Part shown: piece after piece, positions 1-64,000 of the stretch
Layout of the letters: each line of letters begins with the position of its first letter
How positions within the stretch are numbered: the first letter of the stretch is position 1
Assembly: GCF_025998535.1 (NCBI RefSeq)
Contig: NZ_AP024233.1
Span: 806,001 to 870,000, forward strand
Length of the DNA: 64,000 nt
Direction of reading: 5' to 3'
DNA from: Desulfolithobacter dissulfuricans
GTDB lineage: Bacteria > Desulfobacterota > Desulfobulbia > Desulfobulbales > Desulfobulbaceae
The notes under the pieces: generated by a model
What the model was told of the DNA's origin: nothing
The model's database searches: none
What the model saw: only the letters and a program-made list of their open reading frames with translations
Program-made: the position numbers and the translations under genes

Positions 1-1953
1 CTGAAAGTCAGAGGTAAGATTCTCACAGGGTACGTTGTTGTGGCTCTGTTCATTGCCGCCATCGGCGGTATTGCCCTGTACCAGTTCACCTCGCTGTCGG
101 ACCGGATCAACTACCTCACCGACGTGGTGGCCAATGAGGTGCGAAACGCCGGTGATATCAGTAAGCTGGTACTCTCCATGCGGACATCGGTGGAAAAATT
201 CATCTATCTGCAGGATCCGCAGGAGAAAAAACAGGCCCTTGCCTACAGTGATGAGGTGAACAGGCAACTCGCCCTGGCCGGTCAGCAGATTCAGAGCCAG
301 GACCAGAAAAAACGGCTCTGGCAGATCACCGAGGTGTCCAGGGAATATATAGGCAAGTTCAAGAACGTGATCATCCGCATCGAATCCATGTCCAGCAATA
401 CCAGACGGCTGCTGGATTCTACCTATACTATTCAGAGCGATCTGCTGGCGCTGCTGGCAGCCAGTCGAAACGATCCGCAGAAGGCGGATATTCTCCTCAA
501 AGTGATCGATGAGTTCAATCATGTGGTGCTTCTGGTCAACAGGTACCTGCAATATCATGATCAGGCAGGGGGAGAGCAGGCCGGCCGGATCCTGCTTGAT
601 ATAGGTGAACAGCTTGGGCAAATCAAGGATAAGTCTTTTGAAAACCAGATGTGGGACATCGAGGACTTCGGGGATAACTTCCTTGGTCTCAAGGCCATTC
701 AGAAGAAGATGAATGACGAGATCGAGGGAACCATCCTGCCGCTGGCCCCGAAGATTGTCGCCCTGTCCAAGCAGGTCAGCGATTCCGGCTGGCAATCCAT
801 GGACAGGACCAAGAAGGAAGTTGCGGCCCAGGTGGTCCGGGCCAAGTCACTGATCATTTCCATTTCTGTCGTTGCCGTACTGGCGGGGCTGTTCATTGGT
901 TATGTGGTGGCTCAGGCTCTGGTACGGAAGATCACCAGGGTGTCCAACCAGCTCCAGGGTATTGCCAGTGGAGGTGCAGACCTGACCAACCGGCTGCCGG
1001 TCGGGGGATCTGACGAGATCTGTGCGCTGGCCTCCTGGTTCAATACCTTTGTGGAAAAACTGCAGCTCATAATTCGGGATGTGGTATCGGGCGCGGATAC
1101 GGTCAACAGTACTTCGGCCCGGTTTGGCGAGCTGTCCCGGACCATGTCCACCCAGTTGGAAGGGATCTCCGAAAAATCCACCGTTGTCGCCCGGGCGGCC
1201 CAGTCCCTGAACGAGAATATGGGCTCGGTTTCCCACGCCATGGAAGAAACAACGGCCAATGTCAACCTGGTGGCCAGCGCCGCTGACGAGATGAGTACCA
1301 CGGTGTCAGATATCGCCGAGAATTCTTCCACTGCCCGGGCCATCACCGTCCAGGCCGTGGAACACGCCAACCTCACCTCGGAGAAGATTGAAAACTTGAA
1401 CAGTAAGGCCCAGGAGATCGGCATGGTGACCGAAGTGATCACCGAAATATCCGAGCAGACCAATCTGCTGGCCCTCAACGCCACCATCGAGGCCGCCCGG
1501 GCCGGCGAGGCAGGCAAGGGCTTTGCCGTGGTGGCCAATGAGATCAAGGAGCTGGCCAGGCAGACCGCCTCGGCAACCCAGCGTATCAAGGAGCAGATTG
1601 CCGAGATACAGCAGACCACCCAGGAAACGTCCGATGAGATCGGGCAGAGTGCCAGGGTTATCGACCAGGTGGAGGAGATCGTGACCAAGATCGCCACCGC
1701 CGTAGAGGAGCAGGCGACCACTACCCGCGAGATCGCCGATAACGTCAGTCGGGCCTCTACCGGGATCGCCGACACCTCTGAACGGGTTGCGGAAAGCTCC
1801 CAGGTCACCGCTGAAATTTCCGGAGAAATCGGTGAGGTGTCCGAGGCGGCCCTGGCCCTGGCCAGCAACAGTGAACAGGTGCGAAACAGTTCGGACGAGC
1901 TCGCCCGGGTGGCCCGTAGTCTCAGGGAGCTGGTGGGGCAGTTCAAGGTTTGA
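1..1953 (+). CDS. Methyl-accepting chemotaxis protein (5' end cut by window)
   Basis: Transmembrane chemoreceptor that would signal to the CheA/CheW array. The reading frame is open from base 1, and [11 protein letters not shown] precedes the first in-window GTG at 40, so the true start is at or just before the window edge. In order: a first membrane segment ([16 protein letters not shown]), a long helical periplasmic ligand-binding region of about 250 residues, a second membrane segment ([20 protein letters not shown]), a HAMP linker, and a long cytoplasmic coiled-coil signalling domain. The conserved hairpin tip is clear ([19 protein letters not shown], then [15 protein letters not shown]). 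There is no C-terminal CheR-docking pentapeptide. The ligand cannot be told from sequence. Confidence 0.95.
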
Positions 1954-2197
1954 GGCCACCGGTATCCGGTCTCTGCCCTGATCCTGCCAACCAACCGTCA
2001 AGATGGTTTGAGTGTAGACTTGAGAATCCTGTCCCTCCTTGAATGGCCGCTGTCCGGGTAACTGTCCCAGCCAGATGCATTCACGAGCCCTCCACCGGCC
2101 AGCAGGCACGCGTTTTGTACCGTGAACTGGCGCCCCTGATAATGATCCCGGCGCCTTGTCCCTCATTTATTCTTTTCAGCCGCTTAAGGTCCAATAT

Positions 2198-2232
2198 CGA
2201 CAGGTTGTACCTGGTTTTCGACAGTATTGTCG
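2198..2232. promoter_or_regulatory. Tandem upstream activator sites for the sigma-54 regulator
   Basis: CGACAGTATTGTCG (2219-2232) is a near-perfect palindrome. A degenerate copy, CGACAGGTTGTACC (2198-2211), lies 21 bp upstream, about two helical turns. They sit about 75-110 bp upstream of the -24/-12 promoter at 2309-2324. The perfect version of the same palindrome lies in front of the operon that encodes the NtrC-type regulator (7267-7280), so the likely reader is that regulator. The motif and spacing are seen; the binding is inferred. Confidence 0.6.
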
Positions 2233-2308
2233 ACTTGCCGGAAAGAGCCTGTTTGTTCTTTGTCTCGATAACTTGATGATATTATGTAGTTATTGTTTTT
2301 TTACTGGT

Positions 2309-2324
2309 TGGCACATGTGTTGCT
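2309..2324 (+). promoter_or_regulatory. Sigma-54 (-24/-12) promoter for the EF-hand gene
   Basis: TGGCAC-N5-TTGCT, with the invariant GG and GC 10 bp apart, fits the sigma-54 consensus exactly. Transcription would start near 2336 and give a leader of about 80 nt before the ATG at 2416. The rest of the 1954-2415 intergenic region shows no gene. Confidence 0.8.
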
Positions 2325-2415
2325 ATAAAAAGGGTGAAAAGAAAAACAGGACAGGCCGCATGATGCGGTCACAAACAGAAAGTCATCTTTTTTCATTCAC
2401 CAAGGAGGTATTGTC

Positions 2416-2775
2416 ATGAAGGCAACCAGATCACTTATCGCAGCTGCATTCTTTTCCGCTTTGGCCCTGGGCGCCGGAATACAGGTTCAGGCCACAGACC
2501 TGACCCAGCCCGGTCCGCTTTCCTTTTCCGATTATGACCAGGATCATAACGGCGTGATTACCGAGCAGGAACTCAACGCTGTCCGCGAGCAGCGCCAGGC
2601 GGCGATCAGGGCTACCGGCCGGCCCGGGTTCGGAATGGCCAATGCGCCGAGCTTTGCCGACCTGGACGGTAACGGGGACGGGCAGATCACTCCGGAAGAG
2701 CTTCGGGCCGGCCGAAAGGCCCTGTGGGGTAAACGGGGACGCGGCCGGGGAATGGGCCGCGGCATGGCGCGGTAG
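2416..2775 (+). CDS. Secreted EF-hand protein
   Basis: 119-residue exported protein with a cleavable signal peptide (MKATRSLIAAAFFSALALGA, likely cut after VQA) and two EF-hand calcium loops, DYDQDHNGVITE near residue 39 and DLDGNGDGQITPEE near residue 82. The Arg/Gly-rich tail (RGRGMGRGMAR) is low-complexity and basic. A strong Shine-Dalgarno AAGGAGGT lies 7 bases before the ATG. It is preceded by its own sigma-54 promoter and activator sites and is convergent with the kinase/regulator operon. This layout resembles the zraP/zraSR arrangement, in which a periplasmic metal-binding protein is the output of a sigma-54 two-component system. That it is such an output is inference; the bound ion could be calcium or another divalent metal. 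Confidence 0.85.
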   Translation: MKATRSLIAAAFFSALALGAGIQVQATDLTQPGPLSFSDYDQDHNGVITEQELNAVREQRQAAIRATGRPGFGMANAPSFADLDGNGDGQITPEELRAGRKALWGKRGRGRGMGRGMAR

Positions 2776-2805
2776 GGTCCAGGCCGACCCGGCAGAAAAT
2801 ATCTG

Positions 2806-2828
2806 CCGCGGGAAGTTCCCTCCCGCGG
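2806..2828 (+). terminator. Hairpin after the EF-hand gene
   Basis: Perfect 8-bp stem CCGCGGGA / TCCCGCGG with a 7-base loop, 30 bp past the stop codon. There is no clean T run behind it, so it may act together with the second hairpin at 2851-2890. Confidence 0.5.
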
Positions 2829-2850
2829 TGTACTCCCTTTCTTTTACTGT

Positions 2851-2890
2851 GACAGGTGGCATGGCGGCTGCGCCAGTCACCTGTTTTTTT
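2851..2890 (+). terminator. Rho-independent terminator between convergent genes
   Basis: ACAGGTG pairs with CACCTGT and a run of seven T follows directly (to 2890). It ends transcription of the EF-hand gene before the convergent regulator gene, whose stop lies at 2934. Confidence 0.7.
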
Positions 2891-2933
2891 GTACGGGGGG
2901 ACCTGTCCCCTGGACACGGGCATAAGAAGGCTG

Positions 2934-4277
2934 TTATTTGCGCCCTTGGTTTTTGATTCCCAGCTTGTCCATGCGGTAGCGCAGCACCCTTTCGCTGATG
3001 CCCAGGGCCTCGGCCGCTCTGGTCTGGATCCAGTTATGTTCTTCCAGGGAGTCGAGTATCATCTCCCGCTCCACCTCAGTGAGGCGTTCGGCCAGGTTGG
3101 AACTGCCTCCGCTGCGGCCCCGGAAGTTGCGGATTTCGGGTGGCAGGTCCCGCACGGTGATGACGCTGGAGCGGGCCAGGGTGATGGTCCGCTGGATGAT
3201 GTGTTCCAGTTCCCGGACATTGCCGGGAAAGTTGTACTTGGTCAGCTGGGCCAGGGCCTGGTTGTCAAACCGGCTTCTGGAATTGTATTTCCTGAGAAAG
3301 AATTCGATCAGCTCGGGGATATCTTCCTTGCGCTGGCGCAGAGGCGGGATTTCTATCTCAATGACATTGAGCCTGTAATAGAGATCTTCGCGGAACATGT
3401 TTTTCTCCACCATCTCCTTCAGATCCCGGTTGGTGGCGGCGACGATGCGTACGTCCACCGGCACTGGTTGCTCGCTGCCCACCCGGGTGATGGTATTTTC
3501 CTGCAGGGCCCGAAGCAGCTTGGCCTGCATGGCCTGGGGCAGCTCGCCTGTTTCATCGAGAAACAGAGTCCCGCCGTCGGCCAGCTCAAAGACTCCTCTT
3601 CGCCGTCGGTCCGCGCCGGTAAAGGCCCCTTTTTCATGTCCGAAAAGCTCGGATTCGAAGAGATTTTCCGGTACGGCCGCGCAGTTGAGCTCGATGAATG
3701 GACCGTTTTTCCGTGGGCTGAGCAGATGGACGAGACGAGCCACCAGTTCCTTGCCGGTACCGGTTTCACCCCGGACCAGTACGGTCCAAGGAGTCGGGGC
3801 CGCCCGCTGTATCACCGAGAGCAGATCCTGGATCGGCCGGCTTGAGCCCACCAGGCGCACCGGCAGATCCTCACTGGCGATGATCTCCTGGACCTCCTCC
3901 ACGTCCCCGGCCACCAGCACCTCGTCCTCGATCCGACGGATCTTGTCGAGGAGTGCCTCCAGGTCCACGGGTTTTTCAAGAAAATCATCGGCGCCCAAGC
4001 GCATGACCCGGACGGCGGTATCCACGGCGCCGTAGGCCGTGATCATGATGGCCCGGACGGTAGGGCTGATCTCCTTTATCTTTTCCATCAGTTCATCTCC
4101 GTTCATATCCGGCATCCGGTGATCGAGCAGGACCAGTTCGATGGGCTGTTCCATGAAAACCCGGAGCGCCCGGGCCCCGTCGGCAGCGGTGAAGATTCGG
4201 TAGCCCTGTTTTTCAAGAAAACCCTGCAGCATGGTCCGCTGCATTTCCTCGTCGTCGACAATCAGGATATTCATCAT
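2934..4277 (-). CDS. Sigma-54-dependent response regulator (NtrC family)
   Basis: 447-residue cytoplasmic transcription activator. Receiver domain with Asp8/Asp9 and the phosphorylated Asp52 (LLDHRMPD); AAA+ sigma-54 activation domain with Walker A GETGTGKE near residue 169 and the sigma-54 contact loop GAFTGA near 218; C-terminal Fis-type helix-turn-helix (AEALGISERVLRYRMDKLGI). Its start overlaps the stop of the sensor kinase by 4 bp, so the pair is translationally coupled. Family closest in layout to ZraR/AtoC. Likely targets are its own operon and the EF-hand gene, both of which have a -24/-12 promoter and a shared palindrome upstream. Confidence 0.93.
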   Translation of the reverse strand: MMNILIVDDEEMQRTMLQGFLEKQGYRIFTAADGARALRVFMEQPIELVLLDHRMPDMNGDELMEKIKEISPTVRAIMITAYGAVDTAVRVMRLGADDFLEKPVDLEALLDKIRRIEDEVLVAGDVEEVQEIIASEDLPVRLVGSSRPIQDLLSVIQRAAPTPWTVLVRGETGTGKELVARLVHLLSPRKNGPFIELNCAAVPENLFESELFGHEKGAFTGADRRRRGVFELADGGTLFLDETGELPQAMQAKLLRALQENTITRVGSEQPVPVDVRIVAATNRDLKEMVEKNMFREDLYYRLNVIEIEIPPLRQRKEDIPELIEFFLRKYNSRSRFDNQALAQLTKYNFPGNVRELEHIIQRTITLARSSVITVRDLPPEIRNFRGRSGGSSNLAERLTEVEREMILDSLEEHNWIQTRAAEALGISERVLRYRMDKLGIKNQGRK

Positions 4278-5872
4278 GCACTGTCCTTGGTTTCTGTGGC
4301 CGGCTGGCCGGGTATCCGGACCAGGACCGTCAGGGTCTGGCTGTTGTCATCATAGAAGATTTCCAGGTTGCCGCCATGGGCCTCGGCAATGCGCCGGCAG
4401 AGCGGCAGGCCCAGACCTGTGCCCCGGGTTTTGGTGGTGAAATAGGGCTCGAGAAAACGTTCCAGATCATCGGAGCTAAGGACGCAGGGACCGTTTGTCA
4501 CCCTCAGCTCCATGATGTTGTCCCGCTCCTGGAGACGGATGTCGATCCGTCCGCCCTCCGCCTGAGCTTCCAGGCCGTTCTTGATCAGGTTTTCGAAGAG
4601 TTCCGCCAGCAGGTCCCGATCACCGCGGAACCCTCCAGATGTCTGGAGTTCAGTGGTCACCTCAATGCCGCCGGCCTCGCAGTCGCCGGCATAGAGGGAG
4701 AGGATCCGCCTGATCATCCCTGCCGGATCCATCTCCCGGGGCCTGGGATGCAGGGGGCGGGCAAAGCGCTGGAGTTCGGTGACAATGGTCGAGGTGCGCT
4801 GCACAGCCTCGCGCATGGCCCGGATCAGCTCTTCCTGCTCCCGGGTCAGGTTGTCTGATTCCAGGGAGAGCCGCTGCAATCCCATGTTGATGGCGTTGAG
4901 CGGATTACGTATCTCGTGGGCAATGGTCCCGGTGGTCCGGCCCAGGGCCGCGTCTTCCCGTTCCCGGGCCAGCTCGCGTTCAAAGAGCTTGGTCCGGCGC
5001 AGGTTGTCCTGCTGGTAGCGGTAAAGTATCCAGCCAAAAAACAGCCCCAGGGAAAGAATCAGGGAGCCGAACATGATGAACTGGCGGCGCATGCTCTCCA
5101 GCCGGCGGACGAATCGTCGGGCGTCCAGGCCGATGACAAGCACTCCGTCCCGGGTGGCTATCCGGGTTTCAGCGGTTACCTGGTCACCCTCCCGCAGGAG
5201 GATGACGGCCGGGTCGACCCCGGGGACGGATCTGTCAGCGCTCAGGCGGATGTAGTTGATCCCGGGCAGGGCCGAAAGGCTTTCTATCAGGGCCTGGCGG
5301 CTGGTTTTTTCCCTGAGATCGAGAATCTTTCCAGCATCCCATCCGACAAGGACGCAGGAGAGATTCTCCTGATTGGTCACCGGCTGGACCAGATAGGCCG
5401 TTCGCGAGGACTCGATGTACCTGAGCTGCTGCCCTTTGGTCTCCGGGCTACAGGAGAGGCCATCGGCTGACCACTGTTCCGGTCCGGACACAGCCCGGCC
5501 ATCCGGGCGCAGGATGGTGATGCCGCGCAACCCCATTTCTTTGGCCAGGGCGCTCAGTTCGTCACTGTGCAGGGGCTCGATGGTCTCGAGATACTTGATG
5601 AATCGAATGTTATCGGCCAGAAAGGCGGTCAGGATGGTATCAATGGTCTGGTGGGCCGCACTGGAGAGGTGCAGGTTTTCCTCGATGATCTTGGCGATCA
5701 TGGTCGCCCGTTCGGTGGCATTATGCTGGAGGTTGGCCCGCACCCGGTTCATCTGCCAGAAGTAGACCGACTGGATCACCGTGATCAGCAACCCGAAAAC
5801 CAGGAAATAGACCAGCCAGGCCGGCAGCGGTTTTTTCCGCCACCCTTCCGGAGATTTCTGCAGCAACCTCAT
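4274..5872 (-). CDS. Membrane sensor histidine kinase
   Basis: 532-residue partner of the downstream regulator. An N-terminal membrane segment (LVYFLVFGLLITVIQSVYFW), a periplasmic sensing region of about 220 residues, a second membrane segment (FIMFGSLILSLGLFFGWILY), then HisKA with the phospho-accepting His in TIAHEIRNPLNA (about residue 319) and a HATPase_c domain with N box (NLIKNGLEAQ) and G box (TRGTGLGLPLC). No HAMP or PAS is obvious between membrane and kinase. It overlaps the upstream gene by 4 bp (ATGA). The signal is unknown; a metal or envelope cue would fit the EF-hand output but is inference. Confidence 0.92.
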   Translation of the reverse strand: MRLLQKSPEGWRKKPLPAWLVYFLVFGLLITVIQSVYFWQMNRVRANLQHNATERATMIAKIIEENLHLSSAAHQTIDTILTAFLADNIRFIKYLETIEPLHSDELSALAKEMGLRGITILRPDGRAVSGPEQWSADGLSCSPETKGQQLRYIESSRTAYLVQPVTNQENLSCVLVGWDAGKILDLREKTSRQALIESLSALPGINYIRLSADRSVPGVDPAVILLREGDQVTAETRIATRDGVLVIGLDARRFVRRLESMRRQFIMFGSLILSLGLFFGWILYRYQQDNLRRTKLFERELAREREDAALGRTTGTIAHEIRNPLNAINMGLQRLSLESDNLTREQEELIRAMREAVQRTSTIVTELQRFARPLHPRPREMDPAGMIRRILSLYAGDCEAGGIEVTTELQTSGGFRGDRDLLAELFENLIKNGLEAQAEGGRIDIRLQERDNIMELRVTNGPCVLSSDDLERFLEPYFTTKTRGTGLGLPLCRRIAEAHGGNLEIFYDDNSQTLTVLVRIPGQPATETKDSA

Positions 5873-6270
5873 CGACCGCCTCCTCCCCTGGGACCACCCC
5901 GGCCAAAGCCCCTGCCCAGGCCGCGCTCCAGGCGGGAGCGTACCCCGGTGGGATCGTTGCGAAACCTCCCCCGCATTCCCCGGACATCCCTGGCCTCAAA
6001 CCGGGTTCCATTGCCGGTAAAAGTGCCCCAGATCCGGATCGTCTCTCCCGGTGTTACGCAGCCGGGCAGGGCAGTATCGGCCTGGACCGTGACCGTCTCC
6101 CCGTCGCCGGATTCCGGCTTGAGGGTGAAACTGTGATGGGCCCTGTCCACATGAACAACGGTTCCGATCAACATCTCGGCCCGGCCCGGAACCGGCGTGA
6201 TCAGGATCACACCGGCCACCAGGCCGGCCACAAGGAGGATGACCATGTTATTTTTCTGTAGCCACTCCAT
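5869..6270 (-). CDS. Small exported protein with an OB-like (DUF5666-type) domain
   Basis: 133 residues starting at the ATG at 6270 (MEWLQKNNMVILL), preceded by a GAGGTG ribosome site. The frame runs further upstream without a stop, but that part is the shadow of the DUF4405 gene, which it overlaps by 23 bp. Signal peptide or anchor (MVILLVAGLVAGVILITPV, then GRAEM), a beta-rich domain (LIGTVVHVDRAHHSFTLKPE...GETIRIWGTFTGNGTRFEA) resembling DUF5666/OB folds, and an Arg/Gly-rich tail like that of the EF-hand protein. It is third-last in the operon and overlaps the kinase start by 4 bp. A role as an accessory sensor or envelope factor is inferred. Confidence 0.75.
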   Translation of the reverse strand: MEWLQKNNMVILLVAGLVAGVILITPVPGRAEMLIGTVVHVDRAHHSFTLKPESGDGETVTVQADTALPGCVTPGETIRIWGTFTGNGTRFEARDVRGMRGRFRNDPTGVRSRLERGLGRGFGRGGPRGGGGR

Positions 6271-7081
6271 GCAGCACCTCGAAGAGCGCGTGGGGATCCA
6301 TATCGTTATCGGCGGCAATTTCCTTGATGGTCTTTGCCGGATCCGCGCTGATGCCCTGTTTCTTAAGCTCCCGCAGGACGGTCGGCATGTTGAGGCCATA
6401 CCGGGTGCAGACCTCGGCCAGTGCCTGGCGACCAAACCCGGCCGGCGGCGCGTCCGGCAAACCATGGGTGGTTTCGGTCTCTTTTTTGGCCGGCAGCATG
6501 ATCTCGTAAAGCTTCTTGGGCGAGACGTTGTTCTTCTTGGCAATGTCGATCAGTTTATCCTGCTCGCCGTCAAACTTGATCCCGGCCTGGGTCAGCAGGT
6601 CCATGGCCTGGTTCAGATCCAGGTTGGTCTGCCGGGCGAAGAGCTTGAGCGAGGAGAGTTCGGCATGGCCGTAGGGCGGTTCACCATATTTTTCCGCAGC
6701 CGCATCCTTGATGGCGTCACTTATGTTTATGACCGTACTCATGGGTGGAACCTGGAAATAGGTTCCCAGGGCTACGACCAGGGTCAGGAGCAGGGCCACG
6801 TTGAAATTGGCGGTAAATATCTTGAGCTGTCTGCTCTTATCCTTGAGATAGGCGACAATGGCTTTCCAGTTATAGACAATATGGAGAAACCCGGCCAGCA
6901 GAAAGAGAAAGCCCAGATTGATATGCAGGTCACCCCATTGGCTCTTGGTCAGGCCCCACAGTTTCCAGTCCGCCCAGTAGGCGACCCGTCCCTGGGGGAC
7001 AATGTAGAGGATGATGCTGGTGACGACCAGCAGAACAAAGGATATGAGCATGGTCAGCGAGGTGATTTTTCGCAGGTTCAT
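6248..7081 (-). CDS. DUF4405 membrane protein, first gene of the sigma-54 operon
   Basis: 277 residues. The N-terminal part has four likely membrane helices with conserved His residues (GDLHINLGFLFLLAGFLHIVYNW), as in DUF4405 and related cytochrome b-like proteins. The C-terminal 150 residues are soluble and contain repeated short helical units (NLDLNQAMDLLTQAGI..., YGLNMPTVLRELKKQGI..., NDMDPHALFEVLHG). A strong Shine-Dalgarno AAGGAGG precedes the ATG, and a sigma-54 promoter lies 72 bp upstream. Function unknown; a heme- or quinone-linked membrane component or signal input for the adjoining kinase is possible. Confidence 0.8.
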   Translation of the reverse strand: MNLRKITSLTMLISFVLLVVTSIILYIVPQGRVAYWADWKLWGLTKSQWGDLHINLGFLFLLAGFLHIVYNWKAIVAYLKDKSRQLKIFTANFNVALLLTLVVALGTYFQVPPMSTVINISDAIKDAAAEKYGEPPYGHAELSSLKLFARQTNLDLNQAMDLLTQAGIKFDGEQDKLIDIAKKNNVSPKKLYEIMLPAKKETETTHGLPDAPPAGFGRQALAEVCTRYGLNMPTVLRELKKQGISADPAKTIKEIAADNDMDPHALFEVLHGVATEK

Positions 7082-7152
7082 GGGATGTTCCTCCTTGAGA
7101 TAAAAATGATTTCTGCGTTTAATGAGTAATCGGATAGAGATATTGCGATAAT

Positions 7153-7168
7153 AGCACAGAGTGTGCCA
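7153..7168 (-). promoter_or_regulatory. Sigma-54 (-24/-12) promoter for the DUF4405-kinase-regulator operon
   Basis: Read on the minus strand: TGGCAC-N5-GTGCT, with GG and GC 10 bp apart. It lies 72 bp before the DUF4405 start codon. With the activator palindrome at 7267-7280 about 100 bp further upstream, it suggests that the encoded regulator controls its own operon. Confidence 0.7.
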
Positions 7169-7266
7169 TTTGTTTTGGCCTGGAATAAAATCTTCTGATC
7201 CAGGACAGCCGCTACGTTGTGGAGAGGAGGGCCCGGGCCGCCTGCTTGGAAATCGGGGTCGGCGTT

Positions 7267-7280
7267 CGACAATATTGTCG
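7267..7280. promoter_or_regulatory. Perfect palindrome CGACAATATTGTCG, activator site
   Basis: A 14-bp perfect palindrome between the divergent DUF4405 operon and the rhodanese selenoprotein gene. It matches the site upstream of the EF-hand promoter (2219-2232) at 13 of 14 positions. A half-site, AATGTCG, follows at 7294-7300. It is most simply the enhancer of the sigma-54 regulator; an effect on the selenoprotein gene 62 bp away is possible, but no -24/-12 element is seen on that side. Confidence 0.6.
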
Positions 7281-7342
7281 AGCAGGTCCGGGGAATGTCG
7301 AGCCGGGCCCGGGGATCGGGCATACAGGAAAAGGTGAGGATT

Positions 7343-8176
7343 ATGAAAGTGGAGCAGCAGTACATAAATTTAAGCAGTGATCAGCTCCGGGCCTATCTGG
7401 CCGGACATGCCGAGGAGGAGTACGTACTGGTGGATGTGCGCCAGCCCGAGGAGTATCGGCGTGGTCATATTCCCGGCGCCCGGCTCCTGCCCCTGGCCGA
7501 GCTGGGCGCCCGGCTGCCGGAACTGCCAACGGATCGGGATATCATCTTTTACTGACGTTCGGGCAAACGGTCGCAGGCTGCGGCTCTGTTTACTTCGGCC
7601 AGCGGGTTCATCCGAAAAACCATCTATAACCTCCAGGGTGGCATGCTCGGCTGGAACGGCGAGGTGCTGCCCGACTTTCCGGCCCTGCGAGTATTTGATC
7701 TGGAGACTGATCCCCGCAATCTCCTCTACACGGCCATGGATCTGGAGCGGGGTGCACAGCGTTTCTACACCATGGTGCTTGAGAAATATCCAGACCAGTC
7801 CTTTTCCGGGGCCATCGACCTGCTGGCCCGGGCCGAGGAGGGTCATGCCCGGCTGGTCTACAACTACTGGGCCCGCGACCAGGACAGCGTGCCCCCCTTT
7901 ACACCACTGTATGAGGCCCTGCCCGGCGATATCCTTGAGTCCGGCCAGGATGTGGAGGAGATGGTGGCCCGTTTCGACCGGCTCAAGGGGCCGGCCTGTG
8001 TCAATGTGGTGGAAATGGCGCTTTCCATAGAGATGGCCGCCTATGATCTGTATCGCAACATGGCGCACCGTTTTTCAGGTACGGAAATGGAGGCGCCCTT
8101 TCTGGCCCTTGCCCAGGCGGAAAAGGAGCATATGCGGATCGCCGCCGATGCTCTCCTGGGCTGCGCAGGTTCGTGA
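7343..8176 (+). CDS. Rhodanese/ferritin-like fusion selenoprotein (in-frame UGA at 7553-7555)
   Basis: 277 residues if the UGA at 7553 is read as selenocysteine. The N-terminal half is a rhodanese domain (VDVRQPEEYRRGHIPGA, DRDIIFY), and the UGA falls exactly where the catalytic Cys of the CRSGxRS loop belongs, followed in frame by RSGKRSQAAALF and GGMLGWNGE. The C-terminal half is a four-helix ferritin/rubrerythrin-type domain with two E-x-x-H pairs (EEGHARL, EKEHMRI) and matching helix glutamates (DLERGAQRFY, EMALSIEMAAY). A hairpin lies 14 nt past the UGA. The true stop is also TGA (8174-8176). Start at 7343 with AAGGTGAGGA upstream. selB lies 4.3 kb away. Likely a sulfur- or peroxide-handling enzyme; the substrate is unknown. 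If the UGA were a stop, only a 70-residue fragment without active site would be made. Confidence 0.88.
7570..7584 (+). promoter_or_regulatory. Candidate bacterial SECIS hairpin
   Basis: GTCGCA pairs with TGCGGC (one G-U pair) around a GGC loop. The apical loop lies 21-23 nt after the UGA, within the spacing that SelB needs, and carries the loop G typical of bacterial SECIS elements. Based on hand folding only. Confidence 0.6.
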
Positions 8177-8191
8177 CACAGACCAAACGCC

Positions 8192-9478
8192 GTGTCCATG
8201 ACTGATGCCAGGCGGCCATCGGCAGGCGGGCAAACCGGGGCAGGGACAAACCGGTTGGCGGCCATGGCCCTCACCTACTTCCTCGGCGTCTTCAACGATA
8301 ATTTTTTCAAGCAGGCTGCCCTGCTGCTGGCCGTGGCCGGGGGCATGAGCCAGCTCCAGGGCCGGGCCACCGAACTCTTTTCCCTGCCCTTCATCTTTTT
8401 TTCCGCCTGGGGAGGCTGGCTGGCGGATCGTTTTGTCAAGAGACAGGTTCTGGTCCTGGCCAAGTTCCTGGAGCTGGTGGCCATGGTAATCGGCAGCTGG
8501 GCCATAATCACCCTGAACTGGTTCTGGATCCTGGTCATGATCTTTGTCATGGGGCTGCAGTCCACCCTCTTTGGTCCGGCACTCAATGGTACCATTCCCG
8601 AGCTCCATCCCGCCGACAGGGTGCCCTGGGTCAATTCCATTCTCAAGCTGGTCACCACCGCGGCCATTCTCCTTGGCATGGCTCTGGCCGGCTTTGCCCT
8701 GGACCAGCAATGGCTGTCCACACCGGTACCCTTTGGTCGGCTGCTGGTCGCCGCCACGGTCCTTATCTGCTCCCTGTCCGGGCTGTTTACCAGTTTTTAT
8801 ATCCCCGTCCATCCTGCCGCCGGCAGTCGAGCGGAGTTTCCCTGGTCTGGTCCCCTGGCCTCGCTCATGGACGCAATGGAGCTGCCCCGGGACCCCCTGC
8901 TACTGCTGGCGGTCGGCTGTGATGTGTTTTTCTATTTCATCAGTCTCCTGGCCGTGCTGGTGATCAACACCCTGGGCCTTGTGGAGCTGGGGCTTGGCAA
9001 GTCGGCCACTTCCTTGCTTTCCGTGTCCCTGATGGTCGGAGTCTGTGGCGGGGCCCTGGTGGCCGGGCGGTGGACCACTGTTTGGCGCTGGACCCATGTC
9101 CTGGCCCCCGGAGCGCTGGGCATGGGAGTGTGCATGGCCGGGGCGGGTCTGCTGGTCCGCTGGGGAGGTGCAGGGGTGTATCCGGCCCTGCTGACCATCC
9201 TGGGTTGTACCGGCTGGTTCGGCGGGTTGTTTCTCATTCCGGTATCCGCTGCCATTCAGATCAGGCCGGATGCCACCAGACGGGGCCGGGTTATCGCCGC
9301 GGCCAACTTTCTCTCCTTTTCCGGTATGTGGTGCTCCGGTCGGATATATTCCCTGCTGGACCGTGCGCTGGCCCCGTCGTCGGCCATGGTGATTCTCGGT
9401 CTTGGCACCGTTGTTGCCGCGGTGCTGATTGCGGTGATTGTTTGGCGGCCCGGTGGTCTGAAGCAGCAGGAACGATGA
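8192..9478 (+). CDS. MFS transporter, LplT-like
   Basis: 428 residues with about 12 hydrophobic membrane segments. The opening YFLGVFNDNFFKQAALLLA is typical of the lysophospholipid transporter LplT and of the transporter half of Aas-type acyltransferase fusions; WGGWLADRF is the usual MFS loop 2-3 motif. No acyltransferase or acyl-ACP synthetase domain follows. It starts 15 bp after the selenoprotein stop, so the two are probably co-transcribed. Start is GTG at 8192 or ATG at 8198; neither has a good ribosome site. The substrate is inferred from family only. Confidence 0.8.
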   Translation: MSMTDARRPSAGGQTGAGTNRLAAMALTYFLGVFNDNFFKQAALLLAVAGGMSQLQGRATELFSLPFIFFSAWGGWLADRFVKRQVLVLAKFLELVAMVIGSWAIITLNWFWILVMIFVMGLQSTLFGPALNGTIPELHPADRVPWVNSILKLVTTAAILLGMALAGFALDQQWLSTPVPFGRLLVAATVLICSLSGLFTSFYIPVHPAAGSRAEFPWSGPLASLMDAMELPRDPLLLLAVGCDVFFYFISLLAVLVINTLGLVELGLGKSATSLLSVSLMVGVCGGALVAGRWTTVWRWTHVLAPGALGMGVCMAGAGLLVRWGGAGVYPALLTILGCTGWFGGLFLIPVSAAIQIRPDATRRGRVIAAANFLSFSGMWCSGRIYSLLDRALAPSSAMVILGLGTVVAAVLIAVIVWRPGGLKQQER

Positions 9479-9606
9479 AATCGTCGTCAGCCGGACGAGT
9501 TCAGATGCATAATGGGTGGTAATGTCCTATAATATTCGTATACTCCACCGGATAGCGCATATTTCCAGAAACAAGGAGGCCGCCGGATTTCACTGGCTGT
9601 GAGAGC

Positions 9607-12333
9607 ATGAAGAGTGTACCCGCCAGGCCATGGCATGCCATGGCTGTCGATGAGGTTGTTGCCCTGCTGCAGACAGACTCCGTAAGGGGCCTGGACCAGG
9701 ATGAGGTGGAGCGCCGGTTGCGCCGCTTCGGGCCCAACGTCCTGACTGCGAAAAAGGGACGACCAGCCTGGCTGCGTTTTCTCCTCCAGTTCCACCAGCC
9801 GCTCATCTACATCCTGATAGTGTCCGGCCTGATAACCGCCGGGCTTCGCGAGTGGGTCGATTCAGGGGTTATCTTCGGCGTGGTACTGGCCAATGCCATT
9901 GCCGGCTTTATCCAGGAATCCAGGGCTGAAAACGCCCTCGCTGCCCTGGCCAGGACCATGGTCTCCCACACCCTGGTCCGTCGCAGTGGAGAAAAAAGGG
10001 AGGTGGCTTCGGCGAATCTGGTGGTGGGCGACATCGTTCTTCTCCAGGCCGGCGACAAGGTGCCTGCCGATCTGCGGCTTGTCCGGGCCAGGGAGCTGCA
10101 AGTGGATGAATCGGCCCTGACCGGCGAATCGGTTCCAGTGGCAAAATCCGTGGACCCCGTACCCGAAGACACCATGCTCGCCGAGCGGATCGACATGGTC
10201 TATGGCTCGTCCATGGTTACCCATGGTCAGGGAACGGGGGTGGTCGTTGCCACCGGTGGTGATACCGAAGTGGGGCGGATTTCCGAGCTCATCTTCTCAG
10301 CCGAAGATCTGGAGACGCCGCTGACCCGCAAGATCGCCCGCTTCAGCCGGGTGCTGCTCTACGCCATTTTGATCCTGGCCGCGGTGACCGTTGTGGTGGG
10401 GCTGCTGCGGGGCAAGCCGCTGCTCGACATGTTCATGGCTGCGGTGGCTCTGGCGGTGGGCGCGATCCCCGAGGGGCTGCCGGCCGCGGTGACCATAACC
10501 CTGGCCATCGGCGTTTCCCGCATGGCCAGGCGACGGGCTATCATCCGGAAGTTGCCGGCCGTGGAGACCCTGGGCAGCGTGACCGTGATCTGTTCGGATA
10601 AGACCGGCACCCTGACCGAAAATCAGATGACCGTCCAGGCCATTGTCGCCGGAAGTGAACATTACGAGGTCAGCGGCTCCGGGTACGCGCCCTTTGGGCG
10701 AATCGTCCGCATGGACGGCCGGGAGGATGACGGTTCCCGCGCCCTGGCCGAATGTCTGCGGGCCGGGCTGCTCTGCAACGACAGTGAGCTGGTTGAAAAA
10801 GACGGTCAGTGGCAGGTGCAGGGAGATCCCACCGAGGGGGCGCTGCTGGTGGTGGCGGTCAAGGCCGGGCTGGACCGGGCAGAGCAGCAGGCCAGGTTCC
10901 CCCGGCTTGACGTGATTCCCTTTGAATCCCGTTACCAGTACATGGCCACCCTGCACGCGGATGAACGGAACGGTCATAGGCTGGTCTATGTCAAAGGGGC
11001 GGTGGAGCGCATTATCGAGCGTTGCGATCAGGCCCTTGATGGTTCCGGCCGGCTCGTGGCCATCGATCGGGAGCGTATTCTGGGAGATGTCGATCATCTG
11101 GCGGCCCGGGGCATGCGGGTCCTGGCCTTTGCCCGCCTGGAGATGGCACCCGAAACAGAGCGGATCAGCCACGATGACCTGGCTTCGGGCCTGGTTTTTC
11201 TCGGCTTGCAGGGTATGATCGATCCGCCGCGGGCCGAGGCGGTGACCGCGGTCAGAATCTGCCAGGAGGCCGGGATCAAGGTCAAGATGATCACCGGTGA
11301 TCATCCTGCCACCGCAGCCGCCATTGCCGAACAGATCGGGCTTGTGCACAGGCGGGACGCTGCCTTGCCGGTGGTGACCGGTGAGGACCTGGCCACCTGT
11401 TCCGACGGGGAACTGCAGCGGACTGTGGAGCAGGCCAATGTCTTTGCCCGGGCCACCCCCGAGCAGAAGATACGTCTTGTCCAGGCCCTGCAGGCCCGCG
11501 GCCATGTGGTGGCCATGACCGGTGACGGGGTCAACGACGCGCCGGCCCTGAAACAGGCTGATATCGGCGTGGCCATGGGCCGGGCCGGGACCGATGTGGC
11601 CCGGGAGGCGGCCGACATGGTGCTGACCGATGACAACTTCAGCTCCATCGAGGCTGCCATCGAGGAAGGGCGGGGGGTGTTTGACAACCTGACCAAATTC
11701 ATCGTCTGGACCCTGCCGACAAATCTCGGCGAGGGGCTGGTGATCCTGGTGGCTATCTTTCTCGGCACCACGTTGCCTATCCTTCCGGTGCAGATCCTGT
11801 GGATCAACATGACTACGGCCGGATTCCTCGGCCTGATGCTGGCCTTTGAACCCAAGGAGCCGGGTATCATGCAGCGCAGACCACGTGATCCTGAGACCCC
11901 TATTCTCACCTCTGAACTTATAATCAGAGTTTTGCTGGTGGGGACCCTGCTGCTCATCGGGGCCTTTGGCCTGTTCCGCTGGGAACTGGCCGGGGGAGCA
12001 TCCCTTGACGAGGCCCGGACCGTGGCGGTGAACGTCTTTGTGATCATGGAACTCTTTTATCTCTTCAACTGCCGGTCCCTGGACAGGTCGGTCTTTCAGC
12101 TGGGTATGTTTTCCAACCTGTGGGTTCTGGGCGGGGTCTGCGCCATGGTGGTGCTGCAGGCCGTGTACACCTATGTGCCGCTCATGAACGAGCTTTTCCA
12201 GACCAGTAGTATCGGGCTTTTTTCCTGGATACGCATCGGGCTGGCCGGCCTGTTATGTTACGCAGTGGTGGAAATGGAGAAAAAATACCGCCGCCGGATC
12301 CGGGCTCGGAAAAAGGAAAAAGAGGGCCGGTAG
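9607..12333 (+). CDS. P-type cation-transporting ATPase (P2A, calcium-type)
   Basis: 908-residue inner-membrane pump. Visible in order: N-terminal cation ATPase domain, two membrane helices, actuator motif (ALTGES near residue 173), helix 4 ion-site motif PEGLPAAVTITLAIG, phosphorylation site SDKTGTLTENQMT (Asp near residue 331), nucleotide domain, hinge TGDGVNDAPALKQADIGVAMG near residue 638, and six C-terminal helices. PEGL in helix 4 places it with calcium or related (SERCA/PacL-like) pumps, though the exact ion (Ca, Mn or Na/K) is not certain. It stands alone between an upstream MFS gene and the convergent selB. Confidence 0.93.
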   Translation: MKSVPARPWHAMAVDEVVALLQTDSVRGLDQDEVERRLRRFGPNVLTAKKGRPAWLRFLLQFHQPLIYILIVSGLITAGLREWVDSGVIFGVVLANAIAGFIQESRAENALAALARTMVSHTLVRRSGEKREVASANLVVGDIVLLQAGDKVPADLRLVRARELQVDESALTGESVPVAKSVDPVPEDTMLAERIDMVYGSSMVTHGQGTGVVVATGGDTEVGRISELIFSAEDLETPLTRKIARFSRVLLYAILILAAVTVVVGLLRGKPLLDMFMAAVALAVGAIPEGLPAAVTITLAIGVSRMARRRAIIRKLPAVETLGSVTVICSDKTGTLTENQMTVQAIVAGSEHYEVSGSGYAPFGRIVRMDGREDDGSRALAECLRAGLLCNDSELVEKDGQWQVQGDPTEGALLVVAVKAGLDRAEQQARFPRLDVIPFESRYQYMATLHADERNGHRLVYVKGAVERIIERCDQALDGSGRLVAIDRERILGDVDHLAARGMRVLAFARLEMAPETERISHDDLASGLVFLGLQGMIDPPRAEAVTAVRICQEAGIKVKMITGDHPATAAAIAEQIGLVHRRDAALPVVTGEDLATCSDGELQRTVEQANVFARATPEQKIRLVQALQARGHVVAMTGDGVNDAPALKQADIGVAMGRAGTDVAREAADMVLTDDNFSSIEAAIEEGRGVFDNLTKFIVWTLPTNLGEGLVILVAIFLGTTLPILPVQILWINMTTAGFLGLMLAFEPKEPGIMQRRPRDPETPILTSELIIRVLLVGTLLLIGAFGLFRWELAGGASLDEARTVAVNVFVIMELFYLFNCRSLDRSVFQLGMFSNLWVLGGVCAMVVLQAVYTYVPLMNELFQTSSIGLFSWIRIGLAGLLCYAVVEMEKKYRRRIRARKKEKEGR

Positions 12334-12359
12334 ATGTACCTCTCTGCCACAGGAGAAGG

Positions 12360-12387
12360 AGCCCGTGGTCGTTTACGTCCACGGGCT
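12360..12387. terminator. Hairpin between the convergent ATPase and selB genes
   Basis: AGCCCGTGG pairs perfectly with CCACGGGCT around a 10-base loop. There is no T tract on the plus side. The position between two convergent stops supports a terminator role. Confidence 0.5.
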
Positions 12388-12448
12388 TGGACAGAGAGGC
12401 CATCGTGGGGCGCGGCGTACGCCGGCAGGCCTCTCCGGGGTCGGATTG

Positions 12449-14374
12449 TTATTTTTTGCGTAGCACCCGTTTGTCGCCGATGCGGATGGTGAGCTTGATC
12501 CGGTCGAAATACTCGAGCAGTGGGATGGAGAACTTGCGGGTCAGGCCGGTGAGTTCCTTGAACCGGGGAGCGTCGATTTCCCCCTCTTTTCTGATGTGGT
12601 CGGTGAGTCTTTCCGCCAGGGTATCGATTTCCCGGCTGTGGAAGTAAAGGGACTCTGTCACCTTGACCAGGATTCCCTCCTGCAGGAGCAGGTCAATGAC
12701 CTGGCGGATCTGTTTTTCGGGAAACTCCTCGAAAGTGGCCAGCACGTCTTTCAGGTTAGGCGGCCGCAGGCCGGCTTCGCGGTACAGACCGGTGATCTTT
12801 TCCTGCATCTCTTTCTCGTCCACCTGGAGAGTGACCTCGTGGCCTGACAGGCGCACCTCGGCCCCCTCGACAGCGATCTGTCCCTTTTTCGTCAGGGTGG
12901 AAAGTATATAGGAGAACAGTTTGGCATCCAGCGGCGGTCGCAGCCGCGAGCGGAGTTCTTCCTTGGCCAGGCCGCTCTTGAGCGGATTTTCCCGGTGGTA
13001 TGCGGCCAGGATATCCAGCACCCTTTCTTTGATGCCCTCCACCACCGGCGCCGCCACATAGCGCTGGTTTTCCGAGTCCACCACCAGGATCCTGCCGGTG
13101 GAGACCGGCTGCTGGAGCTGTTTTTTCAGTTTCTTGCCAAAGATACCCAGCCGGGTGGCCAATTGATCGGCGGTGAGTCCCTGTGGACCGCTTTCCTCCA
13201 GGAAGAGCAGCATCCGTTCATCCAGACTGCCGCTCCGGTAAATATGGAATATCTCCCGGTTGCGGGTCCGGTCCCGACTGGCAGTGCGCTTACGTTTGGG
13301 CGGCGCGTTGTTTAAAATGGTGCCGCCGCCGATGGTGGTGACCGGTGAGTAGGAGCGCAGGACATACCGATCCCCGGGCCATACAGCCGCGGGTTCCTGG
13401 AGGATCAGCTGCACGGCCGCATCCTCGCCGGGCATCAGGGTATCGGTTTCCAGCAGGACAACCCGGCCGATGATTTCCCTGGTGCCCACATGAACCCGGA
13501 CCTGGGTCCGGTTCTTGAGCTCCCGTTCGTTTTCCGCCAGGTAGTGGAAGTCGACGTCCAGCAGGGTCGAGGGGGTCAGGCTGCCCGGCGTGGCGGCCAC
13601 GTCGCCCCGGTTGATCTCCTCCTTTTCAATTCCCTGCAGGTTGATCGCGGTCCGGTGGCCGGCCTCCACCAGCTCCACATCCTGGCCATGGACCTGGATG
13701 CCGCGGATCTTGGCCTGCAGTTCGCCGGGATAGAACATCAGATCGTCGCCCACGCCGATACGGCCGGAAAGCGAGGTCCCGGTGATGACCGTTCCGAAGC
13801 CCTTCATGGAAAAGACCCGGTCCACCGCCAACCGAAAGGGACCGAACTCTTCGCTGAAGTCCAGGGCTGCGACCTTTTCGTCCAGCACTCTGAGGACCTC
13901 GTCAATGTCTTCACCTGTCACCGACGATACGGTCAAGAGCGGCGCCTCTTCAAGAAAACTTTCCGTGAAGAACTCCTGTACCTCCTCCTGGACCATCTCC
14001 AGCCATTCCTCGTCCACCATGTCCTTCTTGGTCAGGATGATGATGCCGTCCCGGACGCCAAGCAGACGACAGATATCAAAATGTTCTTTTGTCTGGGGCA
14101 TGATCCCTTCATCGGCGGCAATGATAAAGGCCACCAGGTCCATACCTGCGGCACCGGCAACCATGTTGCGGACAAATTTTTCATGGCCGGGCACATCGAC
14201 GATCCCGATCCGGTGGCCGCAGGGTAGATCAAGATGGGCAAAGCCGAGCTCGATGGTGATTCCCCGTTCCTTTTCCTCCTTGAGCCGGTCTGTTTCGATG
14301 CCGGTCAGGGCCCGGATGAGGGAGGTCTTGCCGTGATCGACATGTCCTGCTGTGCCAAGAATAATTTCACGCAT
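12449..14374 (-). CDS. selB: Selenocysteine-specific elongation factor SelB
   Basis: 641-residue GTPase that carries Sec-tRNA to UGA codons marked by a SECIS hairpin. GTPase motifs G1 GHVDHGKT (residues 10-17), RGITIELGFAHL, DVPGHEKFV and LTKKD, then EF-Tu-like domains 2 and 3, then the C-terminal winged-helix repeats that bind SECIS RNA (from about residue 380). Length is normal for the family. It is the last gene of a minus-strand run mrp - MBL hydrolase - selB, with about 170 bp separating it from the hydrolase. selA, selC and selD are not in the window. Its presence supports Sec readthrough in the rhodanese gene at 7343. Confidence 0.96.
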   Translation of the reverse strand: MREIILGTAGHVDHGKTSLIRALTGIETDRLKEEKERGITIELGFAHLDLPCGHRIGIVDVPGHEKFVRNMVAGAAGMDLVAFIIAADEGIMPQTKEHFDICRLLGVRDGIIILTKKDMVDEEWLEMVQEEVQEFFTESFLEEAPLLTVSSVTGEDIDEVLRVLDEKVAALDFSEEFGPFRLAVDRVFSMKGFGTVITGTSLSGRIGVGDDLMFYPGELQAKIRGIQVHGQDVELVEAGHRTAINLQGIEKEEINRGDVAATPGSLTPSTLLDVDFHYLAENERELKNRTQVRVHVGTREIIGRVVLLETDTLMPGEDAAVQLILQEPAAVWPGDRYVLRSYSPVTTIGGGTILNNAPPKRKRTASRDRTRNREIFHIYRSGSLDERMLLFLEESGPQGLTADQLATRLGIFGKKLKKQLQQPVSTGRILVVDSENQRYVAAPVVEGIKERVLDILAAYHRENPLKSGLAKEELRSRLRPPLDAKLFSYILSTLTKKGQIAVEGAEVRLSGHEVTLQVDEKEMQEKITGLYREAGLRPPNLKDVLATFEEFPEKQIRQVIDLLLQEGILVKVTESLYFHSREIDTLAERLTDHIRKEGEIDAPRFKELTGLTRKFSIPLLEYFDRIKLTIRIGDKRVLRKK

Positions 14375-14544
14375 GGGTCGTGGTGGAAAGTGAGAGTTTG
14401 AATGGTTTTTTCTTTTTCTGCCAGTTTGACGGGGCAGGGCCAGGCTACGACCGGGGCTGTGTTGGCGGAGATGCCGACACGCTGTTCCGGGTACCCGGGA
14501 AGCAGCGGCGGTAAAGGGTCACTGCCCCTTTTAAGGCCTCTAAT

Positions 14545-15171
14545 CTAAATATAGGGGTTGCTTCCCGCCTCCTCGCCGATGGTGGACCTGGAGCCTCCGT
14601 ACCCGTGTCCAGGCCAGACGACGGTTTCCGGCGGCAGGGTCAGGAGCCTGGTGCGGATGGAATGGAGCAGTTCGCTGGTCGAACCTCCGGGAAAATCGGT
14701 CCGTCCGACGCCCCCGACAAACAGGGTGTCGCCGGTGAAGCAGTTGGGCGCTCCGTAGAGACAGATAGAGCCCGGCGTATGACCCGGGGTATGCAGGACC
14801 TTCAGGGACTGGTTGCCAAAGGTGATGACGTCGTGGTCTTCCACCAGAATATCCGGAGGGGGTGATTCGGCCAGGCCCAGCATGGAGAAGTACTGGCGTA
14901 CTTCGTCGCGGGCAAAGAATTCGCCGTCAGCCCGGTGCATGATGATTTCCGCCCCGGTGGCCTGCTGGATGGGGCCGTTGCCACAGACGTGATCCGGGTG
15001 GCCATGGGTGGCGATGATATACAAAACCTCCAGTCCATCGTCCTGGCAGGCCGCCAGAATGCGGTCTTCGTCACCTCCCGGATCGATGATCGCCGCTTTG
15101 CCGGTCTCTTCACAGGATACGATGTAGCAGCATACGCCCATCATACCCACGGTAAGCTGTTGAATTTTCAT
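14545..15171 (-). CDS. MBL-fold metallo-hydrolase (glyoxalase II-like)
   Basis: 208-residue cytoplasmic metallo-beta-lactamase-fold hydrolase. The metal-binding motif HGHPDH (residues 57-62), a further His in VLHTPGHTPGS and the Asp in FTGDTLFVGGVGRTD are all present, as in the short GloB-like/YcbL type. The downstream WPGHGYGG gives the last metal ligand. Substrate is probably a hydroxyacyl-thioester, but this is a family-level guess. It lies 103 bp downstream of mrp. Confidence 0.88.
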   Translation of the reverse strand: MKIQQLTVGMMGVCCYIVSCEETGKAAIIDPGGDEDRILAACQDDGLEVLYIIATHGHPDHVCGNGPIQQATGAEIIMHRADGEFFARDEVRQYFSMLGLAESPPPDILVEDHDVITFGNQSLKVLHTPGHTPGSICLYGAPNCFTGDTLFVGGVGRTDFPGGSTSELLHSIRTRLLTLPPETVVWPGHGYGGSRSTIGEEAGSNPYI

Positions 15172-15274
15172 GGGATGAAACTCTGGATTGCTCGGGTTCG
15201 GGGTGAGGTGGCTCGAACCGGGCCCGGAGGCAGAACGTTCCTCTCTTCAGGCCCGGTTTCCATCCTGATATCGG

Positions 15275-16240
15275 TCAGCAGTCGCACTTGTCCGGATTAC
15301 ATCCGCCGGAGCCGCAGCCGCAGCCGCCACTGGCCGGGGATATGGTGTCCAGAGTCGGGGCGCTCTTCCCGGGCGGCAGCCGCTGTTCCACGGCATCGAC
15401 CACGGCCGCGAAGGCCTTGGTGGCCGGCGTTTCCTCATCCGAGGAAAGATAAGGTTTGCCCGTGTCGCCGGCGACAACCACCCGCGGGTCCATGGGGACA
15501 CGGCCAAGGAATGGCAGATCAAAGTCGCGGGCGGTCTTTTCTCCGCCACCGGTTGAGAAGATGTCCACGCTCTCGCCGCAATGGGGGCAGATAAAGCCGG
15601 ACATGTTCTCAACCACGCCGACCACGGGCATCTCCACGGTCCGGCAGAAGTTGATCGACTTGCGGACATCGGCCAGCGCCACGGCCTGGGGCGTGGTCAC
15701 AACCAGGGCATGGACGCCGGGAATGGTCTGGGCCACAGACAGGGGTTCGTCGCCGGTGCCGGGAGGGGCATCAACGATAAGGTAGTCCAGCTCGCCCCAG
15801 TCCATATCGGCTACAAACTGGCGGATGGCCTGGATTTTGAGGGGGCCGCGCCAGATAATGGCGTCGTCCCGGTCCTTCATCATGTACTCAAGCGAGACTA
15901 CCTTGAGCTTGTCGCTGTAGACCAGGGGCGGAACAAGGTCGTTGGGGTTTTCAGGTGGCTGCAGGCTGCCGGTCAGGTTGAGCATCCGGCAGATATCGGG
16001 TCCGTGCAGGTCCACGTCCATCAGTCCGACCCGGTGGCCGCGGTTGGCCAATCCCATGGCCAGGTTGACCGCCACCGTGGACTTGCCCACGCCACCCTTG
16101 CCGCTCATGACCAGGATTTTATGTTTGATCTTGCCAAGAGACCTTGTGATGGCGATGTCCTGCTGCGCCAGCTGGGCATCGGCCCCGTGGCAGCTGCTCT
16201 GGGTGTCGGATCCACAGGATCCTCCGCATGAATGTCCCAT
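15275..16240 (-). CDS. mrp: Mrp/NBP35-type P-loop ATPase, iron-sulfur carrier
   Basis: 321-residue cytosolic ATPase of the Mrp/ApbC family, which transfers Fe-S clusters to target proteins. The deviant Walker A MSGKGGVGKST is at residues 46-56, followed by DVDLHGPD and DAPPGTGDEPLS. A CPHC motif (FICPHCGESV) forms the bridging-cluster site. The ends are unusual: the N-terminus carries a Cys-rich MGHSCGGSCGS...SC, and the C-terminus ends in CGCGSGGCNPDKCDC, giving extra metal-binding potential. First gene of the minus-strand run leading to selB. Confidence 0.92.
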   Translation of the reverse strand: MGHSCGGSCGSDTQSSCHGADAQLAQQDIAITRSLGKIKHKILVMSGKGGVGKSTVAVNLAMGLANRGHRVGLMDVDLHGPDICRMLNLTGSLQPPENPNDLVPPLVYSDKLKVVSLEYMMKDRDDAIIWRGPLKIQAIRQFVADMDWGELDYLIVDAPPGTGDEPLSVAQTIPGVHALVVTTPQAVALADVRKSINFCRTVEMPVVGVVENMSGFICPHCGESVDIFSTGGGEKTARDFDLPFLGRVPMDPRVVVAGDTGKPYLSSDEETPATKAFAAVVDAVEQRLPPGKSAPTLDTISPASGGCGCGSGGCNPDKCDC

Positions 16241-16457
16241 GATGATGTACTCCTTGTATAGATAAATTGGTCTGTACTGTTCTGGATGACAGTCCTCTGG
16301 TCCACCGCAGACCGGACGATCAGGGACTGTGGATCGCAGAAATTCACGCTGGAAAACTCCAATTACTCTAATGCCGCTTATCTGAAAAGCAATGAAAAAA
16401 CACCGCCACCCCTGCCCGCTGTCCCACTTTGGGGTTGTGACTGCACCGGCCTTTGTG

Positions 16458-16487
16458 TTGATTTTTCATTGTCATGGACGGTATAGT
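16458..16487 (+). promoter_or_regulatory. Possible sigma-70 promoter for hsp20-lon-ftsY
   Basis: TTGATT - 18 bp - TATAGT, 64 bp before the hsp20 ATG. No CIRCE inverted repeat and no clear sigma-32 consensus was seen in the 16241-16551 divergent region, which otherwise holds nothing recognisable. Confidence 0.4.
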
Positions 16488-16551
16488 GATTATCTCTATC
16501 TCTGGTGGTGTATGTTTCCTGAAGCCTTATGTCGAACTCGGGAGGATGTAG

Positions 16552-16992
16552 ATGGACTTGCTGAGTAAAAAAATTCTGGCAGAGCTCGAGCATATGCAGC
16601 AGGCGGGCCGCCTGCTGCGCAATATGTCTCTGGCCCGTATGCTTCCGATGGATTCAGGAGGCTGGCAGCCCCCGCTCGATGTCTATGAAGGGGAAGATGA
16701 ATTCTACATCTACTGCGATCTGGCCGGGGCCGACCGGGACAGTTTGTCGGTGATCGCCGAGGAACACAGGGTCCGTATCAGTGGCCGCCGCCAGCTGCCG
16801 CCCCGTCATGCCATTGTCTGTGTCCATCAGCTGGAGATCGAGCTGGGACCGTTTAACCGGGTCGTCTCCCTGCCCGCGGCCATCGACGTGGATCGGGTGA
16901 CCTCTGCCTACCAGCAGGGGATGCTCATCATCACCATGCCGAAAAAACAACGGAAAAGCAAGGTCAACATCAGGATAACCCCTGGAGAATAG
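16552..16992 (+). CDS. Small heat-shock protein (Hsp20 family)
   Basis: 146-residue ATP-independent chaperone. A short N-terminal arm, an alpha-crystallin domain (PPLDVYEGEDEFYIYCDLAG ... VRISGRRQ) and the conserved A-x-x-x-G-x-L signature (SAYQQGMLIITMPK). The IXI tail motif is represented by VNIRITPGE. GGGAGGATG ribosome site before the ATG. The stop is only 4 bp before the lon start, so chaperone and protease are co-expressed, consistent with a stress operon. Confidence 0.92.
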   Translation: MDLLSKKILAELEHMQQAGRLLRNMSLARMLPMDSGGWQPPLDVYEGEDEFYIYCDLAGADRDSLSVIAEEHRVRISGRRQLPPRHAIVCVHQLEIELGPFNRVVSLPAAIDVDRVTSAYQQGMLIITMPKKQRKSKVNIRITPGE

Positions 16993-16996
16993 AGCC

Positions 16997-19371
16997 ATGA
17001 CTGCGGAACAGCCAAAACAGGAAAAACGGATTGATCCCCAGAGCCTGGAAGTGCCCGAGGTCCTGCCCATCCTGCCTCTGCACGGTTTTGTCTTTTTTCC
17101 GGGCATGGGGTTTCCCCTGCAGGTATCCAGCGAATCTTCCCGGCAGCTGATCGACGAGGCTCTGCTGGGGGATCGGATGATCGGTCTGTTGCCCCATTCC
17201 GGGGAAGACTCCAGCAGCCAGGAGGATGTGGATACCGATGATCTCTACCAGGTGGGAGTGGTCGGCTATATCCACAAGATGACCAAATCCGAGGAGGGAG
17301 TGTACCAGGTGCTGGTCAGCGGAACGAAGAAGTTCCGTGTCCTGGAATACGTGCAGCGGGAACCCTTTCTCAAGGCCCGGGTGGAAGAGATTCCCATGGA
17401 GGTCAGGGAGGACAAGAAAATAGAGGCCCTCCTTCTGGGAATCCGCAACCAGTTCCAGAAACTGGTCAAGATGGCGCCGCTGCCTCAGGAAATCGGCATG
17501 ACCGTCTCGGCCCTGACCAACCCGTTCCACATCGCCTACCTGATCACCTCGCAGCTCAACCTGAAGATCAGCGAGGAGCAGGAGATCCTGGAGATCGAGG
17601 ACCTGGAGGAACTGTTGCTCCGGGTGGCCCGGGAGCTCAGCGACCGGATCGAGACCGTGGAGATGTCCAACAAGCTCCAGGAGTCCATCAAGAAGGACAT
17701 GGATGAGCGGCAGCGGGAATTTTACCTGCGCCAGCAGCTCCAGGCTATACGCAAGGAGCTTGGAGAGGGAGAGGACGACAAGGTCGAGATCCGCGAGCTG
17801 CGGGAGCGGGTGGAGAAGAAGGGCTTGACCGAAGAGGCCCGGGAAGCGGTGGAAAAGGAGCTCGAGCGGCTGGAACGGATTCCGCCTTCCTCGCCGGAAT
17901 ACACCGTGTCCCGCAACTATATCGACTGGATCCTGGAGCTGCCGTGGACCGAGTCCAGTAAGGATACCATTGACCTCGACAAGGCCGAAAAGGACCTGGA
18001 ACATGACCATTACGGGCTGGCCAAGATCAAGAAACGGATTCTCGAGTTTCTGGCGGTGCGTAAACTCAAGCCCGATATCCATGGTCCCATCCTCTGCTTT
18101 GTCGGTCCGCCGGGAGTAGGCAAGACCTCCCTGGGCCAGTCCATCGCCCGGACCATGAACCGCAAGTTCGTCCGGGTGGCCCTGGGCGGCGTGCGGGACG
18201 AGGCTGAGATCCGTGGCCACCGGCGGACCTACATCGGTGCCCTGCCGGGGCGGATCATCCAGAGCCTGAAAAAGGCCGGGACCAATAACCCTGTCTTCCT
18301 TCTCGACGAGATTGACAAACTGGGCAATGATTTCCGCGGCGATCCCTCCTCGGCCCTGCTTGAGGTCCTGGACCCGGAACAGAACTCGACTTTTACCGAT
18401 CATTACCTGGACATTGAGTTCGACCTTTCCAAGGTGATGTTCATCGCCACTGCCAATGTGCTGGACGCTATCCCCGGCCCCCTGCGGGACCGGATGGAGG
18501 TGGTGGACCTCTCCGGGTATACCGATCACGAAAAGACCATCATCGCGCGCCGCCACCTGTTGCCCAGGCAGCTCGAGGAACATGCCCTCGATGAAGATGA
18601 CCTGGACATCACCGATGAGGCGCTGCGGGTCATCATCCGCTCCTATACCCGCGAGGCAGGAGTGCGTAACCTGGAGCGGCAGATTGCCGCCATCTGCCGG
18701 GGGTGGCTACCGGAATTGCCCGGGGTAAAAGTGGAAAAACCGTGGTGACCCAGGAAAATCTCTATGATTTTCTTGGGCCGATCAAGTATTTTCCCGAGAT
18801 CAAGGCCCGAACCTGGGGACCCGGTCTGGCCACGGGGCTTGCCTGGACCCCGGTGGGCGGGGAGATCCTTTTTATCGAATCGGCGAGCATGAAGGGCAAG
18901 GGGTCCCTGACCCTGACCGGCAAACTCGGCGATGTGATGAAGGAGTCCGCCACCGCGGCCCTGACCTATATCCGTTCCCATGCGGGAGAGCTGGGAATAG
19001 ACGAAGATCTGTTTGCCAGGACCGACCTGCATGTGCATGTGCCCGAAGGGGCCATCCCCAAGGATGGACCGTCGGCCGGGGTGGCCATGGTCTCGGCGCT
19101 TGTTTCGGTGCTCACCGGTAAAACCGTCCGTCAGGATGTGGCCATGACCGGTGAGATCACCCTGCGCGGGGATGTCCTGCCGGTGGGCGGCATCAATGAA
19201 AAGGTCCTGGCAGCACTGAGAGCCGATATCAGGGAGATAATCCTGCCGGTACTGAATGAAAAGGATGTCACGGAAATTCCGGAGGATGTGCGGGAGGGGG
19301 TGGTCTTTCACTATCCGCACACCATTGCCGAGGTGCTGGACATCGTATTTGAAAAAGAGGCTGAAGCGTAA
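16997..19371 (+). CDS. lon: ATP-dependent Lon protease, split by a frameshift at 18699-18703
   Basis: Full-length Lon would be about 791 residues: N-terminal LON substrate-binding domain ([15 protein letters not shown]), coiled coil, AAA+ module with Walker [10 protein letters not shown] near residue 370 and Walker [10 protein letters not shown], then the protease domain with catalytic Ser in PKDGPSAG and Lys in [10 protein letters not shown]. The upstream frame runs to a stop at 18748, while the homologous sequence continues in the next frame from about 18703 ([13 protein letters not shown]) to 19371. Restoring one G in the run of five G at 18699-18703 rejoins both halves. Everything on both sides is intact, so a sequencing error is more likely than a dead gene. 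It follows hsp20 by 4 bp and its stop overlaps the ftsY start (TAATG). Confidence 0.93.
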
Positions 19372-20639
19372 TGCTTGGATGGTTTAAGAAGAAATTTGGC
19401 AAGAAACAGGAAGAACAGAAAGGCCCGGTTCAGGCTGAAGAGAGCGTAGCAGCAAAAGCGGTGTCCGAGGTGGGGGAGGAGAGGCCGGAATCCGGGCCAC
19501 AGACGCCACCGGAACCAGTGGATGTCTCGGCACCGCCTACCCCCGCCGGAGAGCCCCTCCCGGAAAAGGAAGCCGTCGAAGCAGAGTCGGCAGAGCCTGG
19601 AAAAGAACAGGAACCAGCCGCAGAAGAAGCTCTGGTTAAAACTGGGCCCTCAGCCACCCGGCCGGACACCGGGGAGCAGGAAAAACCGGTCCGGAAATCC
19701 ATGTTCCAGCGGCTGCAGGAGCGGCTCAGCAAGACCCGCGAAACCCTGGCCAGTCGGCTGGATACCCTGTTTCTTGGCAAAAAACAGATCGATGAAGAGC
19801 TGCTGGACGAGCTTGAAGAAATCCTGATAACCGCTGATCTCGGGGTGCGGACCACCCAGGAACTGCTCGATGCGGCCAGGACCCGGGTCAAGCGGGACCA
19901 GCTCAGCGACCCCCAGGCCCTCAAGGAGGTGTTGCGGGAGAAGATTTATGAGTATCTCCAGGCCTCGGATCAGCCGGCCGAACTGGTCATGCCGGAAAGC
20001 GGACCTTTCGTGATCATGGTGGTCGGTGTCAACGGTGTCGGCAAGACCACCAGTATCGGCAAGATCGCGGCCAAATTTGTCCGTTCCGGCCAGTCGGTTC
20101 TGCTGGTGGCCGGGGATACCTTCCGGGCCGCGGCCATAGATCAGCTCAAGATCTGGGGTGACCGGGTCGGGGTGGATGTTGTGGCCCGCGATCCGGGATC
20201 AGATCCCTCCTCGGTGGTCTATGAGGGCCTGGAATACGGGGTGGCCAACGACATCGACGTGATCATCATCGACACGGCCGGTCGTCTGCACACCAGTGTC
20301 AACCTTATGGAAGAGCTGAAAAAAATCCGGCGGGTGATCGGCAAAAAAATGGCGGGGGCACCCCATGAGGTGATGCTCGTTCTCGATGCCACCACCGGTC
20401 AGAACAGTATATCCCAGGCCAGGATGTTCAGCGAAGCCGTCGGGGTGACCGGCCTGACCCTGACCAAGCTTGACGGTACCGCCAAAGGTGGTATCGTGGC
20501 CAACATATGCCGGGAGCTCGGTATTCCAGTCCGGTTCATCGGTATAGGTGAGCAGATCGACGATCTGCGTGATTTTGACGCCAGGGAATTTGTTGACGCA
20601 CTGTTCAACAGGGAACCCGACGAAACCAGACAGAGCTGA
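19371..20639 (+). CDS. ftsY: Signal recognition particle receptor FtsY
   Basis: 422-residue SRP receptor that delivers ribosome-nascent chain complexes to the Sec translocon. Acidic N-terminal A domain (about residues 20-110, Glu/Pro-rich), then the NG domain: [15 protein letters not shown] near residue 217, [23 protein letters not shown], and [10 protein letters not shown]. The length and order are standard. The ATG overlaps the lon stop. Confidence 0.96.
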
Positions 20640-20817
20640 AAAGAACACCACTGCCATGGCACCGCCTGTATATCCTTTCTACTGCCGGCTCAGACGTCCT
20701 GCCACCGCTGCGACGGGCTGCTGCCCTTCGCCGGACGGACAGTCGAGAACGGCCGGGAAGGATCTGTTCTCCCTGCTGCTCCTGTAACCCCTCAAACCTG
20801 TTTTTTCTTCCTCTTCC

Positions 20818-21657
20818 ATGGAATATCGACGACATAACCAGCCCGGCTGTGGTGGTTGCCTCCTGATCACGGCCCTGATTCTCCTTGCCACCGGCGGTCT
20901 GCCGGCGGTGGCCAATTTTTTCGGCTTTCTTTTTCTCTCCGGCCTGATCGGCGTTCTGCTGCTCATTGCCGCCTTTTTCGGCTTTTCCTGGTACGTGCAG
21001 CGCCGGGTCTCCATGTACGAGGCCTCCCAGACCGAGACCCACAAGCGTTTTGTCCACCTGCTGGTCCATATCCTGGTCAAGATGGCCCAGGCCGATGGCC
21101 ATTTCACCAAGGCCGAGCTCAAGACCATGCTGAACTTCTTCCAGTACTCCCTGCGCTACAACCAGGACCAGATGTACTGGGTCAAGCAGCTGATCAAGGA
21201 TGCCCGGGACGCGGATGTGGACATGAACCAGTTGCTCACCGAATTCCGCAACTCCTTTGCCTATGAACCGCGGTTGATCCTCCTGGAGCTGATCTACCAG
21301 CTCATCTACACCAAGCAGCCACCTGATCCGGCCGAGCTTGCCCAGGCCAGGCGCATCGCCCAGTTCCTGCAGATTTCCGTCTATGACCAGCGGACCATCG
21401 AGGCGAAATACCAGTATCGTCAGCGTCGGGAAACAGCCACCGCCGCTTCCAACGAGGAACATTACTATGCGGTCCTGGGCCTGGAGGTCGGGGCGGATTT
21501 TGTCGCCATCAAAAAGGCGTACCGGAAGCTGTCCATGCAGTATCATCCGGACAAGGTCAGTCATCTCGGCGAGGAGTTCAAGCGGGTTGCCGAGGAGAAG
21601 ATGAAGGAGATCAACGCGGCTTACGATTATTTCAAGCGCAAGTACAACGGCAAATAA
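20818..21657 (+). CDS. Membrane-anchored DnaJ/TerB-type co-chaperone (DjlA-like)
   Basis: 279 residues. Two adjacent membrane helices near the N-terminus ([20 protein letters not shown] and [20 protein letters not shown]), a TerB-like helical domain ([23 protein letters not shown]...), and a C-terminal J domain with the HPD tripeptide (MQYHPDKV) that stimulates DnaK. This is the DjlA domain order. It follows ftsY after a 178-bp gap with no evident features. Confidence 0.88.
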
Positions 21658-21843
21658 CCGGCGCCGGCCGGTAAAAGTCCTGCAAGGCGTGGCCTGCAGC
21701 AAGGGTCTCCCCGCCAGGCGCAGAGGGCAGGTCTTTTCCTGGTGTACCGCTACCCCATTGTGCCTCCCGGGCACCATCCGTGGGCGGATTTTCTTTTGTC
21801 TCCTGTCCTGGAGGAGATGAAAAATATCTGGTTATTTAGTACG

Positions 21844-21872
21844 TTGACGTTGTTGATCCCCAACCGTACAAT
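21844..21872 (+). promoter_or_regulatory. Sigma-70 promoter for the aminotransferase gene
   Basis: TTGACG - 17 bp - TACAAT, with optimal spacing; the ATG lies 30 bp past the -10 box. It occupies the end of the 21658-21902 gap. Confidence 0.7.
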
Positions 21873-21902
21873 TTTACTCAGTTGCTAAAGCAGGAAGGTA
21901 CT

Positions 21903-23084
21903 ATGTCAGTTTCCAAGAAGATGCAGATGTTTGCGGAAAAATCGTCCTGGATCCGCAAGATGTTTGAAGAGGGCGCCCGGATGAAGGCGGAGTTCGGTGA
22001 TGAGAAAGTGTTTGATTTTTCCCTGGGCAACCCCGATGTTCCGCCGCCGCCCAGGTTCACCGAGGTTTTGCGGGAACTGGTGGAGGAAGACAGGCCCGGG
22101 ATGCATGCCTACATGCCAAACGGGGGCCTTCCCTGGGTCCGTGAGGCCCTGGCCGCCAAATTGTCCCAGGAGCAGGGGGTGGAGATCGGTGCCGGAGAGG
22201 TGCTCATGACCTGTGGGGCGGCCGGAGCGCTCAACGTGGTGATGAAGGCCCTGCTTGATCCCGGCGACGAGGTGATCATCCTGTCGCCGTTTTTTGTCGA
22301 ATACAATTTCTATGTCGACAACCACGGGGGCCAGACAAAGATTGTGCCCACCGACGAGGAGTTCTGTCTCGACCTCGGGGCCATCGAGGCCGCACTGTCC
22401 GAAAAGACCAAGGCCGTGCTGATCAACAGCCCCAACAATCCCACCGGGCAGGTCTATTCCCGGGAGTCCCTGGCCGCGCTCGGGCGGCTCCTGGATGAGG
22501 CCGGCGAGAAGTTCTGCACCACCATCTACCTGATCTCCGACGAACCGTACCGCAAGATAGTCTTTGATGACTGTGAAGTGCCCTCGATCATGGAGGCCAC
22601 GGATAACTCCATTGTGGTCTCATCCTATTCCAAGGATCTTTCTCTGCCCGGCGAGCGGATCGGCTACCTGGCCGTGCATCCGGAGATTTTTGAAAAGACC
22701 ATGCTGCTCGACGCCCTGACCCTGGCCAATCGGATCCTTGGCTTTGTCAATGCCCCGGCCCTGATGCAGCGGGTGGTGGAACGGCTCCAGGACGAGACCG
22801 TGGATACCTCTATCTATGCCCGAAGGCGGGAGATCTTCTGCAGGGTTCTCGACGAGGCCGGGTTTGAGTATGTCCGGCCCAGGGGTGCCTTTTATCTCTT
22901 TCCTAAAACGCCCATCGATGATGTGGAGTTCTGTGGTCTGCTGCAGGAGGAGAAGATCCTTGCCGTCCCGGGTCGCGGGTTCGGGGCGCCGGGCTATATC
23001 CGCTTGGCCTTCTGCGTGCCCGATGACGTGATCGAGCGCTCGGCGGACGGTTTCAAGCGGGCCATGGAGAAGTGCCGGCGCTGA
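21903..23084 (+). CDS. PLP-dependent aminotransferase, class I/II
   Basis: 393-residue cytosolic fold-type I aminotransferase. Conserved: substrate-loop FSLGNPDVPPP, cofactor-contact NSPNNPTGQVYS, SDEPYRKIVFD and the PLP lysine in SSYSKDLSLPGERIG near residue 245. Start is taken at the ATG at 21903 with GGAAGG upstream rather than the in-frame ATG at 21882. Closest in character to the aspartate/alanine-type group; the true amino donor and acceptor cannot be read from sequence. Single gene with its own promoter. Confidence 0.9.
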   Translation: MSVSKKMQMFAEKSSWIRKMFEEGARMKAEFGDEKVFDFSLGNPDVPPPPRFTEVLRELVEEDRPGMHAYMPNGGLPWVREALAAKLSQEQGVEIGAGEVLMTCGAAGALNVVMKALLDPGDEVIILSPFFVEYNFYVDNHGGQTKIVPTDEEFCLDLGAIEAALSEKTKAVLINSPNNPTGQVYSRESLAALGRLLDEAGEKFCTTIYLISDEPYRKIVFDDCEVPSIMEATDNSIVVSSYSKDLSLPGERIGYLAVHPEIFEKTMLLDALTLANRILGFVNAPALMQRVVERLQDETVDTSIYARRREIFCRVLDEAGFEYVRPRGAFYLFPKTPIDDVEFCGLLQEEKILAVPGRGFGAPGYIRLAFCVPDDVIERSADGFKRAMEKCRR

Positions 23085-23147
23085 TGCGAAAAGGTCTCAG
23101 GCCGGCTCCACAGGTGACCGCCCCGGGACGGTGTCGCCGCGGCCAGG

Positions 23148-24500
23148 TTATATCCTGTCGGCCCTCCGGATGATATCACACAGTTCCAGGGCAATGGTGG
23201 AGATCTCTTTCTGATCCTCGCCTTCCACCATGACCCGGATCACCGGCTCGGTTCCTGACGGCCGCACCAGGATGCGGCCCCGGGAACCGAGCTGCTCTTC
23301 CTTTTCCCTGAGCGCCTCCGGAAATCCCTGGATCTGTTCCGGGGCCACCTTGCTCGACATGCGGACATTCTCCAGGACCTGGGGATAGCTGGTCATGATC
23401 CTGGCCAGTTCGGAGAGCGGCTGATTTTTCTTGATCATGATGGCCAGGAGCTGCAGTCCGGCAAGGATACCGTCACCAGTGGTGTTGTGATCGAGAAAGA
23501 CCAGGTGACCGGACTGCTCGCCACCAAAGTTATACCCCCGGGCCCGCATGGTCTCCACCACGTAACGGTCGCCCACCTTGGTCCGGACCAGGTGCCCCCC
23601 CATCTCTTCCATGGCCTTTTCCAGGCCCATGTTGCTCATCACCGTCGCCACCAGAGTCTTCTTTTTCAGCTTACGCCGTTTCATCAGCTCGGCCGCGCAG
23701 ATGGCCATGATATGATCCCCGTCGACAATCTCACCATGTTCGTCGCAGACGATGAGCCGGTCGCCGTCGCCGTCCAGAGCCAGGCCGATATCGGCTCCCA
23801 GTTTCTTGACCTTTTCGGCCATGATCTCCGGGTGCAGGGCGCCGCACTGCTGGTTGATGTTCTTGCCGTCGGGATTGATGCCGATGCAGGTCACCCTGGC
23901 GCCGAGCTCGGAGAAGACGTAGGGCGCCACCTTGTAGGTGGCCCCGTGGGCGCAGTCGAGCACGATATGGAACTCATCCAGGGTGTATTTTTTCGGAAAG
24001 GTGTTTTTCAGGAAGACGATGTAGCGGCCCTTGGCATCGTCGATCCGCGAGGCCTTGCCCACCTCGTCGGCCACCGGCCGCAGGGCGGCCATCTTCTGTG
24101 AAAAGATCAGGTCCTCGATGTCGGCCTCCAGTTCGTCGGGCAGCTTGAAACCGTCACTGGAGAAGATCTTGATACCGTTGTCCTGGAACGGATTATGCGA
24201 GGCCGAGATGACCACCCCGGCATCGGCACGCATGGAGGTGGTGATAAAGGCAATGCCCGGGGTGGGCAGGGGGCCGACCAGCTGGACATTGACGCCCATG
24301 GAACAGATACCGGCCGCCAGGGCGTTTTCGATCATGTAGCCGGACAACCGGGTGTCCTTGCCGATGACGATGTGGTGGCCCTTGGTGTTGGTCTTGACGA
24401 TAAAGGCAATGGCCCGGCCAATTTGCATGGCGATTTCCGTGGTCATGGGGTAGATGTTGGCGACCCCGCGTACGCCGTCGGTTCCAAAGAGTTTTCGCAT
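23148..24500 (-). CDS. glmM: Phosphoglucosamine mutase GlmM
   Basis: 450-residue enzyme that converts glucosamine-6-P to glucosamine-1-P for UDP-GlcNAc, peptidoglycan and lipid A synthesis. Active-site Ser101 in ISASHNP, metal loop DGDGDR (near residue 242), sugar loop GGEQSGH and phosphate loop [12 protein letters not shown]. Standard length. It is the last gene of a cdaA-ybbR-glmM operon; in other bacteria GlmM binds and inhibits CdaA. Confidence 0.97.
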
Positions 24501-24580
24501 GGTCTTCTCTGAATTTTGAGTGTTGAGTTTTTTTGAAATTGTCGGTCAGGCCAGCTGACGCAGCCTTGCGCCCGGTACTG

Positions 24581-25639
24581 TCAGTGCGGACTTTCTTTTG
24601 CTTTTTCCGGTTGCGAGTCGCTGTCCTTTTTTGTGGTCGCCTTTGGGGGTACGGCCTTTTCTGGTCCCTTGTTTTCAGCCTTTTTCCTGGCCGGGGTCTT
24701 TTCCAGCAGGGGAATGACCAGAACCTGTTCCGGCCGGGTGGCAATGATCTTGATCGGCTCGTGGCCCGGAACGTTGACGCCATTGACCGTCACCGGCAGT
24801 TTTTTGGGCCCGGCCAGGTTTTTCACGGTCAGTGAGGCCCGAAACAGCATGGATAGCTCCGGGGTGTCGCGGACAAGGTTTTCCGGAATCGAAGCCACCA
24901 CCGAGACCGTGCTTGGTTTGACCTGGACCGGAAATTCCGGCGTGCGGACGTTGACCGGAATGGAATGAACGGTCCTTTCGACAAATTTTTCCCGCACCTC
25001 GAGCTTGACCGTGACAACTGTCTCGCCTATGAGGTCGAGCAGTTCCTGGGACAGGTTCAGATGGACCTGCAAGGTGGTGGAATGGTCGAGTCCGTCCAGA
25101 TTGATCACGTAGGTGGTCAGGGCGCTGGTGGAGTCCAGGACCGCCTTGGGACCCGAGATGGTCAGGTGATCCGGTTCAAGGGTGATCTTGCTCAGCACAT
25201 AGCCAGGCGCCGGACTGCCTTCGGTGATGGGATTGATGGGCAGATCCTTCTGGACCAGCTGGTCGAGCAGCAGGGTGATGTTGGCCGGCTGCAGCCTGAG
25301 CACCGTTATACCGCGGGGAAAGGGGATGGAATCGGGATCGTTCTGGACTACCACCGTGCCCGGCTTGGCCCCGGAGAGGTCGATGGGCCGGGTGATGTTC
25401 TGATTGCGGATTTCCTGGATCAGGCTGCGGGGACCACGGATGGAGACCTCGATTTCTTTTTTGAACTGATTGGATATGACCAGGTCGGCCGGCAGGTTCA
25501 GGATCTCGATGGGCACCTGGATATTGATGTCCACCTGGTCTTCGCCCACGACGAAAAACCAGAGAAAGATACCCAGGCACAGGGAGATGGCCTTGAGGGC
25601 CAGGTCCTTGGGGGCAGTGCGGAACGGCAGTCGAGTCAT
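24581..25639 (-). CDS. YbbR-domain protein (CdaR-like)
   Basis: 352-residue membrane-anchored protein. One N-terminal membrane helix (LALKAISLCLGIFLWFFVVG) followed by about four extracytoplasmic YbbR repeats and a Lys/Glu/Pro-rich tail (about 40 residues). In other bacteria CdaR regulates the diadenylate cyclase CdaA; here it lies between cdaA and glmM in the conserved order. The low-complexity charged tail is longer than usual. Confidence 0.88.
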   Translation of the reverse strand: MTRLPFRTAPKDLALKAISLCLGIFLWFFVVGEDQVDINIQVPIEILNLPADLVISNQFKKEIEVSIRGPRSLIQEIRNQNITRPIDLSGAKPGTVVVQNDPDSIPFPRGITVLRLQPANITLLLDQLVQKDLPINPITEGSPAPGYVLSKITLEPDHLTISGPKAVLDSTSALTTYVINLDGLDHSTTLQVHLNLSQELLDLIGETVVTVKLEVREKFVERTVHSIPVNVRTPEFPVQVKPSTVSVVASIPENLVRDTPELSMLFRASLTVKNLAGPKKLPVTVNGVNVPGHEPIKIIATRPEQVLVIPLLEKTPARKKAENKGPEKAVPPKATTKKDSDSQPEKAKESPH

Positions 25640-25735
25640 TGTGTTAATCCGTGGGGTCGCAGTGAGGGCTCATGTCTCCGTTATCTCTTCCGAGGCTCTG
25701 CCAGGCCGGGGCTATCCTCTGTTTTCTCCCCGCTG

Positions 25736-26542
25736 TCACGGGTTGGAAGTCCGGGATTTGCCAAGCCAGCTTTTCCACGCCGGCGTCGTGGACTGCTGGT
25801 GGATGAAAATGGACTGCAGGGATTTGGTCAGGGCTTCCTCGTCCCGCAGGGTGGTTATCCTGCCGTCCATGACCAGCGATATCTCCTGTGTTTCCTCGGA
25901 GACCACGATGATGACCGCATCGGTCTCTTCGGACAGTCCCAGTGCCGCCCGGTGCCGGGTGCCGTAGCGTTTGTCGATGTCCGGGTTCTGGCTCAGCGGC
26001 AGCAGGCAGCCGGCCGAATGGATGCGGCCCTTGCGGATCACCACCCCGCCGTCGTGCATGGGCGAGGCGGGCAGAAAGATGGCCACCAGCAGTTCACGGA
26101 CCATGCGGGCATCCAGGTAGTAGCCCGATTCGATGTAGTCGAGCAGTCCGGCTTCCTGTTCAATGACAATAAGGGCCCCGATCCGGCGGCGGGCCATGTA
26201 GAAGGCGGCCTTGATGATCTCGTTGAGGTCATGGGCGGCCACGTTGTGCATCTTGTGGAACGGGGTCTGGCCAACCTGGGTCAGTACCCGTCTGATGTCG
26301 TGCTGGAAGACGATGATGATGATCAGCAGGATCGAGCTGAGAAAGGTGCGCAGCAGCCAGTGCAGGGTCAGGAGGTCGAGCTGCTTGGAGATGAAATAGA
26401 TAACCGTGATCACAACGAGACCAAGCAGCATCTGCACCGCCCGGGTGCCGCGGATCAGGAGCATGATCCGATAGATGATATAGGAAACGATCAGGATATC
26501 AACGATATCCTGCCATCTGATTGATCTGAGAACGTCGAGCAT
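25736..26542 (-). CDS. cdaA: Diadenylate cyclase CdaA (c-di-AMP synthase)
   Basis: Membrane-bound DAC-domain enzyme making c-di-AMP from two ATP. Three N-terminal membrane helices (VDILIVSYIIYRIMLLI, MLLGLVVITVIYFI, LSSILLIIIIVF), then the DAC domain with active-site motifs MHDGGVVI and GTRHRAALG. Start chosen at the ATG at 26542 (MLDVLRSIRWQDIVDIL), which matches the family; the frame is open to 26653. No strong ribosome site. First gene of the cdaA-ybbR-glmM cluster, divergent from the AsmA-like gene. Confidence 0.93.
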   Translation of the reverse strand: MLDVLRSIRWQDIVDILIVSYIIYRIMLLIRGTRAVQMLLGLVVITVIYFISKQLDLLTLHWLLRTFLSSILLIIIIVFQHDIRRVLTQVGQTPFHKMHNVAAHDLNEIIKAAFYMARRRIGALIVIEQEAGLLDYIESGYYLDARMVRELLVAIFLPASPMHDGGVVIRKGRIHSAGCLLPLSQNPDIDKRYGTRHRAALGLSEETDAVIIVVSEETQEISLVMDGRITTLRDEEALTKSLQSIFIHQQSTTPAWKSWLGKSRTSNP

Positions 26543-26745
26543 CGAGGGGGGTGCGGAGAAGAGGTTGCGTCTGGTTGTTACAATGTGTTCAATATGCTTT
26601 AAATTTAGCATGTTAAACAGCGATTGAACAGAAAAATAAAAGAGACGCCGCAAATTTTCTAATCTGGTATAGTATGGCGCAAACAGGCTGCCCGCCGGTG
26701 AGGACTGCAGCCCAGCAACTTTCTTATTATGCTTGAAATCTTTCG

Positions 26746-29700
26746 ATGACCCAGCCCGACGGACAACACCCAGGCGATCTGGATCGGTTCGGCAATATCG
26801 TTATCTCGCATCCTCCGGAACGACCGCGGAAAAAGCCCGCTTCCCGGAAGAAGGCCGGGAAGAAAACCGGTCGGCACCCCACGGGACCGCAGAGGCCGAG
26901 GTCTGTGCGGCAAAAAAAGAGCCGCCGGCCTCTGGTGTCGCGCCGGGTCGTATTCTTTCTCCTGCCGTTTTTCCTGGTTGCGTTCTATTTTTCCGCGGTT
27001 CTGTATGGTATTCCGGCCCTGGTCAAGGGCCCCCTGGCCGAAAAACTGGCTGCGGCCCTGGGGCGCCCGGTCCGGATCGGCCAGGTGGTGGTCTCGCCCC
27101 TGGACTGGCAGGTGCAGGTGTCCGGTATCATCGTTGGCTCGGCCCGGGGAGAGCTGCCCTATCTGTTGAAGCTGGAGTCGCTCCAGTGCCGGCCAAGTGC
27201 CAGTTTGCGCACCGGAAAGATCATCCTGCACGATCTTCTCCTGGACGGTCCGGATCTGCAGCTGATCCGTTACCGGGAAGGGGAGTACAACTTCAGCGAT
27301 CTTGTTCCGGCGCTGCGCGGACTTGAACGGCGTGGCGGGCTGGCCCCGGTCAGTGTGGACAGGATCCAGGTCAGGAACGGCCGGCTGACCCTGGACGATC
27401 GGCCGGTCCAGGCCCGCCACCGGGTCCGTGACCTGCAGATTCTCCTGCCTCTGGGCGGTGGTGGCAGCGGGCAGGACATGGTGCTGCGCGCCGTGGTCAA
27501 TGACAGCCCCGTGGAGGTCACCGGTTCGCTGGACGGGAATGGTGGAAAGGGCAGGGGTAACCGGTTACGTCTTGGCCTCCATGGGCTGGAGCTCAGGTCC
27601 TATGCCGGCTATATTCCCGGTCTGCAGCAGATATTCGCGGTGGAGGAGGGCAGTGCGGATCTGGATGTGGAACTGGTGCTTGCGGGTGGGGCTCTCCCGG
27701 GAAAGTCCCTGTCCCTGGAAGGCGATCTTGTGCTGCGAAATGTCCGGGCCGTCAGTCGTGACAACATGATTGGCCTGGAGCTTCCCGGGGGCAGGCTGGC
27801 CTTTTCCGTGCAGCCCCTTGCCGGGGCCTTTTCCTTTGAAGAGATGGTCTTCCGGCAAGGAACGCTTCGCTACCAGGGTAATGATCCGGCGCTCCTGCTT
27901 GGTTCGCTTGGCCAACTGGTGGGCAACCCGGCCCTGAAGCTGCAGGTGGACCGGCTGCTGGTGGAGGAGGGCACTCTTTGGCTGCAGGCAGGGGATGGGG
28001 CGAGATCAGCGACGCCCTGGGAAGCCGTCCGTCTGCAGCTGACGGGCTGGCGCAGCAGGGCTGCGCTCACGGGCGGTGAGAGTGGGCCGGTCGGCGTGTT
28101 GCGCTTAAGCGCTGAAAAGAAAGGGGAGAAGAAGAGTTTTTCCTTCCAGGGAACGCTTGATCAGGAGCTTTTCTTTGACGGTGAAGCCGACCTGGCCAAC
28201 GTGGATGGTGGCTGGCTTCTCGGCCTGCTCCGACCCGGGAACAGGGTGGGCGCTGTCCGCGGGCGGGGAGATTTCAGCGGCAGGGTCAGTTACCGGGTGA
28301 CACCCGGCTCCCGGCCTGGGCTTGAGCTGAAAAAGGGCTCTCTGGAGTTACGTGATTTTCAACTGGTGGACGGGACCGAACATGTCCTCTCGGGCCGGAA
28401 GCTGGTTTGCGAGGACCTGCAGGCGGACGGTCAGGCGGGTTGCGCGAGGCTGACTCTTGTCGGCGCAGATATCGACGCGACCGGCTTTCTCGCTTTCCTT
28501 GGCGGAGAGGATAAAGGCGAAGGGGCCTTTTTGCAGATGGACGAGCTGGCGGTCGAGGATTCCCGGCTCAATGTACGTCTGCCCATTCCAGGTGACCGGG
28601 ACAAGACATATCCTCTGACCATCTCCAGGCTGATGCTGCAGGCAACCGGCTTGCGGGATCCGGAGCGGGACCGGGACAACATTATCCTGAGCGGTATTGT
28701 CGGTCGCAGGGCCGAGCTGCGCATGGGCGGTGTTGTATCCCTGGCTCCGGCCCGGACGACGGCCCGGTTGCAGGTTTCCCTGCGCAACCTCTCCCTGGAG
28801 GAACTCCGGCCGTTGATCCGTCCGTGGTTTCTGCCGGAGAAGGTTTCCGGTCAGCTGCATCTGCGCGGTTCACTTTCCTGGCCCGGGAAGCAGTATGAGG
28901 GGATTGTCTGGCTGGAGCAGTTCGCTGCCGCGGACAGGGATGGTCTGCCTCTGCTCAGCTGGGATCGGGGCGTCCTGCAGGGAGTGCATCTCTCGTTTGC
29001 TCCTTTTGGCCTCAGTATGGACAATGTTCAGCTGCAGAGGCCACGGCTCCTGGCCGGCAATGGTCCGGCCGGTCTGGTACGTTTTATCAATCCCCGGTGG
29101 GACATCGGGTATCTTCCCGTGTCCATCGGCCACCTGTCGGTGGAGAACGGAACATTCCAGGCCGGGCGGCCGGCCCTGTTTCCCGATTATGTACCCGAGC
29201 TGACCGGGTTGCAGGGAACCGTGACCTCCATCCGTCATGACGGTGTGTTTCCCTTTACCTTCAGTGGCCGACTGGAGGAGGCCAGGGTCGAGCTGACCGG
29301 ATCGGCAACCCTTGGCAGTACCGAGGAGTATCACGTCTCGGTGTCGGATTTTCCCCTGTATGGATTTACCGATTTTTTTACCTCCAACCTCGGAGCCGAG
29401 GTGCGCCTGGCCATGGCCGACTGGACAGTGGACGGTGATGGGGAGGGGAGCGTGGCCACGGTGCACCTTGAGGGGGTGCGGGTATTGCCCGATTCACGGT
29501 ACGGGCTGATTTTTGCCCTGCTCCTGGATCAGCAGGGCTCCCTGGGACTGGAGCTCGGGCCCCTCAAGGGCCGGGATGAGCTCTTGTTCCCCCTGGTTCA
29601 CCAGCATCTGCACCGGTTGCTGCTCCAGGCGGTCATCTCGCCGTGGCTGATTGTGGAGAGCGAATTTCCCGACCTGCATCTGGAACGGGAGATCGTTTTC

Positions 29701-30189
29701 CCGCCGGCCCGGGCGGAAATGGATTTTCCTGATCCCGGCGACTATGGTCGGCTGCTTGAAAAGCGGCCCCTGCTTGGGCTGCGGATTACCGGCGGATATG
29801 ATCCGGAAACCGATCTCTATGGCCTGCAGGAGGTGCTGCAGGAGCAGGCGGATCAGCAGTGGCAGGAGGAAAACAGGCGGCGTGAACTTCTGCGCCTGCA
29901 GTGGCTGGCCCGGGAGAAAGAGGCCATTGCCGCCATCGGCAAGACCGGTCAGGTCCAGGAAGAGCTTATCGAGCCAGACTGGAAGGAGCATGATCTCCAG
30001 CCCCTGCCCCGACCCGTGGTCGAGGTCCCTCCCGGACAACTCGTCGAACTGGCCCGGAAAAGGGCCCGGGCCGTGGCAGCCTACCTGGTGGAAAAGGCGG
30101 GCCTGCCTGGTGAGCGGGTGGATGTCGACGAGCAGATCCTCCAGAGTGGGGCCGTGGTGAAGATTGGCCTTGTGCCGATGATCAGATGA
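26746..30189 (+). CDS. Large AsmA/DUF748-family envelope protein
   Basis: 1147 residues. A Lys/Arg/Pro-rich cytoplasmic N-terminus (about 65 residues), a single membrane helix (VVFFLLPFFLVAFYFSAVLY), then a very long periplasmic region. The start of this region (LAAALGRPVRIGQVVVSPLDWQ) is the AsmA-type opening. The C-terminal 60 residues (ELARKRARAVAAYLVEKAGL) resemble the end of OmpA-like domains, as often found in DUF748 proteins. AsmA-like proteins are implicated in moving phospholipid between inner and outer membranes; this role is family inference. Stand-alone transcription unit ahead of prmA. Confidence 0.8.
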   Translation: MTQPDGQHPGDLDRFGNIVISHPPERPRKKPASRKKAGKKTGRHPTGPQRPRSVRQKKSRRPLVSRRVVFFLLPFFLVAFYFSAVLYGIPALVKGPLAEKLAAALGRPVRIGQVVVSPLDWQVQVSGIIVGSARGELPYLLKLESLQCRPSASLRTGKIILHDLLLDGPDLQLIRYREGEYNFSDLVPALRGLERRGGLAPVSVDRIQVRNGRLTLDDRPVQARHRVRDLQILLPLGGGGSGQDMVLRAVVNDSPVEVTGSLDGNGGKGRGNRLRLGLHGLELRSYAGYIPGLQQIFAVEEGSADLDVELVLAGGALPGKSLSLEGDLVLRNVRAVSRDNMIGLELPGGRLAFSVQPLAGAFSFEEMVFRQGTLRYQGNDPALLLGSLGQLVGNPALKLQVDRLLVEEGTLWLQAGDGARSATPWEAVRLQLTGWRSRAALTGGESGPVGVLRLSAEKKGEKKSFSFQGTLDQELFFDGEADLANVDGGWLLGLLRPGNRVGAVRGRGDFSGRVSYRVTPGSRPGLELKKGSLELRDFQLVDGTEHVLSGRKLVCEDLQADGQAGCARLTLVGADIDATGFLAFLGGEDKGEGAFLQMDELAVEDSRLNVRLPIPGDRDKTYPLTISRLMLQATGLRDPERDRDNIILSGIVGRRAELRMGGVVSLAPARTTARLQVSLRNLSLEELRPLIRPWFLPEKVSGQLHLRGSLSWPGKQYEGIVWLEQFAAADRDGLPLLSWDRGVLQGVHLSFAPFGLSMDNVQLQRPRLLAGNGPAGLVRFINPRWDIGYLPVSIGHLSVENGTFQAGRPALFPDYVPELTGLQGTVTSIRHDGVFPFTFSGRLEEARVELTGSATLGSTEEYHVSVSDFPLYGFTDFFTSNLGAEVRLAMADWTVDGDGEGSVATVHLEGVRVLPDSRYGLIFALLLDQQGSLGLELGPLKGRDELLFPLVHQHLHRLLLQAVISPWLIVESEFPDLHLEREIVFPPARAEMDFPDPGDYGRLLEKRPLLGLRITGGYDPETDLYGLQEVLQEQADQQWQEENRRRELLRLQWLAREKEAIAAIGKTGQVQEELIEPDWKEHDLQPLPRPVVEVPPGQLVELARKRARAVAAYLVEKAGLPGERVDVDEQILQSGAVVKIGLVPMIR

Positions 30190-30287
30190 GTTTCCGGTCC
30201 CCGCCGGTAAAAAGCCCGTTTCCGTATCCTGGCCCTCGGATCAGGTTGAGAAGATTATTCACCATATCCTGGAACCTTTAACAAGAA

Positions 30288-31133
30288 ATGCTCCGGCCAC
30301 CTCACAATAGATACAACAGGCTGTATGTCTATTATTTTGACAGGAAGGAACTTCCTCCGATCGATGATCCTGACCTGATCGGGACCTGGATCGAGGATGA
30401 CAATGCGCTGCTCTTTTTCCACCGCGACCGGCGTGATCTGGTCCGGGAGATCTGTGCACGGACCGGGGCTTCGCTTGTCTATGAGGCTGACCTGGATTAC
30501 CGGGACTGGGAGGCAGGGGTGGAGATCACTTCTTTTTCCACCCGGACCCTGACGGTCCGGCCGGTGTGGGAGGAGGGTGGTGAGCGGCAAGGGAGCCGGG
30601 AAATCATCCTTGATCCATCGGTTATCTTTGGCAGCGGCTTCCATGCCACCACCCGGCTCTGTCTGGAAACCCTGGAACTGGTTCTCCTGGAATCGGGCCG
30701 CAGGATCCGCTCCATGCTTGATCTGGGCACGGGGACCGGCCTGTTGGCCATTGCCGCGGCCAGGCTGGGGGTGGAGCAGGTGGTGGCCATTGACAACAAT
30801 CCCTTTGCCTGCGAGGTGGCCCGTCAGAACGTCCGGCTCAACGGCTGTGAGGACCGGGTCCGGGTGCAGCAGATGGATCTCATGGCCGGGCTTCCTGATA
30901 CCGGTTGCGATCTTGTGGTGACCAACCTTTACAAGGGGTTGCTGGTCCGTCTTTTCGAGGATCCCGTCTTCTGGCGCGGTTCCATGTATATGGTCTCGGG
31001 GTTTATTGCCGGCATGGAGGCGGATCTTCTTGCGGCCCTTCCCGCCGGCACCGTACAGATGCTGCACCGGGGCAGTCGGGAGCAGTGGCGGTTGTGGCTG
31101 CTCCAGCATAGTGGCGCCGGCCTGGAGAGATGA
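30288..31133 (+). CDS. prmA: Ribosomal protein L11 methyltransferase (PrmA-like)
   Basis: 281-residue class I SAM-dependent methyltransferase. PrmA-like entry to the catalytic domain (DPSVIFGSGFHATTRLCLE), SAM motif LDLGTGTGLLAIAAARLG near residue 144, and acidic loop VVAIDNNPFAC. The post-motif normally NxLA/P is VTNLYKGLL here, so substrate assignment is less certain than the fold. The stop overlaps the next gene by 4 bp. Confidence 0.8.
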   Translation: MLRPPHNRYNRLYVYYFDRKELPPIDDPDLIGTWIEDDNALLFFHRDRRDLVREICARTGASLVYEADLDYRDWEAGVEITSFSTRTLTVRPVWEEGGERQGSREIILDPSVIFGSGFHATTRLCLETLELVLLESGRRIRSMLDLGTGTGLLAIAAARLGVEQVVAIDNNPFACEVARQNVRLNGCEDRVRVQQMDLMAGLPDTGCDLVVTNLYKGLLVRLFEDPVFWRGSMYMVSGFIAGMEADLLAALPAGTVQMLHRGSREQWRLWLLQHSGAGLER

Positions 31134-31531
31134 GCGGACCTGCAGATGTATCGCTTGCCAGGTGGCTCGGTCTCCTTTCGGTGGCGACCTTTGTCGTAAG
31201 CCTGGTGCTGATTCCCTGGCTGATTGCCCGTCTGCCCGAGGATTATTTTATCTGGCACCGTCGCAAGGTGGAAGAGCGGAGGCAACACCATCCTGCCCTG
31301 ACGATTTTGCTTCTGTTTGTGAAAAATTGTCTGGGCCTGGCCCTGCTGGCGGCCGGCCTGACCATGCTTGTTCTCCCTGGCCAGGGGATCCTGACCATGG
31401 TCCTGGGGTTGTCGCTGATGGACTTTCCAGGGAAGCAGCGGCTCATCAGCTGGTGTCTGAAAAACAGGAAGGTGCGTGACGCCCTCAACTGGGTGCGGAA
31501 GAAAACAGGCAGGCGAGAGTTTATCTTTTGA
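31130..31531 (+). CDS. Small PGPGW-like membrane protein
   Basis: 133 residues with two hydrophobic spans: SVATFVVSLVLIPWLIA and a second region (LGLALLAAGLTMLVLPGQGILTM) whose LPGQG loop resembles the PGPGW family. A charged C-terminal tail follows. Function unknown. Translationally coupled to prmA (ATGA overlap) and followed by a strong terminator. Confidence 0.7.
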   Translation: MSGPADVSLARWLGLLSVATFVVSLVLIPWLIARLPEDYFIWHRRKVEERRQHHPALTILLLFVKNCLGLALLAAGLTMLVLPGQGILTMVLGLSLMDFPGKQRLISWCLKNRKVRDALNWVRKKTGRREFIF

Positions 31532-31610
31532 ACACCCATGCAGGCTTTCACGGCCTGCACAACGAAATATGAAAGCTGTTGCCCCCTGGAGGGTGGGACG
31601 AGACTTTCAT

Positions 31611-31667
31611 AAAAAAAGCGGGCCGCGCCGGATAATTATCCGGCGCGGCCCGCAGGCTGATTTTTTT
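31611..31667. terminator. Strong bidirectional terminator
   Basis: A perfect 36-bp palindrome at 31618-31653 (arms of 18 bp; core GCCGGATAATTATCCGGC) lies between an A run (31611-31617) and a T run (31661-31667). It serves both the prmA operon on the plus strand and the flavodoxin gene on the minus strand. Confidence 0.85.
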
Positions 31668-31678
31668 CTGTTTTCTGC

Positions 31679-32212
31679 TTACATGGCATGGTCGCCGGTG
31701 ACGGGCGGTCCGCTTTCCTTTTTCGGCTCCGGTTTGATGCCTGCCTTGACCAAGGCATTGCTCAGAGCAACAAAATCACTGCTGTTGGGATGGCCCTTGG
31801 CCGAGGGCGCATCGTCAAGCCAGACCGGGGGCGGTACTTTTTGCGAGGCGGTTTCGATCACTTTTTCCGGTACTTCGCCCTGGCAGCTGAAGCAGCCGAT
31901 CACCGTGGCGCTTTCGGCCAGCTCCACCGCCTTGTTCATGGCTATTTTTGCATGTTCGGAGTCTGGGGCGGCGCCGTGGGTGGCAAAGAGAAAGACCTTG
32001 TTCCTGCATTTTTTCAGGTACTCCTGGCTGTCCGGGTCCGGCTGGCCCGCCTTGATCCAGAATCCAACGCAGACCACATCATAGTCGCCTGGATCGGGCG
32101 CTTCCTTGACCGGGGCGATCTCCTTGTTTTCTTCAGGTATCTGTTTGAATAGTTCCTCGGCCAGTTTCCTGGTGTTGCCGCCCGGTGATGAGTACACGAC
32201 TAGATATTTCAT
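31679..32212 (-). CDS. Flavodoxin-family protein
   Basis: 177-residue flavodoxin-fold protein. The FMN phosphate loop is seen as YSSPGGNTRKLAEEL near residue 8; VCVGFWIKAGQPD and LFATHGAAPDSEHA form the following FMN loops. A Cys-containing segment (GCFSCQGEVPEKV) matches flavodoxin-like FMN proteins found in anaerobes (BilS-like). Probable electron carrier or reductase; partner unknown. AGGAGGAGC ribosome site upstream. Confidence 0.87.
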   Translation of the reverse strand: MKYLVVYSSPGGNTRKLAEELFKQIPEENKEIAPVKEAPDPGDYDVVCVGFWIKAGQPDPDSQEYLKKCRNKVFLFATHGAAPDSEHAKIAMNKAVELAESATVIGCFSCQGEVPEKVIETASQKVPPPVWLDDAPSAKGHPNSSDFVALSNALVKAGIKPEPKKESGPPVTGDHAM

Positions 32213-32262
32213 TGTCTGCTCCTCCTGTTTTAAGATACGATTGGGTTATCTGTTACGGCGGG

Positions 32263-32385
32263 TTACAGCCTATGGGCTAGTCCGGCAAACATCCTGCGGT
32301 CCTCCTGGGTCAGCTCGCTGGCGCGTCTGGCCTGAACCGAAAAAAACTTTCTGGTACTGTCTGGAGTTCTGTTTTTATTGTGCAT
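32263..32385 (-). CDS. Possible 40-residue small protein upstream of the flavodoxin gene
   Basis: An ATG at 32385 opens a 40-residue frame ending SVQARRASELTQEDRRMFAGLAHRL. The composition (charged, amphipathic helix) looks protein-like and the stop lies 51 bp before the flavodoxin start on the same strand. There is no clear ribosome site and no family is recognised. It could equally be a remnant C-terminus of a longer gene. Confidence 0.35.
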   Translation of the reverse strand: MHNKNRTPDSTRKFFSVQARRASELTQEDRRMFAGLAHRL

Positions 32386-32730
32386 ATGTTCTTGTTGATA
32401 AGGTAGTGCCTTTTTTATTTTTTTCAAGCCGTTTCCGGTTTTTGAGTCCTGCTATGCGATGAACCGGGATATCTGTCGCCGATATGAGGGATAACATCGC
32501 TTCTTCTCTCTACCCGTGGAAAAACTCGTGATCACCGCTTCCATGAGAAGGCTTGTCAAGAAAAGTCCGACGTGGCGAACCATTTTTTTTATAAATCCCT
32601 GTAACGTCAGGCTTCCATTCGCATTCATATAAAGAGCTCAGCCATAAGCTCGATGCATCGTACAATCCGTCGTGGAAGCTGCAACCTCCGCGGCGGTCTT
32701 TGAATATGTCACTGGCTGATGACGGACCGA
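32386..32730. other. Intergenic region, nothing recognised
   Basis: About 345 bp, AT-richer than the surroundings, between the small frame and the IS110 element. The 113-codon minus-strand frame that crosses it shows no family features. Confidence 0.5.
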
Positions 32731-32754
32731 GCGGTGTCACGCAGTCTTCCGGAC
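32731..32754. repeat. Left copy of the direct repeat flanking IS110
   Basis: GCGGTGTCACGCAG plus CCGGAC four bases later; matches the right copy at 34014-34037. Confidence 0.6.
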
Positions 32755-32860
32755 GGGACGTTTTTTTGAGGGAGATATTAAAAACTCTCAACTGCCTTTG
32801 GAAACAGAAGGAAAAACATCCTTTTTTCCCTTTGTTCACTCTCTGGTTCAACCGGGTTTT

Positions 32861-33916
32861 CTACGCAGCCTTTGCCAGGGGGCGAGATTGCGGTTTGTAA
32901 AAAGGGTCATATATCTCACCGTGCTGCCAGAGGCGATGCATGAGTACCGCCAGTTTTCTGGCTACGGCAACCACGGCACGACGCTTTGCGTTTTTACCTC
33001 CCCTGGCTGCCAGGCGAAGACCAAATCTTCGTAAATTGCAATCCTCTCCAAAAGGTCCCAGGATGTACTGGGCCGAACCGACCAGTAACCTCCGCAGATA
33101 GGGGTTGCCCGCTTTGGTTATCCGAAGCTGCCTGTCGGTTTCTCCTGACTGGTCGCGGCGGGGAGTCAGGCCAAGAAAACATCCAACCTGTCTACTTTTG
33201 CCAAATCGTGCCGGGTCTTCCACGATTAATAGAAAGGCCAGGGCCGTCAGAGGACCAACTCCTTTTATGGCCCGCAATAATTCGGTCTCCGGGTATCGCT
33301 CCGCACTGATACGCTCTATTTCCCTGTCAAATTCTTTGATCTGGGACGTAATCTGGCCGATAATTGTCAATACAGGCTCCAGAGCGCCACGTAAGTCTTC
33401 AGGAAGATGTTCATCTGCCTGCCGGTGAAAACTGTCTGCGCTGCATCCCGGCAGGCGATATCCCAGCGCCTTGACACTGCCACGAACATGGTTGATCAGG
33501 CTGGAGCGGTTCCTCACCAGGACATCCCTGGCCTGCAATATCTCCAGATCAATCTGGGCCTGTTCGCCCCTGTGGTTGACCGGATAGAGCAGATCAGGAT
33601 CCATCCGGGCTATGCGGGCCAGCATTTCAGCGTCTCTGGTATCTGATTTATCGTTGCTGTCCCAGATGGCGCGTAATTTACGAGGGTTGCCAACCAAAAC
33701 ATGGCAGCCCAGCCTGGATAACAGCCTGCTGATCCAGGCCGAATGGGTACCGGCTTCAAGGGCAACAGTTGCCCCTTTATGGGGTGAGAAAAACTCACTC
33801 AACGCCTCTCTGGTATTAGTAACCGTATCTCGACGCACGATTCGGCCTGCATGATCAACAATACAGATAACATGATTTTTATCGCCAAGGTCCATTCCGA
33901 TTGTTACATTGTGCAT
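32861..33916 (-). CDS. IS110-family DEDD transposase
   Basis: About 351 residues from the ATG at 33916, chosen because GGGAGA precedes it; an in-frame ATG at 33943 would add nine residues. N-terminal RuvC-like DEDD domain (GMDLGDKNHV, VALEAGTHSAWI, DKSDTRDAEMLARIA), a coiled region, and the C-terminal Tnp_20 domain (IKGVGPLTALAFLL, FLGLTPRRDQSGETDR, ITKAGNPYLRRLLV) with the conserved Ser-containing segment. Full length without frame breaks, so potentially active. Members of this family use a bridge RNA encoded in their non-coding end to pair donor and target. Confidence 0.93.
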   Translation of the reverse strand: MHNVTIGMDLGDKNHVICIVDHAGRIVRRDTVTNTREALSEFFSPHKGATVALEAGTHSAWISRLLSRLGCHVLVGNPRKLRAIWDSNDKSDTRDAEMLARIARMDPDLLYPVNHRGEQAQIDLEILQARDVLVRNRSSLINHVRGSVKALGYRLPGCSADSFHRQADEHLPEDLRGALEPVLTIIGQITSQIKEFDREIERISAERYPETELLRAIKGVGPLTALAFLLIVEDPARFGKSRQVGCFLGLTPRRDQSGETDRQLRITKAGNPYLRRLLVGSAQYILGPFGEDCNLRRFGLRLAARGGKNAKRRAVVAVARKLAVLMHRLWQHGEIYDPFYKPQSRPLAKAA

Positions 33917-34013
33917 GGCTGGTTCTCCCAGGTTGTGCAGCATTCGACTGCGGTTATTCTTGAGCGTGTTTATAACACAGCTCGCGGGGAATCAGCCTTC
34001 TCATTTTACCTCC

Positions 34014-34037
34014 GCGGTGTCACGCAGGTGACCGGAC
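34014..34037. repeat. Right copy of the direct repeat flanking IS110
   Basis: GCGGTGTCACGCAG followed four bases later by CCGGAC, as at 32731-32754. Confidence 0.6.
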
Positions 34038-34265
34038 AGCCGACGAAGTGGCGGCAGGCCATGCCCCGCTCTGCGGGGTGATGCCGGAAACAGGTGCCGG
34101 AGCGACTGGTCTTGGCAATGGTTGTCTGCGGGCCTTGCGAACCATGGGCCATCCCTGCCAGGTACATCAGGGTACCGCGGGAGCGGTACCTGGGCTGATG
34201 GAACGTTCACCGCAGGAGCGGAGGAACGAGAAGTCCGGGCGGTTTTTGTTGCTGCCCGGCTCCGT
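34028..34265. other. Structured non-coding stretch between IS110 and mutY
   Basis: Several strong hairpins: CCCCGC/GCGGGG (about 34064-34077), GGTACCGC/GCGGTACC, a competing CCAGGTAC/GTACCTGG that shares bases with the previous stem, and CCGGGC/GCCCGG around a T-rich loop (about 34235-34258). No open frame with protein-like content. Candidates are an IS110 bridge RNA on the minus strand, a leader for mutY, or a separate small RNA. No known RNA family was matched. Confidence 0.4.
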
Positions 34266-34340
34266 GGCACGCAGGCGATGGTATCTCTTCTTCAAGCTGA
34301 GGTTCGGTGGTAATCACATTTTGTTTCAAGGAATTGTCCA

Positions 34341-35464
34341 GTGCTCTATCCCTTTGACCATGACCGGTTTCGCGACCGGATTCTCCACTGGTTTGCCAGA
34401 CACCAGCGTGATCTGCCATGGCGGCAGACCTATGAACCGTACCATGTCTGGGTGGCGGAAATCATGGGACAGCAGACCCAGCTGGAGCGGGCAGCTGAGT
34501 ATTTTCGCCGCTGGATAAACCGGTTTCCCGACATTCGGGCCGTGGCCGACGCTTCGGAACAGGAAATACTCAAGGCCTGGGAAGGTCTTGGTTATTATCG
34601 CCGGGCCCGGAATCTCCAGCGGGCGGCCCGGCAACTTCTGGCCGATCATGAGGGGGAGATTCCCGCAGATTACCAGGCTCTGCTTGCCTTGCCGGGTATA
34701 GGACCCTACACGGCCTCTGCCATTGTCTCCATTGCCTTTAACGAGTCCCGGCCGGTGCTGGATGCCAATGTCAGCCGGGTCCTGGCACGGGTGGCTGATA
34801 TCGATCAGCCCGTCCGGTGCCAGGCGGTGCAAAAGGCGCTGAACAGGCTGCTCTGGGAGCTTGTGCCCGCTGACGGGGGCGTGATTTCAACCAGGCCCTG
34901 ATGGAGCTTGGCGCCCTTGTCTGTACCCCGGCAAAACCGGATTGTGAACAATGTCCGGTCAGCGGGCTGTGCCGGGCGAGACGGGTGGACAGCGTTGATT
35001 TGCGTCCGGTGACCGGCAGAAAGGTCGGCAGGGTCAGGATAGAGATGGCCTGTGGCATCATCATCCGGGAGGGCCGGATTTTTATTCAGCAGCGGTTGGG
35101 TGATGATGTCTGGGGTGGATTATGGGAATTTCCCGGTGGTCGACTGGAGGACGGGGAGGCTCCGGAGGCTGCGGCCAGGCGGGAAATTCTTGAAGAAACC
35201 GGGCTCCAGGTGGGGCCCCTGTACCATGTTGCCACGGTGCAGCATGGTTTTACCCGCTACCAGGTGACCCTGCATGGTTTTCTCTGCCAGTTGACATCTT
35301 CCGCTGCTACCCCTGTGCTCCACGCGGCCCAGGAATTTTTCTGGGTCAGGCCTGCTGAGCTGGGCCGCTATGCCTTTCCTGCCGGACACCGGAAATTGAT
35401 CGAGCAGATGGGAGACAGGGAGTGGAGCCTGGATTTTTTTTCAAAAAACCCGAAAAATAGGTAA
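34341..35464 (+). CDS. mutY: MutY adenine glycosylase with intact MutT/Nudix domain, split by a frameshift at 34875-34879
   Basis: Removes A opposite 8-oxoG. N-terminal HhH glycosylase (MGQQTQLERAAEYF, LPGIGPYTASAIVSIAF, catalytic Asp in VLDANVSRVLAR), a 4Fe-4S loop C-X6-C-X2-C-X5-C (CTPAKPDCEQCPVSGLC), then a C-terminal Nudix domain with an apparently complete Nudix box (GRLEDGE...REILEETGL). The first frame ends at 34901 and the rest is in another frame (DFNQALMELGALVC onward). Adding one G to the five-G run at 34875-34879 restores GGRDFNQALMELG. Both halves are otherwise intact. Together about 374 residues. The stop lies inside the terminator hairpin. Confidence 0.92.
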
Positions 35465-35477
35465 ATCTACCTATTTT
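35454..35477 (+). terminator. mutY terminator, target of group II intron 1
   Basis: Perfect 10-bp stem AAAATAGGTA / TACCTATTTT with a 4-base loop. The intron starts 8 bases behind it. Confidence 0.75.
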
Positions 35478-35484
35478 CTTTTGT

Positions 35485-37575
35485 GTTTGCCCGGCATGGC
35501 GGGCAAACCCAGCCTGCGGAACGCAGGCGTCACCCCGACCAGGGGGAAGACAATCCGAATCGCAAGGGCGTTGCTGGCAACGGCAGGGTCTGAAGGAAGC
35601 GATAGGAAGTGAGCGGTACATAGCGTAAGTGAACCTGATTCGGCGTCATAGGTGGGTAAGCGTGCACAATAGCGTGAAGCCCGATACCTGGTCAGACCTT
35701 TGGCGTGATTGAGGATGGGATTGCTCACCGGGAGTTCGCCTTAACCGGGGAAGCCTCCTAGCGTACTTGCAGTACGAGAGTTAAGGAAGGTTCAAGGAGA
35801 GATCCAAGGCCTACCGAAGCGGTGGGAGGTGGCAGATGATTCCGTAGTAGTGATGAAATCCCGGCCGGAGAAGCCTGGTAACAGCGTGGAGGATAAAACC
35901 GGGATGACCTGTCAGCGTTGTTTGACAGGGGCTGGTATTTGCCAAAAGCGGTATCAGTTGCGAAGGGATGAAGTTTATTTGAAGGTTCCCTGAAGATCAT
36001 GGAGGTCTGGAGTCAGAACACAAGCTGCCCGACGGGGCGGGGCACATTTTCGGCGGTATGCTGTGAGAGGCCGTCTGCTGATTTTGGCCGTTCATCGGAG
36101 TAACCTGAACAGTTGAGCGTACATTGCCCATTGGGATAGAAGGCGCTCTCATTTGGGTGAAGACCCGGGGATTCCAGGCAGAAGTGGAGGGATGGGGACG
36201 CAGGACAGGAGCATGGTTGACGTTTGGTACAGTCTGTATGACCGGATGCTGAGCAGGGACGCTCTGCACAAGGCGTTTGGGAAGGTGAGGTCTGCGAAGG
36301 GAGCTGCCGGAATAGACGGCCAGTCCATCAAGGACTTTGCCGCATCAGCCGAAGCCAACATCGACTGTCTCCTGAAGGAACTGTGGGAAAAGAGTTACCA
36401 GCCACTGGCCGTGCGCCGGGTAGAGATACCCAAGCCAACCGGAGGAGTTCGGTTGCTCGGTATTCCAGCAGTCCGTGACCGTGTAGTGCAGCAGGCACTG
36501 CTCGACATTCTCCAGCCGATATTCGATCGGGATTTCCACCCGTCGAGCTATGGCTATCGCCCAGGCCGCAGTTGTCATCAGGCGATATCCAAGGCGACGA
36601 TGTTTATCCGTGACTACGATCGAAAGTGGGTAGTTGATATGGATCTGTCCAAATGCTTTGACACCTTGGACCATGATCTCATCCTCAGCGCCTTTCGTCG
36701 CCGGATCAGGGACGGGAGTATCCTCGGTCTCCTGGAGAAGTTTCTGAAGAGCGGTGTAATGACGGATTCGGGATTTACGGCTAGCGAGATCGGCAGTCCA
36801 CAGGGCGGCGTGATCAGCCCTCTGATAGCCAATGTGTATCTCGATTCTTTTGATCAATTCATGAAGAATCGTGGCCACCGAATAGTCCGCTATGCGGACG
36901 ATATCCTGATTCTGTGCCAATCAAAGAAAGCGGCCGAGAATGCTCTTGAGCAGGCACGGCACTATCTTGAAGGAGAATTGCTGCTGACTGTCAACCGTGA
37001 AAAGACCCATATCTGCCACAGCAGTCGGGGCGTAAACTTTCTGGGAGTATCCGTATGCTCTCAGTATACGCAAATCCAGCGAGGCAAGATTAAGTCTTTC
37101 AAGGCAAAGGTCAAGGCAATGACCCGGCGTAATTCCCCGGTGAATCTTGAGAAAGTGATTGCAGATCTCAATCCGCTCTTGAGGGGATTTGCCAACTACT
37201 TCCGGATAGCGAACTGCACAGGAGAATTTTCAAGGCTGATGAGATGGATTCGGAGAAGACTGCGAGCCATCCAGCTGAAATTGTGGAAGAAGCCCAATCG
37301 GCTTCACCGCAGGCTGAGGCAGCTTGGATACAGGGGGAAGTTTGATGCGATCAAAATGAACTCCTGGGCCAATGCGGCAAGTCCTTTGAGCCATTATGCC
37401 CTGCCCAACGGATATTTACACCGGGGCTTGGGTCTCTTTGATCTTGGTGCTGTATCTACTGGAATCTCTGTTTCAATATGAAGGAAAATAAACAGGAGCC
37501 GTATACGAGACCCGTACGTACGGTTCTGTGAGAGGGATGAGGCAAGCGTAATTAACTTGCCTCACCCTACTCGAT
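35485..37575 (+). mobile_element. Group II intron 1 (class C type)
   Basis: About 2.09 kb. The 5' end GTTTGCCC...GGGCAAAC is shared with the two other introns. Near the 3' end, domain V (GAGCCGTATACGAG / CGTACGTACGGTTC) and domain VI (GATGAGGCAAGC / CTTGCCTCACCC) are followed by CTACTCGAT. It sits directly behind a terminator, the known habit of class C introns. It is a diverged relative of introns 2 and 3. Boundaries are uncertain by 1-2 bases. Confidence 0.88.
36213..37481 (+). CDS. ltrA: Group II intron reverse transcriptase/maturase (intron 1)
   Basis: 422 residues from the ATG at 36213 (MVDVWYSLYDRML); a longer frame opens at 36153 but lies in structured intron RNA, and introns 2 and 3 start at the equivalent ATG. 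RT domains with RPGRSCHQAI, DMDLSKCFDT, GSPQGGVISPL and the catalytic YADD (RYADDILIL near residue 226), then maturase domain X (SFKAKVKAMTRRNSPVNLE...). No HNH endonuclease domain, as in class C introns. Uninterrupted. Confidence 0.93.
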   Translation: MVDVWYSLYDRMLSRDALHKAFGKVRSAKGAAGIDGQSIKDFAASAEANIDCLLKELWEKSYQPLAVRRVEIPKPTGGVRLLGIPAVRDRVVQQALLDILQPIFDRDFHPSSYGYRPGRSCHQAISKATMFIRDYDRKWVVDMDLSKCFDTLDHDLILSAFRRRIRDGSILGLLEKFLKSGVMTDSGFTASEIGSPQGGVISPLIANVYLDSFDQFMKNRGHRIVRYADDILILCQSKKAAENALEQARHYLEGELLLTVNREKTHICHSSRGVNFLGVSVCSQYTQIQRGKIKSFKAKVKAMTRRNSPVNLEKVIADLNPLLRGFANYFRIANCTGEFSRLMRWIRRRLRAIQLKLWKKPNRLHRRLRQLGYRGKFDAIKMNSWANAASPLSHYALPNGYLHRGLGLFDLGAVSTGISVSI

Positions 37576-37619
37576 TGTTCCATGGATAATACTGGTGAGC
37601 TCTGGCCGTGCGGGGTTAA

Positions 37620-37639
37620 ATTTCCGAAAAATCGGAAAT
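37620..37639 (+). promoter_or_regulatory. Perfect hairpin overlapping the start of the PAS regulator
   Basis: ATTTCCGA - AAAA - TCGGAAAT, an 8-bp perfect stem covering the A and T of the first possible ATG (37638). It could be an operator, or an RNA hairpin that blocks initiation there; in the latter case the next ATG at 37668 would be used. Confidence 0.4.
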
Positions 37640-39251
37640 GTTTTTGGCAAAACCAGGGCGTCATGCTATGATATTGGAAAATTCTCCTAAAACATTACGA
37701 TTCTCAGAATCCCAGGACAGCAAGCCTTCTGTGTCAAATACTGCAACAGAGCTGCAAAAGACCCGCGACGAGGTCAACCGTCTTGTTCATAACTGGCAGA
37801 CATTGCTCGATGTTATGCCGGAGATGGTGTTCCTCGTGCGCGATGATTTTATCATCGAGTACATGAACCGCAGTGCCAAGGCCTGTTTCGGTGATCTCTG
37901 CTCCCGGTCCTGCTGTGATGACCTGCGCCAGATCTGTGCCGACTGCAGAATCTTTACGCCCGAGGAATCAGACGCTGCTTCCGCCACCACAGCGCATAAA
38001 CTGACCGAGGCGGTGGTCAAGGGGATCTCTGTTGAATATTCGGCAGTGCCGTTTATCGGCTATACCGGGGAGCAGCTGATCATGATTGTCATGCGCGATA
38101 TTTCCCAGCGCAAGCTTCATGAACAGGAGATCAGCGATTTCAATACCAATATTGAAAAGATTCTGGAGCAGAAGATTGCCGAACTCCAGGAGAGCGAAGA
38201 GCTCCGGCGCCGTCTCTCACGCCAGGTCAACAGTCTGAAAAACCAGTTGGGCTTTCATCACCGGGCCGACAAGATGGTTGGGTCAAGCAGGGCCATGCGT
38301 GAGCTGCGGGAGATGGTTCACCAGGTGGCCAGGTCCGATGCCACCATTCTGATCACCGGAGAGTCCGGAACCGGCAAGGAGCTGGTGGCCAATCTGATCA
38401 AGGAGACCAGTAACCGGGCAGACAAGCCTTTTCTGAAGATCAACTGCAACGCCATCAATGATTCCATCCTGGAGAGTGATCTGTTCGGGTACGAAAAAGG
38501 CGCCTTTACCGGGGCCACAAGCCGGAAAAAGGGTAAGTTCGAGATCGTCAACGGCGGGACCATCTTTCTCGACGAGATAGGGGATATCAGCTCCAGGATG
38601 CAGGCCTCTCTTCTGCGGGTCCTGCAGAACGGCGAGATTATCCGGGTGGGCGGCACCGAGCCTGTCAAGGTGGATGTCCGGGTGATCGCCGCCACCAATG
38701 TCGACCTGGCCAAGGCGGTGCAGGAGAAAAAATTCCGCCTGGATCTCTATTACCGGCTCAACATCATCAATATCGACATCCCGCCGCTGCGGGAACGCAA
38801 GGAAGATATCGTCGAGCTGGTATCTCATTTTGTCAATCATTACCGGGAGGCCTTCAAGAAGGATATCGATTTCGTCCCCAAGTCGATCATCAACCGGTTG
38901 CTGCTGCATGACTGGCCCGGTAATGTGCGTGAGCTGGAAAACCTGATCCAGCGGGCCGTGCTCATGGCCAAGGGCAAGATGATCACCGAGCAGGACCTGT
39001 TCTTTGATCAGAATAAGTTCGGTATAGATGGGGAAAACCGCAGCCTCGACGTCCAGAGCCGGATCGGTGTCCTGCCGCTGAAGGGTATCCTGGCCGAATT
39101 TGAGCGCGAAGTCATCGAGCAGGCCCTGCGCAAGTTCAAGGGCAATGTCTCCCGGGCCGCGACCGAGCTCAAAGTGGGCAAGACCGCCCTGTACGACAAG
39201 ATGAAACGTTATAATATCTCCGCCAAGGCGATCAAGAAAGGAGTCGCCTGA
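37638..39251 (+). CDS. PAS-domain sigma-54-dependent transcriptional activator
   Basis: 537 residues (527 if started at the ATG at 37668). N-terminal PAS domain (about residues 50-155) with a striking Cys cluster (CFGDLCSRSCCDD, ICADC), seen in many PAS proteins of sulfate reducers and possibly a redox or cofactor site. A coiled linker, then AAA+ with GESGTGKE near residue 240 and GAFTGA near 288, and a C-terminal Fis-type helix (AATELKVGKTALYDKMKRYNI). No receiver domain, so it senses directly. Likely candidate activator of the sigma-54 promoter before the PEP-CTERM gene at 40364 (inference). Confidence 0.92.
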   Translation: MFLAKPGRHAMILENSPKTLRFSESQDSKPSVSNTATELQKTRDEVNRLVHNWQTLLDVMPEMVFLVRDDFIIEYMNRSAKACFGDLCSRSCCDDLRQICADCRIFTPEESDAASATTAHKLTEAVVKGISVEYSAVPFIGYTGEQLIMIVMRDISQRKLHEQEISDFNTNIEKILEQKIAELQESEELRRRLSRQVNSLKNQLGFHHRADKMVGSSRAMRELREMVHQVARSDATILITGESGTGKELVANLIKETSNRADKPFLKINCNAINDSILESDLFGYEKGAFTGATSRKKGKFEIVNGGTIFLDEIGDISSRMQASLLRVLQNGEIIRVGGTEPVKVDVRVIAATNVDLAKAVQEKKFRLDLYYRLNIINIDIPPLRERKEDIVELVSHFVNHYREAFKKDIDFVPKSIINRLLLHDWPGNVRELENLIQRAVLMAKGKMITEQDLFFDQNKFGIDGENRSLDVQSRIGVLPLKGILAEFEREVIEQALRKFKGNVSRAATELKVGKTALYDKMKRYNISAKAIKKGVA

Positions 39252-39411
39252 TTCCAGTCCCTTCTCACTTCTTTCTTACCTTTGAGCCGTTTTCCCTGTA
39301 ATTTTCTATCGTTTCCTGGTTTGTTTTTTGCATGGCATTGAGGTTATAGTATATTTCTGCGTCTTCTGGCCTCCTGCTGAAAAATAAACCCAGAGAGAGA
39401 AACGACTGAAC

Positions 39412-39969
39412 ATGGCAACCCACGCGCAAAATCCGAGCTGTGAAAAGGTGTGTCCCCACTGGTCCCCTGCATCGAGGAGCTGCCTGCTCAGTCGTGGTGG
39501 CCTGTACCTGCCGGTCTCGGCCCACGTGGCGACCTACTGCCGGACCGAAAACTATCTCTCCTGTCCCCAGTTTGTCAGTGGCGGGCTGGTTGCGGAATCT
39601 GCAGCCGATGACTCGGTCGGTACCGGGGCGGAGAGGAGAATGTATGTCCGTGTTCCTGGACGTTTTGTGCTGCGTATTGCCCGTCATGCCGATGGTGATT
39701 CAGTGGACCGGATCATCGATGATTCCGCCTCCACCGTGGATATCAGCCTGGGGGGGCTCAGGGTGGAGAGCTACCGGGAACTGCCTGTGGACAGTCTGGT
39801 GACCTTTTCGCTCAATGGCGATTTTTCCAGCGAGCCGGTCAAGGGAGTCGGCCGGGTTGCCTGGTGCCGGTCCCTGGAGCAGGCTCCTCTTTACCACGCT
39901 GGCCTGGCCTTTGAAGACGTCCGCCTGGCCTCCATGCTGGAGAAGCGTCTGGGGTTGGTCCCGTTCTGA
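39412..39969 (+). CDS. PilZ-domain protein (c-di-GMP effector)
   Basis: 185 residues. N-terminal 65 residues contain eight scattered Cys (CEKVCPHW, SCLLS, YCRTENYLSCPQ), suggesting a metal or redox site. The C-terminal PilZ domain has the c-di-GMP signature ERRMYVRVPGRF (RxxxR type) and DISLGGLRVES (D/NxSxxG). Links c-di-GMP, for which two GGDEF proteins occur later in the window, to an unknown output. Same orientation as its neighbours. Confidence 0.88.
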   Translation: MATHAQNPSCEKVCPHWSPASRSCLLSRGGLYLPVSAHVATYCRTENYLSCPQFVSGGLVAESAADDSVGTGAERRMYVRVPGRFVLRIARHADGDSVDRIIDDSASTVDISLGGLRVESYRELPVDSLVTFSLNGDFSSEPVKGVGRVAWCRSLEQAPLYHAGLAFEDVRLASMLEKRLGLVPF

Positions 39970-40278
39970 TTCCGTTTTTCCGGAAATCTGGATCTTGTAT
40001 ATCTTGTTGATATTTCATTATATTTTCTTTATTTTTCCGTAACTTCTATCTGTTTTTCTTTCTTTCCGTCTGGTTTTTCCGAAAAAAAAATCGGGTTCTG
40101 GTCCCGGCCAGCCTCTTTTTTCTCTCCACAGGCTTCCTGGTTGTGGCCAGTTTCTTTTCGATGCCTTTTTGTCTGATCTGAGACGAGTGGATGTTCAGGT
40201 TGTTTTTTATGTGTTATCAGTTGGTTGTGGAGGTGGTGGTTTCCAGGGTTTCTGTGCATGATTCTTTCTGGATGGATA

Positions 40279-40294
40279 TGGCATGCTCCGTGCA
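40279..40294 (+). promoter_or_regulatory. Sigma-54 promoter for the PEP-CTERM gene
   Basis: TGGCAT-N5-GTGCA, GG and GC 10 bp apart, 70 bp before the ATG. The rest of the 39970-40363 gap is T-rich without frames. PEP-CTERM genes in other bacteria are known to be driven by RpoN with the PrsK/PrsR system. Confidence 0.7.
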
Positions 40295-40363
40295 TTTCAG
40301 TGGTAAACCATGTTGCCTGAAAGCTGGATTGTATTGAGCAAATTTTAAAGGAGGGAAATTCTG

Positions 40364-41014
40364 ATGAAAAAAATGTTTTTGACAAGCGCGGTGCTCGCCA
40401 TCGCAGGGGTAGGTCTGGTGGCTGGGAGTGCGATGGCATTGGGATTTAGCTCTACCGGTTATGTTGATCCCAATTATAATGATTCCTGGGATAGTACTTC
40501 TTTGACAGGAACGGCACTGTTCGAATTTTATATCGATGAAACCTGGCCACAGGTTAACAGAGTAACAATCGAACTTGATGATGACATTTTTACCGGTATA
40601 ACGGCCTCTGATTTTACAGTACTAAATCCTTCCGGCTGGACAACGAGTGTCTATACAGGAACCAGTGGCAACGTATTTGATGTGAGTCTGGCAGGGGTAC
40701 TGGCCACCTCAACAAACGATCCCATCCAGATAACGTTTGATTATACGCTTCTTGACGAAGACATGTATGATAACGCTTCTGAAGGAGTTCCAGGAGGTTG
40801 GGACTGGGATGAAGGACAGGCCTGGGGGTTGGCTTACACATTAGACTACGGTTTCTATACACCTCACCCTTTGACAGGAAGTCCTGTCTTTGTAGCCCTG
40901 GACACTTCTGGAGGTTCCACTGCCCCTGTCCCCGAACCGGCCACCATGCTGCTCTTTGGTACCGGTCTGGCCGGACTGGCCGGAGTTGTTCGCAAGAAGC
41001 GCAAAAACAGCTGA
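40364..41014 (+). CDS. PEP-CTERM sorting-domain surface protein
   Basis: 216 residues. Signal peptide (MKKMFLTSAVLAIAGVGLVAG, cut near AMA), an acidic, aromatic-rich beta-type body with no recognised domain, and the C-terminal sorting signal VPEPATMLLFGTGLAGLAG followed by RKKRKNS. The tripartite signal is the substrate of an exosortase (not in the window) and marks exopolysaccharide-associated or surface proteins. AGGAGGG ribosome site. Own sigma-54 promoter and terminator. Confidence 0.93.
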   Translation: MKKMFLTSAVLAIAGVGLVAGSAMALGFSSTGYVDPNYNDSWDSTSLTGTALFEFYIDETWPQVNRVTIELDDDIFTGITASDFTVLNPSGWTTSVYTGTSGNVFDVSLAGVLATSTNDPIQITFDYTLLDEDMYDNASEGVPGGWDWDEGQAWGLAYTLDYGFYTPHPLTGSPVFVALDTSGGSTAPVPEPATMLLFGTGLAGLAGVVRKKRKNS

Positions 41015-41056
41015 TTCTGTCCTGTCTGATGGCCGTTGGGCCGTCATCTCAGGGAA

Positions 41057-41094
41057 AAACCGCCGCTGGCAGAGATGCCCGGCGGTTTTTTTTT
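41057..41094 (+). terminator. PEP-CTERM gene terminator, target of group II intron 2
   Basis: AAACCGCCG / CGGCGGTTT with a T run to 41094; the intron begins at 41096. Confidence 0.85.
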
Positions 41095-41095
41095 A

Positions 41096-43187
41096 GTTTG
41101 CCCGGCATGGCGGGCAAACCCAGCCTGTGTTAAGCAGGCGTCACCCTGACCAGGGGGAAGACAATCCGAATCGTAAGGGCGTTGCTGGTAACGGCAGGGT
41201 CTGAAGGAAGCGATAGGAAGTGAGCGGCACATAGCGCAAGCGAACCTGATTCGGCGTATCAGGAGGGTAAGCGTCCTAAATAGCGCGAAGCCCGATACCT
41301 GGTCAGTCCTGATACGTGATTGAGGATGTGGTCGCTCACAGGGAGTTCGCCTTAACCGGGGAAGCCTTGCACTGTTTCCGCATTAAGCGGAAAAAGAGAA
41401 GCACAAGGAGAAATCCAAGGCGGATCGAAGCGGTGTGAGGTGGCAGATGATTCCGTAGTAGTGATGAAATTCCGGCCTGTGAAGCCTGGTAACAGTGTGG
41501 AGGATAAAACCGGGATGACCCAACGGCCTGGTTCGTTGGGGGCAGTTATGAGCCAAAAGCCATATCTGTTGCGAAGGGATGAAGTTTATTTGAAGGTTTT
41601 CCGGAATCTATGGACACCTGGCAGACTGAACACAAGCCGTCCGACGGGACGGGGCACGCTATCGGCGGTATGCCGTGACAGGTCCTCTGCCGATTTTGGC
41701 CGTTCATCGGAGTAGATGGGAGTGTTGATCGTATATTGCCCATGAGGATAGAAAGCGGTCGCGCCCATTGAAGAACCGAAGTCTCCACGTGGAAATAGAG
41801 GAAGGGAAACGCAGGACAGGAGCATGGTTGACGTCTGGTACAGCCTATATGATCGAATGCTGAGCCGGGAGAACCTGGTCAAGGCATTCTACAAGGTGAA
41901 ATCCTCGAAAGGAGCTGCCGGTATAGACGGCCAGTCCATCGATGATTTTGCCGGATCACTTGCGACCAATATCGATCATCTCCTGACGGAACTGCAGGAC
42001 AAGAGCTACCAGCCGCTGGCCGTGCGACGGGTGGAGATCCCGAAGCCGAACGGCGGGAAACGGCTACTCGGCATACCTGCAGTCCGTGACCGTGTGGTAC
42101 AGCAGGCCCTGCTGGATATACTTCAACCAATATTTGACCGCGATTTCCATCCGTCGAGCTACGGCTACCGTCCTGGTCGGAGTTGTCACCAGGCAATCAG
42201 CAAAGCCACGATGTTCATCCGGACGTACGAGCGGAAATGGGTAGTGGACATGGATCTGTCGAAATGCTTCGACACGTTGAACCATGACCTGATCCTTGCC
42301 TCGTTCCGTCGCCGGGTCAGCGATGGAAGTATTCTTGGTCTGCTGGAGAAGTTTTTGAAAAGCGGTGTTCTGACAGGAGATGGTTGGCAGGCCAGCGAGG
42401 TCGGCAGTCCGCAGGGCGGAGTTATCAGCCCGTTGATTGCCAACGTATACCTTGATTCCTTCGATCAGTTTATGAAGAATCGTGGCCACCGCATCGTCCG
42501 CTATGCGGACGACATCCTGATCCTGTGCCAGTCAAAGAGCGCAGCCGAAAATGCACTGAACCAGGCCAGTCGTTATCTTGAAGAAGAACTGCTGTTGACC
42601 GTCAACCAGGAAAAGACCCATATAAGCCACAGCCTCAAAGGGATTAAATTTCTTGGAGTTTGTATCCACTCCGTGATGACCCGAATACAGCGAGGCAAGG
42701 TGAGGGCCTTCAAGGCAAAGGTCAAGGCGATGACCCGGCGTAACTCCCCGGTGAACCTTGAGAAGGTGATAGCCGACCTCAACCGGTTGCTGAGGGGTTT
42801 TGCCAACTACTTTCGGATAGCGAACTGCAAGGGTGAGTTTTCTCGGCTGATGAGGTGGATCAGAAGACGGCTGCGTGCTGTTCAGTTGAAGCTGTGGAAA
42901 AAGCCGTGCAGGCTACACCGCAGACTGAGACAGCTGGGCTATAGAGGAGAGTTCAAAAGTATCAAGATGAACTCCTGGGCCAATGCAGCAAGTCCACTGA
43001 GCCATTATGCCCTTCCCAACAGCTGCCTGCATGGGGAAATGGGGCTCTTTGACCTCGCATCTGTACAGACCGGAATTTCTGTTTCAGTATGAAGGAAAAA
43101 TAAACAGGAGCCGTATACGAGGCCCGTACGTACGGTTCTGTGAGAGGGATGAGGCAAGCTTAATTACCTTGCCTCACCCTACTCGAT
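41096..43187 (+). mobile_element. Group II intron 2 (class C type)
   Basis: 2092 bp, GTTTGCCC at the 5' end to CTACTCGAT at the 3' end, with domains V (43108-43139) and VI. Same length as intron 3, and every landmark is offset by exactly 7117 bp, so the two appear to be identical copies. Inserted two bases behind a terminator T run. Confidence 0.92.
41824..43092 (+). CDS. ltrA: Group II intron reverse transcriptase/maturase (intron 2)
   Basis: 422 residues, identical in sequence to the maturase of intron 3 and similar to that of intron 1. RT core with YADD (RYADDILILCQ), maturase X domain, no endonuclease domain. It splices and reverse-transcribes its own intron. Intact. Confidence 0.95.
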   Translation: MVDVWYSLYDRMLSRENLVKAFYKVKSSKGAAGIDGQSIDDFAGSLATNIDHLLTELQDKSYQPLAVRRVEIPKPNGGKRLLGIPAVRDRVVQQALLDILQPIFDRDFHPSSYGYRPGRSCHQAISKATMFIRTYERKWVVDMDLSKCFDTLNHDLILASFRRRVSDGSILGLLEKFLKSGVLTGDGWQASEVGSPQGGVISPLIANVYLDSFDQFMKNRGHRIVRYADDILILCQSKSAAENALNQASRYLEEELLLTVNQEKTHISHSLKGIKFLGVCIHSVMTRIQRGKVRAFKAKVKAMTRRNSPVNLEKVIADLNRLLRGFANYFRIANCKGEFSRLMRWIRRRLRAVQLKLWKKPCRLHRRLRQLGYRGEFKSIKMNSWANAASPLSHYALPNSCLHGEMGLFDLASVQTGISVSV

Positions 43188-43357
43188 TTGCCTTTTAAGC
43201 CTGGACAGAGCAATCTGCCCTGCAGCTTGTGCTTGACAGTATCCTGAATCCGTGACGGAAAAAGTACTGTTTTGGGTTAGCTGCCTTGAATTTCAATCAA
43301 AATGAAGAGATTATATTGGGTTTTCCAATGCACCCATTTATAATGGAGCCGCCCTTC

Positions 43358-43462
43358 GGGAGCTGGACTTTCACCGCATCCGCTGCGTCATCAACCCATT
43401 GATAGAGCGTCACTCTAATCAATGGGCCTCTTCCTTGCGCCTGCGGCGAAATTCCAGCTTCA
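43358..43462. repeat. Foldback repeat (imperfect inverted repeat, about 105 bp)
   Basis: The left arm GAGCTGGACTTTCACCGCA pairs with a right arm whose complement reads GAAGCTGGAATTTCGCCGCA; the inner stem CCCATTGAT-AGAG / CTCT-A-ATCAATGGG is nearly perfect. It lies in the 43188-43558 gap before the AmpG-like gene, which otherwise shows nothing. MITE-like or REP-like; a single copy here. Confidence 0.6.
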
Positions 43463-43558
43463 CGGATTCAGGAGTATCGGATAACCGCGGGAGTATTCCT
43501 GCCCGAGGATACCAGCCCCCTGTGTCTGGTCCTTTTTTCTTCGCGTCCTTCGTGAGTT

Positions 43559-44782
43559 ATGAATTCCATGTTCCGTCTCATCTTCTCACCCCGCATGCTG
43601 GTCTCCTTCCTCATGGGTTTTTCCTGCGGGGTGCCGCTGCTGCTGACCCTGTCGGTGCTCCAGGCCTGGATGCGGGAAGAGGGAGTGGATCTTTCAGTCA
43701 TCGGCCTGTTCTCCCTGGTCGGGCTTCCCTATACCCTGAAATTTCTCTGGTCGCCGATCCTGGACCGGTTCACCCTGCCGCTCTTTGGCCGCCGCCGGGG
43801 CTGGCTCCTGCTGTTCCAGATTCTGCTCATGGCAGCCATTGCCGGCCTGGGCATGACCCGGCCGGCCGTTCATCCCTGGATGGTGGCCGTGGCCGCTCTG
43901 CTGGTCACCTTTTTTTCCGCCTCCCAGGATATCGTGGTCGATGCCTTTCGGCGTGAAGACCTGAGTGACAACGAACTTGGCCTGGGGTCTTCCCTGTACG
44001 TAAACGGCTACCGGGTCGGGATGCTGGTCGCCGGCAGCGGCGGCTTGATCCTGGCCGATCATTTCACCTTCCACCAGGTCTATCTCTTCATGGCGCTTTG
44101 TCTCCTGCCCGGGGTGCTGACAACGCTGCTCTGTCGGGAACCCGAGGTGGCCGAGGGGACACCGACCACCTTCCGGGAAGCGGTTGTCCAGCCCTTTGTC
44201 GAGTATTTTCAGCGTGACGGGGCCCTGCTTATTCTGCTCTTCATTCTCCTCTACAAGATCGGCGACCAGATGGCCTCGACCATGACCACGCCCTTTTATC
44301 TCGATGTGGGCTTTACCAAGACCCAGATCGGCGCGGTGGCCAAACTGTTCGGCTTCTGGGCCACCATCATCGGCGGCCTGGTGGGCGGGGTTATTCTCCT
44401 GCGCCTGGGTATTGTCCGCTCGCTGTGGATTTTCGGTATCCTCCAGGCGGTCTCCACGGCCGGTTTTTCGTTACTGGCCTTTCTCGGTCCCAGCCTGGCC
44501 GGGCTGGCGGCGGTCATCGGCTTTGAAAATCTCACCGGCGGCATGGGCACCGCCGCCTACGTAGCCTACATGGCCTCGCTGACAAACAAAAAATTCACCG
44601 CCACCCAGTATGCCCTGCTGTCCTCGCTCATGGGCATCCCCCGGGTGCTGGCCTCGGCACCCACGGGCTTCATGGCCGATTCCATGGGCTGGGCCTTCTA
44701 TTTTTTCTTCTGTGCCCTGATCGCCGTGCCGGGCCTGCTGCTGCTGCGTTTTGCCGGTCCCCTGGCAGCCGGGACGCAATGA
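43559..44782 (+). CDS. AmpG-like MFS permease
   Basis: 407 residues, about 12 membrane helices. GFSCGVPLLLTLSVLQAWMR, the loop FLWSPILDRF and FFSASQDIVVDAFRRE are typical of AmpG muropeptide permeases, which import GlcNAc-anhydroMurNAc peptides for recycling. Fits with nagZ at 58482, which acts next in that pathway, although the two are not in one operon. The first ATG (43559) and ATG 43568 are both possible. Confidence 0.85.
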   Translation: MNSMFRLIFSPRMLVSFLMGFSCGVPLLLTLSVLQAWMREEGVDLSVIGLFSLVGLPYTLKFLWSPILDRFTLPLFGRRRGWLLLFQILLMAAIAGLGMTRPAVHPWMVAVAALLVTFFSASQDIVVDAFRREDLSDNELGLGSSLYVNGYRVGMLVAGSGGLILADHFTFHQVYLFMALCLLPGVLTTLLCREPEVAEGTPTTFREAVVQPFVEYFQRDGALLILLFILLYKIGDQMASTMTTPFYLDVGFTKTQIGAVAKLFGFWATIIGGLVGGVILLRLGIVRSLWIFGILQAVSTAGFSLLAFLGPSLAGLAAVIGFENLTGGMGTAAYVAYMASLTNKKFTATQYALLSSLMGIPRVLASAPTGFMADSMGWAFYFFFCALIAVPGLLLLRFAGPLAAGTQ

Positions 44783-44982
44783 TCCTTTCGTTTAGGGCCC
44801 ACTATTGGTATATATACTCCATTGGCGAAAGGGGAAATATTGTCCTGTACCTGGCAGGTTGTCCCCGGTCGAGCACGTTATGATATTTTTGACCCGGCAA
44901 ATCGCCTCCCCGCCCGGTCACCGGATCGGGGGCTCAGACGAACAATCAGCAATACTGAACTCATAACCCACAACACCCCATC

Positions 44983-46446
44983 ATGCCTGTTAAGATATAC
45001 AACACCCTGACCCGGAAAAAAGAAGAACTCCGCCCCCTGGAAGAGGGCCATGTCAAACTCTATGTCTGCGGTATTACCTCGTATGATTACTGCCATATCG
45101 GTCATGCCCGCTCGGCCCTAGTTTTCGACATGGTGGTACGCTATCTTCGCTACCGGGGCTACCGTGTTACCTTTGTTCGCAACTTTACCGACATCGATGA
45201 CAAGATCATCCGCCGGGCCGCCGAGCAGGGGGTGGAGGCGAGCGATCTGGCCCAGCGTTTTATCGATGAATTTTACACGGACATGGACCATCTGGGTGTG
45301 CTTCGTCCCGATATCGAGCCTCGGGCGACCGAGCATATCCCGGAAATGATCGCGCTGATCGAGGAACTGATCGAGCGCGGCCTGGCCTATGCCTCTGGCG
45401 GTGACGTCTATTTCCGGGTTGGACGGTTTCCGGACTATGGACAGCTTTCGGGCCGCAGCCTGGAGGATATGCAGGCCGGGGCCCGGATCGAGGTCAATGA
45501 TCAGAAAGAACATCCCATGGATTTCGTTCTCTGGAAGGCCAGCAAACCCGGGGAGCCGAAATGGGACAGCCCCTGGGGCGAGGGGAGGCCGGGGTGGCAT
45601 ATCGAGTGCTCTGCCATGAGCCGCAAGTATCTGGGCGAGACCTTTGATATCCACGGCGGCGGCAAGGATCTCATCTTTCCCCATCATGAGAATGAGATCG
45701 CCCAGTCCATGGGCGCCACGGGCAAGCCTTTTGCCAACCTCTGGATGCACCACGGTTTTGTGACCATCAAGGATGAGAAGATGTCCAAGTCCCTTGGCAA
45801 CTTCCTTACCATCCGCGATGTGCTCGCGGCCTATGCGCCCGAGGTCCTGCGGCTGTTCATTTTTTCGACCCAGTACCGCAATCCCCTGGATTTCACCGAG
45901 GCTGCCATGCGCGACGCCGAATCGGGCCTGGCCCGGATGTACGAATGCCTGGCCCGGATCAACGCCCTGGCCGATGGATCGCCGGAGGCAGAAACGGTTA
46001 TCGGTAAAAAGGATCGGCAGAAACTGGCCTCCCTGCGGCAGCGGTTTGAATATGCCATGGATAATGATTTCAATACCGCCCAGGCCGTGGGCTTGCTCTT
46101 CGACGCGGTGAAGACGCTCAACAAGATTACCCGGGCGTTGCCGGCCAGCCCGGCCGAGGACGATGTTGCGACCCTGCGCCGGGCAGCAGCGGACCTGCGT
46201 GAACTGGGCGGGATCCTGGGGCTGCTGGGACAGGATCCGGCGGACTACGTGGCGGCCAGGAAACAGGCCTTGCTGGACAAGCTGGATATATCGGATGAGG
46301 AAATCGAAGAACTCATTGCCCGGCGGAGCGAGGCCCGTAAAAATCGGGACTGGGCCACCAGTGACGCCATCCGGGACAAACTGCTCGGCCACGGGATCGA
46401 ACTCCAGGACAGCCAGGATGGCACCACCTGGGATGTAACTCTCTGA
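44983..46446 (+). CDS. cysS: Cysteinyl-tRNA synthetase
   Basis: 487-residue class I synthetase. Zn-binding Cys29 (YVCGITSYDY), the HIGH motif CHIGHARS (residues 36-43), the second zinc ligands in GWHIECSAMS and PHHENEIAQS, and KMSKSLGN near residue 265. C-terminal DALR and helical domains. Standard length. No T-box or other leader was recognised in the 200-bp upstream gap. Confidence 0.97.
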   Translation: MPVKIYNTLTRKKEELRPLEEGHVKLYVCGITSYDYCHIGHARSALVFDMVVRYLRYRGYRVTFVRNFTDIDDKIIRRAAEQGVEASDLAQRFIDEFYTDMDHLGVLRPDIEPRATEHIPEMIALIEELIERGLAYASGGDVYFRVGRFPDYGQLSGRSLEDMQAGARIEVNDQKEHPMDFVLWKASKPGEPKWDSPWGEGRPGWHIECSAMSRKYLGETFDIHGGGKDLIFPHHENEIAQSMGATGKPFANLWMHHGFVTIKDEKMSKSLGNFLTIRDVLAAYAPEVLRLFIFSTQYRNPLDFTEAAMRDAESGLARMYECLARINALADGSPEAETVIGKKDRQKLASLRQRFEYAMDNDFNTAQAVGLLFDAVKTLNKITRALPASPAEDDVATLRRAAADLRELGGILGLLGQDPADYVAARKQALLDKLDISDEEIEELIARRSEARKNRDWATSDAIRDKLLGHGIELQDSQDGTTWDVTL

Positions 46447-46484
46447 TGGCGTCGTAAAAACTTCGATCTACTGCGTCGTGTGTC

Positions 46485-46532
46485 CCAGGGCGACTCTCGA
46501 CATACTATATGTATAGTCGAGATCCGCCCTGG
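46485..46532. repeat. Long imperfect palindrome (48 bp)
   Basis: CCAGGGCG...CTCGACATAC pairs with GTATAGTCGAG...CGCCCTGG around a 5-base centre. No T run follows, so it is more likely a dispersed foldback element than the cysS terminator. The rest of the 46447-46757 gap shows no convincing gene. Confidence 0.6.
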
Positions 46533-46757
46533 AGCACTACTCCTCGGAGTCTACGCTTACCTGTATCTCTGTGTTTTTACTTAGCCATCTTTGAAAAAGA
46601 AACTGACTTTTTACGAGTTTATACTCTCTAAGTACCCGTTTTTTGTTTCGGTCCTCGACAGGGTCCACTTCGATGGTTATATAATTTTTCAGAGTACCGT
46701 CATGTCGCGCGGATACCCTGGAATTTACCGGATCCATCAAGGGAAAGGAGGAGAGGT

Positions 46758-47558
46758 ATGACACGGATGCCTGCTGTTGCCGACCAGTTTTATCCCGGAG
46801 ATCCGGTGGCGCTGCGCCGGACCCTGGACGAGCTGATTCCATCGGTCAGGGAAAAAACCGGAGCACTGGCCGTTATTTCGCCCCATGCGGGCTATGTGTA
46901 TTCCGGGGCTGTGGCCGGGGCGACCTTTGCCCGGGTGAACATACCCCGGACCGCGGTTATCCTGGGGCCGAATCATCACGGCCGGGGCGAACCGCTGGCC
47001 CTCGGGGTGACGGACTGGAGCATGCCGCTGGGTCCGGTGCCTGTCGAGCGCCAGCTGGCGGTTTCCATCCTGCGTCGTTCCGAGGTGATTGTCGATGACG
47101 ATATCGCCCACCGCTACGAGCACTCCCTGGAAGTTCAGGTCCCGTTCCTGCAGTACTTCCGGGAAGATCTCAGTATCGTGCCCATCTGTGCCTCCCATGT
47201 TTCCTACGCTGTCTGCGAGCAGGCGGCCCGTGACCTGGCCCTGGGTATCCGGGATTTCGGAGAGCCGGTCCTGCTGGTGGCCAGCACCGACATGACCCAC
47301 TATGAGCCGCGGGAGAGTGCGAGCCGCAAGGACAGTGTGGCCCTGCAACGGATCCTGGCCCTGGATCCCGCAGGGCTCTACGAGACCGTGCTCGCCAATC
47401 GGATCTCCATGTGCGGGGTTATTCCCACCACCATTGTCCTGCTCACCGCCATCGAACTGGGGGCAAGCCGGGTCGAGCTGGTCCGGTATACCGATTCCGG
47501 AGAGGTCAGCGGCGATACCTCCCAGGTCGTGGGCTATGCGGGGCTGGTGATCCGCTGA
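46758..47558 (+). CDS. amrB: AmmeMemoRadiSam system protein B (MEMO1-like)
   Basis: 266-residue protein of the MEMO1 family, structurally related to extradiol dioxygenases. Conserved metal-site-like motifs SPHAGYVYSG, GPNHHGRGE, EHSLEVQVPFL, and STDMTHYEP. In many bacteria it is found with AmmA and a radical-SAM protein; neither is in the window, so the gene stands alone here. Ribosome site GGAAAGGAGGAG upstream. Reaction unknown. Confidence 0.92.
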   Translation: MTRMPAVADQFYPGDPVALRRTLDELIPSVREKTGALAVISPHAGYVYSGAVAGATFARVNIPRTAVILGPNHHGRGEPLALGVTDWSMPLGPVPVERQLAVSILRRSEVIVDDDIAHRYEHSLEVQVPFLQYFREDLSIVPICASHVSYAVCEQAARDLALGIRDFGEPVLLVASTDMTHYEPRESASRKDSVALQRILALDPAGLYETVLANRISMCGVIPTTIVLLTAIELGASRVELVRYTDSGEVSGDTSQVVGYAGLVIR

Positions 47559-47725
47559 GTTGGCCGGCAATCAACACCGTAAAGTGGTTGTTCGGTAAAG
47601 GACAGGGGGTGGCTGGTGTCCCGTTGCGCCGGCGCACCATGTGGCCGGCCTGACAGCGCAGCCACAGGCTCTGGAAAAAATGAGCGCTGTATCAGGGTAA
47701 AGATATCAGGACCGGTGAATTTTGC

Positions 47726-47754
47726 TTGACATCGGGAGCCAATAACTCTATTTT
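47726..47754 (+). promoter_or_regulatory. Promoter of tRNA-Gln
   Basis: TTGACA - 17 bp - TATTTT; the tRNA starts 23 bp past the -10 box. Confidence 0.75.
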
Positions 47755-47776
47755 CTTGTCCACCTTCCCGGCGAGC

Positions 47777-47851
<75 letters not shown>

Positions 47852-47911
47852 TTTTTTCTCCATATCTGTTTTTCTTTTTTCCCCTGAAGATGCTCCTTGC
47901 TGAAGCAACTG

Positions 47912-48154
47912 TGCTGTTTGCCGCGTCCGGCCTCGTTCAGCGTAGTGGTCGTACTGTTCCCGCGTAAGACCTCACAGGCCCCCCATCTTTGAGCGGTCGC
48001 GTCTGTCCGCATAGAGGGGGGGCTATAGCGGCCAGCCACGACTACTCAAATATGAGGCGCCTGAGAGGTCTTACATTATTTCCCTTGAAATATCAGTCTG
48101 GTGCGAACCCTGTGATGGGTTACGGCTTTATGCACCGTCAGGAACGGGTAACAG
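47912..48154 (+). ncRNA. Candidate structured RNA of unknown family
   Basis: Between tRNA-Gln and a strong terminator lies a gene-free stretch with long-range pairing: a perfect 10-bp stem GTAAGACCTC (47964-47973) / GAGGTCTTAC (48065-48074); inside it AGGCCCCCC / GGGGGGGCT capped by GCGG / CCGC; a second domain GGTGC-ACCC / GGGT-GCACC (about 48099-48136); and an outer CTGTT..CCG..TCC / GGAACGGGTAACAG pairing. A competing GTAGT/ACTAC stem also exists. 6S RNA was considered but not confirmed. It could instead be a foldback repeat. Confidence 0.4.
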
Positions 48155-48177
48155 AAGAAAAAGAAAAAAAGAATAAA

Positions 48178-48211
48178 AAAAGGGACCCGAACACCTGTCC
48201 GGGTCCCTTTT
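48178..48211 (+). terminator. Strong terminator, target of group II intron 3
   Basis: Perfect 12-bp stem AAAAGGGACCCG / CGGGTCCCTTTT. There is no protein gene in front of it on this strand for 600 bp, so it should end a non-coding transcript. Confidence 0.88.
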
Positions 48212-48212
48212 A

Positions 48213-50304
48213 GTTTGCCCGGCATGGCGGGCAAACCCAGCCTGTGTTAAGCAGGCGTCACCCTGACCAGGGGGAAGACAATCCGAATCGTAAGGGCGTT
48301 GCTGGTAACGGCAGGGTCTGAAGGAAGCGATAGGAAGTGAGCGGCACATAGCGCAAGCGAACCTGATTCGGCGTATCAGGAGGGTAAGCGTCCTAAATAG
48401 CGCGAAGCCCGATACCTGGTCAGTCCTGATACGTGATTGAGGATGTGGTCGCTCACAGGGAGTTCGCCTTAACCGGGGAAGCCTTGCACTGTTTCCGCAT
48501 TAAGCGGAAAAAGAGAAGCACAAGGAGAAATCCAAGGCGGATCGAAGCGGTGTGAGGTGGCAGATGATTCCGTAGTAGTGATGAAATTCCGGCCTGTGAA
48601 GCCTGGTAACAGTGTGGAGGATAAAACCGGGATGACCCAACGGCCTGGTTCGTTGGGGGCAGTTATGAGCCAAAAGCCATATCTGTTGCGAAGGGATGAA
48701 GTTTATTTGAAGGTTTTCCGGAATCTATGGACACCTGGCAGACTGAACACAAGCCGTCCGACGGGACGGGGCACGCTATCGGCGGTATGCCGTGACAGGT
48801 CCTCTGCCGATTTTGGCCGTTCATCGGAGTAGATGGGAGTGTTGATCGTATATTGCCCATGAGGATAGAAAGCGGTCGCGCCCATTGAAGAACCGAAGTC
48901 TCCACGTGGAAATAGAGGAAGGGAAACGCAGGACAGGAGCATGGTTGACGTCTGGTACAGCCTATATGATCGAATGCTGAGCCGGGAGAACCTGGTCAAG
49001 GCATTCTACAAGGTGAAATCCTCGAAAGGAGCTGCCGGTATAGACGGCCAGTCCATCGATGATTTTGCCGGATCACTTGCGACCAATATCGATCATCTCC
49101 TGACGGAACTGCAGGACAAGAGCTACCAGCCGCTGGCCGTGCGACGGGTGGAGATCCCGAAGCCGAACGGCGGGAAACGGCTACTCGGCATACCTGCAGT
49201 CCGTGACCGTGTGGTACAGCAGGCCCTGCTGGATATACTTCAACCAATATTTGACCGCGATTTCCATCCGTCGAGCTACGGCTACCGTCCTGGTCGGAGT
49301 TGTCACCAGGCAATCAGCAAAGCCACGATGTTCATCCGGACGTACGAGCGGAAATGGGTAGTGGACATGGATCTGTCGAAATGCTTCGACACGTTGAACC
49401 ATGACCTGATCCTTGCCTCGTTCCGTCGCCGGGTCAGCGATGGAAGTATTCTTGGTCTGCTGGAGAAGTTTTTGAAAAGCGGTGTTCTGACAGGAGATGG
49501 TTGGCAGGCCAGCGAGGTCGGCAGTCCGCAGGGCGGAGTTATCAGCCCGTTGATTGCCAACGTATACCTTGATTCCTTCGATCAGTTTATGAAGAATCGT
49601 GGCCACCGCATCGTCCGCTATGCGGACGACATCCTGATCCTGTGCCAGTCAAAGAGCGCAGCCGAAAATGCACTGAACCAGGCCAGTCGTTATCTTGAAG
49701 AAGAACTGCTGTTGACCGTCAACCAGGAAAAGACCCATATAAGCCACAGCCTCAAAGGGATTAAATTTCTTGGAGTTTGTATCCACTCCGTGATGACCCG
49801 AATACAGCGAGGCAAGGTGAGGGCCTTCAAGGCAAAGGTCAAGGCGATGACCCGGCGTAACTCCCCGGTGAACCTTGAGAAGGTGATAGCCGACCTCAAC
49901 CGGTTGCTGAGGGGTTTTGCCAACTACTTTCGGATAGCGAACTGCAAGGGTGAGTTTTCTCGGCTGATGAGGTGGATCAGAAGACGGCTGCGTGCTGTTC
50001 AGTTGAAGCTGTGGAAAAAGCCGTGCAGGCTACACCGCAGACTGAGACAGCTGGGCTATAGAGGAGAGTTCAAAAGTATCAAGATGAACTCCTGGGCCAA
50101 TGCAGCAAGTCCACTGAGCCATTATGCCCTTCCCAACAGCTGCCTGCATGGGGAAATGGGGCTCTTTGACCTCGCATCTGTACAGACCGGAATTTCTGTT
50201 TCAGTATGAAGGAAAAATAAACAGGAGCCGTATACGAGGCCCGTACGTACGGTTCTGTGAGAGGGATGAGGCAAGCTTAATTACCTTGCCTCACCCTACT
50301 CGAT
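48213..50304 (+). mobile_element. Group II intron 3 (class C type), twin of intron 2
   Basis: 2092 bp, same ends and coordinates as intron 2 shifted by 7117 bp; the maturases are identical. Inserted two bases behind a terminator. Its 3' end lies 7 bp from the 3' end of tRNA-Arg on the opposite strand. Confidence 0.92.
48941..50209 (+). CDS. ltrA: Group II intron reverse transcriptase/maturase (intron 3)
   Basis: 422 residues, identical to the maturase of intron 2. RT core with the YADD catalytic pair, X domain, no HNH domain. The lack of any difference between the two copies indicates a very recent transposition or duplication. Confidence 0.95.
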   Translation: MVDVWYSLYDRMLSRENLVKAFYKVKSSKGAAGIDGQSIDDFAGSLATNIDHLLTELQDKSYQPLAVRRVEIPKPNGGKRLLGIPAVRDRVVQQALLDILQPIFDRDFHPSSYGYRPGRSCHQAISKATMFIRTYERKWVVDMDLSKCFDTLNHDLILASFRRRVSDGSILGLLEKFLKSGVLTGDGWQASEVGSPQGGVISPLIANVYLDSFDQFMKNRGHRIVRYADDILILCQSKSAAENALNQASRYLEEELLLTVNQEKTHISHSLKGIKFLGVCIHSVMTRIQRGKVRAFKAKVKAMTRRNSPVNLEKVIADLNRLLRGFANYFRIANCKGEFSRLMRWIRRRLRAVQLKLWKKPCRLHRRLRQLGYRGEFKSIKMNSWANAASPLSHYALPNSCLHGEMGLFDLASVQTGISVSV

Positions 50305-50311
50305 TTTTTCA

Positions 50312-50388
50312 TGGTGGGCGAGGCGGGATTCGAACCCGCGGCCTCTGGCTTCGGAGGCCAGCACTCTATCCAGCTGAGCTACCCGCCC
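50312..50388 (-). tRNA. tRNA-Arg (anticodon CCG)
   Basis: On the minus strand: acceptor GGGCGGG / CTCGCCC (one G-U pair) with encoded CCA, anticodon stem CTGGC / GCCAG around CTCCGAA, TpsiC loop GTTCGAATC. Confidence 0.97.
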
Positions 50389-50447
50389 ATACAGTCTGAC
50401 TGTCTGTCAAGACGGGGCCTACCTTACTTGGTCGCCTGTTTTTTTTC

Positions 50448-50650
50448 AACCTAAATCCTGCAGTCGTCATGCGGTCAGGCCGCATCACTGTTCGTGCACC
50501 GAGAACGACGAAACAGGTGCAGATACAAGGAGGCGAGCCGGTTTCGGCGCAGGCGTACTGTTGGTACGTCGAGCACGAAACCGGTGAAGTCGACGCCGTA
50601 GATGTGCCTGTTTCGACGTTCGAATGCCGGACAGCTGCAGGGTTTAGGTT
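50448..50650. repeat. Foldback element of about 200 bp
   Basis: Terminal inverted repeats AACCTAAATCCTGCAG and CTGCAGGGTTTAGGTT (one mismatch) enclose nested stems: CGAAACAGG-GCA / TGT-CCTGTTTCG, CCGGTTTCG / CGAAACCGG and a cap CGTAC / GTACG. No coding content. The right end touches the HNH gene stop. MITE-like. Confidence 0.65.
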
Positions 50651-50955
50651 CAAGAGTTCTTTGTGTCCAGTGACTCCATGTATTCGTCCCATTCCACCGG
50701 CAGGGAGTTTTTTTTACGGATATTGCACTCCTTGCAGCAGGGAACAAGGTTATCCTTGGTGGAACGACCACCCCGGGACAGGGGGATTATGTGATCCATG
50801 GTCAGGTTTTTGAACCCCACCTTGCGGCGACAGTAATAACAGGTTCCAGAGCTGGTCTTCTGCTGCCACCACCTGGTCTTGCGCAGGCTGCGTGCTTTAT
50901 TCCGCTCTGCCCGGATAACGGCCTCGTCAATGCCGTCAAGTCCATAGAAATCCAT
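50650..50955 (-). CDS. HNH endonuclease family protein
   Basis: 101 residues. HNH/zinc-finger fold with C-x2-C (CYYCRRKVG), DHIIPLSRGG carrying the catalytic His, DNLVPCCKECN and a terminal Asn/Lys segment. A charged helical N-terminus (EAVIRAERNKARSLRK) precedes it. Such short HNH proteins often stand alone in bacteria; a role in DNA repair, defence or mobility is unknown. It lies between two foldback repeats. Confidence 0.87.
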   Translation of the reverse strand: MDFYGLDGIDEAVIRAERNKARSLRKTRWWQQKTSSGTCYYCRRKVGFKNLTMDHIIPLSRGGRSTKDNLVPCCKECNIRKKNSLPVEWDEYMESLDTKNS

Positions 50956-50988
50956 TTTTTGTCCTGTCGGTCCTTAAAAAAATTTTTC

Positions 50989-51158
50989 TGATTACCATCA
51001 ATCTTCAGCATTGAAACCGGTGTCGACCTCTCCCGTTTCACGGGACGCCATAAACCCGTCCCTGGGGGCTTGACTGTGGCCATCCAGGCCACAGACACCC
51101 GTGAAACGGGTGAGGCCGACACCTTCAGGTATCGGTGGCTGAATTTCAGTGGTAATCA
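50989..51158. repeat. Three-way-junction repeat, copy 1 (170 bp)
   Basis: Ends TGATTACCA...CAGC / GCTG...TGGTAATCA. The main stem GGTGTCG...CCCGTTTCACGGG pairs with CCCGTGAAACGGG...CGACACC; inside are hairpins GGGACG/CGTCCC and TGTGGCC/GGCCACA. Copy 2 is at 52796-52967. Confidence 0.85.
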
Positions 51159-51300
51159 CAAAAATTTTTCACTCTGCGCTGTACTGTTTATATTTGTAAC
51201 TCATCACAGGGTACACACCAGGCTGAAATCGTAAAGGAAAAATGCAAGTCGTCTCAGGCGCTCGATCTTCCGTCCCGAATCTGATACCTGCAGCTTTCCT

Positions 51301-51445
51301 AGTGCCTGTCCAGAAATGGTATTTTCGCCCGATTTCTGCGTCGCTACGAAAAATAAAAATGCTCACATATGACTGATATGCTGCGCTTTTTATTTTTCTA
51401 TGCTCCTTGAACTCGAACAAAAATCCTCATTTCTGGACAGGCACT
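51301..51445. repeat. Foldback repeat of 145 bp
   Basis: Perfect 18-bp ends AGTGCCTGTCCAGAAATG / CATTTCTGGACAGGCACT, inner stems GAAAAATAAAAA / TTTTTATTTTTC and a CATAT/ATATG cap. The right end abuts the folC stop (51448). The remaining 51159-51300 shows nothing. Confidence 0.75.
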
Positions 51446-51447
51446 TC

Positions 51448-52776
51448 CTAAGGACATAACTCTCCCAGGAGAATCCTCCGGGCAGCACCGACCAGGTAGA
51501 GGGAGCCACCAATGCAGATCAGCTCCCCCGGGCCTGCCAGTTCCATGGCCATGTCCAGGGCCTCTGCAACCGATTCGGCTGACCGTGTTTTATCACGCAT
51601 TTCCGGGGGCAGGGCATCGGCCAGCTGCTCGGAGGTGGCCGAGCGTTCGCTTTCAGGCCGGGTGAAGATAATGGTCCGGGCCAGCGGGGCGATAACCTCC
51701 AGTGTCTGGCCAAGATCCTTATCTGCCATGGCGCCCCACACAAGAATGAGGCCGCAGTGGGAGAATTCCTCGTCCAGGGCCTGACGCAGCGCCTCCACAC
51801 CGGCCGGATTATGGGCTCCATCGAGAAGGAAATGATGGGCGCCCTCCGGGACCGGGCCGGAAAGGAAGATTCTGCCGTCCCGGTGGCGCCAGAATTCCTC
51901 CAACCGACCGGGCCAGCGGGTGGCTGCCAGGCCGGCGCGGATATGTTCGTCCCGGACGTTAAACCCGTTCTTCCCAAGCAGCTGGATTGTAGCCAGGGCC
52001 ATGGCCGCGTTGTCGACCTGGTAACCGCCTTTCATGGCCAGCGGTAGATCATCCAGCTGCGTCCCGTCCGGGCCGAGGTATTGCCATCTGCGGCTTCGTC
52101 GGTCGGTCAGCCGGCCATGGAAATCACGGCCGGCGAGGTACAGGGGAGCTGATCTGGCGTTGCAGGTCTCCTCCATCACCGCCAGCGGTTCCCTGTCTGC
52201 GACACCGCAGACCACCGGAATTCCCTGCTTGATGATGCCGGCCTTTTCCCGGGCCACCTGGGTCAGGGTGGTGCCCAGGTACTGTTCATGGTCCATGGAG
52301 ACATTGGTGATCACCGAGACCAGCGGCGTGACCACGTTGGTGGCATCGAGCCGGCCGCCCATGCCCACCTCGAGGATGGCCAGATCCACCCTCTGCTCGG
52401 CGAACCAGCCCAGGGCCAGGGCAGTGGTGAACTCGAAATAGGTGATCTGGCTACCGTCGAGGACATCCCTGATCCGGGTGGCCTGGCGGGCAAATTCCTG
52501 TTCGCTTATGAACCGGTCGCCGATGCGGAACCGTTCGCGCACGCAGCTTAAGTGGGGTGAGGTGTAGAAGCCTACCCTGTACCCTGCCCGGGTGAGGATG
52601 GTGGTCAGGGTGGCCCCCACCGAGCCCTTGCCGTTGGTGCCGCCGATGTGGATGCAGGCAAGTTCCTGCTGCGGGTTGTCCAGCCGGTCCAGGAAGTCGT
52701 GCATGGCATCCAGGCCCAATTTTATCTTGAAAAACTGCAGCTGGTCCAGGAAGGTCCAGGCGTCGTTGTAGTTCAT
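51448..52776 (-). CDS. folC: Folylpolyglutamate synthase / dihydrofolate synthase
   Basis: 442 residues from the ATG at 52776 (MNYNDAWTFLDQL). The frame extends to 52818, but those 14 codons are encoded by the repeat at 52796-52967 and are unlikely to be native. Mur-ligase-type ATP loop GGTNGKGSVGA, ATP/Mg site (SPHLSCVRERF), LEVGMGGRLDATNVV, MDHEQYLG, and C-terminal domain DGAHNPAGVEAL. Adds glutamate to folates and makes dihydrofolate. Both ends are hemmed in by repeats. Confidence 0.94.
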   Translation of the reverse strand: MNYNDAWTFLDQLQFFKIKLGLDAMHDFLDRLDNPQQELACIHIGGTNGKGSVGATLTTILTRAGYRVGFYTSPHLSCVRERFRIGDRFISEQEFARQATRIRDVLDGSQITYFEFTTALALGWFAEQRVDLAILEVGMGGRLDATNVVTPLVSVITNVSMDHEQYLGTTLTQVAREKAGIIKQGIPVVCGVADREPLAVMEETCNARSAPLYLAGRDFHGRLTDRRSRRWQYLGPDGTQLDDLPLAMKGGYQVDNAAMALATIQLLGKNGFNVRDEHIRAGLAATRWPGRLEEFWRHRDGRIFLSGPVPEGAHHFLLDGAHNPAGVEALRQALDEEFSHCGLILVWGAMADKDLGQTLEVIAPLARTIIFTRPESERSATSEQLADALPPEMRDKTRSAESVAEALDMAMELAGPGELICIGGSLYLVGAARRILLGELCP

Positions 52777-52795
52777 GGTCGGTTTTAAGGTTTTG

Positions 52796-52967
52796 TGATT
52801 ACCATCAATCTTCAGCATTGAAACCGGTGTCGGGCCTCGCTTGTTTCACGGGACGCCATAAACCCGTCCCTGGGGGCTTGACTGTGGCCATCCAGGCCAC
52901 AGACACCCGTGCAACAAGCAAGCCCCGACACCTTCATCCATCGAAGGCTGAATTTTAGTGGTAATCA
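52796..52967. repeat. Three-way-junction repeat, copy 2 (172 bp)
   Basis: Same ends and inner hairpins as copy 1, but the main stem reads GCTTGTT / AACAAGC where copy 1 has CCCGTTT / AAACGGG, i.e. changes on both strands that keep the pairing. Confidence 0.85.
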
Positions 52968-52983
52968 GATAAGGTTTTTCTCT

Positions 52984-55173
52984 CTACAGCTTGGGGTCCA
53001 GTTTGGCGTAATCAAGATGGAGGATTTTGTCACCGTGGCGGTCAAAGGAAACCTCCACCCGCCTGGGGCCGGGGATATCCTTGATCCGGCCCTGGCCAAA
53101 GAAGGGGTGCTGGACCACCATACCCACCTCGAACTTGACCGGGCCGCCTGCTTTCCTGCCGGCCGGTCGTGCCGGGGGAATCGGCGTGCTCTCCATGGTG
53201 TGTCGTCGGGGTGATGTTTCCCTGTTGTCGTAGAGTCCCGGCTCTATCTCCCGCAGAAAAGGTGACATACCGGTCCGGGTCATTTTGCGGTCCGGGGTGA
53301 CCAGCTCCCTGGGATAGGTGAGAAAGAGCTGTTTTCTGGCCCGGGTGGCGGCCACGTACAGGAGCCGCCGCTCCTCCTCCCAGGCCTCGCCCGGGACCGC
53401 GCTCTGGTGCGGGAAACGTCCCTGGGCCAGGCCCATCACAAAGACCACGTCCCATTCCAGTCCCTTGGCCGAGTGAATGGTGGAGAGGACCAGCCGGTCC
53501 TGGATCTCGCTGCCGGCTGACGACGACGCGGATTCGGGCGGGTCCAGGGTAGTGTCATCGACAAAGGATCGCAGATCACCGTAGCCGCTGATAAGCACCT
53601 TGACCTGGTCGAGTTCCTTGCGTCGTTTGGGATAGTCATCGTAATAGATCTTTTCAAAAATCGGCTCATAATATTCCATGACCAGGTCAAACTGGCCACC
53701 CGGGCTCAGGTCCGGCCGCCGCAGCTCGGAAAAAAGTCGGGTGAGCCGCTCAAATCCTGCCTGCCAGCCCCGGGCCGGCCTGTACCTGGTCAGGGCCTCG
53801 ATGGGATCGTCGGCCTGTTTGATGGTGGCCAGTATCTTCTGGGCTGTTTTGGGCCCCACCTTGTCCAGCTGGAGAAGTATACGGTTCCAGGAGAGATGAT
53901 CCCACGGGTTGACCACCACCCTGAGGAAGGAGAGCGCATCCTTGATATGGGACGATTCAGTCAGCTTGAGGCCGCCCCGTTTTTCATATTCCACCATGGA
54001 GGAGGTCAGCTCCATTTCCAGCTTGTAAGAGTGAAAACCGGAACGGAACAGGACCGCGATTTCGCTGATATCGGTACCACCTGCGGTTAACTCCCGGATG
54101 GTCTGGACAATGAAACGGGCCTCGCTGCTTTCATTGCGGGCCCCGAAGACCACCGGTCGGGTTCCGCCCTCCCGGGAGGTGAACAGCTCCTTGGTGAATT
54201 TCTGCTGCGCTTTTTCGATGATGGCGTTGGTCAGGGAGAGGATGGGCTGGGTGGAGCGATAGTTCTCTTCCAGCTTGATGATCCGGGTGCCGGGAAACTG
54301 TTCGGGAAAGCGCATGATGTTGTAGAAATCAGCACCGCGGAAACTGTAGATGGACTGGGCATCGTCGCCCACCACCATGACATTGTCATGCTCCGTGGCC
54401 AGGAGCCGGACGATTTCGGCCTGGATCAAATTGGTGTCCTGGTATTCATCGACCAGGATGTGCTGAAAACGGCTGCAGATTTCATGGCGGGCCTCCTCGG
54501 ACTCGGCCAGCAGTCGCTGCCAGTTGACCAGCAGGTCATCGTAATCCATGAGCCCGTGGTCGAGCTTGAACTGGGCGTAATGCCGGCGAATGGTATGGAT
54601 ATCCTCGACAAACTCCGAGAGATGGATGTACTGCTCAAAGATCAGGTCCTCGATGGGGATGGCCCTGTTGATGGAGCCGGAGAGGATGTTCATGATCACC
54701 CGTTTGGAGGGGAACCGTTTACCGGCTCCGGCCAGACCCAGGGAGGATTTGAGCAGGTTGATGATCCCCTCCCCGTCGCCCCGGTCGATGATGGTGAACC
54801 CGGAACCGAACCCCAGGTGGTGACCGTATCGGCGCAGCAGCATGTTGGCGGTGGCATGGAAGGTGCCACCCATGATGCGCTGACAGGACTGACCGGTGAG
54901 CTGGCCGGCCCGCCACATCATCTCCTCGGCTGCCCGGCGGGTAAAGGTCAGCAGGAGAATGGATTCAGGCTCCACACCCTGCCGGATCAGGTGGGCCATG
55001 CGGTAGACCAGGGTTCGGGTCTTGCCCGAGCCGGCACCGGCAATGACCAGTACCGGGCCCTCGCCATGGGTCACGGCGGCAAACTGGGCCTCGTTGAGTA
55101 CCTCCCTGCTGATGACCGATGCAGGGTCAGGGGAACATGGGCTACCGGGATCTGGAAAGAGTTCACGCTGCAT
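52984..55173 (-). CDS. UvrD/Rep-family ATP-dependent DNA helicase
   Basis: 729 residues from the ATG at 55173 (MQRELFPDPG); an in-frame ATG at 55209 would add 12. Superfamily 1A motifs: Q motif LNEAQFAAVTHGEGP, Walker A AGAGSGKTRTL (about residue 46), LTFTRRAAEEM, Walker B VDEYQDTN, GDDAQSIYSFRGA, ENYRSTQPI, TIHSAKGLEWDVVF and EERRLLYVAATRAR. The C-terminal 60 residues (VVQHPFFGQGRIKDI) match the RNA-polymerase/DNA-binding Tudor-like tail of PcrA-type helicases. Probably involved in repair and conflict resolution. Confidence 0.93.
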   Translation of the reverse strand: MQRELFPDPGSPCSPDPASVISREVLNEAQFAAVTHGEGPVLVIAGAGSGKTRTLVYRMAHLIRQGVEPESILLLTFTRRAAEEMMWRAGQLTGQSCQRIMGGTFHATANMLLRRYGHHLGFGSGFTIIDRGDGEGIINLLKSSLGLAGAGKRFPSKRVIMNILSGSINRAIPIEDLIFEQYIHLSEFVEDIHTIRRHYAQFKLDHGLMDYDDLLVNWQRLLAESEEARHEICSRFQHILVDEYQDTNLIQAEIVRLLATEHDNVMVVGDDAQSIYSFRGADFYNIMRFPEQFPGTRIIKLEENYRSTQPILSLTNAIIEKAQQKFTKELFTSREGGTRPVVFGARNESSEARFIVQTIRELTAGGTDISEIAVLFRSGFHSYKLEMELTSSMVEYEKRGGLKLTESSHIKDALSFLRVVVNPWDHLSWNRILLQLDKVGPKTAQKILATIKQADDPIEALTRYRPARGWQAGFERLTRLFSELRRPDLSPGGQFDLVMEYYEPIFEKIYYDDYPKRRKELDQVKVLISGYGDLRSFVDDTTLDPPESASSSAGSEIQDRLVLSTIHSAKGLEWDVVFVMGLAQGRFPHQSAVPGEAWEEERRLLYVAATRARKQLFLTYPRELVTPDRKMTRTGMSPFLREIEPGLYDNRETSPRRHTMESTPIPPARPAGRKAGGPVKFEVGMVVQHPFFGQGRIKDIPGPRRVEVSFDRHGDKILHLDYAKLDPKL

Positions 55174-55301
55174 GGCCACGGTTGTACCATAGGGCGTCCC
55201 GCCCTGCAATGGTTGTTGACACCTGCCGGGTCACGGTGTAGATTTGCTGCCAAAACGGAGGGATACCACCATCTACTTATGCTATAAGGCGGGAGAGAGA
55301 C

Positions 55302-55709
55302 ATGATGGATACAGCGAAACTGGAGGCTATCTTTACCGAGGATACCCTGACTGAGCTCTTCGGACCCGAACGGACCAATGATTTTTTCGAGGCCCTGTTC
55401 GGTGATGCGGAGGAGGGGGCCTATGATATCAGGCTCAGCTACGTGGGCTATGATCCGGGAACCAATACCCTGCGTTTTTACCTGGACCTGCATGAGCGTC
55501 CCGGCTGCTGCCTGGCCTGCAACCTGACCTATGGCCTGCCGGAGGTCTTTTCCCGGCATCCGATCATTAATATCAAGGGGCTGGTGGAGGAGATAGAGAA
55601 AAAACTGGCCGGAGAGGCACGTTGCGAGAGCTGGAAACTCGGCACCACGGTGCAGCAGAGCCGAAGCCTCCACTCCATTCCCCTGGAGATCAAACTGCAG
55701 ACAGCCTGA
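55302..55709 (+). CDS. Conserved-type hypothetical protein
   Basis: 135 residues, acidic, soluble, no signal peptide. A mixed alpha/beta pattern (DIRLSYVGYDPGTNTLRFYL) with a CCLAC motif and a C-terminal half ending SLEIKLQTA-like strands. GGAGAGAGA ribosome site. I do not recognise the family. Monocistronic, divergent from the helicase gene and convergent with the GGDEF gene. Confidence 0.7.
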   Translation: MMDTAKLEAIFTEDTLTELFGPERTNDFFEALFGDAEEGAYDIRLSYVGYDPGTNTLRFYLDLHERPGCCLACNLTYGLPEVFSRHPIINIKGLVEEIEKKLAGEARCESWKLGTTVQQSRSLHSIPLEIKLQTA

Positions 55710-55857
55710 ACTGGTGTCAACCGGGGAAAAGGTCCGCCATTCCGAGGTCACGGGAACGGGGCGGTTCTGGGGTGCAGTTCATTACTGCCCGGGGGCTGTC
55801 CCTGGTTCCGCCCGGAGGAAACCAGGCGGCGTCGCCCGAAGCCGTGGATAGTTCTGC

Positions 55858-56859
55858 TCAGGCCCGGGCCACCCGGGAACGACCGGCCGCCTTGGCCTGG
55901 TAGAGCATGTCGTCGGCCTTGTCCAGCCATTCTTCGCGGTCCATGCCAGGCTCCCACTGCATGAGGCCGATACTGACCCCGAGTTTGTGGTCACCGGCAG
56001 GGATCTGCAGCTGGGCCACCGCCCGGCAGAGGCGCTGGCTCAGCTGCCTGGCCGATTCGATATCCGTATCCGAGAGCACCAGGAGGAATTCATCTCCCCC
56101 CATGCGGGCCAGCAGGTCGGTGGCGCGGATCTCTTTTTGCAGAACCGCGGCCACCTGCTGCAGGACCCGGTCCCCCATGAGATGGCCCATGGAGTCGTTG
56201 ACTTCCTTGAAATGGTCCAGGTCCAGGGCCGCCAGGGTCAGGGGATGGTTGTGACGGCGGGCCCTCTCCATGATGCACTCAATTCGTTCCTCGAAAACCA
56301 GCCGGTTCGGGAGCCCGGTCAGGGCATCCTTGCGGGCCTGTTCAAATATCTTCTCATAGTCCAGGGTCCGTTTCAACGGCTCGGCCAGGATGGTCAGGGA
56401 CTCGTTGATCAGCTCGATCTCTTCGTTGCCGATGCGGTTGTCCTTGCGCAGCAGAACCAGCAGGCTCTTGCAGTCCGGGGTGGAAAAGCCCCAGGTGTGG
56501 GCAAAAAAGTTATCGACCAGCAGGCAACCCCGGGTCTCAGTGTCCCGGGAGGTCAGGAGTCGTTCGGCGATGTCAATAACCTGACGCCGGTCCGGGCCAT
56601 GGCTGGAACAGAACATGTGCATCCGCTGCCGGGTGAGGTTATGGTAGCCGATCAGCTCGTGGGGAACATACTGGGCCAGCCAGATGGAGTAGGCCTCGAT
56701 CATGGAGGTCAGGTCCAGGATTCCGGCGATATGTCCATACAACTCATTGACCTTGCGAAGTCTTTCCGACTGTTTCCGGTAATGGCTCAGTTCACTGAGA
56801 AGTTCTTCCACCTGGGTCGCTCCGGTCTGATCAAATTTTTCCATATTCTGCTCGGGCAT
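55858..56859 (-). CDS. Diguanylate cyclase (GGDEF)
   Basis: About 333 residues from the ATG at 56859 (MPEQNMEKFDQTG; AGGA upstream); the frame runs on to 56919. A helical N-terminus, a GAF-like sensory region (about residues 40-150), then a GGDEF domain with the intact active site RMGGDEFLLVL, GLPNRLVFEERI and ALDLDHFKEVND. No transmembrane segment. The upstream R-x-x-D inhibitory site is not obvious. Makes c-di-GMP, for which the PilZ protein at 39412 is a possible reader. Confidence 0.9.
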   Translation of the reverse strand: MPEQNMEKFDQTGATQVEELLSELSHYRKQSERLRKVNELYGHIAGILDLTSMIEAYSIWLAQYVPHELIGYHNLTRQRMHMFCSSHGPDRRQVIDIAERLLTSRDTETRGCLLVDNFFAHTWGFSTPDCKSLLVLLRKDNRIGNEEIELINESLTILAEPLKRTLDYEKIFEQARKDALTGLPNRLVFEERIECIMERARRHNHPLTLAALDLDHFKEVNDSMGHLMGDRVLQQVAAVLQKEIRATDLLARMGGDEFLLVLSDTDIESARQLSQRLCRAVAQLQIPAGDHKLGVSIGLMQWEPGMDREEWLDKADDMLYQAKAAGRSRVARA

Positions 56860-57174
56860 GGGGTGTTCCTGTTTCCGCGTTGCTGGAGTGTCTGCCAGTA
56901 AAACGTCTGCTGTGCCCAAAACTATGCCAACCGCGTGCCAGAGTCTGGCTATTTTTTGTTATATGCTGTTATGTCAACATATTGAGGGCATTTGCTCTGG
57001 GTGTCAAGCGGGGTGCGGAAGGTTTTTGTCTGGTGTCGTGTCAAAAGAATGACGCTTGCGCGTCCGGATCCGGAGCTGGAGGAAAAATGAGCCGTCCCTT
57101 GTGGAAACCTGTGCTTCGCGGTAGAGAAGACAGGGTGAGAGACTGTGGCAACAGGTAGCACGTAAGGGGCAACA
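56860..57174. other. Intergenic region, nothing recognised
   Basis: About 315 bp between the divergent GGDEF and DUF401 genes; no frame, repeat or clear promoter was identified. Confidence 0.5.
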
Positions 57175-58488
57175 GTGGAGCTTGATTTTCTTTTTTCCAT
57201 AGGGCCGGTGTCCAGGATCCTGGCCGTTTTCTGCCTGATTCTTCTGGGCTGCCGTCTGCGGATCCCCATGGGCTGCGGGCTGCTCCTGGGCGGTCTGCTG
57301 ATCGATTTCTGGGCCGGCAAGGGTGGCAGGGAGGTGACGGCGGACCTGGCTGCTGCCCTGGGCCGCCCTGAACTCTGGTTCATGCTGATAAATATTTCCC
57401 TGATCCTGGAGTTTGGCTACCTCATGGCCTCGGAGAAAAACAGTGAGATCCTGCTGGTAACAGCCCGGAGGCTCGGTGGTCGCCACGGCCGGATACTCAG
57501 CCTGGTCCTGATCCCGGCGGCCCTGGGGCTTGTGCCCATGCCCGGGGGGGCACTTTTTTCCGCTCCGCTTGTCGGCGAGGCGGTCCGGGACCAACGGGTG
57601 GAGCCGGCCTGGAAGGCTTCGGTCAATTACTGGTTCCGGCATGTGCTGGAATACTGGTGGCCGCTGTACCCGGTGGTGATCGTTTCTCTTTCCATATTTA
57701 CCCTGCCGGTGTGGCAGTATTTTCTCCTGATGATCCCCTTTACCCTGGTCAGCCTGGCGGCCGGCTGGTGGTTCATGCTCCGGCCGAAGATGAAACTGCT
57801 GGCTGTGGAGCCAGGAGAGACGCCCGGAAATCCGGGCCGGATTGGCCGGGTCCTGCTGCCCATAACTTTGATTGTCCTGTGCACCCTCATCCTGCCCCCA
57901 CTCGTGGGCCGGCTGATCCCTGGCGGGTCCTCTTCGCTGCACAAGCTCCTGGCCATGTTCCTGGGCCTGGTGATCAGCCTGACCGTGGTCAGCCTGGGGC
58001 GCGGCACCAGCGACGAGAGGCTGTTCCTCTTTGCGCATATCTTCTCCGCCAAAACCCTGAGCGTGGTCCTGACCCTTGGCGGGGTGATGATCTTCCAGGC
58101 CATGCTCGAGGCTTCGGACCTGTTGCCGGCTGCCGGCAAACAACTTGGTGGTTCGGCCATACCGGTGGAGGTTATCATCGGTTTTCTGCCCTTTCTGGCC
58201 GGACTGGTCACCGGTATTGCCATCGGCTTCGGGGGTCCGGCCTTTCCCCTGGTGGTGGGGCTGGCAGGCGGTGACCCCGCGATCAGCCAGGGGGCGGCCC
58301 TGGTGCTGGCCTTTGCCATGGGCTATGCCGGCATGATGCTCTCCCCGGTCCATCTCTGTTACCTGTTGACCAGGCGATATTTTGTCACCGGGGTGCTGGC
58401 CACCTACAGGTACCTGCTGCCCTGTGTCCTGTCGGTAATGCTTTGGGGAATTGCGGTTCATGCGGGACTTCGGGTGATGTCATGGTAG
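57175..58488 (+). CDS. DUF401-family membrane transporter
   Basis: 437 residues, GTG start with AAGGGG upstream. About ten membrane helices; PMPGGALFSAPLVGE and the mirrored segment FGGPAFPLVVGLAGGD resemble the paired Gly/Pro-rich re-entrant loops of the IT superfamily (anion transporters), as in DUF401. Substrate unknown. Its stop overlaps the nagZ start (ATGGTAG), so they form an operon with the TM2 gene. Confidence 0.83.
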   Translation: MELDFLFSIGPVSRILAVFCLILLGCRLRIPMGCGLLLGGLLIDFWAGKGGREVTADLAAALGRPELWFMLINISLILEFGYLMASEKNSEILLVTARRLGGRHGRILSLVLIPAALGLVPMPGGALFSAPLVGEAVRDQRVEPAWKASVNYWFRHVLEYWWPLYPVVIVSLSIFTLPVWQYFLLMIPFTLVSLAAGWWFMLRPKMKLLAVEPGETPGNPGRIGRVLLPITLIVLCTLILPPLVGRLIPGGSSSLHKLLAMFLGLVISLTVVSLGRGTSDERLFLFAHIFSAKTLSVVLTLGGVMIFQAMLEASDLLPAAGKQLGGSAIPVEVIIGFLPFLAGLVTGIAIGFGGPAFPLVVGLAGGDPAISQGAALVLAFAMGYAGMMLSPVHLCYLLTRRYFVTGVLATYRYLLPCVLSVMLWGIAVHAGLRVMSW

Positions 58489-59549
58489 AATCTGTTTTTG
58501 AGAGACTACCCCTGGGCCAGATGTTCATGGTTGGCTTTGACGGCTGCCGGCTCGAGGAAGACCACCCATTGCGGGAGGTCATTGAAAGGCAGCGGGTGGG
58601 CGGAGTGATCCTCTTTGACCGCAATGTGGACGGGCGGCGGCAGAATATCCGTTCGCCCGCCCAGCTCAAGGGTTTGACAGCCTCGCTTCACGATCTTTCC
58701 CCGGCCCCCCTGCTCGTTGCCGTGGATCAGGAGGGTGGCCGGGTCTGCCGTCTGAAGGAAAGGGACGGTTTCCTGCCCTCATGCACTGCGGCCGAGCTTG
58801 GCCGACACGAGGCCGATCCCCATGGTCCGGTCCTGGCCATGGCCAGGGAGTTGCGGGAGATGGGGATCAATCTTAACCTGGCGCCGGTGGTTGATCTGGA
58901 TATCTATCCGGAAAATCCCATTATCGGTCGCCATGGACGCAGTTTTGGCGCTGATCCGGACCTGGTGGTTGCCCAGGCCCGGGCCTTCATCCAGGCGCAC
59001 CACCGGGCCGGGATAGCCTGTGCCCTCAAGCATTTTCCCGGTCACGGCAGTTCCCGGGGCGACACCCATCTTGGGTTTGTCGATGTGACCGACACCTGGC
59101 AGGAAAAGGAGCTTGAGCCCTTTGCCCGCCTGATCGATCATGGGCTGGCCGACTGCGTCATGACCGCCCATGTGGTCAACCGGCAACTTGATCCCGACGG
59201 GTTGCCGGCCACCCTGTCGCCGCCGGTCCTTACCGGCCTGCTCCGGCAGCGGCTGGGCTTTGACGGGGTCATCATCTCCGATGATCTGCAGATGGGGGCC
59301 ATCAGCGGGCAGTGGAGTTATCGGGAGGCGGTGCAGCGGGCCGTGCTGGCCGGGGTGGATCTGCTCATTGTCGGCAACAATCTCATCCGTCAGCCGGACG
59401 CGGTGGCGGAGGGGATCCTGGCGATAGAGGAACTGTTTGACCGGGGCAGGCTGGACGTTGCCCGCATCAGCCGCTCCCTCGAGCGGATTGAAAAGTTAAA
59501 AAAGAACATACAGGAGAGAGTCCATGGAGGCAAAACAGGAAACCCATAA
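58482..59549 (+). CDS. nagZ: Beta-N-acetylhexosaminidase NagZ (GH3)
   Basis: 355 residues from the ATG at 58482; an earlier ATG at 58443 lies in the DUF401 gene. GH3 fold: GVILFDRNV, LLVAVDQEGGRVCRL, NLNLAPVVDLD, catalytic His/Asp loop KHFPGHGSSRGDTH, and VIISDDLQMGAI with the nucleophile Asp. Cleaves GlcNAc from anhydro-muropeptides during wall recycling, matching the AmpG-like permease at 43559. The loop has SSRGD where many NagZ have DTxxDS. Confidence 0.93.
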   Translation: MVESVFERLPLGQMFMVGFDGCRLEEDHPLREVIERQRVGGVILFDRNVDGRRQNIRSPAQLKGLTASLHDLSPAPLLVAVDQEGGRVCRLKERDGFLPSCTAAELGRHEADPHGPVLAMARELREMGINLNLAPVVDLDIYPENPIIGRHGRSFGADPDLVVAQARAFIQAHHRAGIACALKHFPGHGSSRGDTHLGFVDVTDTWQEKELEPFARLIDHGLADCVMTAHVVNRQLDPDGLPATLSPPVLTGLLRQRLGFDGVIISDDLQMGAISGQWSYREAVQRAVLAGVDLLIVGNNLIRQPDAVAEGILAIEELFDRGRLDVARISRSLERIEKLKKNIQERVHGGKTGNP

Positions 59550-59934
59550 CCTGGTGGTGGGGTACATACTCTGGGCCTTTGGCTTTTTAGGGGCCCATCG
59601 TTTTTACTTCGGCCGGCCCATTTCCGGGACCATCTATTTCTTCACTCTGGGCCTGTTTCTCATCGGCTGGCTGGTGGATCTTTTTCTCATTCCTAAAATG
59701 GAACGGGAGGCGGAGATCCGCTACATTCCAGGGCCGATCGATTACAATGTTGCCTGGCTGCTCCTGGTGTTTCTCGGTTTTTTCGGGATCCACCGCATGT
59801 ACATGGGTAAATGGCTGACCGGCATTCTCTATCTGCTGACCGCCGGCCTGTTCGGCATCGGCTATATCTATGACATGTGGACCTTGAACGATCAGATCAC
59901 CCTGATAAACGGCCGGGCAGGGGGAGGAAGTTGA
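59524..59934 (+). CDS. Double TM2-domain membrane protein
   Basis: 136 residues containing two TM2 units, each with two membrane helices and the conserved G-x-x-G-x-H-R-F/M-Y signature: FLGAHRFYFGRPISGTIY and FFGIHRMYMGKWLTGILY. Function unknown. It overlaps the nagZ 3' end by 26 bp. Confidence 0.87.
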   Translation: MEAKQETHNLVVGYILWAFGFLGAHRFYFGRPISGTIYFFTLGLFLIGWLVDLFLIPKMEREAEIRYIPGPIDYNVAWLLLVFLGFFGIHRMYMGKWLTGILYLLTAGLFGIGYIYDMWTLNDQITLINGRAGGGS

Positions 59935-59935
59935 G

Positions 59936-60847
59936 TCAGGACTTCGGGCAGAGGTGGATCTGGTCGCCGCCAAGTTCCTTGGCCAGGTTCAGGCACTGTT
60001 CGGCAGCGCGCAGCAGGCTTGCCGGATCAGGGTGGTGCTCCTGCTGGCGGGGATCGAAACCGGTGACACCAATGGTGGCCCTGAGCCGGAAGGATGGTTC
60101 GCCCTCCGGAAGTTCGAATCCGTCGAACAGGTTGCGCAACCGGTCGGCGACGACCCGTGCACCCTGGATCGGTGTCTCGGGGAGTACGATCAGGAAACAG
60201 TCCCCGTCCCAGCGGCATATCCAGTCGAGCTCCTGTCTGGTCACCTCCCGGGCCGCCTGGGCAAAGCCGGTCAGGACCCTGTCCCCGGCGCGGTGACCAT
60301 ACTGTTCGTTGATCTGCTGGAGATGGTCGATATCGCAGAGCAACAGACCGATATGATGGTTGTATCGCCTGGCCCGGGCCAGCTCTGAGTCAAGCTTTGT
60401 TTCGGCCACGGTATGGATATAACAGCCGGTCAGGGCGTCGACACCGGTCAGCTCTCGAATTCGCTGCCGCATCTTTTGTTCCCTGTCGAGAAGCCTGGCC
60501 TGGGCCATGGCCCGTTCAAGGACCAGCTCCAGCATGTCGGGCTGGCAGGGCAGGGGCAGCAGGGAGAAGATATCCCAGCGGTTGACCGCTTCGATTCCCC
60601 GGGCAAGTTCGTCCTTTGTCACCAGGACGATGAAAACCGGTCGGCACAGGTTGCGGGCCTGGCGGAAAAACTCTTTTGCCTCCATGTCCGCCAGCTCCAG
60701 GTCGGCCAGGATCAGGTCGAACGGTTGCGGCAGTTCGAGCAGGGAAAGGCCATCCCTGCCGGTGCGGGTGAGGGTGACATCGCACTCCCCGAGATGGGCC
60801 TGGAGCTCTTTCTGGTGGCGGCTGACGATGAGAATGCGCGGTTTCAT
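59936..60847 (-). CDS. Response-regulator-like protein with degenerate GGDEF domain
   Basis: 303 residues from the ATG at 60847 (MKPRILIVSRH). The receiver-like domain keeps the phospho-site Asp (LILADLELAD) but lacks the usual N-terminal acidic pair. The C-terminal GGDEF-type domain (DALTGCYIHTVAETKL, LLLCDIDHLQQINEQYGH) has RWDGDCFLIVL in place of GG(D/E)EF, so the first Gly and the Glu are lost. It is probably not a cyclase and may bind GTP or c-di-GMP only. Stop abuts the TM2 gene tail (convergent). Confidence 0.88.
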   Translation of the reverse strand: MKPRILIVSRHQKELQAHLGECDVTLTRTGRDGLSLLELPQPFDLILADLELADMEAKEFFRQARNLCRPVFIVLVTKDELARGIEAVNRWDIFSLLPLPCQPDMLELVLERAMAQARLLDREQKMRQRIRELTGVDALTGCYIHTVAETKLDSELARARRYNHHIGLLLCDIDHLQQINEQYGHRAGDRVLTGFAQAAREVTRQELDWICRWDGDCFLIVLPETPIQGARVVADRLRNLFDGFELPEGEPSFRLRATIGVTGFDPRQQEHHPDPASLLRAAEQCLNLAKELGGDQIHLCPKS

Positions 60848-61053
60848 GGCTCTTTTCCGGGCTGGCCCCGCAAGGGGCAGATTTTTTTCTGGCAGATACC
60901 GTAGTATAGCATTTGCCATCATAAAAGAGTAAGGGAATCGTCCCGGCCGACTTTTGGTCCGGGCGGGAGCGATCGCGCTGCGATGTGGCGGCTGGCTGGA
61001 CCGTACCGGATTTTCCGGTTGTCATCGCGTAATGCCTGCGTTATAAGCCGGTC

Positions 61054-61329
61054 ATGGAAAAGATACCCATGCAGAACAATTCCTGCAAACCAAAGATCGA
61101 TTATCCCTGTGTCTGGCAGTATACGGTCATCGGCATGGACCGGCAAGCGGTCCGGGCCGCTGTTCTTGAGCATGTGGGCGATGTGGAGATTTCCCTGAGC
61201 GACTCCATGGTCAGCAGTGGCGGTCGCTATATCAGCATGAAGCTGGAATTGACCGTGTACAGTGATTACCAGCGGCTGCGCCTCTACGAGGTGCTGGCCG
61301 GTCATCCCGATATCAAGGTGGTGCTGTGA
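61054..61329 (+). CDS. DUF493 (YbeD-like) protein
   Basis: 91 residues with a ferredoxin-like fold: CVWQYTVIGMDRQAVRAAVL, SSGGRYISMKLELTVYS and a C-terminal DIKVVL strand, as in DUF493. The first ATG (61054) or the ATG at 61069 may be used. Overlaps the next gene by 4 bp. Function unknown in this group. Confidence 0.85.
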   Translation: MEKIPMQNNSCKPKIDYPCVWQYTVIGMDRQAVRAAVLEHVGDVEISLSDSMVSSGGRYISMKLELTVYSDYQRLRLYEVLAGHPDIKVVL

Positions 61330-61859
61330 GCGAGTTGAGTGAGGGTGTTCGGGAAGGGGACGGCGAGCGCATCGATAACCGGATGATACCGGTCATGCGC
61401 GAGGCCATTGCCACCGTGCAGATGATGCTCTTTGCCGAGCTGAAGGACGACGTGATGGCCCGCTACCAGGACTGGCCCGAGCAGGACCGCAAACGCCTGG
61501 TCGGGGCCATTGTCAACGATGTGTTCGGCACCCCGGCGGTGGACGGCGAGGCCTGGCAGTTTGCCCGCCGCCATCTGCTGGTGCTGGAAGAGGAGTTGAA
61601 AAAGGTGGCCGGCCGCATTCCCGACCTGCTCGATATCCTTACCGATGCCCTGCGGATGCAGACCATCTGCGATAACCAGGAAGGGATTCACTCCATTGCC
61701 ACCCTGCTCCGGGCCCGGGAAGTGGGCATCCTCCAGCAGGACCGTCCCCTGCCCATGCCCTCCACCTTCATGATCAATGTCCGCAACCGGGCGGTCAGGT
61801 ACGGTCTGGTGGCGCCGATGCAGGCCTCTGCTCCCCCTGCCGAAGATCCACCAGCGTAG
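61326..61859 (+). CDS. Hypothetical protein coupled to DUF493
   Basis: 177 residues, soluble, largely helical, acidic N-terminus ([12 protein letters not shown]). GTG start overlapping the DUF493 stop (GTGA). The C-terminal 20 residues ([14 protein letters not shown]) are low-complexity. Family not recognised. Its last 65 bp overlap the 3' end of the convergent lpxB-smr gene, which is unusual and could mean one of the two tails is not native. Confidence 0.75.
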
Positions 61860-63345
61860 CGCCCCAGGAACCGCCATCCTCACCGGCCAGGCGGAAGCCG
61901 GCGACCTGTTCGTGATGTTCAAGAACACTGTGGACAATGCGCCGCAGAACCCCCTTGCCCTTGCCGTGGATGATCCGGACCTGGTAGATGTCCCGTCGCC
62001 GGCACTCTTCCAGGTATTCGCACACCACCTCTTTGACATCCTCGGGCCGAAAGGCGTGCAGGTCCAGGGTCCCGTCAATGACCAGGGGAACCGGAGTGGT
62101 TTCATCGTCCCGCTTCAGATCCTGTTCCTGTCGTCTGTCTTCGACACACCGTCTGTCTGCGACACACCGTCTGTCTTCGACACACTGCTCAAGCAGTTGG
62201 AGGGCGATCTCCGCCGCCCGTTCCGAGGCCCCGGGGCTGCCAAGCCTGTCCCGCACTTCGGTCAGGCCGGCAAGCATGGTTCGGCGGCGGGGGGTGTCTT
62301 CCAGCAGCGGCTTGATTTCCCGGGCAATGTTTTCCGGGGTGACCTGGTCCTGGAGCAGCTCCGGGATGATCTCGCGGCCGCCGATGAGGTTGACCAGGGA
62401 AAAATGGTCCAGCTTGATGAGCAGCCGGCCCAGCTGATAGGTGCGCGGTGAAAGGCGGTAGCAGGTTACCGTGGGCACCCCGAGGATGGCCAGTTCCAGG
62501 GTTACCGTACCCGAGGCGGCGATGGCGGCGTCACAGGCGGCCATCAGGTCATACCGGTTCTCCTCGATGATCCGGATGTCCAGCTCTCCCTGGTAGCGGG
62601 ACACTCCGCACTCTTCAAGCAGTTGCCTGCTGATGGTCGGGGCCCTGGGCAGGAGAAAGGTGATGTTCCGGTGGTCAAGCATCCGGGCGGCAGCGAGAAA
62701 ATCCGGCAGCAGGGAATCGATTTCCCTGTAGCGGCTGCCCGGCAGCAGGCCGACAATCTTCCGCGACTCCTCGATGCCCTGATCGGCCAGGAAACCGCTC
62801 CGCTCCATGGATGGGTGCACATTGTCCACCAGCGGATGGCCGACAAAGTCCACCTCAACCCCGCGCCTGGCATAAAATTCCTTTTCAAAGGGGAGAATGA
62901 CCCCGATCCGGTCGGCAAGTCGGCCTATTTTCCTGACCCGGCCACTGCGCCAGGCCCACACCTGGGGGCTGATGTAATAAAAGATGGGAATGCCGAGCTT
63001 TCTGGCCCTGGCGGCCAGCATGAGGTTGAAGTCAGGAAAGTCAATCAGTATGAGGAGCGCCGGGTGCCTGGTTTCCATGGCCCGGATCAGGGTCCGGCGC
63101 GCCCGCAGGATATCGCCCAGGTGGCTCATAATTTCGGTGAGCCCGACCACGGAGATCCTGGCGGCGTCGTAGAGCATCTCCACCCCGGCCCGTTCCAGGG
63201 CCTCGCCGCCCATGCCGCAAAAGGACAGTTCGGGCCTGCGCTGCCTCATGGCTTCGACCAGTCGGGCGCCGTGCATGTCGCCCGAGGCCTCGCCGGTGAC
63301 GATCATGACCGGCCTGGAGGTATCTGCTGTCGAGCACCCGGCCAA
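61795..63345 (-). CDS. lpxB: LpxB lipid-A-disaccharide synthase fused to a C-terminal Smr domain
   Basis: 516 residues, about 130 more than normal LpxB. Residues 1-385 are a complete GT19 Lpx[59 protein letters not shown] and YRLSPRTY. Then a linker of three 6-residue repeats ([18 protein letters not shown]), and from about residue 420 an Smr domain ([41 protein letters not shown]). LpxB condenses UDP-diacyl-glucosamine and lipid X. What a DNA/RNA-nicking Smr domain does on it is unknown. It starts 5 bp after a Gfo/Idh/MocA oxidoreductase gene. Confidence 0.93.
62133..62186 (-). repeat. Three 18-bp tandem repeats in the lpxB-smr linker
   Basis: GTCTGTCTTCGACACACC (plus-strand reading) three times with one substitution in copy 2 and one in copy 3; in frame it gives a 6-residue unit. 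Could vary in copy number among strains. Confidence 0.8.
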
Positions 63346-63350
63346 GGAAA

Positions 63351-64000
63351 TCAGCTCTCCAGGCCGGAAAAATCCGTTTCGCCGCCCAGCATCTCCTCGA
63401 CCCTGGCCCGGTTTTCATTGACCTGGGCCACCACCTGCAGGGCCACGGCCAGAGCCCGCCGACCCTCATGGCCGGAAACCCGGGGCCGGGAGCGATCCCG
63501 GACGTTATGGATAAAATCCCTGAGTTCCATCTCCAGGATGTCCCGGTCCTTGAAACCATACTTGCTGATATCGGGCAGGGGCAGTCCGTTCCGGACCCCT
63601 TTTTTCAGGCGGATGGCCATGACTTCCTTTTCGCTGAAGTCCACCGACAGATAGGTGCCGGGCTGGAAGATGCGCATGCGGCGGATATTGTCCATGGAGA
63701 TGCGGCTTACCGTCACGTTGGCCGTGCAGCCGTTTTCAAAGATGATCCGGGCATTGGCAATGTCAGTGAGCGGGGTGATGACCGGTGCCCCGACCGTGTG
63801 GATGGTCTTGATGGGCGCCTTGATGATGGAGAGAATGATATCGATGTCATGGATCATCAGGTCCAGGATCACATCCACGTCCGTGCCCCGGTTTTTGAAG
63901 ACCGAGATCCGGTGGGCTTCGATGAAAAGCGGGTTGTGGAGCAGTGGCTGCATTGCCATTACCGCAGGGTTGAACCGCTCCAGGTGCCCCACCTGCAGGA
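63351..64000 (-). CDS. Gfo/Idh/MocA-family oxidoreductase, N-terminus cut by window
   Basis: At least 216 residues, open to the window end ([13 protein letters not shown] at its visible start). The conserved HLERFNP segment, a catalytic-region motif ([17 protein letters not shown]) and the C-terminal alpha/beta domain are typical of the sugar oxidoreductase group. The Rossmann dinucleotide-binding half lies outside. Position directly upstream of lpxB suggests a UDP-GlcNAc 3-dehydrogenase (GnnA-like) for diamino-sugar lipid A; this is context inference only. Confidence 0.85.

Follow-up and report, generated by a model that had tools for sequence, protein, structure and literature searches.

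The closest described proteins are the rhodanese-like selenoproteins with a UxxG motif (PF00581), which a 2026 review (PMC13188914) lists as 'form 2' and 'form 4'. In these proteins the selenocysteine (Sec) has U-x-x-G spacing, as in the U-R-S-G of the protein analysed here, a fusion of a rhodanese with a ferritin-like domain. The words ferritin and rubrerythrin are absent from the main text of that review, and its example proteins, MBM9537886.1 and MCY3690685.1, may or may not belong to the fusion family. Sec rhodaneses lacking the UxxG motif are found in the earlier papers PMC9312934, PMC2398784 and PMC5029168, the main texts of which likewise contain no ferritin or rubrerythrin wording. In the text available, the genome paper of Desulfobacterium autotrophicum (PMC2702500) reports 31 Sec proteins, most of them named only in a supplementary table. 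Our literature search found no paper on a Sec rhodanese-ferritin-like fusion; the 2007 selenoproteome of the Olavius symbiont and supplementary tables may list one.

The window, i.e. the whole stretch of 64,000 nucleotides that was analysed, comes from the genome of Desulfolithobacter dissulfuricans (a single contig of 3.6 Mb), and the fusion gene occupies 7343–8176 on its plus strand. The frame contains a single internal UGA (7553–7555, plus strand) and ends with the stop at 8174–8176, giving a protein of 277 aa if the UGA is read as Sec. By codon comparison this UGA, residue 71 in the motif ...DIIFY-U-RSGKRSQAAALF, stands at the place of the rhodanese catalytic Cys, and the frame runs on into the C-terminal half, both as a previous sequence-only reading of this DNA had claimed. 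The N-terminal half contains a rhodanese-like domain (7409–7660, plus strand, residues 23–106) that matches Pfam PF00581 with 74.3 bits against a cut-off of 22.2 (E 1.2e-20), and the C-terminal half was assigned to a ferritin-like di-iron domain (7685–8164, plus strand), with residues 222–270 matching the Pfam family Rubrerythrin (E 4.7e-9). Rhodaneses of the sulfurtransferase type have an active loop of six residues, C(U)-x-x-G-x-R. The active loop of the fusion protein, U-R-S-G-K-R, also has six residues, and we take the domain to be of this type; its residues D31, R33, H42, G74, R76 and S77 are conserved in the copies read. The nearest named relatives are Desulfobulbaceae and Desulfobulbus assemblies. 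Elsewhere in the window, group II intron pieces are spread over 35571–50304, with three D1-D4-3 and two Intron_gpII matches.

A first scan of genome contigs yielded 16 loci. The fusion is present, wholly or in part, in 15 of these, with TGA at the aligned codon in 11 and TGC or TGT in 4. The extended set, in which all TGA-bearing matches listed without a locus so far (36) and 44 matches listed without a stop were sampled, comprised 125 hits and, after removal of 14 duplicates of the same stretch, 111 distinct copies. These include L020, from a named Desulfosarcinaceae assembly outside the genome set of the host's order, and exclude L022, a partial Betaproteobacterial rhodanese with Cys. With the window gene counted in, the codon for residue 71 is TGA in 48 of the 111 copies and Cys (TGC or TGT) in 63, a ratio that is a product of the sampling and not a frequency. 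All 111 copies have one or the other at this place, no other TGA position occurs inside the match, and further stops are found there in neither the Sec (0/48) nor the Cys copies (0/63). The copies could be divided into a near subfamily (37 copies; 13 TGA and 24 Cys) and a far subfamily (74 copies; 35 TGA and 39 Cys). The sequence-only reading had held that relatives with Cys at this codon would settle the matter, and the 63 Cys copies are such relatives; it had also named the lack of any homologue across both halves as speaking against it, and both halves are spanned by all 63 Cys copies and by 46 of the 48 Sec copies, the other two Sec copies being partial. The fusion is commoner than that reading supposed: the fusion profile has matches (E ≤ 1e-30) in 188 of the 257 genomes of the host's order and, in a sample of 395 genomes of the host's phylum, in 103, and the matches listed include partial ones. 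Matches in the phylum were counted, and the TGA place was read in those that were among the copies already read from the host's order.

On a maximum likelihood tree (quick search, SH-aLRT support, 110 rows, residue 71 masked, the partial copy L100 excluded), the Sec/Cys state changes 9 times, compared with about 36 in shuffles, and starred branches require at least 8 of the 9. In 16 pairs of Sec copies, dN/dS on the 3' side of the UGA is 0.06–0.30. Because so many relatives have Cys at the same place, the reading of the UGA as Sec is firm, and the comparison of copies indicates that the fusion gene very probably encodes a real selenoprotein. An ATG-initiated ORF (7643–8176) behind the UGA would fit the opposite reading, in which the UGA is a true stop and the locus consists of a short rhodanese fragment plus a separate ferritin-like gene, or of a decayed gene; this is extremely improbable, since the 63 Cys copies are all open over both halves and since the hairpin and wobble results given below, the dN/dS values and the full Sec machinery of the host argue against it. 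A true stop or pseudogene was therefore rejected, the Sec copies also having no second stop. Sequencing error (TGC to TGA) was rejected as well, because the TGA recurs at this codon, together with the conserved hairpin stretch, in 12 further near copies from separate genomes. One fusion relative (G391:C40:7472-8254) has a single in-frame TAG rather than a TGA, which may represent pyrrolysine, an error or decay. In viral contigs, 8 stretches fit a pattern, none of them related to the fusion.

A putative bacterial SECIS hairpin lies behind the UGA at 7569–7585 (plus strand), with the stem formed by 7569–7575 and 7579–7585 and the loop GGC at 7576–7578. The sequence-only reading had placed a hairpin at 7570–7584, 14 nt past the UGA; the hairpin is present, but those limits cover only the inner six pairs of the full stem, which begins 13 nt behind the UGA. 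Taken alone, the window hairpin is not unusual, with a fold z of +0.51 and a stability that 129 of 200 shuffles equal or exceed, and its stem gives a p value of 0.10 against synonymous recodings. Single-sequence RNA folding, not being significant, was rejected as proof of a SECIS element, and the support for the window hairpin comes from the comparison across relatives rather than from the single gene. Stems of at least 5 pairs are found in 48/48 Sec copies, and in 47 of them the first or second base of the loop is G, whereas any stem of this length occurs in 16/63 Cys copies. A G early in the loop and a stem in register 47 or 48, which starts 10–13 nt behind the UGA in the Sec copies, are combined in 46/48 Sec copies and in 1/63 Cys copies, the latter having the one Cys stem in this register; the best stems of two Sec copies, L038 and L039, are in another register. 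Single stems reach p < 0.05 in 14/48 Sec and 3/63 Cys copies. The Cys member L048 has a 10-pair hairpin (L048:1705-1752) right behind the Cys codon, in a register unlike that of the Sec hairpins.

The stem in register 47 or 48, a register picked after the data were seen, tracks Sec in an average of 7.8 out of 8 independent pairs on the tree and never goes in the opposite direction (sign test, median p 0.008, range 0.008–0.016). With the looser definition of any stem of 5 pairs (47/47 Sec versus 16/63 Cys tree rows), the median p is 0.03 (range 0.016–0.25). The targeted stem test separates Sec from Cys copies with p values, which ignore relatedness, of 8e-6 in the near and 2e-10 in the far subfamily. 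When the total fold energy of 48 nt is compared, Sec and Cys copies are not separated in the near group (p 0.27, Mann-Whitney) and are separated in the far group (p 3e-6, relatedness again ignored). At codons 76, 77, 78 and 80, the wobble entropy is 0 in the 13 near Sec copies and 1.5–1.9 bits in the 24 near Cys copies. The near Sec copies are more closely related among themselves than the Cys copies are, and their wobble entropy is lower overall for that reason. What counts is therefore the drop at the hairpin codons relative to the adjoining ones, and in these Sec copies the codons on either side of the hairpin codons do vary at the wobble position. In the arginine codon 76 it is the first base that changes (CGG/AGG), with the third base kept. 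No covariation was found in the near group, and slight covariation (3 cells) was found in the far group. As register 48 is used by 11 of the 13 near Sec copies and register 47 by 34 of the 35 far Sec copies, the hairpin may have arisen or shifted independently in the two subfamilies.

The host possesses the genes needed to decode such a UGA: selA (637.4 bits), selD (351.8 bits, with an in-frame TGA), a tRNA-Sec (73 bits, anticodon tca) and selB. The last of these, encoding the Sec-specific elongation factor with SelB winged-helix and beta-barrel Pfam domains, is located in the window at 12449–14374 on the minus strand, and the 4.3 kb given for it by the sequence-only reading is correct as the distance from the end of the fusion gene. 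That reading had also regarded a genome lacking selA, selC and selD as counting against Sec, and the genome lacks none of these functions. The in-frame TGA in selD (L032, G000:C1:2931160-2932086 of the host genome) suggests that the host SelD is probably itself a selenoprotein as well. In the host's order, selA is found in 211 of the 257 genomes, so its presence is a weak discriminating test. Among the listed matches, TGA copies come from 48 genomes, and selA was found in 44 of these. The four without a SelA match are G006, G059 and G061 (63–87% complete) and G126 (97% complete), with tRNA-Sec over the cut-off in G006, G061 and G126 and under it in G059. G126, which has the TGA form of the fusion, and likewise G117 and G127, all three single-contig genomes 97% complete, gave neither a SelA nor a SepSecS match and have both tRNA-Sec and SelB (L152, L153, L155, L159, L161 and L162). 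The missing SelA in these three genomes may be due to a gap or a masked stretch, or Sec-tRNA may be made by another route.

The C-terminal half appears to adopt a ferritin-like fold, judging from its sequence. Its predicted di-iron ligands, E135, E165, H168, E230, E260 and H263, form the pattern E...ExxH...E...ExxH and include the two ExxH pairs (E165-H168 and E260-H263) that had been noticed in the sequence-only reading. Each of the six is kept in 36–37 of the 37 near copies, one of which is truncated, and in 73–74 of the 74 far copies, one far copy having D instead of E165 and K instead of H168. E199 (window 7937–7939), which is outside the usual six ligands, is kept in 110 of the 111 copies, the other being truncated. 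The profile of the C-terminal half matched TM1526 (PDB 1vjx) with an E value of 4e-7, all six ligands being paired in the alignment, and symerythrin with an E value of 0.0017. This conservation bears on the possibility that the protein is a plain sulfane-sulfur transferase or persulfide reductase, with the ferritin-like domain having a structural or a regulatory (oxygen- or iron-sensing) role. The rhodanese loop is complete and the conserved residues named above agree with such an activity, but six di-iron ligands retained in two far-apart subfamilies would be needless for a merely structural bundle, although a sensing role would likewise need them. On balance, this explanation is distinctly unlikely.

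Neighbouring genes were clustered by BLAST and one representative was annotated for each of nine clusters; there are 17 clusters with at least 4 members, 8 of which are without annotation. In the window, the fusion gene has a divergent DUF4405 gene upstream, the cluster of which recurs next to 12 other near copies, and an LplT-like MFS gene, starting 15 nt behind the fusion stop, and then a cation ATPase gene downstream, with no redox partner among these neighbours. A DsrC-like gene is located downstream of 5 near copies, all with Cys. In the far subfamily, a Pyr_redox (pyridine-nucleotide-disulfide) flavoprotein cluster provides the next downstream gene in 26 of the 71 loci with a downstream ORF read. 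In one mostly-Cys clade of far loci, the second gene upstream encodes a flavodiiron protein in 8 loci (7 with Cys), the next downstream gene encodes an MBL-rhodanese in 7 loci (6 with Cys) and an unknown protein is encoded upstream in 7 loci; a Fur/PerR-like gene is near 4 loci of the far subfamily. We infer that the neighbourhood points to sulfane sulfur and oxygen stress. The downstream flavoprotein of the far loci (e.g. L144:643-1968) resembles TIGR03169, the flavoprotein domain fused to the N-terminus of SelD (244.6 bits, cut-off 310), and, weakly, a selenoprotein type III sulfide:quinone reductase.

The same genes can be read in terms of supply, with the Sec rhodanese giving sulfur or selenium and the ferritin-like domain giving or storing iron, for example in Fe-S cluster repair or in the delivery of selenide to SelD. 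A rhodanese and an iron-type domain in one chain, together with the below-cut-off likeness of the far downstream cluster (26/71) representative to TIGR03169, would suit this explanation. Nevertheless, we consider it unlikely, since the ligand set is of the compact di-iron type seen in rubrerythrin-like proteins and since the flavodiiron, MBL-rhodanese and PerR-like neighbours suggest oxygen or peroxide. Fe-S assembly genes are represented in 0/9 of the annotated neighbour clusters, a weak argument because 8 of the 17 clusters with at least 4 members are without annotation.

The explanation we favour is that a Sec-for-Cys rhodanese and a ferritin-like di-iron domain are joined in one chain, decoded with SelA, SelB, SelD, tRNA-Sec and the hairpin 13 nt behind the UGA; as a description of the gene and its predicted product, this is highly probable. 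For the chemistry, it is quite possible, if somewhat short of probable, that sulfane-sulfur or redox chemistry at the selenolate feeds the di-iron site. The selenolate would accept sulfane sulfur, the donor being polysulfide, thiosulfate or a low-molecular persulfide, to form a selenosulfide (Se-S) or, alternatively, would be redox-cycled by thiols and a flavoprotein partner; electrons from the selenolate would then pass to the di-iron site for the reduction of peroxide or oxygen, the rhodanese standing where classical rubrerythrin has rubredoxin. The function put forward in the sequence-only reading, selenolate sulfur transfer combined with a di-iron peroxidase or reductase, is a plausible proposal. 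The role of the protein would be in oxidative-stress and sulfane-sulfur control in sulfur-metabolising anaerobes. More specifically, the protein may be a selenium-dependent sulfane-sulfur/peroxide enzyme in which the Se-S intermediate replaces rubredoxin as electron or sulfur source for a di-iron peroxidase/oxidase, in a family with repeated Sec/Cys and SECIS swaps; in this complete form the proposal is doubtful.

With these data, the bacteria of the host's order gain a selenoprotein family that is widespread and has two domains; ordinary gene finding would end its genes early, at the UGA. Relatives have switched between Sec and Cys repeatedly, a hairpin being gained or lost with each switch, and so provide natural matched pairs for two questions: i) what selenium buys a rhodanese, and ii) whether a di-iron site can be served by a rhodanese.

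When the fusion protein is set beside known families, none of its 20 NCBIfam matches covers both halves. It shares a rhodanese domain and selenoprotein nature with the rhodanese-related (seleno)protein family NF041203 and with TsoB (NF045694), but scores 25.2 bits against a cut-off of 115 for the former and 22.1 bits against a cut-off of 805 for the latter. With rubrerythrin and its rubredoxin-less relatives (symerythrin and ferriperoxin), as these are described in the sources available, it shares a ferritin-like domain with carboxylate/His ligands. It differs from rubrerythrin in having an N-terminal Sec rhodanese and in that no rubredoxin-like domain is present among its Pfam matches. The best match to the whole C-terminal domain is TM1526, a putative ferritin-like di-iron-carboxylate protein, which, unlike the fusion, is a 157-residue chain without a rhodanese. 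HydR, a [FeFe] hydrogenase-rubrerythrin chimera, also combines a redox partner and a rubrerythrin in one chain; as presented in the accessible text of PMC11926857, its partner is a hydrogenase, with no rhodanese and no Sec.
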